The position numbers and the translations under genes were made by a program. A stretch of 64,000 nucleotides of DNA from Phytoseiulus persimilis (Eukaryota; Arthropoda; Arachnida; Mesostigmata; Phytoseiidae): contig CM075103.1 in the NCBI GenBank assembly GCA_037576195.1, positions 31,704,723-31,768,722 on the forward strand. Direction: 5' to 3'. Positions 1 through 64,000 of the stretch are shown piece by piece. The notes under the pieces were generated by a model. That model was not told the origin of the DNA and did no database searches. It saw only the letters and a program-made list of their open reading frames with translations. Numbering within the stretch: the stretch's first letter is position 1; every line of letters begins with the position of its first letter.

Positions 1-1080
1 CACGTGCGGCCATGCTTAGCTCCCATCGAGCCAATAAGAAGGAGCCAGGCAGCCAACGGACAGGAAGAACCTCAGTACGGGGGACGTTCTCCCCACCAGC
101 CCGGGTAAGCATCCAGGTTTTCGGCTCCGATACTCGACGTTCGTTTCGAGGAGCGCATCGTCGCCGTCTCTCTCTCGGAGCTCGGGTTTTGCCCCTTCTG
201 TTACGAGAAGGGGGAACCTCAGAGAGTGATCAAGAGCCATAATCTGCGTGCTCGCAACGGCACCCTCGCCTGTCCCATTCTGAGGAGCTTCAAATGTCAT
301 CTGAGCATTTGCGAGGGTTGTGACTCGGCCCACACCTTCAGCTATTGTCCAACGTTGGAGAACCCAACAGACCGAATTTTTACCGTCATGTAATGAAGAA
401 GTTCGCGGTCAGACGTATGCAGCTCTTGAACTGTTCAGGAACGGATGGTATAATTAATTTGGAAGGGCGGAGGATGCGCCTCCGTCTTGACGAATGGCCT
501 GAATACGTCGTGAAATCAACTCAAAATGACCTCTTCAAAGTTTTCGATTATGTAAGTGGCGTTCTCGATAGTACGAATTCAGCTCATTCGTATCCTCCAT
601 CACGCGTTTGAATTGAGGGCGACAAAGGATAACCCGGACATGTCTTTGTCTGTATACGGTGTATTCAGCATCAGAGACCCCGATGACATAAGAAGGGCCC
701 TCTTGGGACCTTCGGCAGCTCTCGAGGCCTGAACCATAAAACCCATGGAAATCGAAAAAAGAGGATCCCATTGAACATTCGAATTTAGGGGTCCTTCTTG
801 GCCGCAACGAACCCCGACCTCTAAACCTAGAAACGATGCTGTCCCATAACTGCGACAGCAACTATTCCTGCGATGATTCCGTCACCTGGATGACCGACAT
901 TTGCAGTTCATCAAAAGCAGTCGAGTTAGCCGGGTTTTGTGATGTTCCTGTGATGGAGAGATTTTTTCATCATAAACATGCGACTTGGTGTTTGGTGACG
1001 AGGTTCGAAGCCCTTGACTTCAACTGGGTCTGTTGTCGACTGGCTCCATGTTTCTGCAACCACCAGTATCATCAGCGCGG
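1..1080. repeat. Segmental duplication, partner of 39096-40085
   Basis: The Nanos-like pseudogene and its 3' flank align by eye with the intact gene at 38978-39529 and its 3' flank. Shared blocks include the end of the finger domain, the segment around CTAGAAACGATGCT (about 826 and 39846) and the stretch ending near the CACCAGTA motif (about 1060 and 40060). The copies have diverged by many substitutions and small indels, so the duplication is old compared with the 3720-15006 inverted repeat. The Tigger remnant begins just beyond the shared part. Confidence 0.6.
109..393 (+). pseudogene. Nanos-like zinc-finger pseudogene (copy N0)
   Basis: The frame from about 127 to the TAA at 391-393 reads through a Nanos-type zinc-finger domain: LGFCPFCYEKGEP, then SHNLRARNGT, then ACPILRSFKCHL, then SAHTFSYCP. 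The first CCHC finger is complete. In the second finger the second cysteine is serine (CHLS instead of CxxC), although a nearby ICEGC could in principle offer other ligands. An in-frame TAA at 106-108 closes the frame upstream, and the conserved basic tail after the finger is lost to a frameshift. The closest relative in the window is the intact gene at 38978-39529; similarity to it extends from the left window edge and continues past the gene. Nanos proteins bind mRNA together with Pumilio and repress translation in the germline. This copy is very likely non-functional. Its 5' part may be cut by the window edge. Confidence 0.75.
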
Positions 1081-1144
1081 GAAAGGGAGCATTAGAAATG
1101 ACTTGTATGTAGACTTCCGGGTGCTGATGATGGAAAAAATCTAG

Positions 1145-1960
1145 CAGCTTCCGTTAGACGGATCCAAGTATCGTTCAGTGACAGACGAAGATTGGATGGT
1201 AACCTGGAACCGCGGGCTAGCCGAAAAGGGTAGAGAGATTTGCCTCATCCTTGACAATTGCTCCGCCCATCCTCATGTCCCAAATATGCTAAACATCCGA
1301 CTCAAGTTCCTACCGGGCAACACGACTGCATCAATACAGCCCATGAACATGGGGATCATCAAGAACCTGAAGACCTTGTATCGTCAGAAGCTCGTTGCAT
1401 TGATCACAAAGTACATCGAGAGCAATCTCGTGGAGCCGTCGATGGGTGCCCAGACAATCAGCTCGAAAATCAATGTCCTGCAAGCTATTCAGTTCGTCGC
1501 GGACAGTTGGCAAAACGTTAGCACGGACACAATCCGTAACTGTTTCGAGCACTGTTCTTACAATGAAAACCCTGGCCGTTCTCTCGAGCAAGAAGACGAA
1601 ACGGATTGCGATCTGCTTCCAGTTCAGAATCTCGAGACTTTCTTGACGATTGACGATGATGTCCAGTGCCACTCTTCAGTTGAACCCCACGAAGATGAGA
1701 TCGTCTAGGAAATTGCGGTGAATCAGGGCTCTCTAGTGGACTCTGGTTCAGAAAACGGAGAGGAGTACCGAGAAGCGGAAAAGCCTGTAGCTGTGCATGA
1801 AGCTGAGCGAAGTATAGAACTACTTCAACAATTTTTCATGCAAGATTTCGAGGAGAACAGTCCACGACCGTCTTTAGAAATTTGTGCCGATTTCGTTCGT
1901 AGAATGTCGAGGGCGAAAAGGAGACAGACTTCAATCGCTGAATTCTTCGTCAAGCACTGA
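1145..1960 (+). mobile_element. Tigger/pogo-type transposase remnant
   Basis: The frame 1178-1708 contains the pogo-family DDE core: ICLILDNCSAHP (second catalytic Asp in the DNC motif), LKFLPGNTTASIQPM, and GIIKNLKTLYRQKLV. The third catalytic position, normally QPMDQG, reads QPMNMG here, so Asp is replaced by Asn. The first catalytic Asp and the DNA-binding HTH region are not present upstream. After a single in-frame TAG at 1706-1708 the same frame continues to 1960, with an acidic stretch and a basic end (RRMSRAKRRQTSIAEFF) that resembles the usual Tigger C-terminal tail. The element is therefore truncated at the 5' side and catalytically dead. No terminal inverted repeats were located. 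Confidence 0.8.
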
Positions 1961-3130
1961 AAGCCCAATCTTGTTACAAACTCCATCAACTCGGATGTTC
2001 AGTGAGAGTTTCATTGTGTTGTTTTAGGTATTGCATCCCGGCAACAATGAGCTCAAGCTCTTTGAGAGCCGCTCATGATCTCATAATGAAAATAGATACA
2101 TTTGTGGCGAGGATCCAGTATCAGGGTAACACTTTCTCTATTTTCGCTTAATCGGATCAGAATGGTCTGATCCCGATGTGTTTCGATTAAGAGGAGTCCA
2201 CTGTACATCAAGAACAAGAAACAAACGACCCGTCTGCGGAATGCTTCGACAACTCCTGCAGAAGCTGAGGATTCCCTTGCAACTCGACCGACACGAGGGC
2301 TAACGTCGAAATAGCGAATCAAGCCGGGAATCTTCCAAACTGGCAACGACTCCGTTCCACTCGAAAACCCATGCAACCGTTCATCAGTTGCAACGGGTTT
2401 CAGTTCATCCAGGGAAGATTCATGAGAGGATGCTGCAGTCTGGAATCGCTTCGCTTCGAAGGATGAAAGTTCATGATATCAGAGCTTGTGATGAACCGAA
2501 CAAGATGAAGTTCGCGGCGTGCAGCTCACCTTCAAAACTTCCGTGATAGTCCTCGACTTTCGAAAGCCGATGTTTGTCGATGCCGCCTATCAGTCCCTTC
2601 GTGGGAATTCCCTTGGAGAGCTCCTGCATGAGCGCCACTAGGGAATGTCAAAGGATTCCGGTTCTTCAGGCCGACCAGTCTCCTAGATTCCCTCGCCGCC
2701 CTTCAGAAGCCCTTCGGGTTGACCGAGCGTGAATCGGGCAGTGAGGTCTCTGGATTTGAAACAATAGTGGTGGTTCCCACGCGACGCAAATCAACCGTAG
2801 AGCTCATTAAACTTTTCAAATGCGAGTCAGTTTTCCGAGAGCTGCATCAAGTCGCTCTCTGGGTCACTTGAGTTAACCCGATCAAACACGGGTCCCTGAA
2901 CCTCTACGTTCCTATTCCTCAGTTGTCCTGCACAAAAAATTGAGTAGCAGGGGCTGTTATCTAACAATGCGAGGGCATTGAAAGCTACATGTGACGCTTC
3001 AGAGGAATAAATCGACTTATTGATCAGTAATACCAATTCCCGGAAATCTGTGCATGTTGCAATGATTCGAATGTGAAGTTGACGCCTGCTCTTAGGCGAT
3101 GTTTCGATACGTGGTATAGGAGCTGAGCCA
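1961..3130. other. No gene seen
   Basis: Only short overlapping open frames are present, with no recognisable motif on either strand. The composition is like the flanks, and I see no tandem repeats in it. Confidence 0.5.
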
Positions 3131-3139
3131 GGAAATTCT

Positions 3140-3600
3140 CAGGAGGGAATTTCGAGGTCGATCTGATCACATTCCTCGTAGTCTAAGGAGCTGATTCCGG
3201 AATCGATCTGATCGAACTTCTCTGGATCTGAGGAGGTGATTCCAGGACCCATCTAACTATACTTTCCGGAATCGAAAGGGGTGATAACGGCGACAGTCTG
3301 ACCACTTTTTTCAGAATGGAGGTAATCACGGGATCGATTCGACCATACTTTTCGGAGTCTAAGAGGGTGATTGCGGGATGGATCTGACCTCACTTTCCGA
3401 TGTACATGGAGGTGACTCTGGAGTCGACGTGACTATCCTTCTCGAAGCTATGGAGTGGATTCGGGAATCAGTCTAACCATTTTTCCCGGGTTCTATGGAA
3501 GTGACTCCAGGTCTAACCATTTTTCCCGGGTTCTATGTAAGTGATTCCAGGATCGACCTGACCATACTTTTTTGATTCTGCGGAGGTGATTGCGGAGTCT
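3140..3600 (+). repeat. 45-bp minisatellite array, degenerate (site a)
   Basis: About ten diverged units share the skeleton 'gtgattccgggaccgatctg' followed by 'accatactttccgagtctg' and a purine-rich link. The average period is near 45 bp. Units vary by substitutions and small indels; two neighbouring units around 3475-3545 share an almost identical segment. The same family recurs at 23505-23730, 40520-40640, 45165-45250, 52583-52875, 53453-53866 and 54018-54258. Confidence 0.75.
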
Positions 3601-3862
3601 ATCTAAGCATGGAAACATGTACCAATAAACCGAATCCAGTTCCAGGAATTATGCTGTACCAATGGAGAAAGAGAAAAGCGCCCCGATGCCAGAGACCGCA
3701 GTCAAATCGCGCGTAGTGGGCTCAAAGGCCGGGTGGTCTTCATGGATACTTATGAGTCGGACAGGACACAGCTTCTGATCGATTCGATTAGTTCCCCGCA
3801 CCAAGAACTTCCGAGGGTGCCGCGAAAAATGATGAACAACAAAGTAATTTCCAGTCAAGTTA

Positions 3863-3868
3863 TTTATT
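3863..3868 (-). terminator. Poly(A) signal of Nanos-like N1
   Basis: TTTATT on the plus strand is AATAAA on the gene strand, about 95 bp beyond the stop codon. The same signal is conserved in copies at 9999-10004 and 14856-14861. Confidence 0.6.
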
Positions 3869-3961
3869 CTCTGCAGTGGAATACTACTACTCGCTATTTA
3901 GCACCCAAAAGCTCTATATAATTTCAAGATATTCTACTTCCAGTCTAACAGATCTGAGTGC

Positions 3962-4474
3962 TCAGTCGTTCTCGCTCCACTTCACGTACTGATCACTCGG
4001 AGAGGGGTTAAGTAGAAGATGTTCTCGAGGCACGCTCATCCGAACGTGGCGGACGAGGTTTGGCTGCTTCGGATCATTCGACAGCGGACAATACTTCAAC
4101 GTATGTGCGTGGTCACCGCCCCTGTTATGGCACAGAGAGCACTTGTAGGCTCTCAAAAACGGGCATGCCACCGTCCCGTTCGGGTGGCGCAAATTGTGGG
4201 TCTGGTACACCTGAGGTGGATGCCCATTTTTCAGACACATCGGGCAGTGTCCGAGGGCCGATACGGGAACGGCCACGATGCAGCTCTGGAGGCCTGCCTC
4301 CAGCCCCGAGAACTCGGGTCCCACAGGTTGGGTCTCCCATTCTCGTCTGGGTCCCGAGCGATGGCCAGGAATCCTGCTCCGAAGACTCCTCTGTTTACTC
4401 CATCCGTTTGAATGGCTAGCCGATGCGTCCACTACAATCCATGCGTTGAAACAGTTCTGAAGTGCAGAAGACAT
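3962..4474 (-). CDS. Nanos-like RNA-binding zinc-finger protein N1
   Basis: A 170-residue protein starting MSSALQNCFNAW. I chose the ATG at 4474 because it is conserved in copies N3 and N6; the longer open frame has no upstream ATG. The N-terminal ~75 residues are Ser/Arg-rich without a known domain. The Nanos domain spans about residues 80-140. Finger 1 is C-x2-C-x12-H-x10-C (CPMC ... THNLRHPNGTVAC). Finger 2 is CSLC ... AHTLKYC, with eight residues between the second Cys and the His where the family usually has seven. A conserved tail follows (RHVRMSVPREHLLL). Nanos proteins partner with Pumilio to repress translation and recruit deadenylases in germ cells. The gene is a single exon with its own TATA box 65-72 bp upstream and a poly(A) signal downstream. 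It is nearly identical to N3 in the other inverted arm. The family assignment is strong; activity is inferred. Confidence 0.88.
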   Translation of the reverse strand: MSSALQNCFNAWIVVDASASHSNGWSKQRSLRSRIPGHRSGPRREWETQPVGPEFSGLEAGLQSCIVAVPVSALGHCPMCLKNGHPPQVYQTHNLRHPNGTVACPFLRAYKCSLCHNRGGDHAHTLKYCPLSNDPKQPNLVRHVRMSVPREHLLLNPSPSDQYVKWSEND

Positions 4475-4538
4475 GATGAAGAACAACACTAGTCGACGAG
4501 TTCAGCTATCGAGTGAACTTTGTGGGGTTCCGACCCCT

Positions 4539-4546
4539 CTTTTATA
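4539..4546 (-). promoter_or_regulatory. TATA box of Nanos-like N1
   Basis: CTTTTATA on the plus strand is TATAAAAG on the gene strand. It is followed about 30 bp later by TTCACTC, an initiator-like motif, then the ATG. The same arrangement is kept at N3 (14177-14184) and in diverged form at N6 (30763-30770). Conservation in a copy as diverged as N6 supports function. Confidence 0.75.
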
Positions 4547-4571
4547 CCATGAGCCCCGAAGCTCCTCGCCC

Positions 4572-5006
4572 TCAGCAATTCGACGAGAATCCGACGAATG
4601 GCCGCGGAGACCTTGCTGTGGAGAGCATCCGAGGAACCTTTTCGTGAAAGTAGGGGACGTCCGGCAGATGAGCTTCTCGAAACTTCTTCTCAATATGTTG
4701 TAGAAGTCGATGCTGTGGATCGACTTCTTCCTCTGCTCGAGCTTCCATGATTCTCCCGGAAATCCGAGGTAAAACGGCGAGCTCGGGTACGAGCCATCCA
4801 GAAGTTCCATCACGATCTTGTGGACTTACCCGAGAGCCCCTAGCTATACGAGACGAAGGCGTTGGGAGGAGTTGACATCCGTTCTTCCGCTTGCTTGATA
4901 TACCCTCTTCCTGATTTTGCGGGACTCCTAGTGCCCCATGTGTTCCACCCGCACAATCACAAGGAAACGAACACTTGCCAGGGGCTCCACCCGCGGAGTA
5001 TTTCAC
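4572..5006 (-). CDS. Hypothetical 144-codon ORF upstream of Nanos N1
   Basis: Open frame MKYSAGGAP to GFSSNC, ending 26 bp before the N1 TATA box. The arm B copy (13732-14151, 139 codons) keeps the frame open despite a 15-bp net indel, which is a multiple of three. A second overlapping frame (4502-4813; copy 13913-14221) is also open in both arms, so the arms are too similar to tell coding from chance. No domain is recognised. The frame contains a charged helical-looking stretch (RIMEARAEEEVD, then LLQHIEKKFREAH). It may be an upstream gene or simply non-coding promoter-proximal DNA. Confidence 0.25.
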   Translation of the reverse strand: MKYSAGGAPGKCSFPCDCAGGTHGALGVPQNQEEGISSKRKNGCQLLPTPSSRIARGSRVSPQDRDGTSGWLVPELAVLPRISGRIMEARAEEEVDPQHRLLQHIEKKFREAHLPDVPYFHEKVPRMLSTARSPRPFVGFSSNC

Positions 5007-6929
5007 CTGATCGAATGCTTTGCTGGCAATCTGTCCGAGTGGTCAGAGTTGAAAATCGCGAAGAGTGCACATTATGTGTGAAGTGAATCCATGTGGACCA
5101 TTCGCGCGAGTATCAAACATTTATCATGCACGGAATGACACATGTTGAGCAGAAGAGGATCGATGCTGGCTATCGAATAGAATTTCTGGAAGACTGGAGC
5201 TGTGTACAAGAATCCTCAACGGATTTTCGCGGTTCGCGATTCCAAGGTTCGCGAGCTTCGTGTTAGGTCGATGCACATGAAATGGATCACCCCGAGATGT
5301 GTAAGTTCGGCCCCACGGTCGATGGCGAGTTCTTGCGATCCACGCGGGGAATACCCTGAAGGGCGCTCCAATGAGACTGGAAATACCTCCCTCGAGTCCT
5401 CCGAAAGCTGACCCTTAAGCTACAAATCAGGTAAAGGAGAAGTCTCGCGTAGGGAACAGCAGCTCATGATTTCAGAACGAGAATTCCGTTAACTCCTGTC
5501 CATAAATTGTAAGCTTCATACCTATGGTAAAGGATAGGTCGGAGGTTCACGGTTTCGCATCGAAAACCATGCAAAGAACGGAGCTCATTGAGTCGAAAGA
5601 GATTCGAAAGTTCCACGCTGATTGGTTGAAAACGTTTAAAGTCTTGAGAGGACTCCCCCCTGTTCACTCGGGGCGCATTCATGGATTCATGAAACCGGGC
5701 GCGCCGGGAACTCAGGAAGCGACCGTCCATAGATAGACGTGTCGTATCTCAAGCACTTCGCCATTCGGTTGTCGGGTTTTTTGGCTGTGTGAGATGTTTT
5801 CTGAATCCAACACTCGCAGATACGATCGGCTGGCGGAAGAAGCCCATTGCGAACTCTCGTCATGAATAGACGCGTGAGATTGAAGAGTGTCTCGCACATT
5901 CGGACAGATCGTCTCAACAACAAGTCTCAGTGCCATATTGCATACTCGGGCCCATCGTTACCGGATCGGGATTTCCAACTCACGATCCGCGTCACACTTT
6001 ATTCGTCCAGTCTGAGCGCTCGTTCTAGATGCCTGGAACATGCATGCATGCACCCCGCGTCAGTCTATCGCCGCAGTCTCTCGAATTAGTGGCGGGACGA
6101 TGGACCTCTATTTGCTCAGAAGATGCTCCGAACTCTTTCAACTAGCAATCTCGAGTACATCTCGGCAGAGCGGTGCAGTCGAGATCTTGGACGCGTATAA
6201 TCGAATTCGCCGTGATTCGCCGTTCGATGCCACCCAAGCAACGTTCAACTCGGGGGTCGAGCTTCCGCGCCGCTGAGCGCTAAAACTCCTCTGCACCTTT
6301 TCCCCTTTGAGAATAGTTCTCCATTAATGCGTCAACGTCTCCCGGCCTTCATTCTCCGGGAATGGAACATACTCGGATGTCACCATGAGATGGGGACGCA
6401 TGAGATACCAGAAAGATGGAGGAGCTCGATAGTGGGGTTGCAAGGAATCCAAGAGTCCGTATTTCTTGGTGAGGGCGCGAAATTACGGATGCGGGTTCGA
6501 ATCCCAACAACCCTGATTCTGAACTAATGATGACCAGAATCGGAGGCTGATCGGGGTCGATCGATTCCTGTGCTCTTTCAGGAGCGAGTGTGTTCTGTCT
6601 CGCTTCTGGAATAGACTTTCCCAGACTCATTCTGGCCCACAAAGTTTCGAGAATCTGGATCTCAGTCTAGCAATTCGACCATCTTGTGACCTCGCCCCCT
6701 CGAATCGACATCGATCGTGATCGTCCTCCGACGAACGTCATCCAACGGCGCCTCACGAGACTGCAGGCAGGCGGGTGGACACTCTTACCTTTTTCAGACA
6801 CGACGGTGCCTCAACGATGCATGGCTTATGACGGCCGCCAAAAACCTCAAATACCTCAAAGGAGATCAGCACAGAGGCGGGTTTCACGCGAATACCGAGA
6901 CATGAAACTGGCTTCAAATACGGAATTTT

Positions 6930-7250
6930 CGACCCTCATCTGGACCCCTACTTGAAAGTCTCCTCGTTGAGAGAACCAAACTCAATAGAGGCCAAACTTA
7001 CCACGTACAGACCCATCACCCGAATCTGGAACACGAGGATGGACGGATTGATTGGAGCAGCTCTCAAAGATGCGGGTCAGAAACGGTCTCAAAGGGGAGA
7101 CAACCCGTTAATCCTCTCATCCGGAATGGGACTCACGAGTGCCCACCAAGAGGGCTTGATTTGCGTGTTCCTTGATGAAACGAAAGAATATGATAGAATT
7201 GATTGTCATTACCATTACAACTTCATCAAAGCGGATTCTCCGTTGTGACA
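6930..7250 (+). mobile_element. Non-LTR reverse-transcriptase fragment in arm A
   Basis: The frame reads TTYRPITRIW, then NPLILSSGMGLTS, then GLICVFLDETKEYDRIDC. This matches the order seen in non-LTR reverse transcriptases: YRPI motif, then a finger motif, then the palm motif FLDxxKxYDRI with the first catalytic Asp. It also aligns with the better-preserved copy at 50287-51140 (NIFILTSAM, ACFLDCLRVLDRI). The inverted copy is at about 11502-11800, and a third copy lies at 16180-16545. It is a short fragment with no intact polymerase. Confidence 0.65.
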
Positions 7251-8027
7251 AACCAGAAAGCGTCACTTCGAAGACCGAAATACTCGTTGCAGCGGATCGT
7301 GATGACGCGCGCTGTGTGATAACCATGTCGATCACCGGCATCCAAGCAGACGAATGCTCGAAGCATCTCTTTGAGCGGAGCCACGGTAGGGAACATCTGG
7401 AAGTCGACACCCCTGTTGCGACCAAGTTGTTTTATTTGCGTTTTTGCGCGCGCGAATTCAGCATTCCATGGCAGCCACCCATAGCAAGACACGAAAGAAA
7501 TATTCGCCAATATAAGTCAAATGTTTTTGTACACGTGAAAGCAGAAACGAAGAAGAGTGATGTCGTGGAGGAATACCAAGTTGAGCAAGGCATTCCAGTG
7601 GCAGCTCACGTCTAACGCGTGGATGGTCGATCGAGCAATCCTCCGATATACGGTTCCTTGCTTCAAGACAAAACGCTGCAGATTGCCCGAGCTTTGAGTC
7701 ACCAAAATTTCCGAGCCAGAGGGGGATGGCTTGCCCGATTTCGAGATCGTTGCGGCAGCAGCAGCACAGCGCTTTGTAGTGATACGGCTGACGCTCCCGC
7801 AGGAACAGCGAGGAAGTCGTGAGACAATGGAATCAAATGAATCATCGGGAAGAGCAGCCATGACGTTGCGGACGAGACCGCTTCGTTCTTCCGGCTCCCA
7901 CCTGAGCGTTCCATGGTTGTCGAAGGAGACCGGTGCAAGTGGTACAGACAAGAGTGCACCTCTCGTCATCGTCCGCTCCGTAGAGCCGCGGTGACTAAAG
8001 AATGGGCGATCGCTTTCCTGAGTAACG
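7211..8027. other. Start of spacer between inverted arms, no confident gene
   Basis: The minus-strand frame 7517-8044 is open for 175 codons (LRWEPEERSGLVRN, SFDSIVSRLPRCSC) but matches no family I recognise. A similar WEPEE string occurs in the receptor at 24216-26147, which could be coincidence or a hint of a decayed receptor. The plus strand shows only short frames. Confidence 0.3.
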
Positions 8028-9905
8028 GGACAATAACGGAGCATGGGTGACTCGCGAGCTTTCCAGTGAAAAATCGGTCCAATTCAATCGAGAGATGAAA
8101 GTTGCGGGTTCTTCTTCCGGTGGATAACTGTTCAGTCTATTAGGTCATTCCACCCGTTCCGAACGTCCTAGTTTAGTACTTTCTACCAGACAGCACCTCA
8201 ATACTACGACCCCCCGATCTGATTGAATACGAGCGTTAGAAACCCGTTATCGGTTTCGCTACGCATGATTCTGTGGCGAATCGATGACGACAGGCAGCTC
8301 AAAATCAGCCGGCCCCTCGGTCGTTCGTGTAGTTCTTGTTGATTATTTCGTTGAGAGGACATAACTTCTCGTTGGAGGAGCGAGGATGTCCAAGCAGCTT
8401 CCAGGGCGATTCGACTCAATGGCTCTTCATTCGAACACAGGTGTTTATGTTTACGATGACGGCATCGCAACGTTGTGATCATCAGTGTGTCATAGGGAAA
8501 GGATCGCAATGAGTTTGCCCTGTCGACATCTCGAGAAGGGATTGTTAACTGCAACGGTCTTCGCGATGTAATTCATCCGTACCGTACAACCGCTGCGAAG
8601 GCTGTTAGTAACGGTTTCAGGAGTTATGGGTGCGTGGAAATTTGGTCGCGGCGTCTCGATGACGCGCACTTGCACCAACAGCAGAGAAGCCACGCCCAAA
8701 ATGTTCAATTTGTTGAAATAGCTCGGCGGATTTCGCGAAGAGAGTGCTTTCCTGACGTGCGTCTGACTCCCAGTGGAAGGTTCGTAGTTCTTGAGCACCG
8801 TCACGTTACACTGGTCGCTCCCCGTGGATAAGATTCCGAAGAAGCGAAGACTGTTCAGAGGAAATCGCCGCCAACGAATCCTGAACCGTTTTTTTGGTCA
8901 GCGTCGGAGCTTGTCTGAGAAACAATAGCGCAGACGTTCACCAATGCTTTAAGGTCGTCGTGGCGTCGGAGGAGTGGTTTGAAGTTTTGGAAGCTTTGTG
9001 TGAGTCCTATCCGACACCACAGTGACTCGTCAGATTCTCGAGAGGCAAGAGCCCGGCAGAGAAAAATTCCAATCCACGTCGTCGATCCCTGTAACGCACT
9101 GAGAAGGAACTCGCGAGAGGTTCAAGAACTCCTCCCGGAGGAGCGGTGTCGTAGAGGTCGGTCCCGGATCTCAAAAAGAGTCGGAGATGTCCTGAAATCC
9201 CGCAAAAAAAAAAATACCGCATTCCTCCGTGTGTATCCAGTTTCCAAAGGTTTGAGCTGCTTCGATGCCTGAAATGGAACTTTTCTCTACATCCGTCTGC
9301 TGCCGCGAACTCCTGAAGTCCTGGCTTCGTTCGGGTTGAGTCCCGGTCCCTGCATATCTTCTGCACTTCACGACTCGTCCAGCGCGTGGATTGGAGCTCA
9401 GCGAAATTCCAGAAGACGGGCTTCTCTTTTCGAAAATCACAGGGCGAACAGCTCCGGAATGATCAGAGGAGTCATCGGAGAAGAACTCCTGCCGATCTTT
9501 CGGGACCCAGACGCGAACGGGACACCCAAGCTGTGGGACCCGAGTCCTGGGGGCTGGAGTGGTTGGAGCCAGGCCTCCAGAGCTGCACCGGGGCCGTTCC
9601 CGTATCGGCCCTTGGACACTGCCCGATGTGTCTGAGGAATGGGCATCCACCTCAGGTGTACCAGACCCACAATTTGCGCCACCCGAACGGGACGGTGGCG
9701 TGCCCGTTTTTGAGAGCCTACAAGTGCTCTCTGTGCCATAACAGGGGCGGTGACCACGCACATACGTTGAAGTATTGTCCGCTGTCGGATGCTCCGAAGC
9801 AGCCAAACCTCGTCCGCCACGTTCGGATGAGCGTGCCTCGAGAACATCTCCTTCTGAACCCCTCTCCGAGTGATCAGTACGTGAAGTGGAGTGAGAACGA
9901 CTGAG
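8028..9905 (+). repeat. Direct duplication, copy 1 (partner 17583-20737)
   Basis: Blocks 8028-8625 and 8625-9905 align with 17583-18145 and 19560-20737 in the same orientation. Shared landmarks include GCATGGGTGACTCG (about 8041 and 17600), CTCCCCGTGGATAAGATTCC (about 8818 and 19757) and the Nanos-like copies N2 and N4 at the ends. The second copy carries about 1.4 kb extra at 18145-19560, or the first has lost it. Confidence 0.8.
9354..9904 (+). pseudogene. Nanos-like copy N2: finger intact, start lost
   Basis: The last ~110 codons are almost identical to N3: SALGHCPMCLRNGHPP, THNLRHPNGTVAC, KCSLCHNRGGDHAHTL and the tail to WSEND. Both fingers keep all ligands. Where N1 and N3 have the ATG of MSSALQ, this copy has ATA (9354-9356, then TCTTCTGCACTTC), and the N-terminal reading frame differs from the finger frame by a frameshift. 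No in-frame ATG precedes the finger domain. The upstream DNA is unrelated to the N1/N3 promoter and lacks the TATA box. I therefore call it a pseudogene with a finger domain that appears recently homogenised with N3. An upstream spliced exon supplying a start cannot be excluded. A poly(A) signal follows at 9999-10004. Confidence 0.7.
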
Positions 9906-9998
9906 CACTCAAATCTGTTAGACTGAAATGTAGAATATCTTGAAATTATATCGAGCTTTTGGGTGCTGAATAGCGAGTAGTAGTATTCCACTACAGAA

Positions 9999-10004
9999 AA
10001 TAAA
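9999..10004 (+). terminator. Poly(A) signal after Nanos-like N2
   Basis: AATAAA about 95 bp after the stop codon, at the position equivalent to the signals of N1 and N3. The 3' flank matches that of N1 to about 10216, further than it matches N3. Confidence 0.5.
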
Positions 10005-10401
10005 TAACTTGACTGGAAACGACTTTGTTGTTGATTCATTTTGCGGGGCAGCCTCGGGAGTTCTTAGTGCGGGGAACTTCTCGAATCGATCAGAAGCTGT
10101 GTCTGTCAGACTCATGAGAATCCATGAAGACCAGCCGGCCTTTGGGCCGACTGCGCGCGATTTGACTGCAGTCTCTGGCATCGGGGCACTTTTCTCTCTC
10201 TTCATTGGTACAGCGTCATTCCTGAAGCGATCTCCCCATTCGGTTGGTTTATACATGTTTTCATAGACAGATTGATTCATGGTCAGATGGAGAGAAAAAG
10301 TGGCCAGACTCTCTAGATTCCGGGAAGAATGGTCGCATCCCACACGAACGACCTCTCCGCGGCTCCGGATGACAGTGTGATGTCATCGGAACGAAGTTCC
10401 T

Positions 10402-11260
10402 CTACAGGTCGGTGAGGTCATGCTGGCTGGCGATAATTGCGGAACCGAGCGCACGAGAGATGACGGCGTTGAGAGCTCGGTGGCGAGAATGGAGGCCCGC
10501 GCTTAGCAGGGAACAGCAGAGACCGAGGTCACCCAACGCGGAAACGGTGGACCTGCGCCTGGCACGCAGATGGGGTGCCCACAGGGTAAGCCCCAGGCGG
10601 AGACCAGCGGCGATGCGGAGTGCGGTGTTGTAAAGCAACGTGCCAGCCAATGGTGAGGGAATGGCGAAGAGCCATTTTCCGCTGCTGGAATGGAACGCCG
10701 CCTCGAGCCTTGCGCGCTCGAAGTCAGCGGCCTCAGTGAGTTCTGCCTGTCTGAACAGTACCACGACGCTGCGGAGCGTCGCCCGGTTGATGTTTTGCGG
10801 GATTGTGAGCCAGCGCTCCCGAGAAGTCTACAGTTGGCCGTCGATTATCACTCCGAGGTGTGCATCCAGGGCCGAGGGGAGAAACTCGCTGCTAGCTCTC
10901 TGATTCGGAACAGGGAGCCCAAGTTAGCGGACGTGGCCAGGTCCTCGACGGAGCGAATCCCCCAGTCGCCAGCAGAGACTGGTAGTGACGCCTGTCGCCA
11001 GGGGTTGGCGGATGTGAGGTCGGGGTTGAGCGCTGCAGCAAGGCAGGCACGCACCTTGGCGTCGAGCCGGTGCAGGTGTTCGGGGGAAGCGGCGGCGTCA
11101 GCAAACCTCGAGACATAGAGTAGACGATGTGCCGAGAGGCTGCAGCGAACGAGTAAGAGGGCTGAAGGAGCGTCGATGATGGGCACTCCAGAGCAGCGAA
11201 GCTCCGTCAGCGATGAGTTCTTGTCGAGAACCCCAGTGGCATAGCCAGGACTTCTCCCGG
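10402..11260 (-). mobile_element. Non-LTR retrotransposon 3' end (decayed)
   Basis: The minus strand carries two frames typical of the region after the polymerase core in a widespread class of animal non-LTR elements. 11186-10848 contains AHRLLYVSRFAD, HLHRLDAKVRACLAAAL and WRQASLPVSAGDWGIRS. 10764-10402 contains SGKWLFAIPSP, LRIAAGLRLGLTL and HSRHRALNAVISRAL. A related, independently decayed copy lies at 48515-49430 on the plus strand and shares the IAAGLRLG and RHRALN motifs. Frameshifts separate the blocks and the catalytic core is missing, so this is a 5'-truncated dead copy inside the spacer of the inverted repeat. Confidence 0.75.
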
Positions 11261-12481
11261 GAAGGGGCTAAGGGATTTTTCCTTCCGCCCGCCTTCCTTC
11301 TACGCGTCTGTATAAGCCTGAAGAAACCCTTGCTTGATCTTCTGCCGAACCTTTCATAGATGATCTATGAAATCCAAGCATTCTCCGAGACGCAACACAC
11401 TTGCTTGAGGATTTCATCTGCGGTTGTCCTAGTATACCTGGTGGAGAAGTTCAATGAAGGCTGGACTCAGTCTCCTCTCTTCCAAACTCTGCTGAAGTTG
11501 ATGTCAATCAATTCTATCATATTCTTTCGTTCCATCAAGGAACACGCAAATCAAGCCCTCTTGGTGGGCACTTGTAAGTTCAATTCCGGATAAGAGGATA
11601 AACGGGTTGTCCCCCCTTCGAGACCGTTTCTGAACCCATTTGGGATCTCTGAGAGCTGCTCGAATCCATCCGTCCATTCTCGTGTTTATTCACAGATTCG
11701 GATGATGGGTCTGTACGTAGTAAGTTTGTCCTCCATTGAGTTTGGTTCTTTCATCGAAGAGACTTTCAAGCTCGGACTCGCGAGTCCGAGTCCCCGAGTC
11801 CAGATGAAGGTCGAAAATTCCGTATTCGAAGCCAGTTTCATGTATCGGTTTTTTCGTGAAACACCTCGTTGTGCTGATCTCCTTCGAGGTATTTGAGGTT
11901 TTTGGCGGCCGTCATAAGCCCTGCATCGTTGAGGCACCGTCGTGTCTGAAAAAGTTAAGAGTGTCCACCCGCTTGCCTGCAGTCTCGTGAGGCGCCGTTG
12001 GATGACGTTCGTCGGAAGACGATCACGATCGATGGCAATTCGAGGGGGCGAGGTCACAAGATGGTCGGATTGCTAGACTGAGATCCAGATTCTCAAAACT
12101 TTGTGGGCCAGAATGAGTCTGGGAAAGTCTATTCCAGAAGCGAGACAGAACACACTCGCTCCTGAAAGAGCACAGGAATCGATCGACCCCGATCAGCCTC
12201 CGATTCTGGTCATCATTAGTTCAGAATCAGGGTTGTTGGGATTCGAACCCGCATCCGTAATTTCGCGCCCTCACCAAGAAATACGGACTCTTGGATTCCT
12301 TGCAACCCCACTATCGAGCTCCTCCATCTTTCTGGTATCTCATGCGTCCCCATCTCATGGTGACATCCGAGTATGTTCCATTCCCGGAGAATGAAGGCCG
12401 GGAGACGTTGACGCATTAATGGAGAACTATTCTCAAAGGGGAAAAGGTGCAGAGGAGTTTTAGCGTTCAGCGGCGCGAAAG

Positions 12482-12499
12482 CTCGCCCCCCCCCCCCCG
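12482..12499 (+). repeat. Poly-C tract in arm B
   Basis: A run of about 14 C, where arm A has five G on the plus strand (about 6252-6256) and copy C has six (about 15413-15418). This is simple slippage within an otherwise nearly identical arm. Confidence 0.7.
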
Positions 12500-13731
12500 A
12501 GTTGAACGTTGCTTGGGTGGCATCGAACGGCGAATCACGGCGAATTCGATTATACGCGTCCAAGATCTCGACTGCACCGCTCTGCCGAGATGTACTCGAG
12601 ATTGCTAGTTGAAAGAGTTCGGAGCATCTTCTGAGCAAATAGAGGTCCATCGTCCCGCCACTAATTCGAGAGACTGCGGCGATAGACTGACGCGGGGTGC
12701 ATGCATGCATGTTCCAGGCATCTAGAACGAGCGCTCAAACTGGACGAATAAAGTGTGGAAGCGCGGATCGTGGCTTGGAAATCCCGATCCGGTAACGATG
12801 GGCCCAAGTATGCAATGTCGCACTGAGACTTGTTGTTGAGACGATTTGTCCGAATGTTCGAGACACTCCTCAATCTCACGCGTCTATTCATGACGAGAGT
12901 TCGCAATGGGCTTCTTCCGCCAGCCGATCGTATCTGCGAGTGTTGAATTCAGAAAACATCTCACACAGTTAAAAAACCCGACAACCGAATGGCGAAGTGC
13001 TTGAGATACGACACGTCTATCTATGGACGGTCGCTTCCTGAGTTCCCGGCGCGCCCGGTTTCATGAATCCATGAATGCGCCCCGAGTGAACAGGGGGGAG
13101 TCCTCTCAAGACTTTAAACGTTTTCAACCAATCAGCGTGGAACTTTCGAATCTCTTTCGACTCAATGAGCTCCGTTCTTTGCATGGTTTTCGATGCGAAA
13201 CCGTGAACCTCCGACCTATCCTTTACCATAGGTATGAAGCTTCCAATTTATGGACAGAAGTTAACGGAATTCTCGTTCTGAAATCATGAGCTGCTGCTCC
13301 CTACGCGAGACTTCTCCTCTACCTGATTTGTAGCTCAAGGGTCAGCTTTCGAAGGACTCGAGGGAGGTATTTCCAGTCTCATTGGAGCGCTCTTCAGGGT
13401 ATTCCCCGCGTGGATCGCAAGAACTCGCCATCGACCGTGGGGCCGAACTTACACATCTTGAGGTGATCCATTTCATGTGCATCGACCTAACACGAAGCTC
13501 GCAAACCTTGGCATTCCGTTGAGGATTCTTGTACACAGCTCCAGTCTTCAAGAAATTCTATTCGATAGCCAGCATCGATCCTCCTCTGCTCAACATGTGT
13601 CATTCCGTGCATGAGAAATTTTTGATACTCGCGCGAATAAGCCACATGCATTCACTTCACACATAATGTGCACCATTCGCGATTTTCAACTCAGACCAGT
13701 CGGATAGATTGCAAGCAAAGCATTCGATCAG

Positions 13732-14151
13732 GTGAAATACTCCGCGGGTGGAGCCCCTGACAAGTCTTCGTTTCCTAGTGATTGTGCCCGGATAGGAGTC
13801 CCGCAAAATCAGGAAGAGGGTATATTAAGCAAGCGGAAGAACGGATGTCAACTCCTTCCAACGCCTTCGTCTCGTATAGCTAGGGGCTCTCGGGTAAGTC
13901 CAAAAGATCGCGATGGAACTTCTGGATGGCTCGTACCCGAGCTCGCCGTTTTACCTCGGATTACCGGGAAAATCATGGAAGCTCGAGCAGAGGAAGAAGT
14001 CGATCCACAGCATCGACTTCTACAACATATTGAGAAGAAGTTTCGAGAAGCTCATCTGCCGGACGTCCCCTTCTTTCACGAAAAGGTTCCTCGGATGCTC
14101 TCCACAGCAAGGTCTCCGCGGCCACCCGTCGGATTCTCGTCGAATTGCTGA
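13732..14151 (+). CDS. Hypothetical 139-codon ORF upstream of Nanos N3
   Basis: Arm B counterpart of the ORF at 4572-5006, differing by about ten residues and a five-codon in-frame gap. It ends 25 bp before the TATA box of N3. No domain is recognised. The overlapping frame 13913-14221 is also open, so coding status is unproven. Confidence 0.25.
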   Translation: MKYSAGGAPDKSSFPSDCARIGVPQNQEEGILSKRKNGCQLLPTPSSRIARGSRVSPKDRDGTSGWLVPELAVLPRITGKIMEARAEEEVDPQHRLLQHIEKKFREAHLPDVPFFHEKVPRMLSTARSPRPPVGFSSNC

Positions 14152-14176
14152 GGGCGAGGAGCTTCGGGGCTCATGG

Positions 14177-14184
14177 TATAAAAG
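14177..14184 (+). promoter_or_regulatory. TATA box and initiator of Nanos-like N3
   Basis: TATAAAAG at 14177-14184, with an initiator-like TTCACTC at 14206-14212. The A at 14209 lies 32 nt from the start of the TATA box, which is the expected spacing for transcription start. The ATG follows 40 nt later at 14249. Confidence 0.78.
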
Positions 14185-14248
14185 AGGGGTCGGAACCCCA
14201 CAAAGTTCACTCGATAGCTGAACTCGTCGACTAGTGTTGTTCTTCATC

Positions 14249-14761
14249 ATGTCTTCTGCACTTCAGAACTGTTTCAACGCATGGATTGTAGTGGACGCAT
14301 CGGCTAGCCATTCAAACGGATGGAGTAAACAGAGGAGTCTTCGGAGCAGGATTCCTGGCCATCGCTCGGGACCCAGACGAGAATGGGAGACCCAACCTGT
14401 GGGACCCGAGTTCTCGGGGCTGGAGGCAGGCCTCCAGAGCTGCACCGGGGCCGTTCCCGTATCGGCCCTTGGACACTGCCCGATGTGTCTGAGGAATGGG
14501 CATCCACCTCAGGTGTACCAGACCCACAATTTGCGCCACCCGAACGGGACGGTGGCGTGCCCGTTTTTGAGAGCCTACAAGTGCTCTCTGTGCCATAACA
14601 GGGGCGGTGACCACGCACATACGTTGAAGTATTGCCCGCTGTCGGATGATCCGAAGCAGCCAAACCTCGTCCGCCACGTTCGGATGAGCGTGCCTCGAGA
14701 GCATCTCCTTCTGAGTCCCTCTCCGAGTAATCAGTACGTGAAGTGGAGCGAGAACGACTGA
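14249..14761 (+). CDS. Nanos-like RNA-binding zinc-finger protein N3
   Basis: A 170-residue protein, MSSALQNCFNAW to WSEND, the arm B twin of N1. The ATG at 14249 is preceded by an in-frame GTG codon stretch that is not needed as a start. Both fingers are intact: CPMCLRNGHPP...HNLRHPNGTVAC and CSLCHNRGGDHAHTLKYC, with the one-residue-longer second finger shared by all full copies. It differs from N1 at a few positions (CTGAV for CIVAV, LRN for LKN, SPSN for NPSD). At the first two it agrees with N2, which suggests exchange with N2. The promoter (TATA, initiator) and poly(A) signal are in place. The expected role is germline mRNA repression with Pumilio; this comes from the family, not from evidence in this locus. 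Confidence 0.88.
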   Translation: MSSALQNCFNAWIVVDASASHSNGWSKQRSLRSRIPGHRSGPRREWETQPVGPEFSGLEAGLQSCTGAVPVSALGHCPMCLRNGHPPQVYQTHNLRHPNGTVACPFLRAYKCSLCHNRGGDHAHTLKYCPLSDDPKQPNLVRHVRMSVPREHLLLSPSPSNQYVKWSEND

Positions 14762-14855
14762 GCACTCAAATCTGTTATGTTAAAATGTGGAATATCTTGA
14801 AATTATATAGAGCTTTTGGGTGCTGAATAGCGAGTAGTAGTATTCCACTGCAGAA

Positions 14856-14861
14856 AATAAA
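14856..14861 (+). terminator. Poly(A) signal of Nanos-like N3
   Basis: AATAAA about 95 bp after the stop, at the position equivalent to the N1 signal. Confidence 0.6.
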
Positions 14862-15212
14862 AAACTTGACTAGAAATGACTCTGTTGTTCATCATTGTTC
14901 GTGGCACCCTCGGGAGTTTTTGGTGCGGGCAACTTCTCGAATCGATCGGAAGCTGTGTCTGTCCGACGCATGAGAATCCATAGAAGACCAGCCGGTATTT
15001 GGGCCGAGTGGAGTCGGCCATTCGGATAATTGTAGTATTTTTGCTTGGAAGTGATCACACGCGTTTGTGAGAGTCTGAACGCGCGCGGTTCGCGCTGCCA
15101 TCGAAGCATCGGACCTCAGCGCACCCGAACGTTCACCTCTTCCTATCGTCTCTCTGAGTCACGAAAGCCAGCTGAGATACCCGATCTCACAGCATTGGAG
15201 ACGGTTCCCGAA

Positions 15213-16430
15213 GCCCGCGTCAGTCTATCGCTGGAGTCTCTCGAATAATTGGCGGGACGATGGACCTCTATTTGCTCAGAAGATGCTCCGAACTCTTTCA
15301 ACTCGCAATCTCGAGTACATCTCGGCAGAGCGGTGCAGTCGAGATCTTGGACGCGCATGACCGAATTCGCCGTGATTCGCCGTTCGATGCCACCCGAGCA
15401 ACGTTCAACTCGGGGGGTCGAGCTTCCGCGCCGCTGGACGCTAAAACTCCTCTGCAGCTTTTCCCCTTTGAGCATAGTTCTCCATAAATGCGTCAACGTC
15501 TCCCGGCCTTCATTCTCCGGGAATGGAACATGCTCGGATGTCACCATGAGATAGGGACGCATGAGATACCAGAAAGATGGAGGAGCTCGATAGTGGGGTT
15601 GCAAAGAATCCAAGAGTCCGTATTTCTTGGTGAGGGCGCAAAATTACGGATGCGGGTTCCCAACAACTCTGATTCTGAACTAGTGATGACCAGAATCGGA
15701 GGCTGATCGGGGTCGATCGATTCCCATGCTCTTTCAGGAGCAAGTGTGTTCTGTCTCGCTTTTGGAATAGACTTTCCCAGACTCATTCTGGCCCACAGAG
15801 CTGTGGGAATCCGGATCTCAGTCTAGCAATTCGACCATCTTGTGACCTCGCCCCCTCGAATCGCCATCGATCGTGATCGTCCTCCGACGAACGTCATCCA
15901 ACGGCGCCTCACGAGACTGCAGGCAAGCGGGTGGACACAACAATACAATTCACCCCTGAAACGGAAGGGAACATATGTGCATATGTTAGGTCCAATAAAA
16001 TCAAATCAAACACTCTTAACTTTCTCAGACACGACGGTGCCTCAACGATGCATGGCTAATGACGGCCGTCAAAAACCCCGAATACCTCAAAGGAGATCAG
16101 CACAACGAGGTGTTTCACGCAAACACCGATACATGAATCTGGCTTCAAATGCGGAATTTTCGACCCTCATCTGGACCCCTACTTGAAAGTCTCCTTGATG
16201 AAAGAACCAAACTCAAATGAGGACAAACTTACCACGTACAGACCCATCACCCGAATCTGGGAAGACACACGAGGATGGACGGATGGATTGGAGCAGCTCT
16301 CAAAGCTGCGGTTCAGAAACGGTCTCAAAGGGGAGACAACCCGTTTATCCTCTCATCCGGAATGGAACTTACGAGTGCCAACCAAGAGGGCTTGATTCGC
16401 GTGTTCCTTGATATAACGAAAGTCCAGCAC
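15213..16430 (+). repeat. Third copy (C) of the inner part of the inverted-repeat arm
   Basis: In direct orientation with 6055-7200 of arm A, starting at CGCGTCAGTCTATCGC and running through the retroelement fragment. It lies only ~200 bp beyond the outer end of arm B. The copy includes a ~77-bp insertion (15937-16013) and has lost a few bases of the GGGTTCGAATCC segment present in A and B. Confidence 0.85.
15937..16013 (+). mobile_element. 77-bp insertion in copy C
   Basis: Relative to arms A and B, copy C carries an extra AT-rich segment between GTGGACAC and TCTTAAC. The insert ends in ACAC, matching the four bases before it, so it could be a small insertion with a 4-bp target duplication. 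It includes the self-complementary string CATATGTGCATATG. Too short to classify. Confidence 0.4.
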
Positions 16431-16545
16431 TATAACGAAAACTTCAGCAGAGTTTGGGAGAGAGGAGACTGAGTCCAGCCTCCATTGAACTCATACAACT
16501 GCTGTACGAGGACAACCGCATAAAAGTCCTCGAGCAAGTGTTTTA
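16180..16545 (+). mobile_element. Non-LTR reverse-transcriptase fragment in copy C
   Basis: Frames read TTYRPITRIW, NPFILSSGMELTS, GLIRVFLDITK and then, in another frame, IELIQLLYEDNRIKVLEQ. The last corresponds to the segment VTRIYENNKVKVV in the element at 50049-51140. Copy C therefore extends further into the polymerase than arm A does. It is broken by frameshifts. Confidence 0.6.
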
Positions 16546-16729
16546 CGTTTCGGAAGTTTCGACGTAACGGACGCTAATATTTTTGCTTCGTTTCCCCCGC
16601 CGTTAGGAGGGCGTTGGGAGTCGCTCGTTGAGAGAGTCGTCGTCGCATGCCGGAGAATTCCTCTGTTCAAAGAAGCCCGCCAACGGCCTATGGTGCTTAC
16701 CATTTGTAGTGCCTATCGTCCTTTGTAGC

Positions 16730-17545
16730 CGGTGTGACGTCGGACTCCAAACACTTTCTGAAGAATATCCGCGAGTACAATTCATGTTTCCAAATGACGT
16801 CCCTCGGAGCTACGAGAATCATCCACGACAAATATATGCCGACCTTGAAGGTGCAGGGCCAGGTTCACCATCGACTGTACTCATTGCTGTCCGTAGCCGA
16901 CAGTCGGCCCACGTTTCGCCAGATCTACTTCATGGGGGATCTAGAGCAGGAAGCTGACCAGCGTCGTCGGTTCAATAGTGACACGCAATAGGCAACCTAT
17001 CGTGCTCACCTTGCAGGATTTTTCTCACGAGCATAACAAATTGATACACGCATTCGGAACAGTTCTCGAACACATGCCCGCGGATCACCACGTTGTTGTC
17101 ATACGTGCCGATGAAGCAACGGGTGGTCAGCGTTCAGGACGATATAACGCCCCAAGCACTAACCAATTCGGAGACCAGTTCAACTCGCGCGACATCGTTG
17201 TACATCGTAGGCTGGATCAGAGATCGGGGGGAGGAAGGGGTGGCAAGAGTTCAGAGGCAGAGCACTCCCGTGAGATCGTTATACATCGCAGGAACGGCAT
17301 ACCTCATCGAATTTCGGACACTTATCGATCCTATGATGGTTTGCAGCACCCCATTCTTTTCTGGAAGGGAGAAGATGGGTATCATTTGAATTTGCGACAG
17401 TGGAACCCCGCCGCGAATGAACAAACGGACAAGAAAGCCAGTTCAATGAACAATCACGCCTATAGATTGATGATTCGTGCCAAGAAAGCACCTTGTGAGA
17501 TGCGGGTGTGTGTTTCATCAATCCGCCGTCGACATGTGCGTTAAG
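16730..17545 (+). mobile_element. Helitron Rep/helicase protein fragment
   Basis: Two successive frames give the characteristic Helitron N-terminal region. The first (16734-16991) contains FLKNIREYNSCFQMTS, QVHHRLYSLLSVADS and FRQIYFMGDLEQEADQR. The second (16978-17544) contains VVVIRADEAT, GRYNAPSTNQ, ISDTYRSYDGLQHPILF, GEDGYHLNL and NNHAYRLMIR. These strings follow the usual order of the 'helitron helicase-like' domain. A frameshift joins the two around 16980. The HUH nuclease motif, the helicase domain and the element termini (5' TC, 3' hairpin with CTRR) were not found, so this is an internal fragment, probably inactive. Confidence 0.8.
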
Positions 17546-18145
17546 TCTCTGTTATATGCACGAGTACGCTCAAGATGCGTTGACGGGACATAACGGGGCA
17601 TGGGTGACTCGTGAACTTTCCAGTGAACGATTGGTCGAAATCAATCGAGGGTTATTCTCCCGGTGGATAACTGTTCAACCCATTATGTCATTTCTCGCGT
17701 TCCGAACGTCCTAGTTCAGTACTTTCCCGGGATCTTGATTGAATACGAGCGTTGGGAACCCGGTATCGATTTCGCTCCGCATGATTCTGTGGCGAAACGA
17801 TGACTATAGGCAGCTCAAAATCAGCCGGCCGCTCGGCCGTTCGTGTAGTTTCTGTTCATGATTTCGTTGAGAGGACATAACTTCTCGTTGGAGGAGCGAG
17901 GATGTCCAAGCAGCTTCCAGGGCGATTTAACTCAATGGCTCCTCATTCGAATACAGGTGTTTGTGTTTACGATAACGGCATCACAACGCTGTGATCACCA
18001 GTGTGTCATAGGGAAAGGAAAGGATCGCAATGAGTTTGCCCTCTCGACATCTCGAGAAGGAGTTGTTAACTGCAACGGTCTTCGCGATGTACTTCATCCG
18101 TACCGTACAACCGCTGCGAAGGCTGTTAGTAACGGTTTCAGAATG

Positions 18146-19559
18146 ATGTCTTATCACTCCCAGGAGTTTGATTCGCTTCGGGCGACGTGAATCTTGTTCT
18201 CCGAGGACATCAATGATAGGTTTGAGAGAGTCGACTCCTTTGGGGAGGGAACAGCGCATGCTCAATCGCTTCAGGAAGTATTTTTGGTTTCGTCGAAACT
18301 GAGATCAGGAGACATCTGCACGCAAAGATCACGCATGCTGTTTACCACTGGGGAATAATGGCGTACAATTTCGTATGTTTGGCCGAGGGGTATTCGAGCA
18401 ATTTTTCGCCAGGACAGCACCTCCCGATGACGGAAACTTCATTTTGTTATCTTCACACCATCGCGTCAATCCATCAATGGCTGTTTGAAGGTTCATACGG
18501 TCAACAGAATGACGCGCGAGTCCGAATAGCTTCAGATCATCCGCGAAAAGGAGGAAACTTGTGTAGGGAGGGAGATGGGCACCAAGAGAAAATATATGTC
18601 ATATAGGAGTTCTGATAGGGCTCCTTCCTGTGCCATTGTGGTACGCGAGATGGAGCAGGATGCTTTAGTTGGATTAATAGTGGCGAGTAAATAGACAATC
18701 ACGTGACGGCATTTGACAGCATCGATTTCTTCGGATGATGGAAAGACTCTCGAATCCTGGCTCAAGTTCCCGAGCGGGAGAAGAGAAGGTCTCCCTGGAA
18801 GCAACTTCCGAAGGTCTCCAGATCGTACGCCGTTCTTTGCCCGGCAATGAAAACATTCCACGTGGAATTTTCGATGATATTCCGAGCCATGGGAATTACG
18901 TTTCGGGAATTCGGAAAGATTCCGTTACACAGAAGGAGATAACGGATGACTCGTGAAAATCTGTGATGCACAAATCTTCCATCCTGGTTTGAGGGAGCGG
19001 AAATCCGCTGAAATCCTTTTTTAAAGGATCCGAATGAAAGTTGGATTAGAGACTTGAATCAAACGATGGAACGAAGCTGACATCTTCATCGATTTTCACA
19101 CTCGACTTAGGGGGATCGAGCTCTACAAGAGCTCAGAAACAGGTTGAGACTTTTGAAGCGGAATTCTCGCCTGTGAAAACAGCTTGCGCCGGTCTCCCGA
19201 GGCTCGTTGTAACGAGGTCTGACTGTTTTGAGCTCTCTCGATCACATATTGAATCGAGGATGACCGTGAGCTGCATTCGAGCTGTGTAGGACTTGCAAAT
19301 ATGTGGAGAGCTGTGTTGCCTCTAGGGAGGTTGTTCAGAATAAGTTCGCGACGTCTTCAATGGATCTGAAAGGAAACGCCTTATCCATGACTCATTGATG
19401 CTATCAGAAGAAAATGTATTTTGACAATTCTGATCATTCGCTGATTCCCTGGATCTGCTTTTTGAGCAGTTCAGCGTGGCTCCAACCCGACACTCCTTCA
19501 GTTCCCCAAAGGAGTGCGAATCACGACAGCAGAGAGCTCCGCAGCCCAGAAGGAGTTAA
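18146..19559. other. Copy-2-specific segment, no confident gene
   Basis: The minus strand holds short open stretches such as WNVFIAGQRTAYDLETFG (about 18860) and SELLYDIYFLLVPISL (about 18610), separated by stops and frame changes. The second looks membrane-spanning, so a decayed receptor is conceivable. I do not see enough to name a family. The rest (18970-19560) shows nothing. Confidence 0.25.
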
Positions 19560-20285
19560 TGGTACGTTGGAACTTGGTCGTGGCGTCCCGATGACGCGCA
19601 CTTGCACCAACAGTAGCGAAGCCACGCCCTCAATGCTTCATTTATTGAAACAGCTCAGCAGATTCCGCAAAGAGAGGAATCCACCGTGCTTTCCTGACGT
19701 GCGTCTGACTCCGAGTGGAAGGTTCGTAGTTCTTGAGCACCGTCACGTTACACCGGTCGCTCCCCGTGGATAAGATTCCGAAGAAGCGAAGACTGTTCAG
19801 AGGAAACCGTCCGCCAACGAATCCTCAACCGTTTTTTTTGGTCAGCGTCGGAGCTTGTCTGAAAAACCGTTCACCAATGCTTCGAACTTGTCCTGGCGAT
19901 GGAGAAGTGTGTTGAAGGTTTGGAAGCTTTGTGTGAGTCCCATCCGAGACCATAGTGACTCGTCAGATTCTCGAGAGGCAAGAGCTCGGCAGAGAAAAAT
20001 TCCAATCCACGTCGTCGATCCCTGTAACGCACTGAGAAGGAACTCGCGAGAGGTTCAAGAACTCCTCCCGGAGGAACGGTGTCGTAGAGGTCGGTCCCGG
20101 ATCTAAAAAAGAGTCGAAGATGTCCTGAAATCCCGCAAAAAAAAAATACCGCATTCCTCCGTGTGTATCCAGTTTCAAACGGTTTGAGCTGCTTCGATGC
20201 CTGAAATGGAACTTTTCTCTACATCCGTCTGCTGCCGCGAACTCCTGAAGTCCTGGCTTCCTTCGGGTTGAGTCCCGGTCCCTGC

Positions 20286-20737
20286 ATATCTTCTGCACTT
20301 CACGACTCGTCAAGCGCGTGGATTGGAGCTCAGCGAAATTCCAGAAGACGGGCTTCTCTTTTCGAAAATCACAGAGCGAACAGCTCCGGAATGATCAGAG
20401 GAGCCATCGGAGAAGAACTCCTGCCGATCTTTCGGGACATCGACGAGAACGGAGGACCCCAGCTGTTGGACCCGAGTCCTCGAGGCTTGAGGCAGGTGTC
20501 CAGAGCTGCATCGTGGCCGTTCCCGTATCGGCTCTCGGACACTGCCCGGTGTGTCTGAAAAAGGGGCACCCACCTCAGGTTTACCACAGCCACAACCTAC
20601 GCCACCAGAACGGCACGGTGGCGTGCCCTTTTTTGAGAGCCTACAAGTGCTCTCTGTGGCCTAACAGGGGCGGCTACGCCCATTCATTGGAGTTTTGTCC
20701 GCTCCGAAGCAACCAACGATCGTTCGCCACGCGATGA
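20286..20737 (+). pseudogene. Nanos-like copy N4 (decayed)
   Basis: Shares with N2 the ATA in place of the ATG (20286-20288), the frameshifted N-terminal part and the unrelated upstream DNA. The finger domain frame (20318-20737) keeps finger 1 (CPVCLKKGHPP, SHNLRHQNGTVAC). In finger 2 the second cysteine is tryptophan (CSLW), and the spacing is one residue shorter. The conserved tail RHVRMSVPREH is replaced by unrelated residues that run into a 19-bp tandem repeat. It lacks a start, a promoter and an intact second finger, so it is almost certainly non-functional. At the CIVAV position before the finger it agrees with N1 rather than N2. Confidence 0.82.
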
Positions 20738-20790
20738 TGAGCTCACCACGCGATGATGAGCTCACCACGCGATGATGAGCTCACCACCGC
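20725..20790 (+). repeat. 19-bp tandem repeat, three copies
   Basis: The unit CCACGCGATGATGAGCTCA is repeated three times, with a partial fourth, directly at the end of the decayed Nanos-like copy N4. Confidence 0.85.
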
Positions 20791-21973
20791 GACAATCTCT
20801 GCTCAGCCTCCCACTCAGCATACAGCACGTCAAACGGAGCGGAAATTACCGAAAACCGGTCTGTGAGATTCAGGTAGCAGTACTTCAACCGGAGAGAATA
20901 AATGAATTTCCCTGGGCGAACTTTTTTGCTTATCATTATTCGAGGTATACATGGAAGTTATCGTCGAGGAGAACTCCTCTTGTTGCATGCTCTGTCAACA
21001 TCTCGCTGTTTTTGCTGATCCAATGTCAATCACCTCGATTGGGAACCAGGAGAGGAGATGTCATGAAAGTCGAAGTAGCGGTGCGGATTTGATCGCATCG
21101 GGATCTGGAACGAATGCTGATGGTCTGAGACGATCACTCCGACTTATGCCTGGTTTAGATTTTGATTGAACATGAGTCTGGGCTGAACATATTTTCTACA
21201 AACTTTCAACATTTCGAGAGTCGGTGGAATAGTCTAACTGACCAGCTGTAACGTGCGAAAAGGGTCCTCGAGACGGACTCAAGACGAGAATTCTGAGAAA
21301 GAATAGTCCTCGCTGCCCCAAATTGCTGACTCTCATTCCCGTGTCCAGTGCACCGGGTTTGACCAGACAAGTCGTTTCCGAGCGGGACGAAACCTGAGGA
21401 TGGGCTCTGAATACTAAAAACATGCTCGAATCAATTCGCATCGAGGACGATCGCCCACGAAATCTTGCCCACAACCACTGTTGCCTTGTGCGCTTCAAAG
21501 CATACTATGGATAACGCAGTTTGCAGCGGACGATGAGTTGACTGCATTCAGAGTTTGACTGAATTCGCTCGATACTCTCTAGAGCTTTAACACTTCATCG
21601 TTTTTATGGTTATTTCTCACTCGCAGCTCTCTGTGACTTTGAATCCAGAATGATGTGCATTATATGTAGGTTCGTTGTTCCGATTCTCCAAGTTTGAGAA
21701 TGGGAAAATTTCCTGATCGCGATCAGTCAATGAAAGTTTCCTTCATGGTTTCCATTTCTCAATTGGTTCTTCCTCGAGAATGGTGTCTGCTCTGTGCAAA
21801 CTTGAAACCTGGAAATTATAATGCGAGGAGACATAGAGAACGCTTCAGTTGATTTGGCGTTTATATGGTGTATATTACCCATGGGGCGCGAGAAAGTCTC
21901 CCATAGGAGTTGGGGAACGATCGCTTATTCCCGAGAAACGAATATGGAATCAAGGAAGGAACATTGAATTGCG
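20791..21973. other. No gene seen
   Basis: Only short frames without motifs on either strand, and no repeats that I can see. Confidence 0.5.
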
Positions 21974-22098
21974 TCATGAGTAGGGCCCGAAAGCTTATGC
22001 ACTTTTTCGAAATTATCCCTTCATCGCAATCGATTGATCTCATGCGAATGATGGAATAATTTCGAAAAAGTGCATGAACTTTCGGGCCCTAGTCATGA
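21974..22098. repeat. 46-bp inverted repeat with short loop
   Basis: TCATGAGTAGGGCCCGAAAG at 21974 and its continuation to about 22019 pair almost perfectly with 22053-22098 (AAAGTGCATGAACTTTCGGG and on to TCATGA), leaving a loop of about 33 bp. Only two or three mismatches are visible. It could be a tiny foldback transposon or a transcribed hairpin. No flanking target duplication was identified. Confidence 0.8.
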
Positions 22099-22149
22099 GA
22101 CACGTCTTTATCTCCAGAAAATCTTGGAGATCTCTTTACGACGGCTGGG

Positions 22150-22260
22150 CAAAAAAAGTCTTGGGGCTCAAAATGAGTTCGGGCTCAAAATGTCACTGGG
22201 CTCTGAATGTCGTTGGGCTCTTAATTTTCTTGGGCGATACTGTACTCGGGCTCAAAATGA
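22150..22260 (+). repeat. GGGCTCAAAATG degenerate tandem repeat
   Basis: Six units of about 17-21 bp built on GGGCTCAAAATG. The outer units are the most exact and the middle ones are diverged (GGGCTCTGAATG, GGGCTCTTAATT, GGGCGATACTG). Confidence 0.7.
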
Positions 22261-23504
22261 CCCACACCCTTGGTTACAGCATATCATGTATAGTCTCCGT
22301 TCAGCCCCTCGCATCACGCTGCGAGTTCGTGTGAGTGCGCAGCGACTCGCAGTTGCACTGATGATTGTTTATGACAGCGACTTCCTTCCGATTTACGGAT
22401 CAGCTTCTCGCCCACTCCCGCTAACCTAGAAACTTGCAAGAACTCAGCGAAAACAGGTCGGCCCGTGTCACCGTCATTCTTATGTCTCAAACCTTTCTCC
22501 ACATAATCGACCTTGGGGCCGAGATCGTCTCAAGGACTTTCCCGGTTGTTTCTTTTCCTCTCAGCTCTCTCCGCGTTTCTCCATTCACACCCCTTGATTC
22601 GACATTTCTCGAGCTTTTCATTCTGTGGGAGGGGGGGGGGGGTACGTGGTCTTATCATTATTCGCAGACGGCACTTCTCCGAGCATCACCTTCAGCTGAT
22701 TCATTCCACGGGGAAGGCGTGTCCTGAATTCATCGCCGATGCGTCGGTAAGGAGTGCGAAATCAACAAGCTAGGCGAGGATCCCTAGGAGGTTCAAAAAA
22801 AACTTATGGAGAGGCTTGACACTACAGTTACAGGGAGCTGCGAATCAAAGGTGGCCATGAACATGATGAGGATGTATCGGAGCACTCTCCTCATAATGAT
22901 GGAAATATTGGCATCGCGTGGGGCAGGCCACGCGGCTCCCAATCACCGCCATGCTTCAGCCCGACACCCCCTCCCCTCGACCTATGGGTGAATCCACGGG
23001 GTGGTGATATCAGCGCGGCCCTGTCCAGCGTGCTCCCGAGGGAGCTACCGAAAGCGATCCGAGAGGAATATCCGTCGTTGAAGATCGCCCAGTGCGCCGC
23101 CGATATGGTTATTTTCAACAGAGCAGGGCACCATGTTCAGGATGCTCTCAGATCTCAGAAGGCCTGCTCAGCAAATAGGAAGCTTCGGCTCGGGAGCCAG
23201 TTGGAATGTCATCCGGCGCAGTTGAACTCCTCGTTTGTGGATGATGCGGAGTCGCCCCCCCCCCCAAACGCAAAGTATCTGGAGTAAAAGACCGTTGGGT
23301 GATGGTGCCGAGCGAGGTTTTGAGGAGTCGGAAATATCGGAAACTGATTCACTTCCAGGACGGAAATCTCACCTGGCCGTTCGTTTCCATTTTATATTCA
23401 GGCTCGCTAGCGCTCTTCGTGAGTCGACTCATCCTTCACATCAGACGTCGTCGAACTTTTCCGACATTGGCATCCCAGTGGTTGAACGTGCTTCGAAGAT
23501 GATT
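22261..23504. other. No confident gene
   Basis: The plus frame 22988-23287 (99 codons; SVLPRELPKAIREEYPSLKI, CAADMVIFNRAG) looks somewhat protein-like but matches no family I know and has no visible partner exon. A poly-G run at about 22629-22642 and a poly-C run at about 23257 interrupt the region. Confidence 0.3.
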
Positions 23505-23730
23505 CCTCTTGATCTGACCAAATTTTGAGATCTATTGATGTGATCCCGGGATCGATCTGACCAAACTTTTCGCGGTCCATGGAAGTGATTGCGTGGTCGA
23601 GCCGAACCTGACAACTATGGTCAGACGGACATCGGGATCACCTCCATGGCACTTAGAAAGTATGGTCGGATCGACCTCGGGATCCCCCGCATGAGATCCC
23701 GAAGAGTATATCGGAATCATCACCGAAGTA
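23505..23730. repeat. 45-bp minisatellite array (site b)
   Basis: Units of the dispersed minisatellite. The first two run in plus orientation (GGATCGATCTGACCAAACTT). From about 23610 onward the units are reverse complemented (AAGTATGGTCGGATCGACCT), so the array itself is head-to-head. Confidence 0.65.
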
Positions 23731-24215
23731 TGGTCAGAACGAAGGAAGACGTCGTTTGGCCCTCCTTTTGCCGTCAGCACTCTTTGCCGCATCGGCACCC
23801 AGCCACGCCTTTGACATCCTCGGAGCCCTGGTGTCTCGCGATACACAGTTCGACCTCTGCTCCAGATCATGGCGGAGGAACGAGTGATGCTCATGGTAGC
23901 CTCTGATCGATATCTTGCACGTGATGAGCACCGGCACCGCCATGGTTCCTCGCGGCATCCTGTGAGCGTACAGATTAGCCCGCTTCGTTTTCCCACCGAG
24001 TCTCATTTCGTAGTTCATCCATTCGCCAAAGGTGATCGACTTCTCTCCGGCTCGGGAGATATCGCGAAGGAGTTCCGTGGAAAGTCTCGCATCTTCCTCC
24101 CAATCAATCAGGAATTCTTGATGCGAAAGCCAGAAGCAGCAATGTCGCCCCTGAAGCGGGCCTCTAACACTGAGACTCGCTGCAGAAGATATTATATAGG
24201 AGCTCATCGACTTGC

Positions 24216-26147
24216 CTAGGATGCCGCTCCCGTCTCGAGGCTGCGATGATTGTGTATCCAAGTCCTGGTTGGTTTTCTGAAGCTCATTTTCCACAATACC
24301 TCCACCGAAACCGAAGCGATGCTCGCAAGCAGAGGCATCATGCAGAGTTCCAGGATTGGAATGAGATCATCCATGAAAACCGCGTGTGTAGCGCGCGGTC
24401 GAATATCATCCAGTAGAAAGCATTTGAAAGGCGTATCTTTTGAGCGGGATTCTTCGACGGTCCATCGCAAATCGACCAATTTTCTCTGTGTCTCAGTACC
24501 GTCCAAGCATACTCTTGTGAAGTATTTGGGCGAGATGGAACGATTCAAGATGGCATCAAGTTTTGAATGGAAGATATCCTCATCATAACTGAGCCGGAGC
24601 GACCTGAGGGTGGATATGTATTTCCGGTGGAAAAGCGAATGAGTGAGACCCAACTGAGCTAATCGAACGCAACACCGGTCGTAAGGAGCCGGACGCTTAG
24701 TCTCACCCACAATTGTAACCCAATCCAAATGTTCCCTGGAGAAACTCACGTACGGCTCTGAGATGTACGAACTCGGCGCAGTATCTGCTTCCAAGTTCAA
24801 CCGATAAGTCGCGACGTGCCGGAGTAGTGTTTCGCGCCTGATATCAGACCTCTGAGCGTCTCTGCAGATGATGTTCCCCTTTAGGAATCTGTCGAATCCG
24901 TATAGGAAAAAAATGAGCAGGTCATCACTTTCCGCATATCCGGTCGGGATCTCTGTGGAGTCCTCTGGGGGAAAACCTTGCTCGAATATGGGTTTGCACT
25001 CCTTGATCCGTCTGATGCGATCCTGGGGCAGTCTCTGCATCGCGGATACGATTTCCCCCTTCAAGCCGAACCCAATAACCTGAACGAGGAAGATCCAAAC
25101 CCCCACGATCAAGAGGAACTTGATCGGCTTATTTCGAAAGTCGAAGCTCAGCGGGAGGAAAACGCACAATACAAGACTGAAAAACATGGCAACGGGTTCC
25201 CCGTTCAAGTGTCTGAGCACAATAGTTGCCACGATCGCAGTTCCCACTATCGGTAACCAAATATGGAGCTGCAGGAAGGATCGTACGACTTGTCTAGTCT
25301 TACTGACAGAAGGCACCCTGGACACAGCAACGAACACTCGATACGATGTCTCACGGAACCGTCCTGTACCCGATACCATGATCTCCGCAGGAATATTGAG
25401 AAAATTGACGAATACTGAAACATTGGAGAGTGAGAAGTTTCGAAGCTCAATGCAAACGTCGAGGTTCGATAAGTGGTCGACTGAAATGCTCTTGATCGGG
25501 AAACTCCGCGCTGATGTTCTCCCGAACTCCAGACGTCTGAGTTCGAAACGTTGCAGATCCTGATCGGGATGAAGGCTCAAATCGAGGAAGCGATTGTACC
25601 ATTTGTTGATATTACTCTGTGTTGTACGCAAAATGAGTTCGTTGCTCTTGTTGTCAAAGCAGGCATGGATCAGTGTGAGAGGAGTTCCAGGCGTAGTAGA
25701 GAGTTCGTAGTCAGTGATCCACAACAAAGCGGAGCTGTGCATTGGAACTGACAAGCCAGCGAAGAGGACATGGATTCCTGGCAGAGACTTGTGCCAAGAA
25801 GACGCCCCACTGTCTTCGGAGCTCTGCAGATGACAGTAGAGTCCAAGGTGGAAGCGGTCGCCCACCTTCGTTGTCAAAAATACTTTGGAGAACCTCGCTC
25901 GCGTCTCTGAAGACTCTTCAGGCTCCCATCTCGACACCGAGAGCGACAACTGTGACGCGATCAGCTTCGTGAAGAAACCGGTTTCCAGTTCACACTCGAG
26001 ATTCATGAGGATGGGCGCATCTGAGACAGCGAACATGGAAAACATATCTAGAATTGTCCCTTGGACGCTTTCGGCGATTCTGTTGCCCCGAGCTTCTGAG
26101 CAAGGGCAGATCAGCAGACACACTAACATCCGAAGAGAGCTCTTCAT
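24216..26147 (-). CDS. Divergent ionotropic receptor (chemoreceptor) IR-1
   Basis: A single-exon 643-residue membrane protein starting at the ATG at 26147. Residues 1-19 look like a signal peptide (MLVCLLICPC). Residues ~20-290 form a variable extracellular ligand-binding part. Hydrophobic segments follow at about 292-312 (LHIWLPIVGTAIVATIV), 316-336 (VAMFFSLVLCVFLPL; pore-loop position), 342-362 (FLLIVGVWIFLVQVIGF) and 594-617 (LIPILELCMMPLLASIA). About 230 residues lie between the third and fourth, including CVRLAQLGLTHSLF. This is the S1-M1-M2-M3-S2-M4 order of ionotropic glutamate receptor relatives. Arthropod IRs are ligand-gated cation channels used for taste and smell. The hydrophobic pattern and length fit; sequence motifs are weak, so it is a divergent IR. 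No ligand can be inferred. It lies on the same strand as the second receptor at 31459-33156. Confidence 0.7.
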   Translation of the reverse strand: MKSSLRMLVCLLICPCSEARGNRIAESVQGTILDMFSMFAVSDAPILMNLECELETGFFTKLIASQLSLSVSRWEPEESSETRARFSKVFLTTKVGDRFHLGLYCHLQSSEDSGASSWHKSLPGIHVLFAGLSVPMHSSALLWITDYELSTTPGTPLTLIHACFDNKSNELILRTTQSNINKWYNRFLDLSLHPDQDLQRFELRRLEFGRTSARSFPIKSISVDHLSNLDVCIELRNFSLSNVSVFVNFLNIPAEIMVSGTGRFRETSYRVFVAVSRVPSVSKTRQVVRSFLQLHIWLPIVGTAIVATIVLRHLNGEPVAMFFSLVLCVFLPLSFDFRNKPIKFLLIVGVWIFLVQVIGFGLKGEIVSAMQRLPQDRIRRIKECKPIFEQGFPPEDSTEIPTGYAESDDLLIFFLYGFDRFLKGNIICRDAQRSDIRRETLLRHVATYRLNLEADTAPSSYISEPYVSFSREHLDWVTIVGETKRPAPYDRCCVRLAQLGLTHSLFHRKYISTLRSLRLSYDEDIFHSKLDAILNRSISPKYFTRVCLDGTETQRKLVDLRWTVEESRSKDTPFKCFLLDDIRPRATHAVFMDDLIPILELCMMPLLASIASVSVEVLWKMSFRKPTRTWIHNHRSLETGAAS

Positions 26148-26159
26148 TTCTGCTGAAGA

Positions 26160-28560
26160 ACAGCGGCGATAGCTCTCGTTATCAGATGTGATTCGATTGC
26201 GTCCTATACGCGTGGCTGCTGCCGCAGTTCAATCTTCGAGGTAGAAGGGGCGTCAGCATGAGATCGAGTCCTTCCTTGCCGCTCGAATACACTTCGATGT
26301 AGATATCACCGATGTCTTATCTCCCGTGTTCGTCTGATAGAGGAATTTCTCCGAGGGGAGATGAGAGCGGACGGCGTTACCCCGAGAAATGGAGTGAAAC
26401 ACCATGATCCCTCCGATATGAATTCACTGTTCAATCGATGAACTGAGCGAGCCAGAAAGAGAAACTGCTCTAGCGGATTGAATGCGCCCTTTGAAGCGGA
26501 TACGACGCTCAGAGTAGCAATAACGCCAGCGTAAAAGACCCCACCTCTCTCTGGTGAAAGACTCGTCTGACCCTTGCTCAATCAGAACTTAGCGCCTGCG
26601 CACAGTTTTCGATACGTGTCCCAAGTTGATTCGGAATGAGTCACATCTATCGAGAGTAACTCCAGCATGAAAGCTTGAACCCAACTTCCAGTCGTAGCTT
26701 CTTCATTCCAGGATCGGAAATGCTCGACTCAAGTGGGGAAGAGCTATTCGAGGACCCCTCATACGAAGGACGTGGTCCTACCGGAGCGCACGATCAGACT
26801 TGACGGTATGGGGCCCACACAGGCGGACGTCTCGAAAGGATAAGCCTCTCCATCCAATCCATCGGGCACAAGTCTAGATTCGATGCCGAACGGGAGATTG
26901 GAGGGTTCCGATAAAGTTGGAAGGAGCTGCATAACTCAACAACCCAACGAAACCCTGGCCGGCGAGGAAGAAATCCCGGAAGACTGGAAGGAAGGTAGAC
27001 CCGTCATGATCGAGAAACAAGATTCTGATACAGCACGCTTTGCGGTCGGAGACAGAACTTTTGCGGGGCGATAGTTTACCAAATATTTGGTCCAAAGACT
27101 GGAAGGAATTCACGAAAAAGAACAAGCTGACCGAGTTGAGATATCGAACTGTGAACTTCTATAGCACAACTTTTTCATTTCCTTCCGGACTGAACGCCAG
27201 GGCCCGCGGCACCGATACCGAGCCCTGGACCGGCCGCGCTGGACATCTGGAGGAGTCAGCCTCGGCTCTCACGTAACAGAGCTTCATCAGGCTAAAGCGT
27301 CTCTCGTACATTTATCGTTCAGGCTCCTCTCCGACCCCGGGGTCTGAGCTGCACGGGAGCTCTCTTCATCTTTTCAGCCTCCTACTGGGCCGCTTGCTCC
27401 CTCATCAGCTCCTCTCGACTGTATTCCAAAGCATGAAAGCCACGAGGTCATGTCTCGACCTCACGGCCGGCGTGCGCATCTGCTAGGCCAGCTCACAGCC
27501 CAAACCTTTGCAGATGCTGTTTCGCTCGCCTGCGATCGCCGACTGCTTTCCTGCATGGAAACCTCACTCGCACCAGCCACATCTCTGAAAACGTAAAACG
27601 GTTTCCAAGATCCCGCATTTTCGATGTTTCCGAACTTCCGCCCATTTGGCATTCCTGCTTTACGGGATTCCAGGTTCCCGCGAATCCACGCTCCCGGAGT
27701 CTCAGGTTTCCGGCATTCCTGCTGCATCCCCTCTCTCCCCCACTCACGGAGGAGACCGAAAACCTACAAGAGGCGACGCAGCTGTGATAGCGCCTGCGAT
27801 CGGTCCCTGTTTCGCGATCGGGCGCTGGATCTCAGTTCGGCTCTAGACCCGAGTGCTTATGTAAGGGGCTCACTCGGATTCGTACCCTACAGGGACTCGG
27901 AGGGGAGTGCTCGCATCGCTTCGCTCGCTCGCCTGGTTCCCAACCTTGCGTCATATCCCGGACTGCTACGAGTGCACTTGCAGCCGATGTCACGCACCCG
28001 ACTGAGTGCTGAGTGCTAGTCAAACTCATTCTGAATAAAGTACATCCTTGACTGTATGCGTCGTGCTGCGATATCCGTGCTGTAGGCCCACCGCGCATGC
28101 GCCGGCAGCGGCGGGCAGTCGGCAGTGAGGTGTCTCACGGCGTTCGAGAGACAACGAACAGTGACGGAGAGTGGCCACGACAGCATTTACAGGACGATTG
28201 ATCCAGACCAGCCCTTTCCTTCCCGTGGAGCAAGCCCAAACTGTGGCGTCATAGCCGATCCGCTCGGCATCTGACGCGGCCCACCCACAAACGTCGTCTT
28301 CGGAGAACAAAGCTTCCGAGACCGGTCTGCGTGCAAAGCTTCTCCCCAGATTTCCTTAGTTTTTCGGCACCGTCGAGGACCCATCGAGCACGACAAGCAA
28401 CCACCGAACGTTCAAAATCATATGCTTCTTCGCCCGAATCACTCAAGCCCGGGAATATCCGCTGTTCGTATTTGAACTGCGTGATGCCCTATATAGTCAC
28501 TGCTCTCGCGCCGAGATTCCGCTCGGTGTGACACATCGGGTCTGGCGTTTCGACAGACGG
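26160..28560. other. No confident gene; possible retroelement scraps
   Basis: The plus frame 26883-27074 contains EEIPEDWKEGRPVMIEK, similar to GDIPEDWKQGRVSIIE in the non-LTR polymerase at 50287-50625, so a small retroelement scrap is likely near 26930-27020. Around 27620-27720 there are short TTCC-rich repeats. At 27780-28040 there is a GC-rich stretch ending in an AATAAA (about 28034). Minus-strand frames at 28026-28446 are open but not recognised. No complete gene is visible. Confidence 0.35.
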
Positions 28561-28569
28561 ACTGTTTCG

Positions 28570-29390
28570 AACAAAGTTGACGTTTCGAACTCCTGTGATG
28601 CATCCGCCCGTCTTGCCCCTGCACAGGAATGTACCACCGCCATCAATTTACTCTGTTGACTCTCCAATAGTGTTCGTTGGAGATTTTAATTATCCGGAGA
28701 TAAGATGGGATCACCCTCATGACGTTACGTGCCAAAGAAAAGGCGTTCTTAAAATGTCATGAGGCAAATGGTCTCCAGCAACTGATCGATTTTCCTACAC
28801 ACTCATCGGGAAATACAATCAGAAATACGCCTGTGATAATTCGTGGCACTTCCACGAGCAAATCCCAGACGGCTGAAGTGGGTTAATCCCTGGGCATATT
28901 ACTCACACCGAATCCTGAGCTCATAACTGATTTGCGACCGTCGCCTCCCCCGGTAATCTCCGATCATCTCACCATGAATTCTGAGCACAGACAACTCGGA
29001 ACGTCAAACTCGATTCGTTTGACGATTGTGGTCAACCGGCGACATTTGTTTTCTACCTGCTCAAGCGTAGATGCGATGTACTCGAAATGTATCGACTGCT
29101 ACACTAATCTCATTGATGACTTCACCCCGATTCGTTCGAGAACGAAATTGACTGCTGACCTTGGAAGGCAAATATGACTATTGGAAAATGATCTGAATCT
29201 TGGATTCAGTGGATCACAGAGAGTCTGGAAACGTCTGCGAAAGGCTGTACTCCGCAAAAGAACTCTTCAGGAGACGAGGATGAACTTCAGGAGCGTCAGA
29301 GCATTTATTCGATACTCAAAGAACTCTCGCCTCAAAGGACGAGATTCTCTTCCAAGACTCAGGACTCCTTCGACAACTGTCTCGTAGCCA
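28570..29390 (+). mobile_element. Non-LTR retrotransposon endonuclease remnant (CR1/L2-like)
   Basis: Successive frames give SPIVFVGDFNYPEIRWD (the GDFN catalytic motif of apurinic-endonuclease-type domains), then ANGLQQLIDFPTHSSGNT, then SDHLTM (the terminal DH motif), then MYSKCIDCYTNLIDDFTPIR. The frame after 29181 (VWKRLRKAVLRKRT, FRSVRAFIRYSKNS) fits the linker between endonuclease and polymerase. At least two frameshifts and one stop break it. The polymerase itself is absent after 29390. Confidence 0.75.
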
Positions 29391-29492
29391 CTAGCGTGGC
29401 CAGCATGAGGCTTCACAAGCTGAAGCCTCTCGATCTCGAAATTCCATGAGGCGAGCCTCATAAAATTGTGAAATTTGGCAGTTTTTTTCTCT

Positions 29493-29665
29493 GTGAATTC
29501 GTCTGTTGTGTCTGAGAGCATCCGATACACGAGTTCACAGCCATTATCTTGAGAGGAAGCAGGAGTGATCCCTGGGAAGTTGGCTCCGTGCCCGAGGACG
29601 GTTCATTTCTCACTCAAAATCTGGCTCATCACTTTTGGAATGGGAGCGAGGAGCCGGGTCTGCTC
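29493..29665 (+). repeat. Dispersed repeat, partner 60848-61015
   Basis: About 165 bp similar by eye to 60848-61015: GAATTCGTCTGTTGT (29493 and 60849), TTATCTTGAGAGGAAGCA versus TATCTTGGGAGGAAGCA, and an identical stretch CTCACTCAAAATCTGGCTCA. No coding capacity is recognised. Confidence 0.7.
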
Positions 29666-30485
29666 CTCACTCCAGAGGAGTCAATCAACCGCCCTGATTC
29701 AACTGGACTTCCGCGCAGCCGGAGTGTCCGCGATAAAGATCCTAGCTCTATCCAACTTTCGTTATCTTGAAGTGGTCCATCAGGAGAATGAACGGGATCA
29801 AAGAATGTCGCTTGTCTGCGTTGAGGATGGGAGATTCGCCTTGCAAATGTACAGCGAAGTTTGAGATTGCCTTCTCAATCATGTGTTCGATGTTTCCGGC
29901 CGTACTTGCGCTGGAGGACTGAGTCGTTCCATTCCGAGAATAATCTCAACATTCGTGAGATCCTCCTCCCCATGGTTTTACCCTTTCTGAATTTTTAGTT
30001 CCACCCTGTTTCGGTATCAACCCCCGTGGAATCGACGGTAAGACCGGGGTTCAGAGCTCATCGGCCAAGGAGAGAATCCACGGTGTTTCGCGGGAGAGAA
30101 AAGGAACCTCCGAACCAGAGAACGACTAAATTCCTAACCGCAATCCAAGTACGCAAACGAAAGTTTCGGATATCTGCTGCCGATTGAAGGGGGCTTCAGA
30201 GAGCTTGTGCTGTATCTGAGAACAGCTCTTGTATTTCCTGTGACAAGTGTTCACACTTCAGCGCCTCGCGGAGTATTCACCCCGTCCCCCCGTCTCCCCT
30301 GGCGGAAGTGGCAAGACTCGTAAATGAAGAGGGCTGGCTACGGTACTGGACTTGACGCCAAGAATCAGATGAACAATATTATAGAATAGAGAGGAGTTCC
30401 CTTCAACGAGAAGTCCCACAATTACCTCAACTGATTAAAAACAAAGAGATTCTCGCCGGGTATTCCCTTTATTCTCTTCGCCCCC
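29666..30485. other. No gene seen
   Basis: Short frames only. Nothing recognised on either strand. Confidence 0.45.
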
Positions 30486-30698
30486 TCAATCTTGCAGATC
30501 GCAATGTTCAGTAATCCTCGTACTGTCCACTCCCCGTACTGTTAGCTGAGTGGGAGGTTGAGGTCCCGAGCGATAGGCACGAATCCTTTCTCGATGACTC
30601 CTCTTTATTCGCGAAGGATTGCTCCACCCGCTTGAATGCCGAGCGGTTTCCCCTACAGTAATCCACGCGCTGTTAGAGTTCTGAAGTGCAGAAGACAT
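30486..30698 (-). pseudogene. Truncated Nanos-like copy N6 with promoter
   Basis: Starts at the ATG at 30698 (MSSALQNSNSAWITV) and matches the N-terminal ~50 residues of N1/N3 (ATGTCTTCTGCACTTCAGAA is shared). It then runs out of frame and out of similarity before the zinc-finger domain. Upstream it keeps the family promoter: a TATA box at 30763-30770, the AATTCACTCGATAG initiator segment and similar spacing to the ATG. Without the finger domain it cannot encode a Nanos protein. It lies 0.8 kb from the end of the second ionotropic receptor gene. Confidence 0.8.
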
Positions 30699-30762
30699 TC
30701 CGATGAACAACGCTGGTCGAAGAGTGCATCTATCGAGTGAATTGTATGGAGTTTATACTTTT

Positions 30763-30770
30763 TTTTTATA
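30763..30770 (-). promoter_or_regulatory. TATA box of truncated Nanos copy N6
   Basis: TATAAAAA on the gene strand, with the conserved TTCACTCGATAG initiator region downstream, homologous to the N1 and N3 promoters. Confidence 0.55.
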
Positions 30771-30889
30771 CCATGAGCCAGGCGGTTCCTCTCTGTAAGC
30801 AAGAATGCGGTGATGATCATTATCGTCACGAGCTTCCCGTGGTCCGTTTCCATGGTCCCCTTCTCCCCTAGGTACGCCGGTGCCCCCAC

Positions 30890-31458
30890 ACTCCGAACGG
30901 TATGGTTGGATCGATGGCAATCACGTCCTTAGACTCCGATAGATATGGTCAGAGTGATGCCGCAGCTTTCTCTCTCTTTCTCGCCCTCACAGATCCTTTT
31001 GTGGATAGGGACTCCTTTTTGTGAGTTGCTCCTCCTAAACAGTCTTCGTGTGCTCAAAAGTCCCGTTGAGCTCGATGAAGCGCTTGTGAGTCTTTTTTCT
31101 CCTTGATGGCCTCTCAACCTCAAGATTATGACTGTCATCATTCAGTAACTCGAGGTTCATCGTGTCCTAGATATGAAACAGCTTGAGACCGCTCGTGAAC
31201 TCAGGTGGAGACGATCACCCGCTTTCTTGTCGTCATCTCAGGGAAAAGCGAGACCGCGTCTGCCGTTTCGGTAGGATTCGAGGGAGGTCTCTGCAACCGA
31301 TTCCAAATCTTCGAATCGACTTCTTCAGCCAGAGCAGTGGTTCTCAAACTTTTTTTGCCCGGGCCTTTGACGGTAACTCTGACACTCCGGCCCCGCCACG
31401 CGTCAATTGAGAATGTCGCTCAGGGGATTCGAGCTCAAAATTTACTCCGAGTGTTTCA
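30890..31458. other. No gene seen
   Basis: Includes one isolated degenerate 45-bp minisatellite unit around 30896-30960. Otherwise only short, motif-free frames. Confidence 0.4.
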
Positions 31459-33156
31459 TCAAAAACACGGGATTCGAATGGTTCCGGCGCGTTTAACTCT
31501 TAGAGAGTAATCGGTTTTCATAGTTCCATGAGCGCCACATTCTGCCTCTTTTTTGTAACGCGGAAGGGCACAGTAGAGCCGAGCGAGTTCCCAACAGAAT
31601 GCAGCCAAGAGAAGGACTGTACATGCTGCGAAAATTGGCACCAACTTCCGGAAGCTGTTCATATCGAACTGTCCTACGCTTTCTTCGAAACCAATGAACT
31701 GTTTCCTTGGCGCGAATAGGCTCCAATTCAATTTATGTACAAGACCCGCTTGCCCGGAGTATCTCTTTATGTCGTCCCGTTTCGGCTCGAATTGAGCGCG
31801 TGAAAGGAGGCCGGTCGCTTTGAGACGATCGACGCTTGAGCTGATTGCTGCTGATACCAAGGGAAATTGTCCTCTGCCCGGACCTGTTCCTCCACGGATC
31901 GACTCGCTTGTCTGAACATAGGCCCGACTCATTTTACGAGCTATCGGCGAGCCATTGAGGTCGTGCGTCGTCCGGTGCAAAGGCTTCCCGCAGAGCGATG
32001 TTTGTTCGGGATTGAGGTTACAAATGCAGTGGCCTGACGCAAGCAGTTGGTCCAGGCGCCGCTTCAAGTAACACTGAACTAAGAGTTCGCAATCGTAATG
32101 GGTTGTAACTGCTTCAGAACAGTTCTGATAAACTCGTGGGTCCAAGAAAGACGACATGATCAGGTTATTGTATACTTGCATAATGAAGAAGCACATCAAC
32201 AACGCGGTGCTGGCTGCTATCATTTGGGAGCATTTACGAATTTGAGCATCCATGTTCACTGCTGCGATGAAGCTCATCGAGACTTTACTGAAAGTGTTCG
32301 CGAAGGTATCCGTCCCCAAGCATGAGACGAGTTTGGAGACAATCAGCGTTGTAATCAACGTCAGGACCCAGACATCGAAAGTGAATGGCTCTATTAGTGC
32401 CGAAACATCGGTTTCTCGCCAAGCTATCGTGGAGAAACAGAGGAGAGAGTTCGACGTCGCTGTCGAATATCGGAACAACGCGCTTTGTTCGAAGAGAAAA
32501 TTGACCACCGTGACAGCGCTAAACCGTATATTGATCAAGGTTGAGTTACAGCTCACCAGGCCAGACAGCAGTATGTGTGGGATTTCGCGGTAAAATCTAT
32601 TGAGGTGGAAATTTTCGATTCTACACACGTCCCCGAAACGAGTACAAGTACTCAGGGAGCCGTCTTCTCGCCAGAAGACCATGTTATCAAAATCATGTAC
32701 GCAAACGAATTCCCGAGTTCGGTCGCTGTTCCAGAACAAGGTATTGAAGCAAATTTTCGAGTCCCGAACGACTCGTTCTTGAAGATGGATGAGAAGCAGA
32801 AGTCTGTGCCTGAAGTTTTGGAAAACGACGATGAAAGGCACCATACGTGACGAAATCACAACAACCTGGAAGTTTATGGCCAGTACATCCAAGTATAGTG
32901 GGATGACGTAACTCTCACGGTTGAATTTTGGAGGAAGTCTCAGGACAAGTAAGCTTGCGTTCAGGTTCATTCCTTCCTCCACCAAGTGGGTGCCGGTATC
33001 CAGAATCAGCAGACGAGTCGGCGGTATTCCGCGATCCAAAGCAAACTTCTCCGCTTCAGTCATGACATTCATGGCGGTCTGCTCTTTCGGTGGAGGTTTG
33101 TGAGGCGCATTCATCGAAACTGGGAATAATAGAGCGAATGACATGAGTGGAAGCAT
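31459..33156 (-). CDS. Ionotropic receptor (chemoreceptor) IR-2
   Basis: A single-exon 565-residue protein. I start at the ATG at 33156 (MLPLMSFALLFPV, a plausible signal peptide); the open frame extends further only without an ATG. Residues ~20-250 are the variable extracellular part. LIEPFTFDVWVLTLITTLI (about 255-273) is the first membrane segment and carries the PF...VW motif typical of arthropod IRs. The pore region is around 285-305, and AASTALLMCFFIMQVYNNLI (about 314-333) is the third segment. The S2 lobe contains ISSSVDRLKATGLL (about 438-451). KLVPIFAACTVLLLAAFCW (about 504-522) is the last membrane segment, followed by a short tail. This order and these motifs are characteristic of ionotropic receptors, ligand-gated channels in chemosensory neurons. 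The receptor's tuning cannot be read from sequence. Confidence 0.85.
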   Translation of the reverse strand: MLPLMSFALLFPVSMNAPHKPPPKEQTAMNVMTEAEKFALDRGIPPTRLLILDTGTHLVEEGMNLNASLLVLRLPPKFNRESYVIPLYLDVLAINFQVVVISSRMVPFIVVFQNFRHRLLLLIHLQERVVRDSKICFNTLFWNSDRTREFVCVHDFDNMVFWREDGSLSTCTRFGDVCRIENFHLNRFYREIPHILLSGLVSCNSTLINIRFSAVTVVNFLFEQSALFRYSTATSNSLLCFSTIAWRETDVSALIEPFTFDVWVLTLITTLIVSKLVSCLGTDTFANTFSKVSMSFIAAVNMDAQIRKCSQMIAASTALLMCFFIMQVYNNLIMSSFLDPRVYQNCSEAVTTHYDCELLVQCYLKRRLDQLLASGHCICNLNPEQTSLCGKPLHRTTHDLNGSPIARKMSRAYVQTSESIRGGTGPGRGQFPLVSAAISSSVDRLKATGLLSRAQFEPKRDDIKRYSGQAGLVHKLNWSLFAPRKQFIGFEESVGQFDMNSFRKLVPIFAACTVLLLAAFCWELARLYCALPRYKKEAECGAHGTMKTDYSLRVKRAGTIRIPCF

Positions 33157-33199
33157 CGTAGGAGGTTGTGAGCCGTCTGGAGCAAGTCCGCGCAAGTCT

Positions 33200-34460
33200 C
33201 TATCGGTGGCCAGATTTTCGAAGAGGGCTCCAGATGGCCTACAAAGTCCGTCGATCGGCGCGGAAATGAGTTCCGCCCCTGATGTCGAAGGCCACGCCTT
33301 TCAAACAGACCGACGAGGTGCCCTCACTCTGGGAGCCGAGTTGAAAGACATCAAATGAGACGTGTCATCCAGCAATGGGCTGCCGGGTCGATCATAACGA
33401 GCATCGTTCCCCATTTCGTCCTCTCCGAATGTCTCAAGGCCGATCAATGAGGACGTGATTCCATATTGTGAGAGGCGTGAAGAACTTGCGGCACAACTTT
33501 CAGCCAGTTTTGGAATAGATGGGGAGATGGAGTGTTCAAGAAGAAAATACGTCTTTGATGATTTACATCAAGACCTAATTTCCCTAAAATTCAGTGAGCA
33601 CACTGAGCTCGAAAAGATGCGGAAAATATCATCGGCACTCTCATGAACGTGGCGATCTCAGCCGTTAATCGTCCCATCGGCACTCACCGCTGCATCAAAA
33701 GTGACTCCTAGCGTGCTTACGGGCCGTAAGTAACCACTCGTGGAAATTTACTGACGGAAGCTGTGAGTGCAAGACAGCTCCTCGGCTTGACGGCGCTGTT
33801 AACAAAACAGCAGAAATAACACCTTGTCAACGACTGTCGTATTTGAGTCAGGAGAATCCCCACGTATGCGAAGCGTTCACTGTCCATCGTAGATTCTGCT
33901 TGACCATATTTTTGAAGCGGAAAACGACGCGTCCATGGCGAAGAAGCTCTGAAAATATCGGACTCCCTTGGCCTGAGGATTGAGATCGCTGTCGGATGCA
34001 CAAATGTCAGCCGTAGATGTGACCGATTTTCCCAGGTCGAGGGAGCGCGGATTGGTCAACCCCGCATCAATGTCGTTTCTGATGAAACTTGCCCCTTCCC
34101 ATCTGACGGGAGCACTCGACGACGAAAACGTCTCGATGAGTTCCGTCGGAGCCGAGGCTGGGATCCCTCGACTGGACATCAGACCTCGTCTTATCAGTTG
34201 GAAAACGTTGCAGCTCCTCATGCGGTGCCACGAAGACTTTGATCAGGGGAACGCTCTCCTAGCCCTGACGCAGTCTCTTCGGCATTTAGCCATCCGCGGC
34301 GTCTACCAGTAGGCCGGGCGCTTAATCTCCCGGCTTGGGTTGACCGGCGGAGCCCCGAAGGTGCACGCTTCCCCCGGAATTTCGGACATCATCCTCGAGT
34401 CCATCGGAAGGCCTCGGTTCTTTTGTTCTTCACTTCGGCTTTCCAGCTGCTTGCAGAGAT
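33200..34460. other. No confident gene
   Basis: The minus-strand frames 33877-34221 and 34303-34614 are open but overlap others and are not recognised. They lie downstream of a non-LTR endonuclease fragment on the same strand and may be remnants of the same element. Confidence 0.35.
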
Positions 34461-34464
34461 GAAT

Positions 34465-35103
34465 GCCGTCAACGTCGAGGCGTTCGAGGTTCATCCACCA
34501 ACAGCACGCAATGCTCCTTCCGGGCGGCAGGAGACATGCGTTTCTTGAAACGTTCGCTGAATTTGCGAAACCGGACAAGACTTTTTTCCACCCCTGATAT
34601 ATAGAGGTGGTCACTCGGTGATTTCTGCCCGTCGCTGAATTTCCAGTCCTCGATCATCTCCGAGTGGGATGTCGCCGTGATGTCTATATATGAAACCGGT
34701 GTGCCTCTCATGAATGTCGGAGCCTGGCCCTTGTTAATGATTTGTAGTCCGCTGCTCACTAGCCTGTCCACCACCAGGGTTTCTCAGACTTGCAATCTCC
34801 ACTAATGAGGCCGTTTATTGCACAGCGCTAGCATCTCTTGGCTGTGACTCATTTTGCCCTGCATTCCATAGCCCGGTGTCCGACTAGCAAGCATTTGAAA
34901 CAGGTGGTTATTTCCCGTCCATGCTCAGAGGGCACAGGTTGACCACACGGTTCAGATACGGCCCATCTTGGTCATCTTCTCTGCGTCTGGTTTCGACTTC
35001 CTTGTGCCAGAGCTTTTGCAGCCTTGGTCCCGATCTCCTGCTCGGTAGCATCTTCATCCAGTGTGGAGATCATCATCGCTGCGGAGACGGCTGGTTCCTG
35101 TAG
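34465..35103 (-). mobile_element. R1-like non-LTR element: zinc knuckles plus endonuclease C-terminus
   Basis: On the minus strand, 35080-34970 reads an ORF1-type tail (TKAAKALAQGSR). Around 34910-34860 comes a CCHC knuckle CFKCLLVGHRAMEC (C-x2-C-x4-H-x4-C), followed by a second decayed knuckle (RCAINGLISGDC). The frame 34774-34469 reads SGLQIINKGQAPTF, then SYIDITATS, then SDHLYI, which is the C-terminal part of an R1/Jockey-type endonuclease. The N-terminal half of the endonuclease is missing between them, so an internal deletion is likely. Stop codons interrupt the knuckle region. The matching upstream part of ORF1 lies beyond the Tc1 insertion at 35106-36633. Confidence 0.7.
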
Positions 35104-35105
35104 TA

Positions 35106-35132
35106 CAGCCCACAACACGAAATTATCGACAG
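35106..35132 (+). repeat. Left terminal inverted repeat, outer site
   Basis: Contains AACACGAAATTATCGACAG at 35114-35132. The inner copy is at 35285-35303 and the mirrored right-end copies are at 36435-36453 and 36608-36626. Confidence 0.88.
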
Positions 35133-35338
35133 TCAAGTTTTCTAGACTATTCCTGATGACAAAGAGAGATGATGTTGATGCTGCCATGGAATACTCCCAG
35201 CATCACCACGATTGTGGCGATAGAATATTTCTTCGATTCGAGGAAGACGACGCGTAAGATTCCAGAAAATCGATTTCGAGCCGTAACATGAAATTATCGA
35301 CAGGCTGATCCATTCCACGATTACGGAATTCTCGAAAG

Positions 35339-36277
35339 TTAATACTTCGTCGAACCCCCTTTCGCCTTGATGACTTCAAAAATGCGCCTTGGGAGAGAAT
35401 CATAGAGTGGTTTTATGTCTCGTTCCCCAATTCTGGCCCAAGAAGAAAGAATCGCATGTTTCAGTTCTTCTCTTGAGTTTTACTGCTTCCCATTGGGATA
35501 GACGAGCCGAGCTAACGTTCCCCAGAGGTTCTCAATAATGTTCAGGTCGGGGCTCTTCGGAGGCCAGTCAAGAAAACGTACTCCGCTCTCCGATGAAATC
35601 CGTTCCAACTTTCTCCAAAGCTTGAGGTCGCAGGTGGTTCTCGAGTAGCAGCTTATAGTCCACGGAACGCATTGTTGTCTCCACGAAGATGATTTGGAAC
35701 GTCCCGCGGCGACTGACCGCTCCCCAGATCATAACTGAACCGCCCCCGGACTGTCTTTTGGAATAGAATCGAGGCTCTTTCCGAAGATCGTGATGGTAGT
35801 TATGGAATCCATCCGGGCCGTCCAGATTGAACTTTTTCTCATCGCTGAAGACAACTTCATCCCATTCCGAAGTCCAACTCATCCATTCCTGGGCGCGATC
35901 GAGCCTAGTGTCTCGGTGCTATTTCGTCAGCGGGGGCTTCCCGCACATTTTCTTGAATTTCAGATGATACGCACTCCTCAAAACGCGCCAGACGGTCTGT
36001 TTATGCACTGGGAGGTTGTTTGAGTCTCTGATTTGAGCGCAAGAGACACTCTTGTTGCTCGCATCCTGAATTATCTTCCGTTTCTGACGATCTGAGAGCT
36101 TTGTGCTTCGTTTCTTGTACGATCTGATGCCATACTCCGCCCTAATCTCAAATACCGCAGCACTACGTCCGCTGTTCTGCCGATCTCTCGTCCGATAGCT
36201 CTTGCTGCGAGCCCAGAGCCGTGTAATTGATCGATGCGAATCCTTTCTTGAGGAGTCAGAGCCGGTTTTCGTCCCAT
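35339..36277 (-). pseudogene. Tc1/Tc3-type transposase pseudogene
   Basis: The ATG at 36277 begins MGRKPALTPQERIRIDQLH, the first helix-turn-helix, followed by ARAIGREIGRTADVVLRYL. After a frameshift the second HTH region reads KLSDRQKRKIIQDASN, then VHKQTVWRVLRSA. Beyond an in-frame TAG (about 35920) comes the catalytic domain with WDEVVFSDEKKFNLDGPDG (first Asp), GGGSVMIWGAVS and VDYKLLLENHL. The segment with the second catalytic Asp, normally just after GTDFI, is deleted, and the frame shifts there. The third acidic motif survives as DWPPKSPDLNIIENLWG (Asp/Glu). A further stop (35480-35482) falls where tyrosine is usual, and the normal tail ends PRRIFEVIKAKGG before the TAA at 35339-35341. 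At least four lesions make it inactive. Confidence 0.9.
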
Positions 36278-36607
36278 ATTGAGGGAATGAATTCTTTCTC
36301 ACAAATCTTGACGAGCCGGAGTTCTGAGTCGACAAATCGTACTTGTGTGTCCTTCGTAAGCACTAACTTGACGTTCGTCGGTATCAGCCTCACGAGAAAA
36401 TGCTGAAACTCCAACCGAATGCGCGATTTCAACGCTGTCGATAATTTCGTGTTACAGCTGGATATCAAAAATGTTCGATCCTGAGCCTAAACTTCGTTCT
36501 TCTCAGTCGGTTGATATAATCTCAAAGTCTGTCGCACCTAGTGGAATTCCCATGGCAACACTGACTTCGTTATCCAGCGGGTGCGGAAATCATCCACATA
36601 GAATGCG

Positions 36608-36633
36608 TGTCGATAAATTCGTGTTGCGGACTG
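36608..36633 (-). repeat. Right terminal inverted repeat, outer site
   Basis: Mirror of the left end with two or three mismatches; the next two bases are the TA target duplication. Confidence 0.88.
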
Positions 36634-36779
36634 TATTTGTTAGCTGAGTGGGACTGGAATTATTGCTTGTGGATCATGACTCACGAGATCAGTGTCTTGA
36701 GTGGCAAACGTCGTATTTGTGTGTGTTCTTTATCTACATTGTGGCCCTTTTGATAGAACCCTCAACTGTGCATGAAAGC

Positions 36780-37800
36780 TCAATTTCGAATCCATGACAG
36801 TTCCCTCAGTTTCGCGCCCAGCTTCGGCTCGTTCGTGATGTAGGCTACCAGTTTCACCTGATCTCCACTTTTGGTCGCCCGGAACTGGAGTGAGGCCAGG
36901 TCAATGGTTTCTTTGAAGTTATTGAGTATGTCGGCAGATGTAGCCTCTCCGGCTTCGATCGCTGCCTGGATGCGTCTACTCTGGGCTGTCCTTGCGCCCT
37001 GCTTGCTTCCTGCCTTTGGAGTCTTTACGGAGATATCCGCTCCTCTCGAGACTCCTGTTGCGGAATCTTCCACGGCCTCTCCGGAGTCCGTGCAGTTCCG
37101 GCAAGTTCCAGTGCACCGCTCTAGAGCTCAGAGTTCTTAGCGTTCCAGAAACGCTACCAGAGTACCATTACGGCCAGAGCATAGAGAGCCCGAGAGAGCA
37201 TCTTCGTCCATCTGTAATAAACGAGCCAACGTTGCACGTCGGCTCCGTGAAGCGAACATCACTGCGGTGTGGTCGACTGTCTGCCAACAGCCGACAACAC
37301 AAAGTTGCGACCCGACCGTGAGCGACACGCTTGCAAATTCTCTAACAAAGTTCGTTCCGCGGAGACCTGACAGGTGGCTGCGGCCAGTGAACCAACATCC
37401 CGTGTCTTTCCTTAAGGATACCGAGCGAGTTTGGCAACAACTCCTCTCGTCCTCCAGCATATCTCCAGGATTTCTCGTTAGTGAGTCACGTCTGCGCCAG
37501 AAGGCACTCCAAAAAGGTTTTCTCCCCCGGGGCTCTATTTGAATTCTTGACCTCGACTGCGATTTCCTCCAGTATCTGAATGATGTCTGTCGGAGGGAGT
37601 CCCTGTTTGAGTTTTGCGACCATGAGGGTTTTGCGCTCCTCCGCGCGCTCGCTGTCCCCGGCTTGCTCAGGGATGACGACAGTGAGGCTTTGGTGGTCGC
37701 TATCTCGGCTCGCTTCCAGATTATCGATCTCTTTTATAGCCGGGTCGAGTCTTATACAGATCTATCAGAGCTCGAAGTTTGTTAGATGCATCAAATTGCA
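36780..37800 (-). mobile_element. Non-LTR ORF1 (gag-like) remnant upstream of the Tc1 insertion
   Basis: The minus strand reads AGDSERAEERKTLMVAKLK and PTDIIQILEEIAVEVKNSN (about 37700-37540), then after frame changes EAGEATSADILNNF and TIDLASLQFRATKSGDQVKL (36990-36790). The amphipathic, charged character and its position upstream of the zinc knuckles at 34.9 kb suggest ORF1 of the same R1-like element. The Tc1 element and ~140 bp of unassigned sequence lie between the two parts. The family name is inferred from the knuckle and endonuclease part. Confidence 0.5.
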
Positions 37801-38550
37801 GTACTCGGATGAGGATGATACATTGTTTCGGGATATGACGATGGCGGGAATGGAGTTCGGAACTTTGATGTGGCGAAGTCATCATTCTGGATTGAATTCA
37901 GAATATTCTTCCGATGAATGTAACCTCATCACAAGGTTGGTGTTATTTGCTATCTTCATCGTCTTCTCATGGTACTTCCCAGGACTCTTTTCGATATCTC
38001 CACAACAGTCGTACTTTTTCTGATGACCGCGGATCTTTTTTTCATGTGAGGCCTGAATGTTCAGAAATTTGTCATCATCTAGGAGGTCTTTGACTCAATT
38101 CTTCGTTCTTGAATTCATTCGGTCCTCGCTGTCCTGTCTATCGGGATGTCCATCACGGATGAGTTGAACTTCATGGAGTCTATAGGAGAGTTCGCAGTTT
38201 TTTTTCTGTATTTCGGGTCATCCAAGAATACAATCAGTGCGCATTGAACGCTTTCATATCCTCGGACCCCGAAAAAAGAGAGTGCCGGGGAATCATATCC
38301 GTTAGATGGCGACTTTTGTGACGACGTCGCAGTCTGCGCCTTCTGGAGTACCTCTCGTCCTCTGCGGCGCTTCCCTGAACCTTGAAGTTATCAGCGACGT
38401 CGAAGAACTGATGATGAATACAGGAGAGGTACACATCCTCCTGATCTACGCGGATAATACGGATCAACAGAGACTCTTCCCAATATCACGCACTATATGG
38501 CGCGAAAACCAGCGCGAGATGAGTTCATCAGGGGATCGAATTCGCTCCAT
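37801..38550. other. No gene seen
   Basis: Short frames only. AT-richer than the surroundings in places, with no motif on either strand. Confidence 0.45.
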
Positions 38551-38556
38551 TCACCA

Positions 38557-38665
38557 ATCGTGCGGTGGAGCTCTGAGGCGAGAAATCAATTCGGCCGACT
38601 AACGGGCACCATCGTGCGGTGGAGCTCTGAAGCGAGAAATCAATTTGGCCGACTAACGGGCGCAT
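38557..38665 (+). repeat. Tandem repeat of ~55 bp, two copies
   Basis: Two adjacent near-identical units beginning ATCGTGCGGTGGAGCTCTGA and ending GGCCGACTAACGGGC, differing at about three positions. Confidence 0.85.
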
Positions 38666-38977
38666 CGGGGTGGCGCCCCGCAAAGTCCGCAGTGAAAATC
38701 GAAGCTCCTCTCGGGAGTGATATTGTTTTGCCGAAACACATCGTGAACCTCAGAAACAGACTCCGAATTTCTTGGAACATCTCTTCGGTTTGGGTCCCGG
38801 TCCCCGATTAATTTCAACAGCACCTGAAGTTCCGTTGTTCATTCATGTCTGAGTTGGCAGGATACGGAGTGAAGCACTCGAAGTGGAGAGAGTCACTGGG
38901 CTCACAGCATAAGAACAGAGTCAGAACTTCGAAGAGCTCACAGTTCCTCCGCTCCACGAAGAGACTCCAACCTCAAA

Positions 38978-39529
38978 ATGCTTAAAGCCGCTATCGCCGC
39001 CTTCGAAGAGAAGCTCGAATCTCGGAGAGAATTCGAGCGATTGATCAACGAGATGGATCTTCTCCGGAGTCGTGATCTGGGATCAGAAACGAGTGGCCAC
39101 GCGCCGCTCCCATCAGCCTCAGAAGAAGGAGGAACCGGGCACTCGAGGAACAGGAATAACCTCAAGAAGGGGAGACGTTCTTCTCGCCAGCTCAGGCGAG
39201 AGCCGGAGGGTTCGGCTACGATACCCGTTTCTCCGATACTCGACGCACGTTTCGAGGAGCGCATCGTCGTGGTGCCGCTCTCGGACCTCGGGTTTTGCCC
39301 GTTCTGTTTCAAGAAGGGTGAACCTCGACGAGTTTTCGGGAGCCACAATCTGCGGGCTCGCGACGGCACGGTCGCCTGTCCTGTGTTGCGGAGCCTCAAG
39401 TGTCGTCTCTGCAACTGCGAGGGTGGTGACTTCGCTCACACCCTCAGCTATTGTCCAACGTCGGAGAGCCCCAACAGACCGAACCTCTACCGGCGTATGA
39501 GAATGAAGTTAGCGGTCAGACGAACGTAG
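38978..39529 (+). CDS. Nanos-like zinc-finger protein N5 (divergent, intact)
   Basis: A 183-residue single-exon protein from the ATG at 38978 to TAG at 39527-39529. The N-terminus (residues 1-30, MLKAAIAAFEEKLESRREFE) is predicted helical and unlike N1/N3. A Ser/Arg-rich linker follows to ~100. The Nanos domain covers about residues 105-165: CPFCFKKGEP, SHNLRARDGTVAC, CRLCNCEGGDFAHTLSYC, then a basic tail (LYRRMRMKLAVRR). All eight zinc ligands are present. As in N1/N3, finger 2 has eight residues between the second Cys and the His, one more than the common form. The family binds mRNA 3'UTRs with Pumilio and maintains germ cells. I see no clear TATA box upstream. A decayed copy of this gene and its 3' flank opens the window. 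Confidence 0.85.
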   Translation: MLKAAIAAFEEKLESRREFERLINEMDLLRSRDLGSETSGHAPLPSASEEGGTGHSRNRNNLKKGRRSSRQLRREPEGSATIPVSPILDARFEERIVVVPLSDLGFCPFCFKKGEPRRVFGSHNLRARDGTVACPVLRSLKCRLCNCEGGDFAHTLSYCPTSESPNRPNLYRRMRMKLAVRRT

Positions 39530-40085
39530 CTTCCGAAGTGTTCGGAGATATTGTGAAATATTTCGGAGGCCGAAGGATGCGCCTCCGTCTGCTAGTTACA
39601 CATAAAATAAACATTACTGGCTATAAATCAACCATGAATCACCTCTTCGAAGTTTTAATTGTCTTAAGTAACGTTCTCGATACTAAGAATTAAGCCCGTT
39701 CAAAGCCGTTCTCACACCTTTGTATACACGGTGACCCGGACAGCCTCTCGTCTGTATGCGGGGGATTTCATATTGAGACCCCTTGAAATAGTAGTGAGCG
39801 GCTTCCAGAGTCCGCCTTGACCACACCAAACTTCAACATCTGAAACTAGAAACGATGCTCAACAGCGGCGATTCTCAAGGTGGTGTGGTCACCGAGATGA
39901 CCGATACTCTCAGATGATCTATCACAGTCGAATTAGCCGAGCTCCGCGATGTTACAGTCAACGGGAATTTTTTCTGATGGTACACCGCGACGTGCTGTTT
40001 GGTTGCGAGGATCGGATCCCTTGACTTCAGCTGATTGAGTTGTTGACTGGATCTATGTTCCTTTCATCACCAGTACTGGGCAGCC
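39096..40085 (+). repeat. Segmental duplication, partner of 1-1080
   Basis: The gene N5 and about 550 bp of its 3' flank match the left edge of the window. Within the flank there is no gene; GATGACCGA and GTCGAATTAGCC stretches are shared with about 889-935. Confidence 0.6.
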
Positions 40086-40519
40086 CTCGACCGACTACGC
40101 TGGCTGGCCCGTCCCTTGCATCGAGAGTCTACTGCTGAGAGACACACATTGCTTTACATTTAGTGTCATAAGAGCTTGAGGAATGGTCACCGACTCTGGC
40201 TAGCATATAATCGGGACGGTGCGGCTCATTGAGGTTCGTATCCCGATCAAACATGTGAGCAAACACAATCTGGTAGCATATAATCGTCTGTTGCCACGAA
40301 TTTAATTTCTCCCCCGTTCCGTGCTGTGGCCGTCATGCCCTCCACCAGAAAGACTGGGCAAGTGATTTCGTCCTCCTGTGCAAGAGTATTTGGCTATCGA
40401 CTTCAGCAATGGCTCTCTTTGCGAGGCTTACGTTTCTACCTCTTGTATGGGTCAGAACGATTGGTGAACTATCTCCTCATTCGGCTAATCTGCTCATGTT
40501 GTCTGTCAAAAGATCGACC

Positions 40520-40640
40520 GCGGGGCCACCTCCTTGAACTCCCGAGAATATGGGCAGTTCGGTTCCGGAATCATCTCCTCAGGTTACGGAAAGTATGGTC
40601 AGATCGACCCCGGAGACGCCTCCCCAGACTCCGAAAAGTG
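40520..40640 (-). repeat. 45-bp minisatellite array (site c)
   Basis: About three units in reverse orientation, for example GATCGACCCCGGAGACGCCT, then CCAGACTCCGAAAAGTGTGC. Confidence 0.65.
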
Positions 40641-40891
40641 TGCTGAGATAGATCCCTCGATGAACTTCTTCGATATGGTGGAGTGGGGTATACCGAGAGC
40701 CCATTTTCCCGCATCTCTTTGCCTGACTTCGATGAGGTTTCTCAGTCTCTTGGGCATTGTGATTGCCGAATTGCAGTATGTGAGTCGCAGGACAGCGGTG
40801 GTTTTCTAGAGAATTTTAGATGCTTCAAAACGGTTGAACCTCCAGAGTGTTCTCGTGTTGAGTCTTTGGATAGCCTTGTTCGCCTTTTCGG

Positions 40892-41260
40892 TCAACCTTT
40901 TTGAATGAAAACCCATTGTCGGTTTTCTATCTCAGCGCCTATTGCAGTGAAATCTACGCATCTTCCGGTGCGGCGTATCCCGTTCATGGTAGATCGGATG
41001 AATATTCCGGTTCCGCCCGACGATTCACTGCCAGAGGGTATTTTTCGATCCTTCCCGTAAATTGGGGACCCTTCAATTTGAGGTGGATTTTCTAGGTTCA
41101 TCAGTTGGATTTCTGAGAGGAGGATATCATAGTGGTATTCTAACCTCCCAACTTCAATTTTGAGTGGGTCTTCGCAGAGACTTTCCCATCTGGTTGGATT
41201 TCCCCCCCTTGCATATTGAAAACAACAATTTCGATGCGGAAATTTTCTTTCATTTCGTCA
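40892..41260 (-). mobile_element. Non-LTR endonuclease N-terminal fragment
   Basis: The minus strand reads IEVGRLEYHYDILLSEIQL, then SGGTGIFIRSTMNG, then FTAIGAEIENRQWVF. This is the order seen in the N-terminal half of endonucleases of non-LTR elements (domain start, SEI/SET metal-binding Glu, GGTGIFI core strand). No C-terminal half follows. Family assignment rests on these motifs only. Confidence 0.5.
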
Positions 41261-41500
41261 TCGTAGATGCTACCCTCGGGGGGAGCGGGCCGCTAGGATG
41301 ATGTTTTGTGGAGGGCGTCTCGAAGGATTTTGGAAAGCTCTGTTGATTCCTCCTCCTTGGTCACCTGTCGCTGGGGAGTCGAAGTTTTCAGGTAAGATTC
41401 TCTCTCTCTCTCGGCTTCACAGCTTCAAGGTTGTTGACTCCGGCCGTGTCTCCGGTTATCGTGGCTTTGAGGGGCTTTGTTGGGTCGCCCCTTCTTTTGC

Positions 41501-42428
41501 TCACTGGTCCCCAACTCGAATGAGGTGTCTCCCACAGTTCTTTTTCCCCCCCACGCCTCTTGGTAGCTGAGGCTTATCGAAGTGCGGTCGATCCAAGTCG
41601 GGGACTCGACCAGAGGCTTGACCTGTGTGCCTCGGACGCCTGAGGTGGCCCCCGGAATTGCCCGGACGGGTCGGAGCGTTACGAGCGTCAGAGGTGGAGA
41701 GTTGGTCTCTGTTGCCTCGACCTTGGGTTCCGGCTGCGCACAGAGATTCTTCGCGCCGTCGGACAGCACGCTGTTCGATCTCGGCCGAGGGTAGATGGAG
41801 GCCTTCGCCTATTCGACGACTAATCCTGACCATTGCCTCGACCTGACCAGCTTTATTCCAGCCCTGGTTTGAGTTGAGTGCAGGGCGTTCTGAAACATTC
41901 CCGAGATCTATTGTCTCAGTGCTGCCCTCCCGCTGGGTCATCAGGTTGTTCATGTACGCAGTGTTGCCATGGTTCTTGTTGTCCACAAAAAAGGCTGTGT
42001 AGACTACCCCGTTGACTTTTTCGTGTCTCCTGAGCTCCTCGAGTGTTTGCTGCGCTTCTGCGACAGCCTCGCTCCTCTGGTACGAGGCCTCTTGGAGTAC
42101 ACTTTGACCTACCCACACGAGGACTGTGGCAGAGCAGGCCTGGAGCTGCCTTCTCCAGCTTAGCTGTTGCTTTTTTGCGTAGCTTCGCAGTGGAGAGAGA
42201 CCCGTACGTCCTGGCTCTGAGTCCTTTGTGTTTGTTGAGGAGTGCATACATGGTATTTGACGGGAACAGGTCGGCACAGTGCCGATTCAGGCAGTGATAC
42301 GTTGTCTGGAGCGTAATACCAAGGAGACATCTCCTGTACCTGGCGAACAGGATTGACTGAACGCGGAGCAGTAGCGACACTCGCAAGGGACCTACCAGAA
42401 GTGACCCGCGACTTCTTGGCAAACTCAC
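41501..42428 (-). other. Unrecognised open frames, possibly one frameshifted ORF
   Basis: The frame 42428-41916 reads TMYALLNKHKGLRARTYGS and AKLRKKATAKLEKAA. The overlapping frame 42277-41501 reads RSEAVAEAQQTLEELRRHEK (coiled-coil-like), VVYTAFFVDNKNHGNTAYM and many polar residues. The protein-like stretches switch frame around 42150, suggesting a single ancestral ORF broken by a frameshift. No family is recognised. The retroelement-rich surroundings make an ORF1-type protein possible. Confidence 0.3.
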
Positions 42429-42971
42429 TGTTCGATAGTCAGTGACATGGTATGGATCGGCTGAGGGTCCTGGGTCATGGTATGAAGCGGCTGAGTTTCG
42501 AGCAGGTGGGCCCTACTCGGCCTGTCTTGCCTTCGATCACGCATAATGCTGGAAACCAAACTGCGACCTTTCGGCTCTCGAAAGATGCCTCTATCAAAGC
42601 GAAGCCCCATGCTTTCACTGTTGCCTCGTGGTTTATGATTCCTGTAGGTGTTGATGGATAAATTCTGTCAATAAACCCCTCATGCTCATTTCCGAGACCC
42701 CGACCGCTAGCTTGCTGCATTTCCTTTACCCCCATTTTCATGGTGGTCACATATGACGGCATGGCACTCCTGCCCATGTTGAGTGCCTATCCAAGCTTCG
42801 CAGGTGACCATGCGGAGATCCAGCCAACACGAGGCCCATCCGCCAGTCCGTTTTCGCCCTTGTCAGTAAAGTCGGCGGAAAGTCTTCAGCGACCTTGCAT
42901 GGCCTGAGCTTTACTACTCATCCGAAACCCGAAGTGAGCATAGAGAAAGAGAGCTGCTGCCTCTGATTGGA

Positions 42972-43514
42972 ATGATCTCCAGTGACAACGATGGAAATGA
43001 TTTCTGTCTGGCGGAGAAAGTCATTATTCGAGGTGCCATTGAACAGGAAAATCATATTCTACCTCTAGTTTCCGGCGGGATTGTCGCGACCGAAGAGTCG
43101 GAGTCCGGGAACAAATGTCCCTCTTTGTTTAGGCGAGATCGAGATCGACAGGCGCTCTCAGACTCCGCCCAATTACAAAGTGCAAATGATGTTCCCATCA
43201 TTCCGGTCGGAAGATGCCTGATCCTGTCGTCTAACGATAAAGCACGTTATCCAGCATCACATTGCAGAGGAACGGAACCTGCCATGGTCTTGTGGGTCCT
43301 AGAGGACGGAGAGCTAACTGTGGAGTCGGAAAAAGATCCAATCTTCTTATGCCTCGGGGACAAACGAGCGACTCGGATATCTTTTCGCTGCTGCTATTGC
43401 TTCTCCGGCCTCTTAATGCAAACTTCCCTAGATCGGCAGCGAATACATGCCTCAAACGGCGAGCTCGCCGTAAACGACGAGGCGTTCCCCGCCGACGAAC
43501 TATGGCGGAAATGA
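42972..43514 (+). CDS. Unrecognised 180-codon ORF
   Basis: ATG at 42972, no internal stops, ends LWRK at 43514. It contains a hydrophobic stretch near VLWVLEDGELTVESEK and a Cys-containing segment ISFRCCYCFSGLLM. No signal peptide, domain or homolog in the window is recognised, and a competing frame (43231-43455 minus) is open. It may be a chance ORF. Confidence 0.2.
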   Translation: MISSDNDGNDFCLAEKVIIRGAIEQENHILPLVSGGIVATEESESGNKCPSLFRRDRDRQALSDSAQLQSANDVPIIPVGRCLILSSNDKARYPASHCRGTEPAMVLWVLEDGELTVESEKDPIFLCLGDKRATRISFRCCYCFSGLLMQTSLDRQRIHASNGELAVNDEAFPADELWRK

Positions 43515-43539
43515 CGGTGCCAGGGGAGACTTCATTTTA

Positions 43540-43690
43540 GCGCAGGAACGCGGTTTTCTTCGGGCTTAATTACCAGGGTGTGACTGAGAGTGGAACGAAA
43601 AAATCGGAGCGAAAAATCGCAGCGGGAGGCCTTGAAGATTTTTCCGAAGCAAGGGAAATTTGAATTAATTTTGAATCACGTGTGTTGAGT
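43540..43690 (-). repeat. Dispersed repeat, inverted partner 54310-54475
   Basis: The reverse complement shares GGCCTCCCGCTGCGATTTTT, TTTTTCGTTCCACTC, GCCCGAAGAAAA and TGCGCTAAAAT with 54371-54475, plus AATTCAAATTTCCCT with 54335-54352. The copies are in opposite orientation about 11 kb apart. Confidence 0.75.
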
Positions 43691-43837
43691 GGTGAATCTC
43701 GGTGTCGCATTTATGGTGAAAAATAACGAAGTAATGTCGCTCAGATGAGGGTGTGGTAGATTGTAGACGACTGAGTTCTGAAAATTTGAAGCAGTTCCGT
43801 GTGAGCGTTCGGGACGTCGAGTATGGAGCGGGGGACT

Positions 43838-44465
43838 TGCCTCGAGCCCGATTGCCTCGAGCCCGATTGCCGCGAGCCCGAGTACCCCGAGCCCGAGTAA
43901 AGCTCCGCCCAGCTGACAGCGCGCCAGCTCAGTGAAACTTCTGTGCGGTGCTATGTCGCTTCCGCTAGGAGTTCTCCGGTTACATAATCTTGGCCTAGTT
44001 CGAAGCATGAGTCGCTATCCTTCTCTCTGAACTGAGAAGCGTTCGTCGAGCATCCCTGTGACATCGCCCTCCTGAGTGAATGTGGATGAAGCGCATCGGA
44101 GGAGGGACGAATTGTACTGATTGTTCGGATAGCCAATAATTTTGCATGAAGAATCAGTCATGGCCCCCCCCTCCCCCCCCCTCAAGGGGCAGTTCCCTAA
44201 TCCGTTCAACCTGACTTGGAGAAGGAGTGTCTGATCATATTTCCGAAGCGTTGGGCAGTGAACAGCAGCAGGACAAGAGACGGCAGGGTCAACATTGTTC
44301 CGATGCCATATGTTTAATTCGTTCTCTTCAACAACAAGGTCCCGCTCTGTCCTGAGAGGAGCATGTTCATAGAAGCTTCACTGAGCCGGCGCGCTCTCCG
44401 CTGGGCGGAGCTCGATTCGGGCTCGCGGTATTCGGGCTCGCGGAATCGGGCTCGAGGGAGGTAAC
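43838..44465. mobile_element. Foldback-type element with ~100-bp inverted ends
   Basis: The left end (43838-43945) consists of CCTCGAGCCCGATTG-like units repeated four times and then AGCTCCGCCCAGCTGACAGC, GCGCGCCAGCTCAGTGAAAC. The right end (44370-44465) is its reverse complement with three units. The ends therefore combine a variable number of a ~12-15-bp repeat with a unique part, as in foldback transposons. The ~420-bp interior has no coding capacity. Target duplications were not identified. Confidence 0.7.
44160..44183 (+). repeat. Poly-C tract
   Basis: Two C-runs separated by one T inside the foldback element. Confidence 0.6.
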
Positions 44466-44557
44466 CATGGAGCGTGCTCTAAGGTATGAACTCATGCAGA
44501 TTTTGCGTATCCTTTGTGAGTCTGGTTGACTCAATGATACGAGTCGTCTCAGAAGGT

Positions 44558-44879
44558 CTACATCACTGAGTATTCCTCATGTTTCGTCATTGTTCCTTTT
44601 TTCGAACGCTGGCGAGGAATCGAGAGAACAGGCAATTCCATGGCCGACGTGAGAATGAAGACATTTTCGTCTCCAATCTTCCTCGGTCTGAATCCGTGCT
44701 GGGTTTCTCCCACATCCCCTTCGTCCTCTCGCCACTCCACAATACCCGCTGGAAAGAGATATCCGTTCAACCTCCACTTTGAATACTTCTCGCTTGGAAG
44801 CGCGGTATCGTTGTTCGGATGCCGTCTCATCCGGAACTTTATTCCCACGGATCCCTTTCCTATTGTCTGTACCCATCAC
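44558..44879 (-). mobile_element. Non-LTR reverse-transcriptase fragment
   Basis: The frame 44848-44558 reads VGETQHGFRPRKIGDENVFILTSAMEL in consecutive pieces: QHGFRP is the reverse-transcriptase finger motif QxGFR, and NVFILTSAMEL matches NIFILTSAMEI of the element at 50622-50894. Upstream and downstream sequence is frameshifted. It is probably the same family as the fragments at 6930, 16180 and 50049. Confidence 0.65.
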
Positions 44880-44949
44880 CGAGAGGACCCATTAGGGACA
44901 TTTAGCGATGATGAGCTTCCGCTGTAACGGGTTCCCGCGGTCATCGGCT

Positions 44950-45450
44950 CTTGCCAAGCGCTCCAATCTTGTTGGAAATGTAGGCTGGACCGTTCCGAAG
45001 TCAGTTCAGACGCCTGGTTTCAACGCCCTGCTGACTCTCGCTTCATCAAGCAGCTAGATCTGCACTGTCAGACATCAATTCACGGAAAATGAATTCGTGG
45101 ACAATTTACTACGAGTACGGGACTACGCACGAGAATGGCTCGGAAATCAATTTTCGGCCCCCGATTCGAGGCAGATGTTTCCGGGGTCGACATGACCATA
45201 CTTTTTGGGTTTAACGGGGGCTATTCCGAGGACCCCGGTGATGGGGTTCCGCGGTGATGGGTTCAAGCGGTGATAGGGCAGAGCTAATGTGAATGGCTCC
45301 GTTCTTGTTGGAGAAATATATCAAAAATCAGCCACGAAGTACCAGCAGGTCCGCTTAATTGCAACCACAGCTCAACCACTCCGAAGCCAGATCTGACGCC
45401 GGGTTCCAACGCCCCGCTGGTGTTTGTCTTATCCATCAGCACGCAAGCTT
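44950..45450 (+). repeat. Partial direct duplication upstream of the FAR gene
   Basis: 44955-45075 and 45296-45450 share CTTGTTGGA, a block with TTCCGAAGTCAG versus CTCCGAAGCCAG, GACGCCTGGTTTCAACGCCC versus GACGCCGGGTTCCAACGCCC, and the following CATCA-rich stretch. Several indels separate them. Confidence 0.55.
45165..45250 (+). repeat. 45-bp minisatellite units (site d)
   Basis: Nearly two units between the two halves of the upstream duplication, including GGGGTCGACATGACCATACT and GGGTTTAACGGGGGC. Confidence 0.55.
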
Positions 45451-45516
45451 GAGCGTCTGAGCTGAGTGAAACCCCCGGAGAGGTCGGAACCCTTGCCCAT
45501 CGGCAGCCGTTGGTCT

Positions 45517-45522
45517 TATAAG
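45517..45522 (+). promoter_or_regulatory. Probable TATA box of the FAR gene
   Basis: TATAAG within TCTTATAAGACTCG. A start of transcription about 30 bp on, near CTCCAGTTCTC at 45545, would give a 5'UTR that reaches the splice donor at 45699. Confidence 0.5.
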
Positions 45523-45698
45523 ACTCGTGAGTTTTGAGTTCCGCACTCCAGTTCTCTTCCATAGTTTGCTCGTGCAAGTTCGCCGTCGTCGAAAAAGCAC
45601 AAAACTGAGCATCGTGCAGACTGCTCTAAACTTCCAACTCTCACACAGTCTTCACGACAAAGTTTCTAGTACAGTTCTGTTGGAGCCACCAGCGAAGG

Positions 45699-45798
45699 TA
45701 AGAGGAGTGAAGGTTCATGACGGACTTCTTGTAGCTGATCGCAGATGAGCTTGAACGAAGGTGCAGCAGGGATTCGAAAGGATTGATCTCGCTTGCAG
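45699..45798 (+). other. Probable 100-bp intron in the FAR 5'UTR
   Basis: The donor AAG|GTAAGA at 45699 and the acceptor CTTGCAG| at 45798 both fit the animal consensus well. Splicing would place the start ATG 12 nt into exon 2. The frame is open through the acceptor but has no earlier ATG, consistent with a non-coding first exon. Confidence 0.6.
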
Positions 45799-45810
45799 GG
45801 CAGCTCTGAA

Positions 45811-47310
45811 ATGGCCGGATACGTGAGCGTGAGTGAGTTCTACGCCGGCAAGACTCTGTTCATAACCGGGTGCACGGGATTCGTGGGGAAAGCTCTCCTC
45901 GAGAAAACTCTGCGCTCGTGCCCCGACCTTGACGCCGTCTACGTTCTGGGTCGCGGGAAGCGCGGCAAGACCCTCGAGCAGCGATTCGATGAGATTTTCA
46001 AGAGTGCGCTCTTCACCAAGCTGCAGAGGGAGTCTCCGGATGTTTTCAGCAAAGTTAAGTACGTCAATGGAGACATGCTGCTCGATGGGCTCGGGCTCAA
46101 CGAGGAGGACCTCAAGACGCTGCAGGAGCAGGTGAACATCGTCGTGCACTCAGCGGCGTCGGTTCGATTCGATGCTCCACTCCGTGACGCGGTAAACATG
46201 AATTTGGGAGGGACGAAGAAGCTGCTCGATATCGCGCGCTCGTTCAGGCGACTCGAGGTGTTCGTTCACGTGTCCACCTGCTACGCCAATTGCGACAACG
46301 AGGTCGTCGAGGAACGCATCTACGAGTGCGAATACGACGGTGACAAAATCATGGAAATCACGGAGTGGCTGGATGACGACGCTCTGGGAGCAATCCAAGA
46401 CAAACTTCTCGGGAAAAAACCGAACACGTATACATTCACGAAACATCTCACCGAGCTGATGATCCAGCGGTACAACGAGACGGTGCCGTTCTCGATTACC
46501 ATCGTGAGACCCTCGATCGTCGTGGCTTCGATGTCGGAACCCTTCCCGGGCTGGGTAGATAACTTCAACGGTCCAAGTGGGATGGTTTGCGCGAGCGCCT
46601 GTGGAATTCTGCGATCGATTTACTCGATTCGAGAGATGAGAACCGACCTGATTCCTGTGGATGTGGTGGTCAAAACAATCATCATCGCTGCTTGGCACGC
46701 TGGAATCTCCCAGTCGCAGGTGGTAGAGGTCTACAATTGCGCCATGGGCGATCGAGCGCCGAGCTTCACCTGGGGGGACTTCGAAAACTTCCAGCCAAAG
46801 CTGGCTGAGAAAGTGATGTTTACCAACGCCATTCGCTATCCGGCACTGGTTCTCCGAAGCAGCTGGAATCTCCACCGAGCCTCTATGTTTCTGGAGCATT
46901 TCCTTCCCTTATACATCGGGAACACGCTGTGCAACCTGTTCGGAAAAGACCTCAAATTGATGAAGATCTACGAGAAGCTCGAGGCAATGCAATCTGCACT
47001 GACATTCTTCACCACCCATCAGTGGACCTTCCAAACGAAGCGGCTGGAACAGCTCGCAAAATCATTGAACGAGGAAGACAGTCAAGAATTCGACATTGAC
47101 GTGAGCTCCCTGGTTTGGGATAAGTACCTACTAGACTACGTCAGTGGAATCCGTGACTTCGTTCTGAAAGAAACCGAGAGGACCCCGTCCGCATCGTTGA
47201 AGAAACTTTACATCTTTGAGCACGTTCAACGAGCCGCTCTCGTGTTCTCTCTCTACAAACTAGTCGGCTTCGGGGGTATCCTCTCAGGTATTGTGGATAC
47301 ATATTCATAG
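45811..47310 (+). CDS. Fatty acyl-CoA reductase
   Basis: A 499-residue protein from the ATG at 45811 (MAGYVSVSEFYAGK) to TAG at 47308-47310. It catalyses NADPH-dependent reduction of long-chain acyl-CoA to fatty alcohol, used for waxes, ether lipids and cuticle. Residues ~10-30 carry the Rossmann dinucleotide motif TGCTGFVG. VHSAASVRFDAPL and VHVSTCYANC are conserved family strings. The catalytic Tyr-Lys pair is in YTFTKHLTE (YxxxK). IVRPSIVVASMSEPFPGW and GPSGM follow. The C-terminal 'male sterile' domain starts near residue 350 (LEHFLPLYIGNTL, MKIYEKLEAMQSALTFF, WDKYLLDY). The C-terminal hydrophobic stretch (YKLVGFGGILSGIV) may anchor the enzyme to ER or peroxisome. Length and motifs are complete and typical. 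Coding is in one exon, with a spliced 5'UTR, TATA box and poly(A) signal. This is the clearest conventional gene here. Confidence 0.97.
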   Translation: MAGYVSVSEFYAGKTLFITGCTGFVGKALLEKTLRSCPDLDAVYVLGRGKRGKTLEQRFDEIFKSALFTKLQRESPDVFSKVKYVNGDMLLDGLGLNEEDLKTLQEQVNIVVHSAASVRFDAPLRDAVNMNLGGTKKLLDIARSFRRLEVFVHVSTCYANCDNEVVEERIYECEYDGDKIMEITEWLDDDALGAIQDKLLGKKPNTYTFTKHLTELMIQRYNETVPFSITIVRPSIVVASMSEPFPGWVDNFNGPSGMVCASACGILRSIYSIREMRTDLIPVDVVVKTIIIAAWHAGISQSQVVEVYNCAMGDRAPSFTWGDFENFQPKLAEKVMFTNAIRYPALVLRSSWNLHRASMFLEHFLPLYIGNTLCNLFGKDLKLMKIYEKLEAMQSALTFFTTHQWTFQTKRLEQLAKSLNEEDSQEFDIDVSSLVWDKYLLDYVSGIRDFVLKETERTPSASLKKLYIFEHVQRAALVFSLYKLVGFGGILSGIVDTYS

Positions 47311-47351
47311 ATAGAGAATCATCTTTTGTTCTCTGACCTGGATAGCTGGAA

Positions 47352-47357
47352 AATAAA
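47352..47357 (+). terminator. Poly(A) signal of the FAR gene
   Basis: AATAAA 42 bp after the stop codon in GGAAAATAAAATCGG. Confidence 0.7.
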
Positions 47358-47359
47358 AT

Positions 47360-48510
47360 CGGATTTGCTTGAGGAACTTTTCGAAATCAAAATGTTGTAC
47401 CGTTTGAGAATTCTATCGAGGAAATCACTCTCGAGCAGCCTCGCCGGTGTTTGGGACGAGGCAAACAAGGCCAAGGGGCGCTGAATCGGGTGTGCGTCAA
47501 ATGCACCGTCATGGTCCAGGCTGAATGCAGCGCGGTGCCATTTTCCAAGGTTCTGGACTGGTCCACATTGGATGCATTGGGGCGCGACTCCAGACAGAAC
47601 GTGGGGTGCTGCGTCGCAGCTCGTTTGGCTTGTTAGCCTTATGACTTGTGAGTCTCGATATGATTCGTGAGGGAAAACGCATTCCAGGGAGGATATGAGC
47701 GGTAGGATTTGAGATGCGCTCTCCCTCAGGTATTCGAGGGCTACACTGCAAGCTACTCATAAGATTTTTCTCCTCATTGAATTGAGGTTCTCTTCCCAGT
47801 TTTCCGATTGTAAGCCAAGTCTCATCAGCTCAAGGTTTCTGAGAATATCGTGGGGCTCAGTTCGAGGCTAGGGCTTATGTAGTTCTGGCGCTGGGAATAA
47901 CAGCAGAACTCCCTCAGATCTGAGCTTTACTGGAGACTGATCTTGGAATGTACTCGGAACTCGTCTTGGAAACTGTTGTCGGAGACTCCCCCCTCTCACC
48001 TCCAACCCGATCTCCGGCAAGCTCGGCTCGACGAAGATTCCCCGACAACTTCTCGTCATGTGATTCTTAACATGAGCGTTGATTCCCGCATGAACACGAT
48101 AATTTAGAGGTTTGTCGATGGCGACATCAAATCCTGTCATCCGCATATGTGCATTGGGAGCCAGCAGATCGGTCTCAGCTTGCGTTCGGTGGCCTCGAGA
48201 GCTTCGCGAGGGAACGCCTCTTTGATTTGGGCTCTCCGTTGGTACAAGTCCAGGATACCGTGGACTTGAAGCTATTCGAGAAATCGAGTCACCTGAGGGA
48301 ATCTATGCGCACAGGCTGTTATGGGAATCTAGGTAAAAAGCTCGGAAACTGAGAATGCGCTTGTAAGATGTTGAAAGAGCACGAATCAGCGCTTCTTGGG
48401 CGCTTTCGATGCTCCTCGGAATGGTTTCCAAAATGGCTCCGCGACAGCATCGTCAGTTTAGTCACGGCGATGTCATGGAAGAGCTTTGGGGAGGCCATGC
48501 CAGGTTGCAC
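47360..48510. other. No gene seen
   Basis: Short frames only (the longest, 47868-48146 minus, has 92 codons and no motif). No repeats recognised. Confidence 0.45.
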
Positions 48511-48514
48511 CAGT

Positions 48515-49430
48515 TCGACGTCAAGTTTCGTCACTGTCTAACCTCAACTTGGACCTTGCTGCCGGAGACCTCTGGAAACAGGCGTCATTGCCCATGGGTG
48601 CCGTTGGCCTCAGAATCCGCTCCATCCCGAATTTGAGCACCTGCGCTCACCTTGGCTCAGGTTAGGGAGCTGGCCTCGAGCTTCTCTCCACCAGAGGTCT
48701 CTGCCCACATCGACGCCCGTATCGATTCCCTATCAGTGAGATTTCGGAGTCAGTGGAGCGATATTCCGGGAAAGATCTCTCGGGCCACGTTGGTGGCAAA
48801 GGTCGCCAGAACGAGGCAGACGGAGCTGCTGAGAGACGCCGCGTATGGTCGTGACAGGGCAAGACTACATGCCGCTTTTCATGCGACCAGTGGAAAATGC
48901 CTTTTGGCCATCCCATCCCCGTCGATAGGCACGATGCTGTCAGAATCACACTCCACATCGCTGCCGGACTCCGACTGGGAGCTGCAATCTGCGCTCCTCA
49001 CCAGTGCGCCAGATGTTTTCGCCGGTTTCCGCGGTTGGAGATCATGGTCTCAGCTGTTCCCGCAGTAGCGGCCGACATCCTCGGCACAGGGCTCTCAACT
49101 CCGTCATGTCGCACGCTCTTGGTTCCGCAGGGGCTGCCAGCAACCGATGGGGCTCTCAGGCAACTCGGCGCTCCGTTCCGACGGCCTCACAGTGTCGTCA
49201 TGGAAGGCAGGGAAGTTACTTATGTGGGACGCCACGGTCTGGGATACTCTAGCGCCGTCGTACCGCACCGGCGCCGCTCGTGGGCCTGGGGCCGTCGCCA
49301 ACATGGCCAAGGCGAGTGATATGTCGAAATACAGGGAGCTGGAGTCCTGGTTCATTGTCCAGCCTATAGCGTTGGAAGCCCTCGATGTCGTGGGAAGCTC
49401 AACGCAGAGTTCCCTTTAACAACTCGGAAG
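48515..49430 (+). mobile_element. Non-LTR retrotransposon 3' end (decayed, second copy)
   Basis: In successive frames the plus strand reads LWKQASLPMGAVGLRIRSI, AHLGS, RDRARLHAAFHATSGKCLL, then ITLHIAAGLRLGAAICAPHQ, then DHGLSCSRSSGRHPRHRAL and GLSGNSALRSDGL, ending with LLMWDATVWDTLAPSY. This is the usual series of motifs after the polymerase core, including the Cys/His-rich CxxH...SCRxSxGRHxRHxALN region and the terminal WDxTVxDTxAPS motif. Several frameshifts are present. It is related to the copy at 10402-11260 but not recently duplicated from it. Confidence 0.8.
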
Positions 49431-50040
49431 GCGAATTGAGATGGTTACGGGAGATAGAAGAGCGTCGGAGTTCCTTTGCAGCGTGTGTCGATCGCAGTCC
49501 GGGAAGGCAACAGTGCGGCGGTCAGCGGCTCCTTGCCTGCGGCTACCAATCAAGAATACCAGTCTGAAATTCCCGCGGTGTACACATCACATACAATAGA
49601 AATCTGCATTTTTTTCGCCAGACCATATTGAACGCATCGTGACGGACTCACTCATTGATCACATTGAAAGCGCACATATGGGAAGCTACATGCGAGTAGG
49701 GCAAGGGTACAAATCGCATAAACACATCACGTGCAGAATCGAGCTGCTCGTGCAGTCGCGCCGGGCACGTACTGTACGTCATTGTCACGCCGCGCGCCCG
49801 TTTTTTTTCCTCCTGGATCGACACAATCGCCGATGCAAGATCACGTCTCATCAGGTGTTATCCATGTCAGTCGATTTTAGCGCGAATCGATCTGAGGGCG
49901 CAATAGATCCAAGTTAATGAGACCGAGAAACATAACCAAAGTCGAGAAGGAGAGTTGTTCTTGATGACCGGGGAATGCACACGCTTCATTATGGTTATAA
50001 TCCGGATCACACTGGTGCGCTTACGCATTCCTTAACCATT
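49431..50040. other. No gene seen
   Basis: Short frames only. A T-run at about 49801-49809. Confidence 0.45.
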
Positions 50041-50048
50041 CATTCCAA

Positions 50049-51140
50049 ATGATGGTTCACGTCGGGGCCCAGGAGGTGCGGAGAGAAATAAGGCAACGTG
50101 GCCATGGAATATACCTAGATATTCTCAGAGCACTGAGGAACAAAAGAGGCAAGATATTGTGGCAGTTCCTGAGTCGATGTGAAAACACTGGACGCCCATT
50201 TAGCACTCGGATCAAAGACCGAAATGGTCTCCTGATTCCAGATGATGGCTTGACAGATGACCTAACTGACGTGGGAATAGAACTGCTTGCTAGAAGCAGG
50301 ACCCACAATCAGGAAGTCCCGTGGCGAGGAAGTAGGGATTCCACAGGGATTGCTAGGCCTTGATATTATCCCAGCGAAAGTCTTGAGAAATCTGCAGAGT
50401 GAAGGTGTAAAGCAAATCACCGAGGTGCTCAACAGACCACGTTCTGAAGCCGGAGACATACCAGAGGACTGGAAACAGGGAAGAGTATCCATCATAGAGG
50501 AAGGAAAATCTAAGAAGGGACACCTGAACACAAACCGACCAGACACCCAAGTCCTGTACAGAGTATCCTCCTCATATCAAAGCTCAAAGAGTGGATCGAG
50601 AACGAACAGATTCTGGGGAAGTTGAAAAACGGCTCTGTACCAGGCGGGCGTGGAGACGGTAACATTTTTATACTTACTTCCGCCATGGAGATCGCCAGGG
50701 AAATCAAAGAAGGGATGATAGCCTGCTTCCTGGACTGCCTCCGAGTTCTCGATAGAATCGGTCGCGAAGAACTGACGAAGCTTCTACGCAGGCTCGGAAT
50801 GGAACCCCACGGGGTCGGCCCGCATGTAACACGCATATACGAGAACAACAAAGTCAAAGTTGTTCACGGCGAGGCCAGCTCAGGCTGGTTATGATCTCAC
50901 AGAGGTGTGAAACAAGGTTGTCTCCTGAGTAGCATTCGGTTCATACAACTTATAACAGAGCTCGAGAAACGACTGATCCGAAGTGAGCGCGGGTTTCGGT
51001 TCAGACGGAGAGGAAACTTTTGGAATGCTCGGGAGCCAAAACACTTCGTGCTACCTGGGTGGCTCTTTACGGATGACATGGTTGTACTTGCACACAACCG
51101 CAATTATCCGCAGGAGCTTCTAATTGTCACCGCGAGGTAG
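50049..51140 (+). mobile_element. Non-LTR retrotransposon reverse transcriptase (decayed)
   Basis: Plus-strand frames in order: ILWQFLSRCENTGRPFSTR (linker), LDIIPAKVLRNLQSEGVK and GDIPEDWKQGRVSIIEEG (first RT motifs), NTNRPDTQVLYRV (decayed YRPI region), GNIFILTSAMEIA, ACFLDCLRVLDRI (palm motif A, first Asp), GVKQGCLLSSIRF (motif B) and WLFTDDMVVLAHN (motif C, FTDD for the usual YADD). A stop follows SSGWL at about 50895, and frameshifts occur near 50340 and 50620. The order is complete, but the gene is not translatable. It is the best-preserved member of the RT family also seen at 6930, 11502, 16180 and 44558. Confidence 0.85.
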
Positions 51141-51174
51141 CGCGATGGGCACTGGGTATATCAGTATGGAAGGT

Positions 51175-51310
51175 AGCGAACGAACCGGTTCTCAGCAAAC
51201 TGGAACCGGTTCCGGATTCTCAGAACCGGTTCCCGGCGACCTAGAACCGGTTCCCGGCGACCTGGAACCGGTTCCGGTGTTCGGAATCGGTTCCGGGATC
51301 GGTTCTTTTC
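51175..51310 (+). repeat. GAACCGGTTC palindrome array
   Basis: Seven or eight occurrences of the 10-bp palindrome GAACCGGTTC or near variants (GGAATCGGTTCC, GGGATCGGTTC) with a spacing of roughly 15-24 bp. A short array of three lies at 54595-54660. Confidence 0.8.
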
Positions 51311-52060
51311 GGCAGCTTTTTTCGATCTCTTCAAAAGGGTTCGCCGGATCCATTTTTCACCTCCTGAGTCCTCTCTGAGGGCTCATAGCTCGAGCTGGTC
51401 CCGACTTCTGCCCTCGCAGACTGCACTCGAATACATTTGAGCCCTGCTTGCCTAGGACATCACACAAACAAATCTAGACTTCTTTTGGAACGGCATACTT
51501 CTCGATTCTATGATTCAGGAGTGAGAACAGGGGGTCACAATCCCAGTTCCGCCGGAACCGAAGAGTGAGGACGATTCAATACAGTTAGACCCGTAGAGGC
51601 ACTCTGCTAGAAGAAAGTCACGACCTTGAATACGGAATATTCATGGAAACGAAAATTTCGAATGTGGCAGATGCTTCATCCCTTCCGAGCAGCATGTTGC
51701 ATGATGCTCAAGTTATTTCGGTGACGTGCTGCTGTGGACGTCCGGCAACGGCCTTCCTCCTTCGAAGAAAAAAAAAACAGGAACGGTTCATCCACGGGTT
51801 GAACCGGGGCGCAGAAATGCGAACAACCTAGAGTCAAGCCGGGATACAGACAAAATTCGTCGATAAATGAATTGGAAAGTACGGTGGATTGGTTTTGAGA
51901 CACCTACAAAAAAACGAGATGGGGGGGGGGGTGTCCCAACCTTTCGAGAGGGGAAAATGCTTCAGCAATATTGAGATTTCTCATCAATGGCGGTGGCATG
52001 TGTCCAAAATTTCTCGAGTGCTTCCGCCCAAAGCCATCCTCAATTTGTTTTCGACGGTCC
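51311..52060. other. No gene seen
   Basis: Short frames, an A-run near 51769 and a G-run near 51921. Nothing recognised. Confidence 0.45.
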
Positions 52061-52065
52061 CATCT

Positions 52066-52560
52066 TCAGTGCTCCGGAGTGCCTCCCGAGAATATGATAT
52101 CGATGCATGTTCGGCCACGTGTTGTCAATATCTCAGGATCGGTTATTAGTTCAAGATTTCCAAATTGATTTCGCATAAATTCGATATTGTTTTCCTTTTT
52201 GAGGGGGTCTTTCAGGTTCCAATTGAAATCACCGCATAGAAACAGTGAAGTTCTCTGGTTTTGTATACCAGGGGACAGGGCATGGTCATATTTCAGTAGG
52301 AACTCTTCGATGAGTTCGAACGATTTTCCCGGATTCTTATATACAGTCGCAAGGACGGTTAGTTGGTTACGTTGGAGTATTTTACAGGCATGAATGTCAC
52401 CAGGATCTTCATCAATGAGATCTGGTGTAATTGTGGGAGTTGCTTCCGTAGGTGCTCCTCTGCGTTCGTGAATAGCAACTCCACCTGTCGACCACGGGGT
52501 GAAACGTGGACCCCCTGAGCGACTTCGTTGAAGTTTATTGTCGTGCCCCAGGGGGTCGAT
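52066..52560 (-). mobile_element. Non-LTR endonuclease fragment
   Basis: The minus-strand frame (open to 52899) reads GGVAIHERRGAPTE, NQLTVLATVYKNPGKSFEL, SLFLCGDFNWNLKDPL (GDFN catalytic motif) and GRTCIDIIFSGG (the SxIDxxF region near the end of the domain). The final SDH motif is not reached. Upstream the frame runs straight into the 45-bp minisatellite (52583-52875), which is translated in the same frame as SPGITSPDLGSNGQICPGIT-type repeats and is probably not part of the enzyme. Confidence 0.75.
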
Positions 52561-52582
52561 CACCGACCATCGATTTCTTGGA

Positions 52583-52875
52583 GCGATTCCGGGACCAATC
52601 TGACCTTCACTTTTCAAGTCTGGAGGGGTGATTCCGGGACAGATCTGACCATTACTTCCCAAGTCTGGGGAGGTGATTCCGGGACTAGACATCATTTTAC
52701 GTAGTACGGCAAATGAATTCTCTAATATGAATTCAAATGTACGGCAATAGTACGGCAAATGAATTCGGTTATATTCCGGGACCAATCTGAACATACTCTT
52801 CGGAGTCTGAATTGGTGAGTCCAGGATCGACCTGACCATACTTTTTAGACTCTGAGGAGGTAATTCCGGAGTCCA
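52583..52875 (+). repeat. 45-bp minisatellite array (site e)
   Basis: Two blocks of plus-oriented units (52583-52690 and about 52775-52875) separated by a segment containing two copies of GTACGGCAAATGAATTC. Confidence 0.8.
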
Positions 52876-52879
52876 TCTG

Positions 52880-53450
52880 ACCATAACAGCATGTACCATT
52901 CAACCGAATGAGAAGATAGATTCAGAGAAAAGTGTCTCGTGAGCTGGTAGCCGGATAATATATCGATCACAGTGGCCACATGTGTATTATGCGCTGGCGG
53001 TGAAACCGGCATTGCAACCGAGGGCGCAGGCGCGGGGAAGAGATCAATAGTGAAAGACCGAAGGCATCCGGGACCAATGTGAAGCAAGAACGCGACCGGC
53101 TAGAAGAGGAAGAACCTGCAAGAGGGAAACGAATGAAAAAAGCTTGAGAGTAGAAGAGTAGATTTGCTCGCCGACAAGTTGTGACCGTCCTCAAAACGTC
53201 CCTTTCTTCCGCTGCCCTAGCGTTCAAGGTGGACTAAGCATCCAGCCCCCGCTCCCAGTTGTGTCCGAGTAGGTTCGTCTTCTTACTCCGTGAGTCGTAG
53301 CTGCTTCGTCACCCAGATCTTAAGACCTCACCTAGTGCGAGCTCTGGCAGACAGCGGAAACCTTCGTTACAGTATTGTCAGAGAACAGAGGTATAGTCAC
53401 AATACCGAACGGAGCGAGAATCAGGTATCGACCGCTCTCTTATCCGGCTT
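52880..53450. other. No gene seen between minisatellite arrays
   Basis: Purine-rich around 53090-53160, with no recognised motif. Confidence 0.4.
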
Positions 53451-53452
53451 TC

Positions 53453-53866
53453 GGCTCTCCAGACTCGGCAAAATATTGTCAGATTGGTCCTGGAATCAGC
53501 CCACCAGACTCAGAAAAGTATGCTCAGATTGGTCCCGGAATCACTCCTCCAGACTCGGAAAAATACGCTCAGGCTGGTGCCGGAATCACTCCTCTAGACT
53601 CAGCAAAATGTTGTCATATGCGTCCTGGAATCAACCCACCAGACTTAGAAAAGTATGCTCAGATTGGTCCCGGAATCACTCCTCCAGACACAGAAAAGTA
53701 TGCTCAGATTGGTACCGGAATCACTCCTCCAGACTCGGAAGAAGATTGTCATATTGGTCCCGGAATCACCCCTCCAGACTCAGAAGAATATTGTCGGATT
53801 AGTCCCAGAATCACCCGTCCACACTCGAAAAGTGAAGGTCAGATTGGTGCCGGAATCACCCCCATG
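53453..53866 (-). repeat. 45-bp minisatellite array (site f), nine units
   Basis: Nine nearly exact 45-bp units in reverse orientation, such as CCAGACTCAGAAAAGTATGC followed by TCAGATTGGTCCCGGAATCA and CTCCT. Because 45 is divisible by three, the array is open in more than one frame. The plus frame 53375-53917 (180 codons) reads IGPGITPPDSEKYAQ repeats. I regard this as a repeat property rather than a gene. Confidence 0.9.
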
Positions 53867-54017
53867 TATTCCAGGAGGAACGAGGACAAACTGACAGACG
53901 AAGCCGATCATAAGTAGTAAGGATCCTCGGGTCCGGGGTACGAAAAATGAATTTCCGTAACGGAGTGGTACGTAAATACATTTGACGTACTCCGTACTAC
54001 GGGAAACGATGTCTATC

Positions 54018-54258
54018 CGGGACCAATCTGACCATTACTTTCCAAGTCTGGAGGGTTTATTCCGGGACCAATCTGACCTTCACATTTCGAGGCTGGAGGG
54101 GTGATTTCGGGACCGATCTCACCGTTACTTTCCCAGGTCTAAGGGGCGATTCCGGGACCAATCTGACCATTACTTCCCAAGTCTGAAGGGGTGATTCCGG
54201 GACCGATCAGACCATTACTTTCCAAGTCTGGAGGGGTGATTCCGGGACCGATCTGCAC
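54018..54258 (+). repeat. 45-bp minisatellite array (site g), five units
   Basis: Five units of exactly 45 bp plus a partial sixth in plus orientation: GGGACCAATCTGACCATTAC, then TTTCCAAGTCTGGAGGGGTG, then ATTCC. Together with sites e and f the orientation is plus, minus, plus over 1.7 kb. Confidence 0.9.
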
Positions 54259-54309
54259 ATCTCTTCACCTACCATCACTTCATTGTCATTGACCTATGAC
54301 GAGACACCA

Positions 54310-54475
54310 AGATTCACCACATGAAATTCAACTTGAATTCAAATTTCCCTCGCTCCGGGAAAAAAACTTAAAGGCCTCCCGCTGCGATTTTTTCGTTCCC
54401 ATTTTTTCGTTCCACTCCCAGTTACACCCCACTAAACACGCCCGAAGAAAAGCGCATTTCTGCGCTAAAATCTTG
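54310..54475 (+). repeat. Dispersed repeat, inverted partner 43540-43690
   Basis: See the partner entry. The shared block runs from AATTCAAATTTCCCT to GCGCTAAAAT. Confidence 0.75.
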
Positions 54476-54594
54476 AGTAGTATCTTTTACTCCATCCAGG
54501 GAGGACGCAGTCAGAGTCCCTATTCTGATTTGTAAATGAACTATTCTTTTCACGCCTAGAACTGTGAATTTCCTACTCGGAAAGAATGGAATCA

Positions 54595-54660
54595 ATTCCG
54601 AACTCCCGGAACCGGTTCCAGATCGCTCGGAACCGGTTCTGAAAATCAGGAACCGGTTCT
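54595..54660 (+). repeat. Short GAACCGGTTC array
   Basis: Three copies of GGAACCGGTTC at ~25-bp spacing, directly before the 15-bp repeat at 54670-54755. The longer array is at 51175-51310. Confidence 0.75.
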
Positions 54661-54961
54661 AGCCCGAAATGCATGAAGCCGAAAAATCGAGCCCGAAAAG
54701 TATGAAGCCGAAAAGCATGAAGCCGAAAAGCATGAAGCCGAAGAGCGTGAAGCCGGGAACCTCCTCTCCCAACAGCGGAACGGTCGGGACTGGTTCAGCG
54801 GGGAGGAATTGCAGCTTCGTTACGTTCAGCCTACCTACTTCTTCTGCCTCGCTTACGTCCTCGCTGTTCCGCTTCGACGGTCCACTGTTCGAGCTGAGCA
54901 AAGGTGAAGCTGCTACAGGAAGCAATCTGCTGAACGTGAATCTTGAAGTTTCCGAGGTCAA
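54659..54961 (-). other. Unrecognised ORF, one arm of an inverted pair
   Basis: A 100-codon minus frame with SRLLPVAASPLLSSNSG, then VTKLQFLPAEPVPTVPLLGE, then repeats of FGFML encoded by a 15-bp tandem repeat (54670-54755, unit AAGCATGAAGCCGAA). The segment PVPTxPLLGEEVxG is shared with the plus-strand frame 55186-55443. Nucleotides 54755-54797 are the reverse complement of 55323-55365 with about four differences. No family is recognised. Confidence 0.35.
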
Positions 54962-55185
54962 CTTGCTATAACTGAAGAGGAACCTCCACCTCCGCCTCTA
55001 GTACTATACGCAGAATACGCTGTTACCGGAGAGAGAGAACCGGAATCGATCAGCGATTGCTCCGCTGTCTGGAACTGAATCGTCGGAGCCACCGACGGAA
55101 GGTGTACTCCGTGGTCAACAAGTGATTCAGCGAACCAGACGGTTCGTTGATATCACGTATCGGTGCTCCCGAATCACCTCAATGA

Positions 55186-55443
55186 GCCTGTAACCTGCCT
55201 GGCACTCTCATTGCCACCGAGCGGCGAGTCGAGCTCACTGATTCTTCGCAGCAGGTGCGTGTCATCCAATGGAGTCTCACAAAGGTACAGATCGACGAAA
55301 CGACACCTGAATTCCATCCCACCAAGCCAGTCCCGACCACTCCGCTGTTGGGAGAGGAGGTATCCGGCTACATGCTTTTCTGGTTCGAATTTTCGGCTTG
55401 TTGGACCCTAATCCTCCAAAACGCCTTGTTCACCCGATATTAG
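55186..55443 (+). other. Unrecognised ORF, other arm of the inverted pair
   Basis: Open from 55186 (after a TGA) to TAG at 55441-55443. It reads ERRVELTDSSQQVRVIQWSL, then TKVQIDETTPEFHP, then TKPVPTTPLLGEEVSGYMLF. It resembles the minus frame at 54659-54961 without the 15-bp expansion. This may be an exon or element-derived peptide with two decayed inverted copies; the function is unknown. Confidence 0.35.
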
Positions 55444-55449
55444 GATACA

Positions 55450-56405
55450 CGCTTTAAGTTGCACAGACAAAATTTCCTCGTGAACTTCAACGAGAGAGGT
55501 TTCGTCGTGTGATCCCTCATCAAGGATTCCAATAATGTCTTCGAATGAATTTGAAGCGACCTGTTCCGCATCACCAGGTTCGATCGATGCCGTTTCTACG
55601 ATCTACAGGTTGTGTACTTTGTGCCGCAACCTTTTAGTTGCCTCCGTGTTTTGAGCTGTATTGTACGGTAGAACTCCATCCGATCGAGACGAAGATCAGG
55701 GATGCGTTTCGCAGATCTCCTCGAAGTATTCCTCAATTTTTTCCATGGTCATCAAGGTAACTGACCAGGAAATCGCCGACTCTCAGGATTGGAAAGATCC
55801 CAATTGATCCCACCTACAAAACGCCTCCGTGATGTCCGGGGCGGATTTCATATTCTCCAACTCCGTGGAGGTGCAATGGGAGTGTGTTTCACGCTGAAAT
55901 GCGTATTCCTTGATGCGACTCTGATTGCTCCCACGACCTTCGTTTGGTAGCGCCCAAGGCGGCGTGTGAGAGGTTGGGAGGAAGTGGAATACGACGCAGA
56001 GAGCTCGATCTTGTGATGGACCTAAACAAAACGAGGGCTCAACTTTACTCTTGTTTCAGTCCCCAGAGTAGACATGTGACTGCTGAGGACGTATCTCGGG
56101 AAAAGTCGGGTGAGAGCCCCTCCATTGCGTGATATATCCAATCCTGGGGCTCCTAGATAAGCTTAACACACCCTCCCATGATACACAGAGACACTAATAT
56201 ACTATGTGGTACCTAATTCCCCCTAAGAGCTAGACGATGCGCTGCGATCACTCTCGTCTCTAGTATTTGCAGGCAGCCGTTCCTACCGCGGGACGAACAA
56301 CATGTGTAACAATGGAAACAACAAATGTGAACGACGGAAACAAATTTTTCCCGAGTTCGGATGCTTCGCCGGATCACCTATTATCGAGAAGGGATAAACC
56401 AAGTA
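55450..56405. other. No gene seen
   Basis: Short frames only on both strands. Confidence 0.45.
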
Positions 56406-56412
56406 AGTAGGT

Positions 56413-56799
56413 ATGGTAACACCGTTGCTCGCTGGACCCGAGTGGTCGATGCCGCCGCCGGTCGTTTCGCTGAGCTGTCCTTCACCAGAAGCCACCGACC
56501 GAGGCCATCTCCGCTACCCATTCCTTCGGTCCATGCAACGGCAGCTATCTCACTCCTCTATCGTTTACATGAGAGAAATATTGAGCTGTATAAACAATGT
56601 CGTCTCAGTGGTGACGAGACCCTCCTCTCTGGAAACCTTGTCCCTCCGACGCGAGGTCAGCGACGTCTGTCCCTCCCGCCCCTCTCAAAGCGTCCCTTCA
56701 ACCTACAATCCCAAACTCGACTTACTTGCAGCGATGGCGAATCAGCGACGTATTGAACAATTCCACCGAGAGAAAACAGGACTAAAATTGCCTTCTTGA
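56413..56799 (+). CDS. Unrecognised 128-codon ORF
   Basis: ATG at 56413. Ser/Pro-rich, ending LDLLAAMANQRRIEQFHREK and KLPS; the last part looks like an amphipathic helix. A second overlapping frame (56361-56756) is also open, so coding is uncertain. No domain is recognised. It ends 35 bp before the palindrome at 56834-57092. Confidence 0.25.
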   Translation: MVTPLLAGPEWSMPPPVVSLSCPSPEATDRGHLRYPFLRSMQRQLSHSSIVYMREILSCINNVVSVVTRPSSLETLSLRREVSDVCPSRPSQSVPSTYNPKLDLLAAMANQRRIEQFHREKTGLKLPS

Positions 56800-56833
56800 T
56801 CTGATTCCATCAAGATCGCCCTAGTTTCTTCAT

Positions 56834-57092
56834 TGAAGAGCCCAGATGCAAAACGCCGCAACTCCGAATTCCTACAAGTCAAGTTGTCAGTCAAAAGTTC
56901 ATCGAATCGAGTTCCGACAACATTATTTTGCGCTTTCCTTGGCAATGCAAAAAGTGGAGGGGAACAAGGAGTGAAGGGTTTCCAAAATGAACGCAAGATA
57001 ACGTCATCGGAAATCGGTTCGACGAATTTCCGATTGACAACTCGACTTTCAAAAATTTGGAGTCACGACTTTTTGCATCTGGGCTCTTCAAT
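56834..57092. repeat. 260-bp palindrome (foldback/MITE-like)
   Basis: TTGAAGAGCCCAGATGCAAA at the left end and its complement TTTGCATCTGGGCTCTTCAA at the right end frame two arms of about 125 bp that meet near 56962 with almost no loop. Both arms translate to the same short peptide start (MKSPDAK) when read outside-in, so they derive from one sequence. The arms carry about 20-25% differences toward the centre. No transposase or target duplication was identified. Confidence 0.8.
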
Positions 57093-57099
57093 TCATCTA

Positions 57100-60000
57100 A
57101 AGATTAAGTTCATCTATCTTCCCCATCCCGGTCGGAAGAATGGCGCGGTTGGGCAACCTGAGCTGATTCTACGCGATCGCAAATAGTTTTTGATGGATTA
57201 CAGCTTTGATTAACTCGCGGGATCGACGCCATCGGTTAGGGAGAGTCGAAGACCGAAATCAATGTTCGGAATACATACATGAAAGTTGGTTTCCCGGTTG
57301 AAGCTTAGGAGTCTCAGCGGTGTCCCGTTCAGAACTTTGTATCGTTCACCTGATGTGCACGCTTCCATCGTTTCTCGGAGTCGCTTCCGTTCCAGGAGGA
57401 GCTCTTGTCTGTCAGTTTCTTTGAGAGCCCATGTTTGGGGTCTTGTTGGAGGACAAGGGTTGCGTCTTCTTTCAGGAGTCATGATGGTTTGAGGAAACTG
57501 GAATTTCCGCTCAGATGATTTAGCAGCTTGAACCTCGGGTCGATTCCCTGTACTATTCGATCAAGGGATGCGAACATTCCTCTCCTCGATTATTTTTCGA
57601 TCGACAGATTAGCATCCGCCAACTCCTCGTCGAAAACTCGTCTGCGCGATCTCCTGCACGGAACTGGTGTTTCGATGCCGAGTTCGTCACAGACATCCTT
57701 CGCGACCGCTCCAAGAATCCAGTTGTCCTGAGTGCCGATCGGGGATGTCTCCAAAGATAGGATTCCAGCCCAGTTTTTATGGAGATCGATAGTTTTTTTT
57801 TTGCGAAAAACGCTGAGCGTCGTTGACCTCGCGGGAATCTGCAGACCGAAACCTCAGGTAGCGGGGGAAAGAGGAAGACCGTACGATTCTCAGCAATAGA
57901 GCAGCGTCGTCTCGGGTGTTGAGATTCTCAATCTCGTTCGTGATTTGACGAAGAGCTTCAAACCCATCCAGGGATCAGCTTCGTGGGCATATACCTTCGA
58001 TGTCGAGTCCGTCCACTTCCGTTTTCCTGGCCATCAGACAGGCGCCTCCTTCACTTGTTCTATGCTTCTCTCGCGAGCCTCGTTCCCGAGGAGTTCAATC
58101 ATTCCGATTTGCCCGCCTCGGCCATTCGAACGCAAGTGCCGTCCGTAATGGTATGCGCCAGCCTCGGAGCCCGTCGCACCGGCTTCGCATCTGGCTTCAG
58201 CATACGTCATTGACGACCCCACAGCGACCATCACCGAGCGCGTCTTGAGCAGCGTGCTTCCCGCCTTGCCAGCCTTGTCGAGGAAATGGTCTCCAGCGTT
58301 CTCGCTGAGGTCATGCGGAAATTCATGGAGTCGATGATCACCACCTTGCGAAAGGCGGTCCCACTGACACCGGTTACAACTACCGCACCTACCCTTGACT
58401 CAGGAGGCGCTGGTGCGGGCCGCCTCGTTGCCAGATGGCGGCGGCTTTTCAACGAAACATGAACGATAGAATCCAGCCGTAGCAGTCGAATTGCGACCCA
58501 GCCACCGTTACCATTTCCAGCGCGCGATCGGCATGCTATGTTGTAGGTCATACGGTGGAAGTATTTGTCAGGATGAGGATGCTCCGTTTGAGTAGAAATA
58601 CAAAGAGTTTTCTCGAGAGAGTTTATGTTTCTTTGCAGAGGAAGTCCACGACCACACTTCAAAGCCTCGAAGTTGGACTTTACAGAACCAATGCTCGCCA
58701 GGCAGTATTTGGTACTGGACAGAGCACTTTCTCATATCGAAAGGGGGACAATGATGAACGATTCGGTCTGATAAAAGCTGCCTTCCGATCGTGGCGGAAT
58801 CGCGGCAGTCTTTTCTCCGCTCAAGTTATTAACTTCTATGCTCAACCAGTTCGCGAGCGTGGAGACGGGTTGGTTGAATTGCAGTGATCCTCGGACACCA
58901 GTCTACCAGTTATCGGCAATTAATTCAGTATCGGTCATTCTAAATTGCTCACGGAGAATATGCAGCAAGGGCTAGCGAACATGTGCGAACGCTGGCTTCC
59001 TCATCGAAGAAGCCTTTCCCCTACCTTGAGGTGTAATATATGAACAACTACATTTGTATGTTTGAGAATCCAGGCTCTGTTTGTTTGTTTGTCTGTCCCC
59101 AATAGACTCCTCCGGTATTGATCGGATCGACTTGGAACACACTGCGTAATGTAGGGCGGCTCACCGGGAAGGACATGGGCCACCATCGGCCATCGTGCCG
59201 AGGGCGCCCAGCCTTTGGACCGCAACGCTTATTCCGGACATTTCAGTCTGGATCGAAGCCGAATGCGGCAACTTGACCTACCCACTTGCCCAGCTTCTCA
59301 CAAACCGCGGATCCTCCGCGAAGTATCTTCACCGAATACAGCTTCTAGACTCTCGACGTGAGCTCTCCGCCCCCTGGGCGAGGAAGATGAAATCCGTCAT
59401 TCCTCCGATGTCCGGCCCGTGACGTCCCAGTGCCGCCTATCTCTCCTCCTGCCGCCCCCTGACCTGCCCGGCCATCGTCTCCCACATGGTCAAGGACAGG
59501 AAGAGCTGCTCGGAGCAGGCCAGGTGTCCGTGAATCGATTCCTTCGGCTAGCAAACGGCCCAGGCACTCGATATGAAGGAAAAAAAGAAGCCCTCGACGC
59601 GCCAGCGAAATCCGGGGCGTTTGATTGAGGGCTCATTGTCCCAGCTGGATTCAAACGAATATACCTCTGGAAGCTTCTGCGGAATACGGCATACATATAT
59701 CCGATCGTATCATCCAACATGGAATAGTCTCGTCAACGAGAATCGCAATCCATGAGACGAGATCCTTCCCGACGAGTCGTGCTCATCATCGGGCCACGAG
59801 TAGATGGAGAACAAACCTTGGAATGTATAGCTCGGGAAAGTACTCCGAAGATTATTTCCGCCACTCGAAACTTTCGGTTGAACATGTTGCATTCAACACG
59901 ACGAGGAATTGGTTCGACTCGAACAGTTTTCCCAAACTCCGACCTCTGATAGAGAGCTGTTGCGTGTTCATCGTCGCAGCTATAGGCATCGAGTTATGCT

Positions 60001-60840
60001 CCGTGGGAGCACACAAAATCGTTGCGAAGGGAGAGCTTTCGATCGGATTCAGGATTGGATTTGTCGGAGTAGGTCATTAGAGAACTACAGCGTCGATTCA
60101 GTCAGGGTTTGTGAGTTGTTGTTCGTCTGGTTCGGATGACTGGCTGATTCCGCGATAGAGATGGCGATCCACTCAGATCTTCGAACTTGGGATTCATCGG
60201 ATCGATCATCTGGTTCTCGGGAAGAATCGAAGCAGAATGGAGTCATGGAACTACCTTGATAATCGACTCTACCACTCCGCAACCAATGTCAATAGTCAGA
60301 ATTAGTTGTCTCTCGGCAGAGAGAGAGAGAGAGTTGCGATGTCAAGAGAGATCTGAATGACATTCCTAAGATGTCGAAGAACACACAAGGTTTCTATGCC
60401 CCCGTATTGATTCCCTTAAACAATAAATGCATTAGCCAATGCTTTGAGCGAGAAGGAAATCCAAGATAGCTTTTCGTTCACGAAGTTGTGAATGGATCTG
60501 GTGGTAATGAGCAGGCCGTGATTGAACTATCTTGACCGTCTATCCGCACCCCAATCGGAATCGTCCATCAATCCATTCGAGCGCGTTCAGTGAATCGCCT
60601 TGCGGTGGCCTGGGTAACTGAACGAACGACACACAATGAAAAGTCGGAAGTTTGAGGGGAGCGGTCCGAGCAAGGAATCGCTCATTTTTTCGTGGACCAC
60701 AGAACCTGGCGTCTCGCGAGGAGATAGTGTGTGTATGATTATTTTCTGCGTCGACAGCATCGCTGGCCGTTCGGCTGCCGACACAGCTCCGGGTGAGGAG
60801 GTGGAGAGACAAGCTTTCCAATGCGCGGAGTCGAATTAAT
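57100..60840. other. No confident gene
   Basis: Several 60-150-codon frames are open on both strands (for example 57210-57482 minus, 58231-58662 minus, 58555-58887 plus, 59625-60080 plus), none with a recognised motif. The 58.0-58.4 kb part is GC-richer and open on both strands, a common sign of chance frames. A (GA)n microsatellite lies at 60320-60335. Confidence 0.35.
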
Positions 60841-60847
60841 TAACGAC

Positions 60848-61015
60848 CGAATTCGTCTGTTGTCTACAAGAGCATCAGATTCACGCGATCAAAACCACTA
60901 TCTTGGGAGGAAGCATGGGTAATCATTGGGACGTTAGCTCCGTGTGAGAGGACGTTCCATATCTCACTCAAAATCTGGCTCATCATTTTCGGAAGTCCGG
61001 GTCGAGAGACTTTTC
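60848..61015 (+). repeat. Dispersed repeat, partner 29493-29665
   Basis: Second copy of the ~165-bp repeat described at 29493-29665, same orientation. Confidence 0.7.
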
Positions 61016-62220
61016 AGCTCGTCCTCAACACAGAGACACTTCAATTTCCCCATTCAGAGATCAAATAGCCTCGCTGCTCGACCAAGGGACACTCTGGCTC
61101 CGAGTTCGACCGACCTGCTTTGTAGCGATCGACGTTAATGGATGACAGATGAGGCTGGAATTTCTCTGGCCGTGACTCTCTAGCCCGTGAGGGGGATGGC
61201 TAGGAACTCTGAGAATATAAGCCATCCAGCTCGGATGGCGCCGCCACGACACTCCTGGAGACAATTATTTTCCCGGGACGAGCCACAGACGACTCGGCGA
61301 TCATTCTGCGTTTTACTCCGAAAATAATGCGACTGAAGACCACGTCAACGAGAACAGAGGGGAATGAAGAAAGGGGAGAGAGGAGAGCACGCGGTTGAAA
61401 CGTAAACTGTAACTTTCGTGCCCGAGGTTCAGGAATCGGTTTCCCCATGTTGCAGCCTGCAAGTCGATTTATTTGCTGCAAGGTTTGATCCGAAGATTTT
61501 AATCGCTCTCCGAGAGAAACGCCTGAGTTGAGTGGTCTGGCAGCAGCTCATTGCACGGAGAAATCGTCCTCCTCAAAAAATCAGGGTTCGAGAAGTCTCC
61601 AAGGAATTGAGGACCGAGGAGACATGACATATTGGAGGCTTTCCTTGGGCTATATTCGGTCCTGCAATGATGGAGGACTCCATTGGAAAAGTTCGGCAAG
61701 AATCGAGCTTCGGAAACCGTCCCCGCGAGTGTGTCTATCGCCAAACTTTTCGGGTGAAATCCGGGTGCGAGGGTTCGCACACAAAGCTGACCACTTTTTA
61801 CTCCGCGAGGCCACGCAGGTGAAGAACACCTCGGGCTCGTCCGACCTTCGGTAGACAGTGTGTGGGATATGGGAAAGTATGGATCGCCCACGACATGTAG
61901 TTCCACTAGAAGAGCACAGCTCCATCAGGTAACCTGAGCCGCATCGATTCCGTTGAGGTGGGGAGAAGGAGGGCGGTTTCCTCATATGCTTCAAAAGCAG
62001 TCCAGGACACCGATTCATAAACATACTCCTGGAACTTCAGTAGCTGATCATTCATTCCGTGGTGTCGAAACATCATGGATCATGAATTCTCATAGAGCTT
62101 GCCCGATTCTTTTTGAGGTGGTAACAGAAAACCAGCACTGTCCGCTGGTCCCTCTTATTCGGCACGTAAGCAACATGTTGAATGGAATGAATGAAACATC
62201 TTTTACGTGAGCCTCGGCTC
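61016..62220. other. No confident gene
   Basis: The overlapping minus frames 61499-61906 and 61650-62024 and the plus frame 61528-61854 are open but have no recognised motif. They may include 3' remnants of the MULE element that lies just upstream on the minus strand. Confidence 0.3.
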
Positions 62221-62339
62221 CAGGCTGATTGAATCTTGATTCAAATGACGGAAAAGTTCACCACAGCTGAAGTTGTCAAATCGTTCATTGCGCGTTGTCA
62301 AATTACGCCTGCTGTGAGCCGACGTTTCGTGGTTGTCAC

Positions 62340-63086
62340 AAGCTATCCCTGCGCGCAAATTATTCAAGTCGTGAACCGAAGGCATTCATGGGGCCCTTCT
62401 CAAAATCCATGGAGATTGCCTTAGGATTGAACTCGGGCCAGCACAGCTTCAATGAGTCGATCTTGAGAAAACAGTTTTGGCGCGAGACTGAACGTGCCGT
62501 AAACATGAATTTTCGCACCCATGCCGATCCACGCAGCGACGCTGTGCCTGCTGAAGATGAGAATTCGATCGGCGTCTTCCAGGCCTGTGTCACCGAGCAA
62601 GAACACTTGAAAGTTTCCGGGCGTGCTTTCATAGACGGTGTACTCGTCTGGTATGAAATGAGTACGATCTCTGAAATGAGTCGCTGGAACGCTGAAACGA
62701 TTTCGATTTCTCTGAATAGTTCTCGCTAGCGATCTGTCGCCCTCCATTGATCCCTGGGCGGCGATGGAGTATGTGCGTCTTATTCTGTTGATGACCTGCT
62801 GCGGTTGTTCCATAGTATTCAAAGCCCGACGCTACAATGTCCTTATCTGGCGTGACACTCCGATGGCAGCACCGTTCGGGGAATCGGAGTGTATGCCCTT
62901 GACCTCGATCTTCCCGGTCACGACAGACTCATAGAGACAAGCGCAGCATTTTTGAGTTTTGCTCGCCTTATATTGACACCGCCAAAGCTCTTCCTGTCCG
63001 TCTTTGCTGAACTGCGCGAACTCGTGTTGATAGCCGTCATGCGAGAACTTCTCTCGGCCACGTTGTGCTTCGACGGAGGAAGACAT
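62340..63086 (-). mobile_element. MULE (Mutator-like) transposase fragment with FLYWCH finger
   Basis: The ATG at 63086 opens MSSSVEAQRGREKFSHDGYQ. Residues ~15-75 match a FLYWCH zinc finger (HDGYQHEFAQF, ELWRCQYK, CCACLYESVVTGK, GIHSDS; the last His of HxH is altered). A single in-frame TAG near 62840 interrupts the frame, which then continues NTMEQPQQVINRIRR, RSLARTIQRNRNRF, THFIPDEYTVY, RILIFSRHSVAAW, IHVYGTFSLAPKLFSQDRLI. These are the pre-catalytic and first catalytic-domain motifs of MULE transposases, with the usual DGTF replaced by YGTF. After a frameshift near 62430 the frame reads FNPKAISMDFEKGPMNAFGS, containing the DFE motif. It is truncated and inactive, but little decayed. Confidence 0.85.
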
Positions 63087-63089
63087 TTA

Positions 63090-64000
63090 ACGGGCTACAC
63101 AAGAGTTTCCGAGGGTAGCCGAGGGTGAAGTGTTCACAGTCTGTCACGTTTCCGCCAACAGAATCGAACATCCCCGACCAAGTGCACACATTCCGCAGCC
63201 TTCGCTCCAATGTGCACATCCTTCGAGATTCGCAAATCCTTCAAAATCAATATGCGGCGCACTTGCCATTGTGCAGTCCAAGAGCCACCCAACCAAAGGA
63301 AGTCAAGAAGTGACCACTTTGTTTGAAGAAAGAACCAGTATTCCAAGTTTACCCATCATATCAAGTTTCGATCACATCAATCGTTTTTTTCACAAACTAG
63401 TTGTAATGATCAAGGTTGCATAGTATAATCATAGGTGAAGGCCGATTTGTCGTGGTGGCCGCGTTGGCGCGTTCCCGCACACAACAGCTCTCCACGAGGG
63501 ATCAATCTTGGTATGGAACAGAACGTCAACGCCACGTCTCTGAAGAGACTCCAAGGTCCGCTTCGCGAGAAGAGGAATCGACGAGTCCATCTCTTATGTG
63601 TCACAGAAGGAATGATCGACCCCAAAAGCTTTCTGGCAATTACCAGTTTCACGGGAAAATTCATTGAGAAACTTTGGGCGGTACCTGAGCCCTCCCCAGC
63701 CATTCCAGGGAATGAGTGGGATAAGCCCGAGGCCATTCCAACTTCCGCTACTCCATACTCCCATTCACGGTTCTCGCAGACAACCATGCGCAACGACTGG
63801 CCTCCGCGTCGCGAAAACCTTCACACATTCCCTACCGCTTGGACAATCGCCCAGGCCTTCTGAGCTCATCGACTCTTCCAGTTCGACGTTTTTTCATGAT
63901 TTACTCCTGCGGACAGGGAGGTCTCAGCAATCTTAGACAACCCTCTCTCGCGAGAACAAGCGGCTATGCTCCTCATTTCGTTTTCCCCGCGTGTCGGTAA
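63090..64000. other. No confident gene
   Basis: The frames 63435-63863 plus (142 codons) and 63410-63793 minus (127 codons) overlap in antisense and carry no recognised motif. The region may continue outside the window. Confidence 0.35.

What the first reader, a model, noticed from the sequence alone, without database searches (positions are those of the whole stretch)
3720..15006. Nanos-like genes held in the two arms of a 3.5-kb inverted repeat
Two intact, promoter-bearing Nanos-like genes occupy mirror positions in near-identical arms about 4.3 kb apart. The layout recalls ampliconic palindromes that keep germline genes alike by arm-to-arm conversion (for example on mammalian Y chromosomes). 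Nanos is normally single- or low-copy, so a palindromic amplification of a germline repressor would be unusual. The function and any link to sex or germline dosage are inference.
Basis: partly seen in the sequence, partly recalled or inferred. Interest (0 to 1): 0.85.

Follow-up and report, generated by a model that had tools for sequence, protein, structure and literature searches.

The report
Massively multiplied Nanos-type genes in mite
Two mirror-image copies of a germline-type (Nanos) gene are really there, but they are only two of 57 Nanos-type loci found in what appears to be a predatory-mite genome, an unusual expansion of a gene family known for controlling germ cells.

Summary
The inverted repeat is real: 3719-7209 against 15005-11501, 94% identical over 3,537 columns. 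N1 (3962-4474, -) and N3 (14249-14761, +) sit at mirror positions. Both are single-exon 170-aa zf-nanos ORFs with TATAAAAG at -72, an initiator-like site at -42 and AATAAA. Nine synonymous against six nonsynonymous differences (p 0.0018) suggest purifying selection.

The sex-chromosome-style palindrome reading is not supported. The arms belong to a patchwork that also holds N2, N4, a third partial arm and a fragment. The genome (181 Mb, four large scaffolds, probably a phytoseiid mite) has 57 zf-nanos loci, 50 with all eight zinc ligands. Thirty-three are 'C-type'; the 29 placed in the tree form a clade with no other species' sequence. A 15-copy tandem array expanded separately. Pumilio repeats, the usual partner, occur at two loci. 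Conversion is visible: N2 is a recombinant, and N1/N3 share near-identical tracts where a third copy differs.

Best reading: a lineage-specific, birth-and-death expansion of Nanos-type RNA-binding repressors, evened out locally by conversion. Expression, germline role and targets are untested. Paper listings showed no report of it.

The parts
3719..7209 (-). Arm 1 of the inverted repeat, carrying N1 at its outer end
11501..15005 (+). Arm 3 of the inverted repeat, carrying N3 at its outer end
3962..4474 (-). N1: single-exon Nanos-type gene, 170 aa, eight zinc ligands intact
4539..4546 (-). TATAAAAG of N1, -72 from the ATG; initiator-like TCACTC at 4516-4511; AATAAA at 3868-3863
14249..14761 (+). 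N3: single-exon Nanos-type gene, 170 aa, eight zinc ligands intact; 96% identical to N1 in protein
14177..14184 (+). TATAAAAG of N3, -72 from the ATG; initiator-like TCACTC at 14207-14212; AATAAA at 14856-14861
9317..9904 (+). N2: open frame with intact zinc-finger region but without the family TATA box and start ATG; recombinant, N4-like up to about 9490 and N1/N3-like from about 9571
20249..20737 (+). N4: decayed copy; family ATG and TATA lost, Trp at the place of zinc ligand Cys357
15214..16422 (+). Third, partial copy of the inner part of the arm (orientation of arm 1), no Nanos gene in it
190..351 (+). N0: degenerate C-type zinc finger (a ligand lost; its N-terminal part, just before the window, has a stop)
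38978..39529 (+). N5: intact C-type Nanos-type gene, 183 aa, with the family's N-terminal MLKAA...RDLG region
30486..30770 (-). N6f: older fragment with TATA (-72), TCACTC (-42), ATG (30698) and an N-terminal part like N1/N3, stop at 30486, no zinc finger
   Evidence: (I13)

Best explanation
N1 and N3 are two probably working members of a Nanos-type gene family that has expanded greatly in one mite lineage (shown: copies, intact ORFs, constraint). Copies multiply by DNA-level segmental duplication, tandem and inverted, so that N1 and N3 keep the same core promoter, single exon and poly(A) signal (shown). The inverted arms are one such duplication, later evened out in patches by conversion among neighbours, while other copies decay (shown: recombinant N2, tracts in N1/N3, broken N0/N4). 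The proteins most likely act like Nanos: a tandem CCHC zinc finger that joins Pumilio on mRNA 3'UTRs and recruits silencing (inferred from the family). N1/N3 keep 5 of 6 RNA-contact residues known from Drosophila; the larger C-type arrays have changed three of them in concert, so they may prefer other RNAs or partners (inferred). Germline or early-embryo expression is likely but untested.
For: 57 zf-nanos matches in the genome, all 57 above Pfam's cut-off; 50 of 57 keep all eight ligands, and 28 of 33 C-type copies keep ligands plus the in-frame family ATG. Foldseek on models of N3 and of one C-type copy: all 6 matches with E<=0.001 for each are Nanos chains. Constraint: N1/N3 9 syn, 6 nonsyn, p 0.0018; 12 C3 copies 69/70, ratio 0.30, p 6e-18; 14 copies of the 28.26-Mb array 38/40, ratio 0.33, p 8e-8. 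C-type clade 97/97 without a database sequence in it. N2 switch between about 9490 and 9571. Conversion tract: 4 arm1-arm3 differences vs 27 third-copy-unique sites in 6054-6653, 45 vs 15 in 6654-7186. The -72/-42 promoter spacing is the same in the diverged fragment N6f. PUF repeats at two loci only.
Against: No transcript or protein evidence for any C-type copy: a search with N3 over 5.8 billion proteins found nothing at E<=0.001 (48 candidates), though the best hits of another window gene are only 76% identical, so this species itself seems absent there. The C2 array shows weak, non-significant constraint (12 copies, 17 syn, 38 nonsyn, ratio 0.64, p 0.12). The first 73 codons of N1/N3 show 0 syn and 2 nonsyn differences, so constraint there is untested. 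F321, where Ala abolished repression in Drosophila, is Met in N1-N3. The TATA-like site is not family-wide: 13 of 29 C-type copies with the family ATG and 0 of 15 array copies have it. No Pumilio-contact or NOT1-binding motif was shown. The conversion test rests on three copies.
Confidence: 0.76

Rival explanations
1. One reading: a palindrome whose two arms are kept alike by selection for arm-to-arm conversion, protecting germline genes or raising their dosage.
For: Arms share tracts of 370, 318, 272 and 244 identical nt, more than uniform mutation gives (permutation p 0.0006), and a three-copy comparison points to conversion. If males are haploid, as in described phytoseiids (PMC6902594 passages), in-chromosome copies would be the only templates in the male germline (inference).
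Against: Arms are only 94% identical. Conversion also built N2, which is not in an arm. Most of the family lies in tandem or dispersed copies rather than in this palindrome. No sex chromosome is expected.
Confidence: 0.1
2. The copies are mostly by-products of an unstable, duplication-prone region with transposons, with no function for N1/N3.
For: N0, N2, N4 and N6f are decayed or incomplete; a LINE-type ORF with reverse transcriptase lies in the cluster and a DDE_1 transposase fragment in the window; weak constraint in the C2 array.
Against: N1/N3, the 12 C3 copies and the 28.26-Mb array carry proportionally fewer nonsynonymous than synonymous changes; 50 of 57 loci keep eight ligands.
Confidence: 0.13
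3. Assembly artefact: unmerged haplotypes or misjoined copies.
For: Not testable without reads; small unplaced contigs exist, one of which (C53) also holds Nanos copies; one 348-base run of N lies in the upstream cluster.
Against: No N in the window; arms differ by several percent and their flanks are unlike; copies sit in both orientations and on two large scaffolds; PUF repeats show only two loci, so no general doubling is seen.
Confidence: 0.04
4. The genes travel as cargo of a transposable element.
For: Dispersed copies in both orientations; transposon genes nearby. In the C2 array, copies share flanks in two subgroups that part at one point (L029:1993).
Against: Copies lie in a few clusters; repeat units range from about 1.8 kb to several kb with differing ends. 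I did not search for shared terminal repeats.
Confidence: 0.05

Closest known systems
Nanos (Drosophila nos; zebrafish Nanos, PDB 3alr; Nos-Pum-RNA, PDB 5kl1)
   Same: Tandem CCHC zinc finger with all eight ligands; same fold; 5 of 6 RNA-contact residues in N1-N3.
   Different: N1/N3 are short single-exon genes in a large family; F321 is Met. C2 and C3 arrays have Lys, mostly Leu, and Ser at the sites of N325, Y352 and K368 (which saw 52 of 57 loci). The modelled C-type copy has a predicted N-terminal helix (residues 2-33, pLDDT about 81).
Nanos-type proteins of Galendromus occidentalis (P0121, P0123, P0124)
   Same: P0121 groups with C1:17887453 and C53; P0123 and P0124 group next to the 28.26-Mb array.
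   Different: Three proteins named for that species, two of them on contigs of the same listed length; none falls in the C-type clade. The search is limited by shared words and protein length, so absence is not proven.
Bombyx mori nanos family
   Same: Several nanos homologues in one arthropod.
   Different: Four homologues (PMC13120685, passage) against 57 loci here.
Ampliconic palindromes of mammalian Y chromosomes (recalled)
   Same: Inverted arms with genes at mirror positions; conversion tracts.
   Different: Lower identity here, no sign of a sex chromosome, one of many duplications.

Membership tests
Nanos family | zf-nanos domain (PF05741) above the curated cut-off | tested here: met
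   N1 64.9, N2 64.3, N3 63.9 bits vs cut-off 27
Nanos family | Eight zinc ligands, CCHC x2 | tested here: met
   N1, N2, N3, N5 intact; N0 and N4 not; 50 of 57 in the genome
Nanos family | Zinc-finger fold as in 3alr / 5kl1 | tested here: met
   N3 model: zinc-finger blocks pLDDT 76-91, rest low, mean 60.6; Foldseek 3alr_D TM(target) 0.91. The aligned part is about a third of the protein
Nanos family | RNA-contact residues F321, N325, Y352, T366, K368, Y369 (from PMC4995099 passages) | tested here: inconclusive
   N1-N3 5 of 6 (F321 is M); C2 and C3 arrays 3 of 6 in nearly all copies; C2:2004492 6 of 6
Nanos family | C-terminal tail that contacts Pumilio; N-terminal NOT1-binding motif (the latter recalled) | not testable with these tools
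   No partner test; tail and N-terminus not compared residue by residue
Nanos family | Germline expression and translational repression | not testable with these tools
   No expression data held
Ampliconic sex-chromosome palindrome | Near-perfect arm identity (over 99%, recalled) | tested here: not met
   94.0% over 3,537 columns; 147 mismatches in 3,470 columns
Ampliconic sex-chromosome palindrome | Arm-to-arm gene conversion | tested here: met
   Local tract signature; conversion is not confined to arms
Ampliconic sex-chromosome palindrome | Sex-limited or sex-linked chromosome | not testable with these tools
   Species unnamed; phytoseiids in PMC6902594 (passages) have haploid males by paternal genome elimination

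The most novel reading that the evidence does not exclude
A phytoseiid mite lineage with paternal genome elimination has turned Nanos into a large multigene system: two separate expansions, with RNA-contact residues changed in concert, producing many short Nanos-type repressors for the oocyte or early embryo, perhaps to silence a diversified set of maternal messages or to take part in marking or removing the paternal genome. Conversion among clustered copies would serve as their repair template, most of all in haploid males.
Probability: 0.12. Interest if true: 0.88.

Novelty: new variant of a known kind. Interest (0 to 1): 0.62.

Why it matters
Nanos is a conserved germline regulator that is usually kept at one to a few copies (recalled; four in Bombyx). 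An animal with dozens of copies, many of them constrained, but only two Pumilio-type loci, allows a direct test of whether Nanos can evolve as a diversifying, multi-member family, what its altered RNA-contact residues bind, and whether this is linked to the unusual reproduction of these mites. It also offers a natural example of conversion among clustered germline-type genes where no sex chromosome is expected.

Tried and rejected
Y-like palindrome: rejected as the main account (see rivals). Retrocopy origin: not favoured, since N1, N3 and fragment N6f keep the same promoter spacing. N2 as a third intact gene: rejected, because the family ATG and TATA are gone, though its zinc finger is intact; an unseen start or splice cannot be excluded. 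An upstream exon for N1 (ORF 4502-4810, same frame, a stop between): considered and dropped in favour of the TATA/initiator placement; not proven. The C-type N-terminal motif was not found upstream of N1-N4 (only short matches at E 1.7 or worse, in N4). Organism by COX1: no match in the assembly. Telomere repeat (TTAGG)6: 0 matches, uninformative. Papers: the listings showed no report of a Nanos expansion in mites; many hits there are for words such as nanoparticle, and the library holds open-licence papers only. Passages seen: PMC5467014 ([quoted passage not shown] PMC5535294 has no nanos in its text. No paper was read whole. The boundary at 6654 was chosen, so its p value is optimistic.
Full report
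OBSERVATION. The inverted repeat is present as described. Self-comparison gives 3719-7209 against 15005-11501, 3,537 columns at 94.0% identity; seven of the eighteen inverted pairs are pieces of it. The spacer is 4,291 nt. N1 (3962-4474, minus) and N3 (14249-14761, plus) lie 243 and 244 nt from the outer arm ends. Each encodes 170 aa with a zf-nanos domain (64.9 and 63.9 bits, cut-off 27). The proteins are 96% identical.

GENE MODEL. Both genes have TATAAAAG starting 72 nt and TCACTC starting 42 nt before the ATG, and AATAAA 96-97 nt after the first base of the stop. In one search, 54 of 2,000 random 250-nt windows of the cluster hold TATA[AT]A[AGT], so a chance TATA is uncommon but possible. 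Stronger support is an older fragment in the window, N6f, where TATA, TCACTC, ATG and the first codons have the same -72/-42 spacing although the two copies are 74% alike over 184 nt. Its frame ends at 30486 without a zinc finger. In the wider family TATAA[AG] lies 61-80 nt before the family ATG in 13 of 29 C-type copies (N1 and N3 among them) and in 0 of 15 copies of the 28.26-Mb array, against 44 of 20,000 random 20-nt windows. None of the 12 start-bearing C2-array copies has it. In the C3 copies the site lies in a stretch that is also an open frame, so it could be coding there; copies are related, so they are not independent witnesses.

NEIGHBOURS. The window has six zf-nanos matches: N0 (190-351), N1, N2 (9620-9781), N3, N4 (20543-20701) and N5 (39296-39457). 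N1, N3 and N5 are intact, though N5 lacks the TATA-like site. N0 has lost a ligand; N4 has Trp for a zinc-ligand Cys. N2 and N4 share a 5' part without the family TATA and ATG. A third copy of the inner part of the arm lies at 15214-16422 without a Nanos gene.

CONVERSION. N2 is a recombinant. In 80-nt bins from 9011 to 9490 it is 95-99% identical to N4 and 50-77% to N1/N3; from 9571 to 9810 it is 98-100% identical to N3, 94-99% to N1 and 82-89% to N4; further down it is about equally like N1 and N3. The arms themselves are uneven: the longest identical runs are 370, 318, 272 and 244 nt, and with 97 events in 2,974 core columns the longest run has a permutation p of 0.0006. That test alone cannot tell conversion from local rate differences. 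A three-copy comparison helps: in 6054-6653 arms 1 and 3 differ at 4 sites while the third copy is alone at 27; in 6654-7186 the numbers are 45 and 15 (Fisher p 1e-8; the boundary was chosen). This supports conversion between arms.

GENOME. The window is C3:31704723-31768722 of a 181-Mb assembly of 127 contigs. C1-C4 are 54.7, 52.0, 38.9 and 28.1 Mb; five further contigs sampled are 25-125 kb. The genome has 57 zf-nanos matches, all above the cut-off. A protein search with N3 also lists 57 matches: 56 of these loci, without C3:35742067, plus the finger-less N6f. The 57 fall into: 13 on C2:5.15-5.52 Mb, 14 on C3:31.61-31.74, 5 on C3:36.02-36.08 and 1 on C2:4.0 (C-type, 33 in all); 15 in a tandem array at C3:28.26 with a usual period of about 1.8 kb, and 3 on C53 (B-type, with related singles at C1:17.89 and C3:35.74); and four other singles. 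I read all 57: 50 have the eight ligands, and 42 of these also have one of the family start motifs that I looked for; singles and C53 have other starts, which I did not look for. The counts are lower bounds by the tool's own statement. Other families: PUF repeats occur at two loci (15 matches); Piwi-domain matches at about twelve places (19 matches). So no general doubling of the genome is seen.

ORGANISM. The fatty acyl-CoA reductase in the window (45811-47310) is 73% identical over its whole length to one of Galendromus occidentalis, 55% to Tropilaelaps and 52% to Varroa, with two unnamed sequences at 75-76% (best 120 of 1,029 listed). G. occidentalis is a phytoseiid. I infer a phytoseiid or near relative, not G. 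occidentalis itself. The N. cucumeris genome paper (PMC6902594, passages) describes paternal genome elimination and haploid males in phytoseiids and has no mention of nanos in its main text.

TREE. With 52 of the 57 copies, 11 of the 16 database proteins and two solved Nanos domains, the 29 C-type rows form a clade at 97/97 without any other species; the 28.26-Mb array groups with one unnamed database protein and next to two G. occidentalis proteins. The alignment is short (78 columns kept), 20 of 52 inner branches are open, and the tree is rooted at the midpoint. The search behind it found only 16 proteins and depends on shared five-residue words and on length, so C-type genes in other mites may have been missed. 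The search with N3 alone found none.

SELECTION. Counting changes per site: N1/N3 9 synonymous and 6 nonsynonymous (p 0.0018); 12 of the 19 C3 C-type loci (left out: the six window copies and C3:31643114) 69 and 70 (ratio 0.30, p 6e-18); 28.26-Mb array, 14 of 15 copies, the one with an internal stop left out, 38 and 40 (ratio 0.33, p 8e-8); C2 array, 12 of 13 copies, the one without the start left out, 17 and 38 (ratio 0.64, p 0.12; 8 copies gave 0.67, p 0.17). Pairwise NG86 gives similar ratios: 0.31 (13 copies with N5), 0.53 (8 C2 copies), 0.36, 0.20. These counts treat sites as independent and ignore conversion and transition bias. The C2 array is either young or relaxed. In N1/N3 the first 73 codons say nothing (0 and 2).

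FOLD AND POCKET. Models of N3 and of one C-type copy have confident zinc fingers (pLDDT blocks 76-91 and 85-95) and otherwise low confidence, except a predicted N-terminal helix (residues 2-33, about 81) in the C-type copy; mean pLDDT is 60.6 and 71.9. In Foldseek all six matches with E<=0.001 for each model are Nanos chains. Against residues shown to matter in Drosophila Nos (PMC4995099, passages), N1-N3 keep N325, Y352, T366, K368 and Y369 and have Met for F321; the C2 and C3 arrays keep F321, T366 and Y369 but have Lys, Leu (Phe in three) and Ser at the others in 24 held copies, save single losses; the 28.26-Mb array has Phe, Asn and Phe at 352, 368 and 369 in 15 of 15 (52 of 57 loci). C2:2004492 keeps all six and is the best candidate for a conventional Nanos.

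VERDICT. The interpretation shifts from a palindrome to a family expansion in which the palindrome is one local event. The expansion itself is the interesting part. Function in the germline, and any link to paternal genome elimination, remain inference.

Noticed in passing
C3:28255505-28280207 (L019-L022): Tandem array of 15 Nanos-type loci with a usual period of about 1.8 kb, placed apart from the C-type clade in the tree; one copy has an internal TGA.
   Followed up: partly
window 24216-26147 (-) and 31459-33300 (-): Two long open frames of 643 and 613 aa without a Pfam match; hydrophobic segments suggest membrane proteins, perhaps chemoreceptor-like (impression only).
   Followed up: partly
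window 45811-47310 (+): Single-exon fatty acyl-CoA reductase of 499 aa, 73% identical to one of Galendromus occidentalis.
   Followed up: yes
window 1196-1708 (+): DDE_1 transposase fragment just outside the repeat.
   Followed up: no
L017:3896-9503 (-): LINE-type element (endonuclease and reverse transcriptase ORF of 1046 aa, neighbouring 850-aa ORF without a Pfam match) inside the Nanos cluster.
   Followed up: partly
C3:31538185-31540245: Piwi-domain matches about 75 kb before the first Nanos copy of the C3 cluster; chance or a germline gene neighbourhood.
   Followed up: no
window 52066-53917 and 54154-54225: Repetitive open frames with recurring GITPPD...IGPG-like units on both strands.
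   Followed up: no
C2:5.15-5.36 Mb (L029-L036): The C2 copies fall into two subgroups with different downstream flanks that part at L029:1993.
   Followed up: partly
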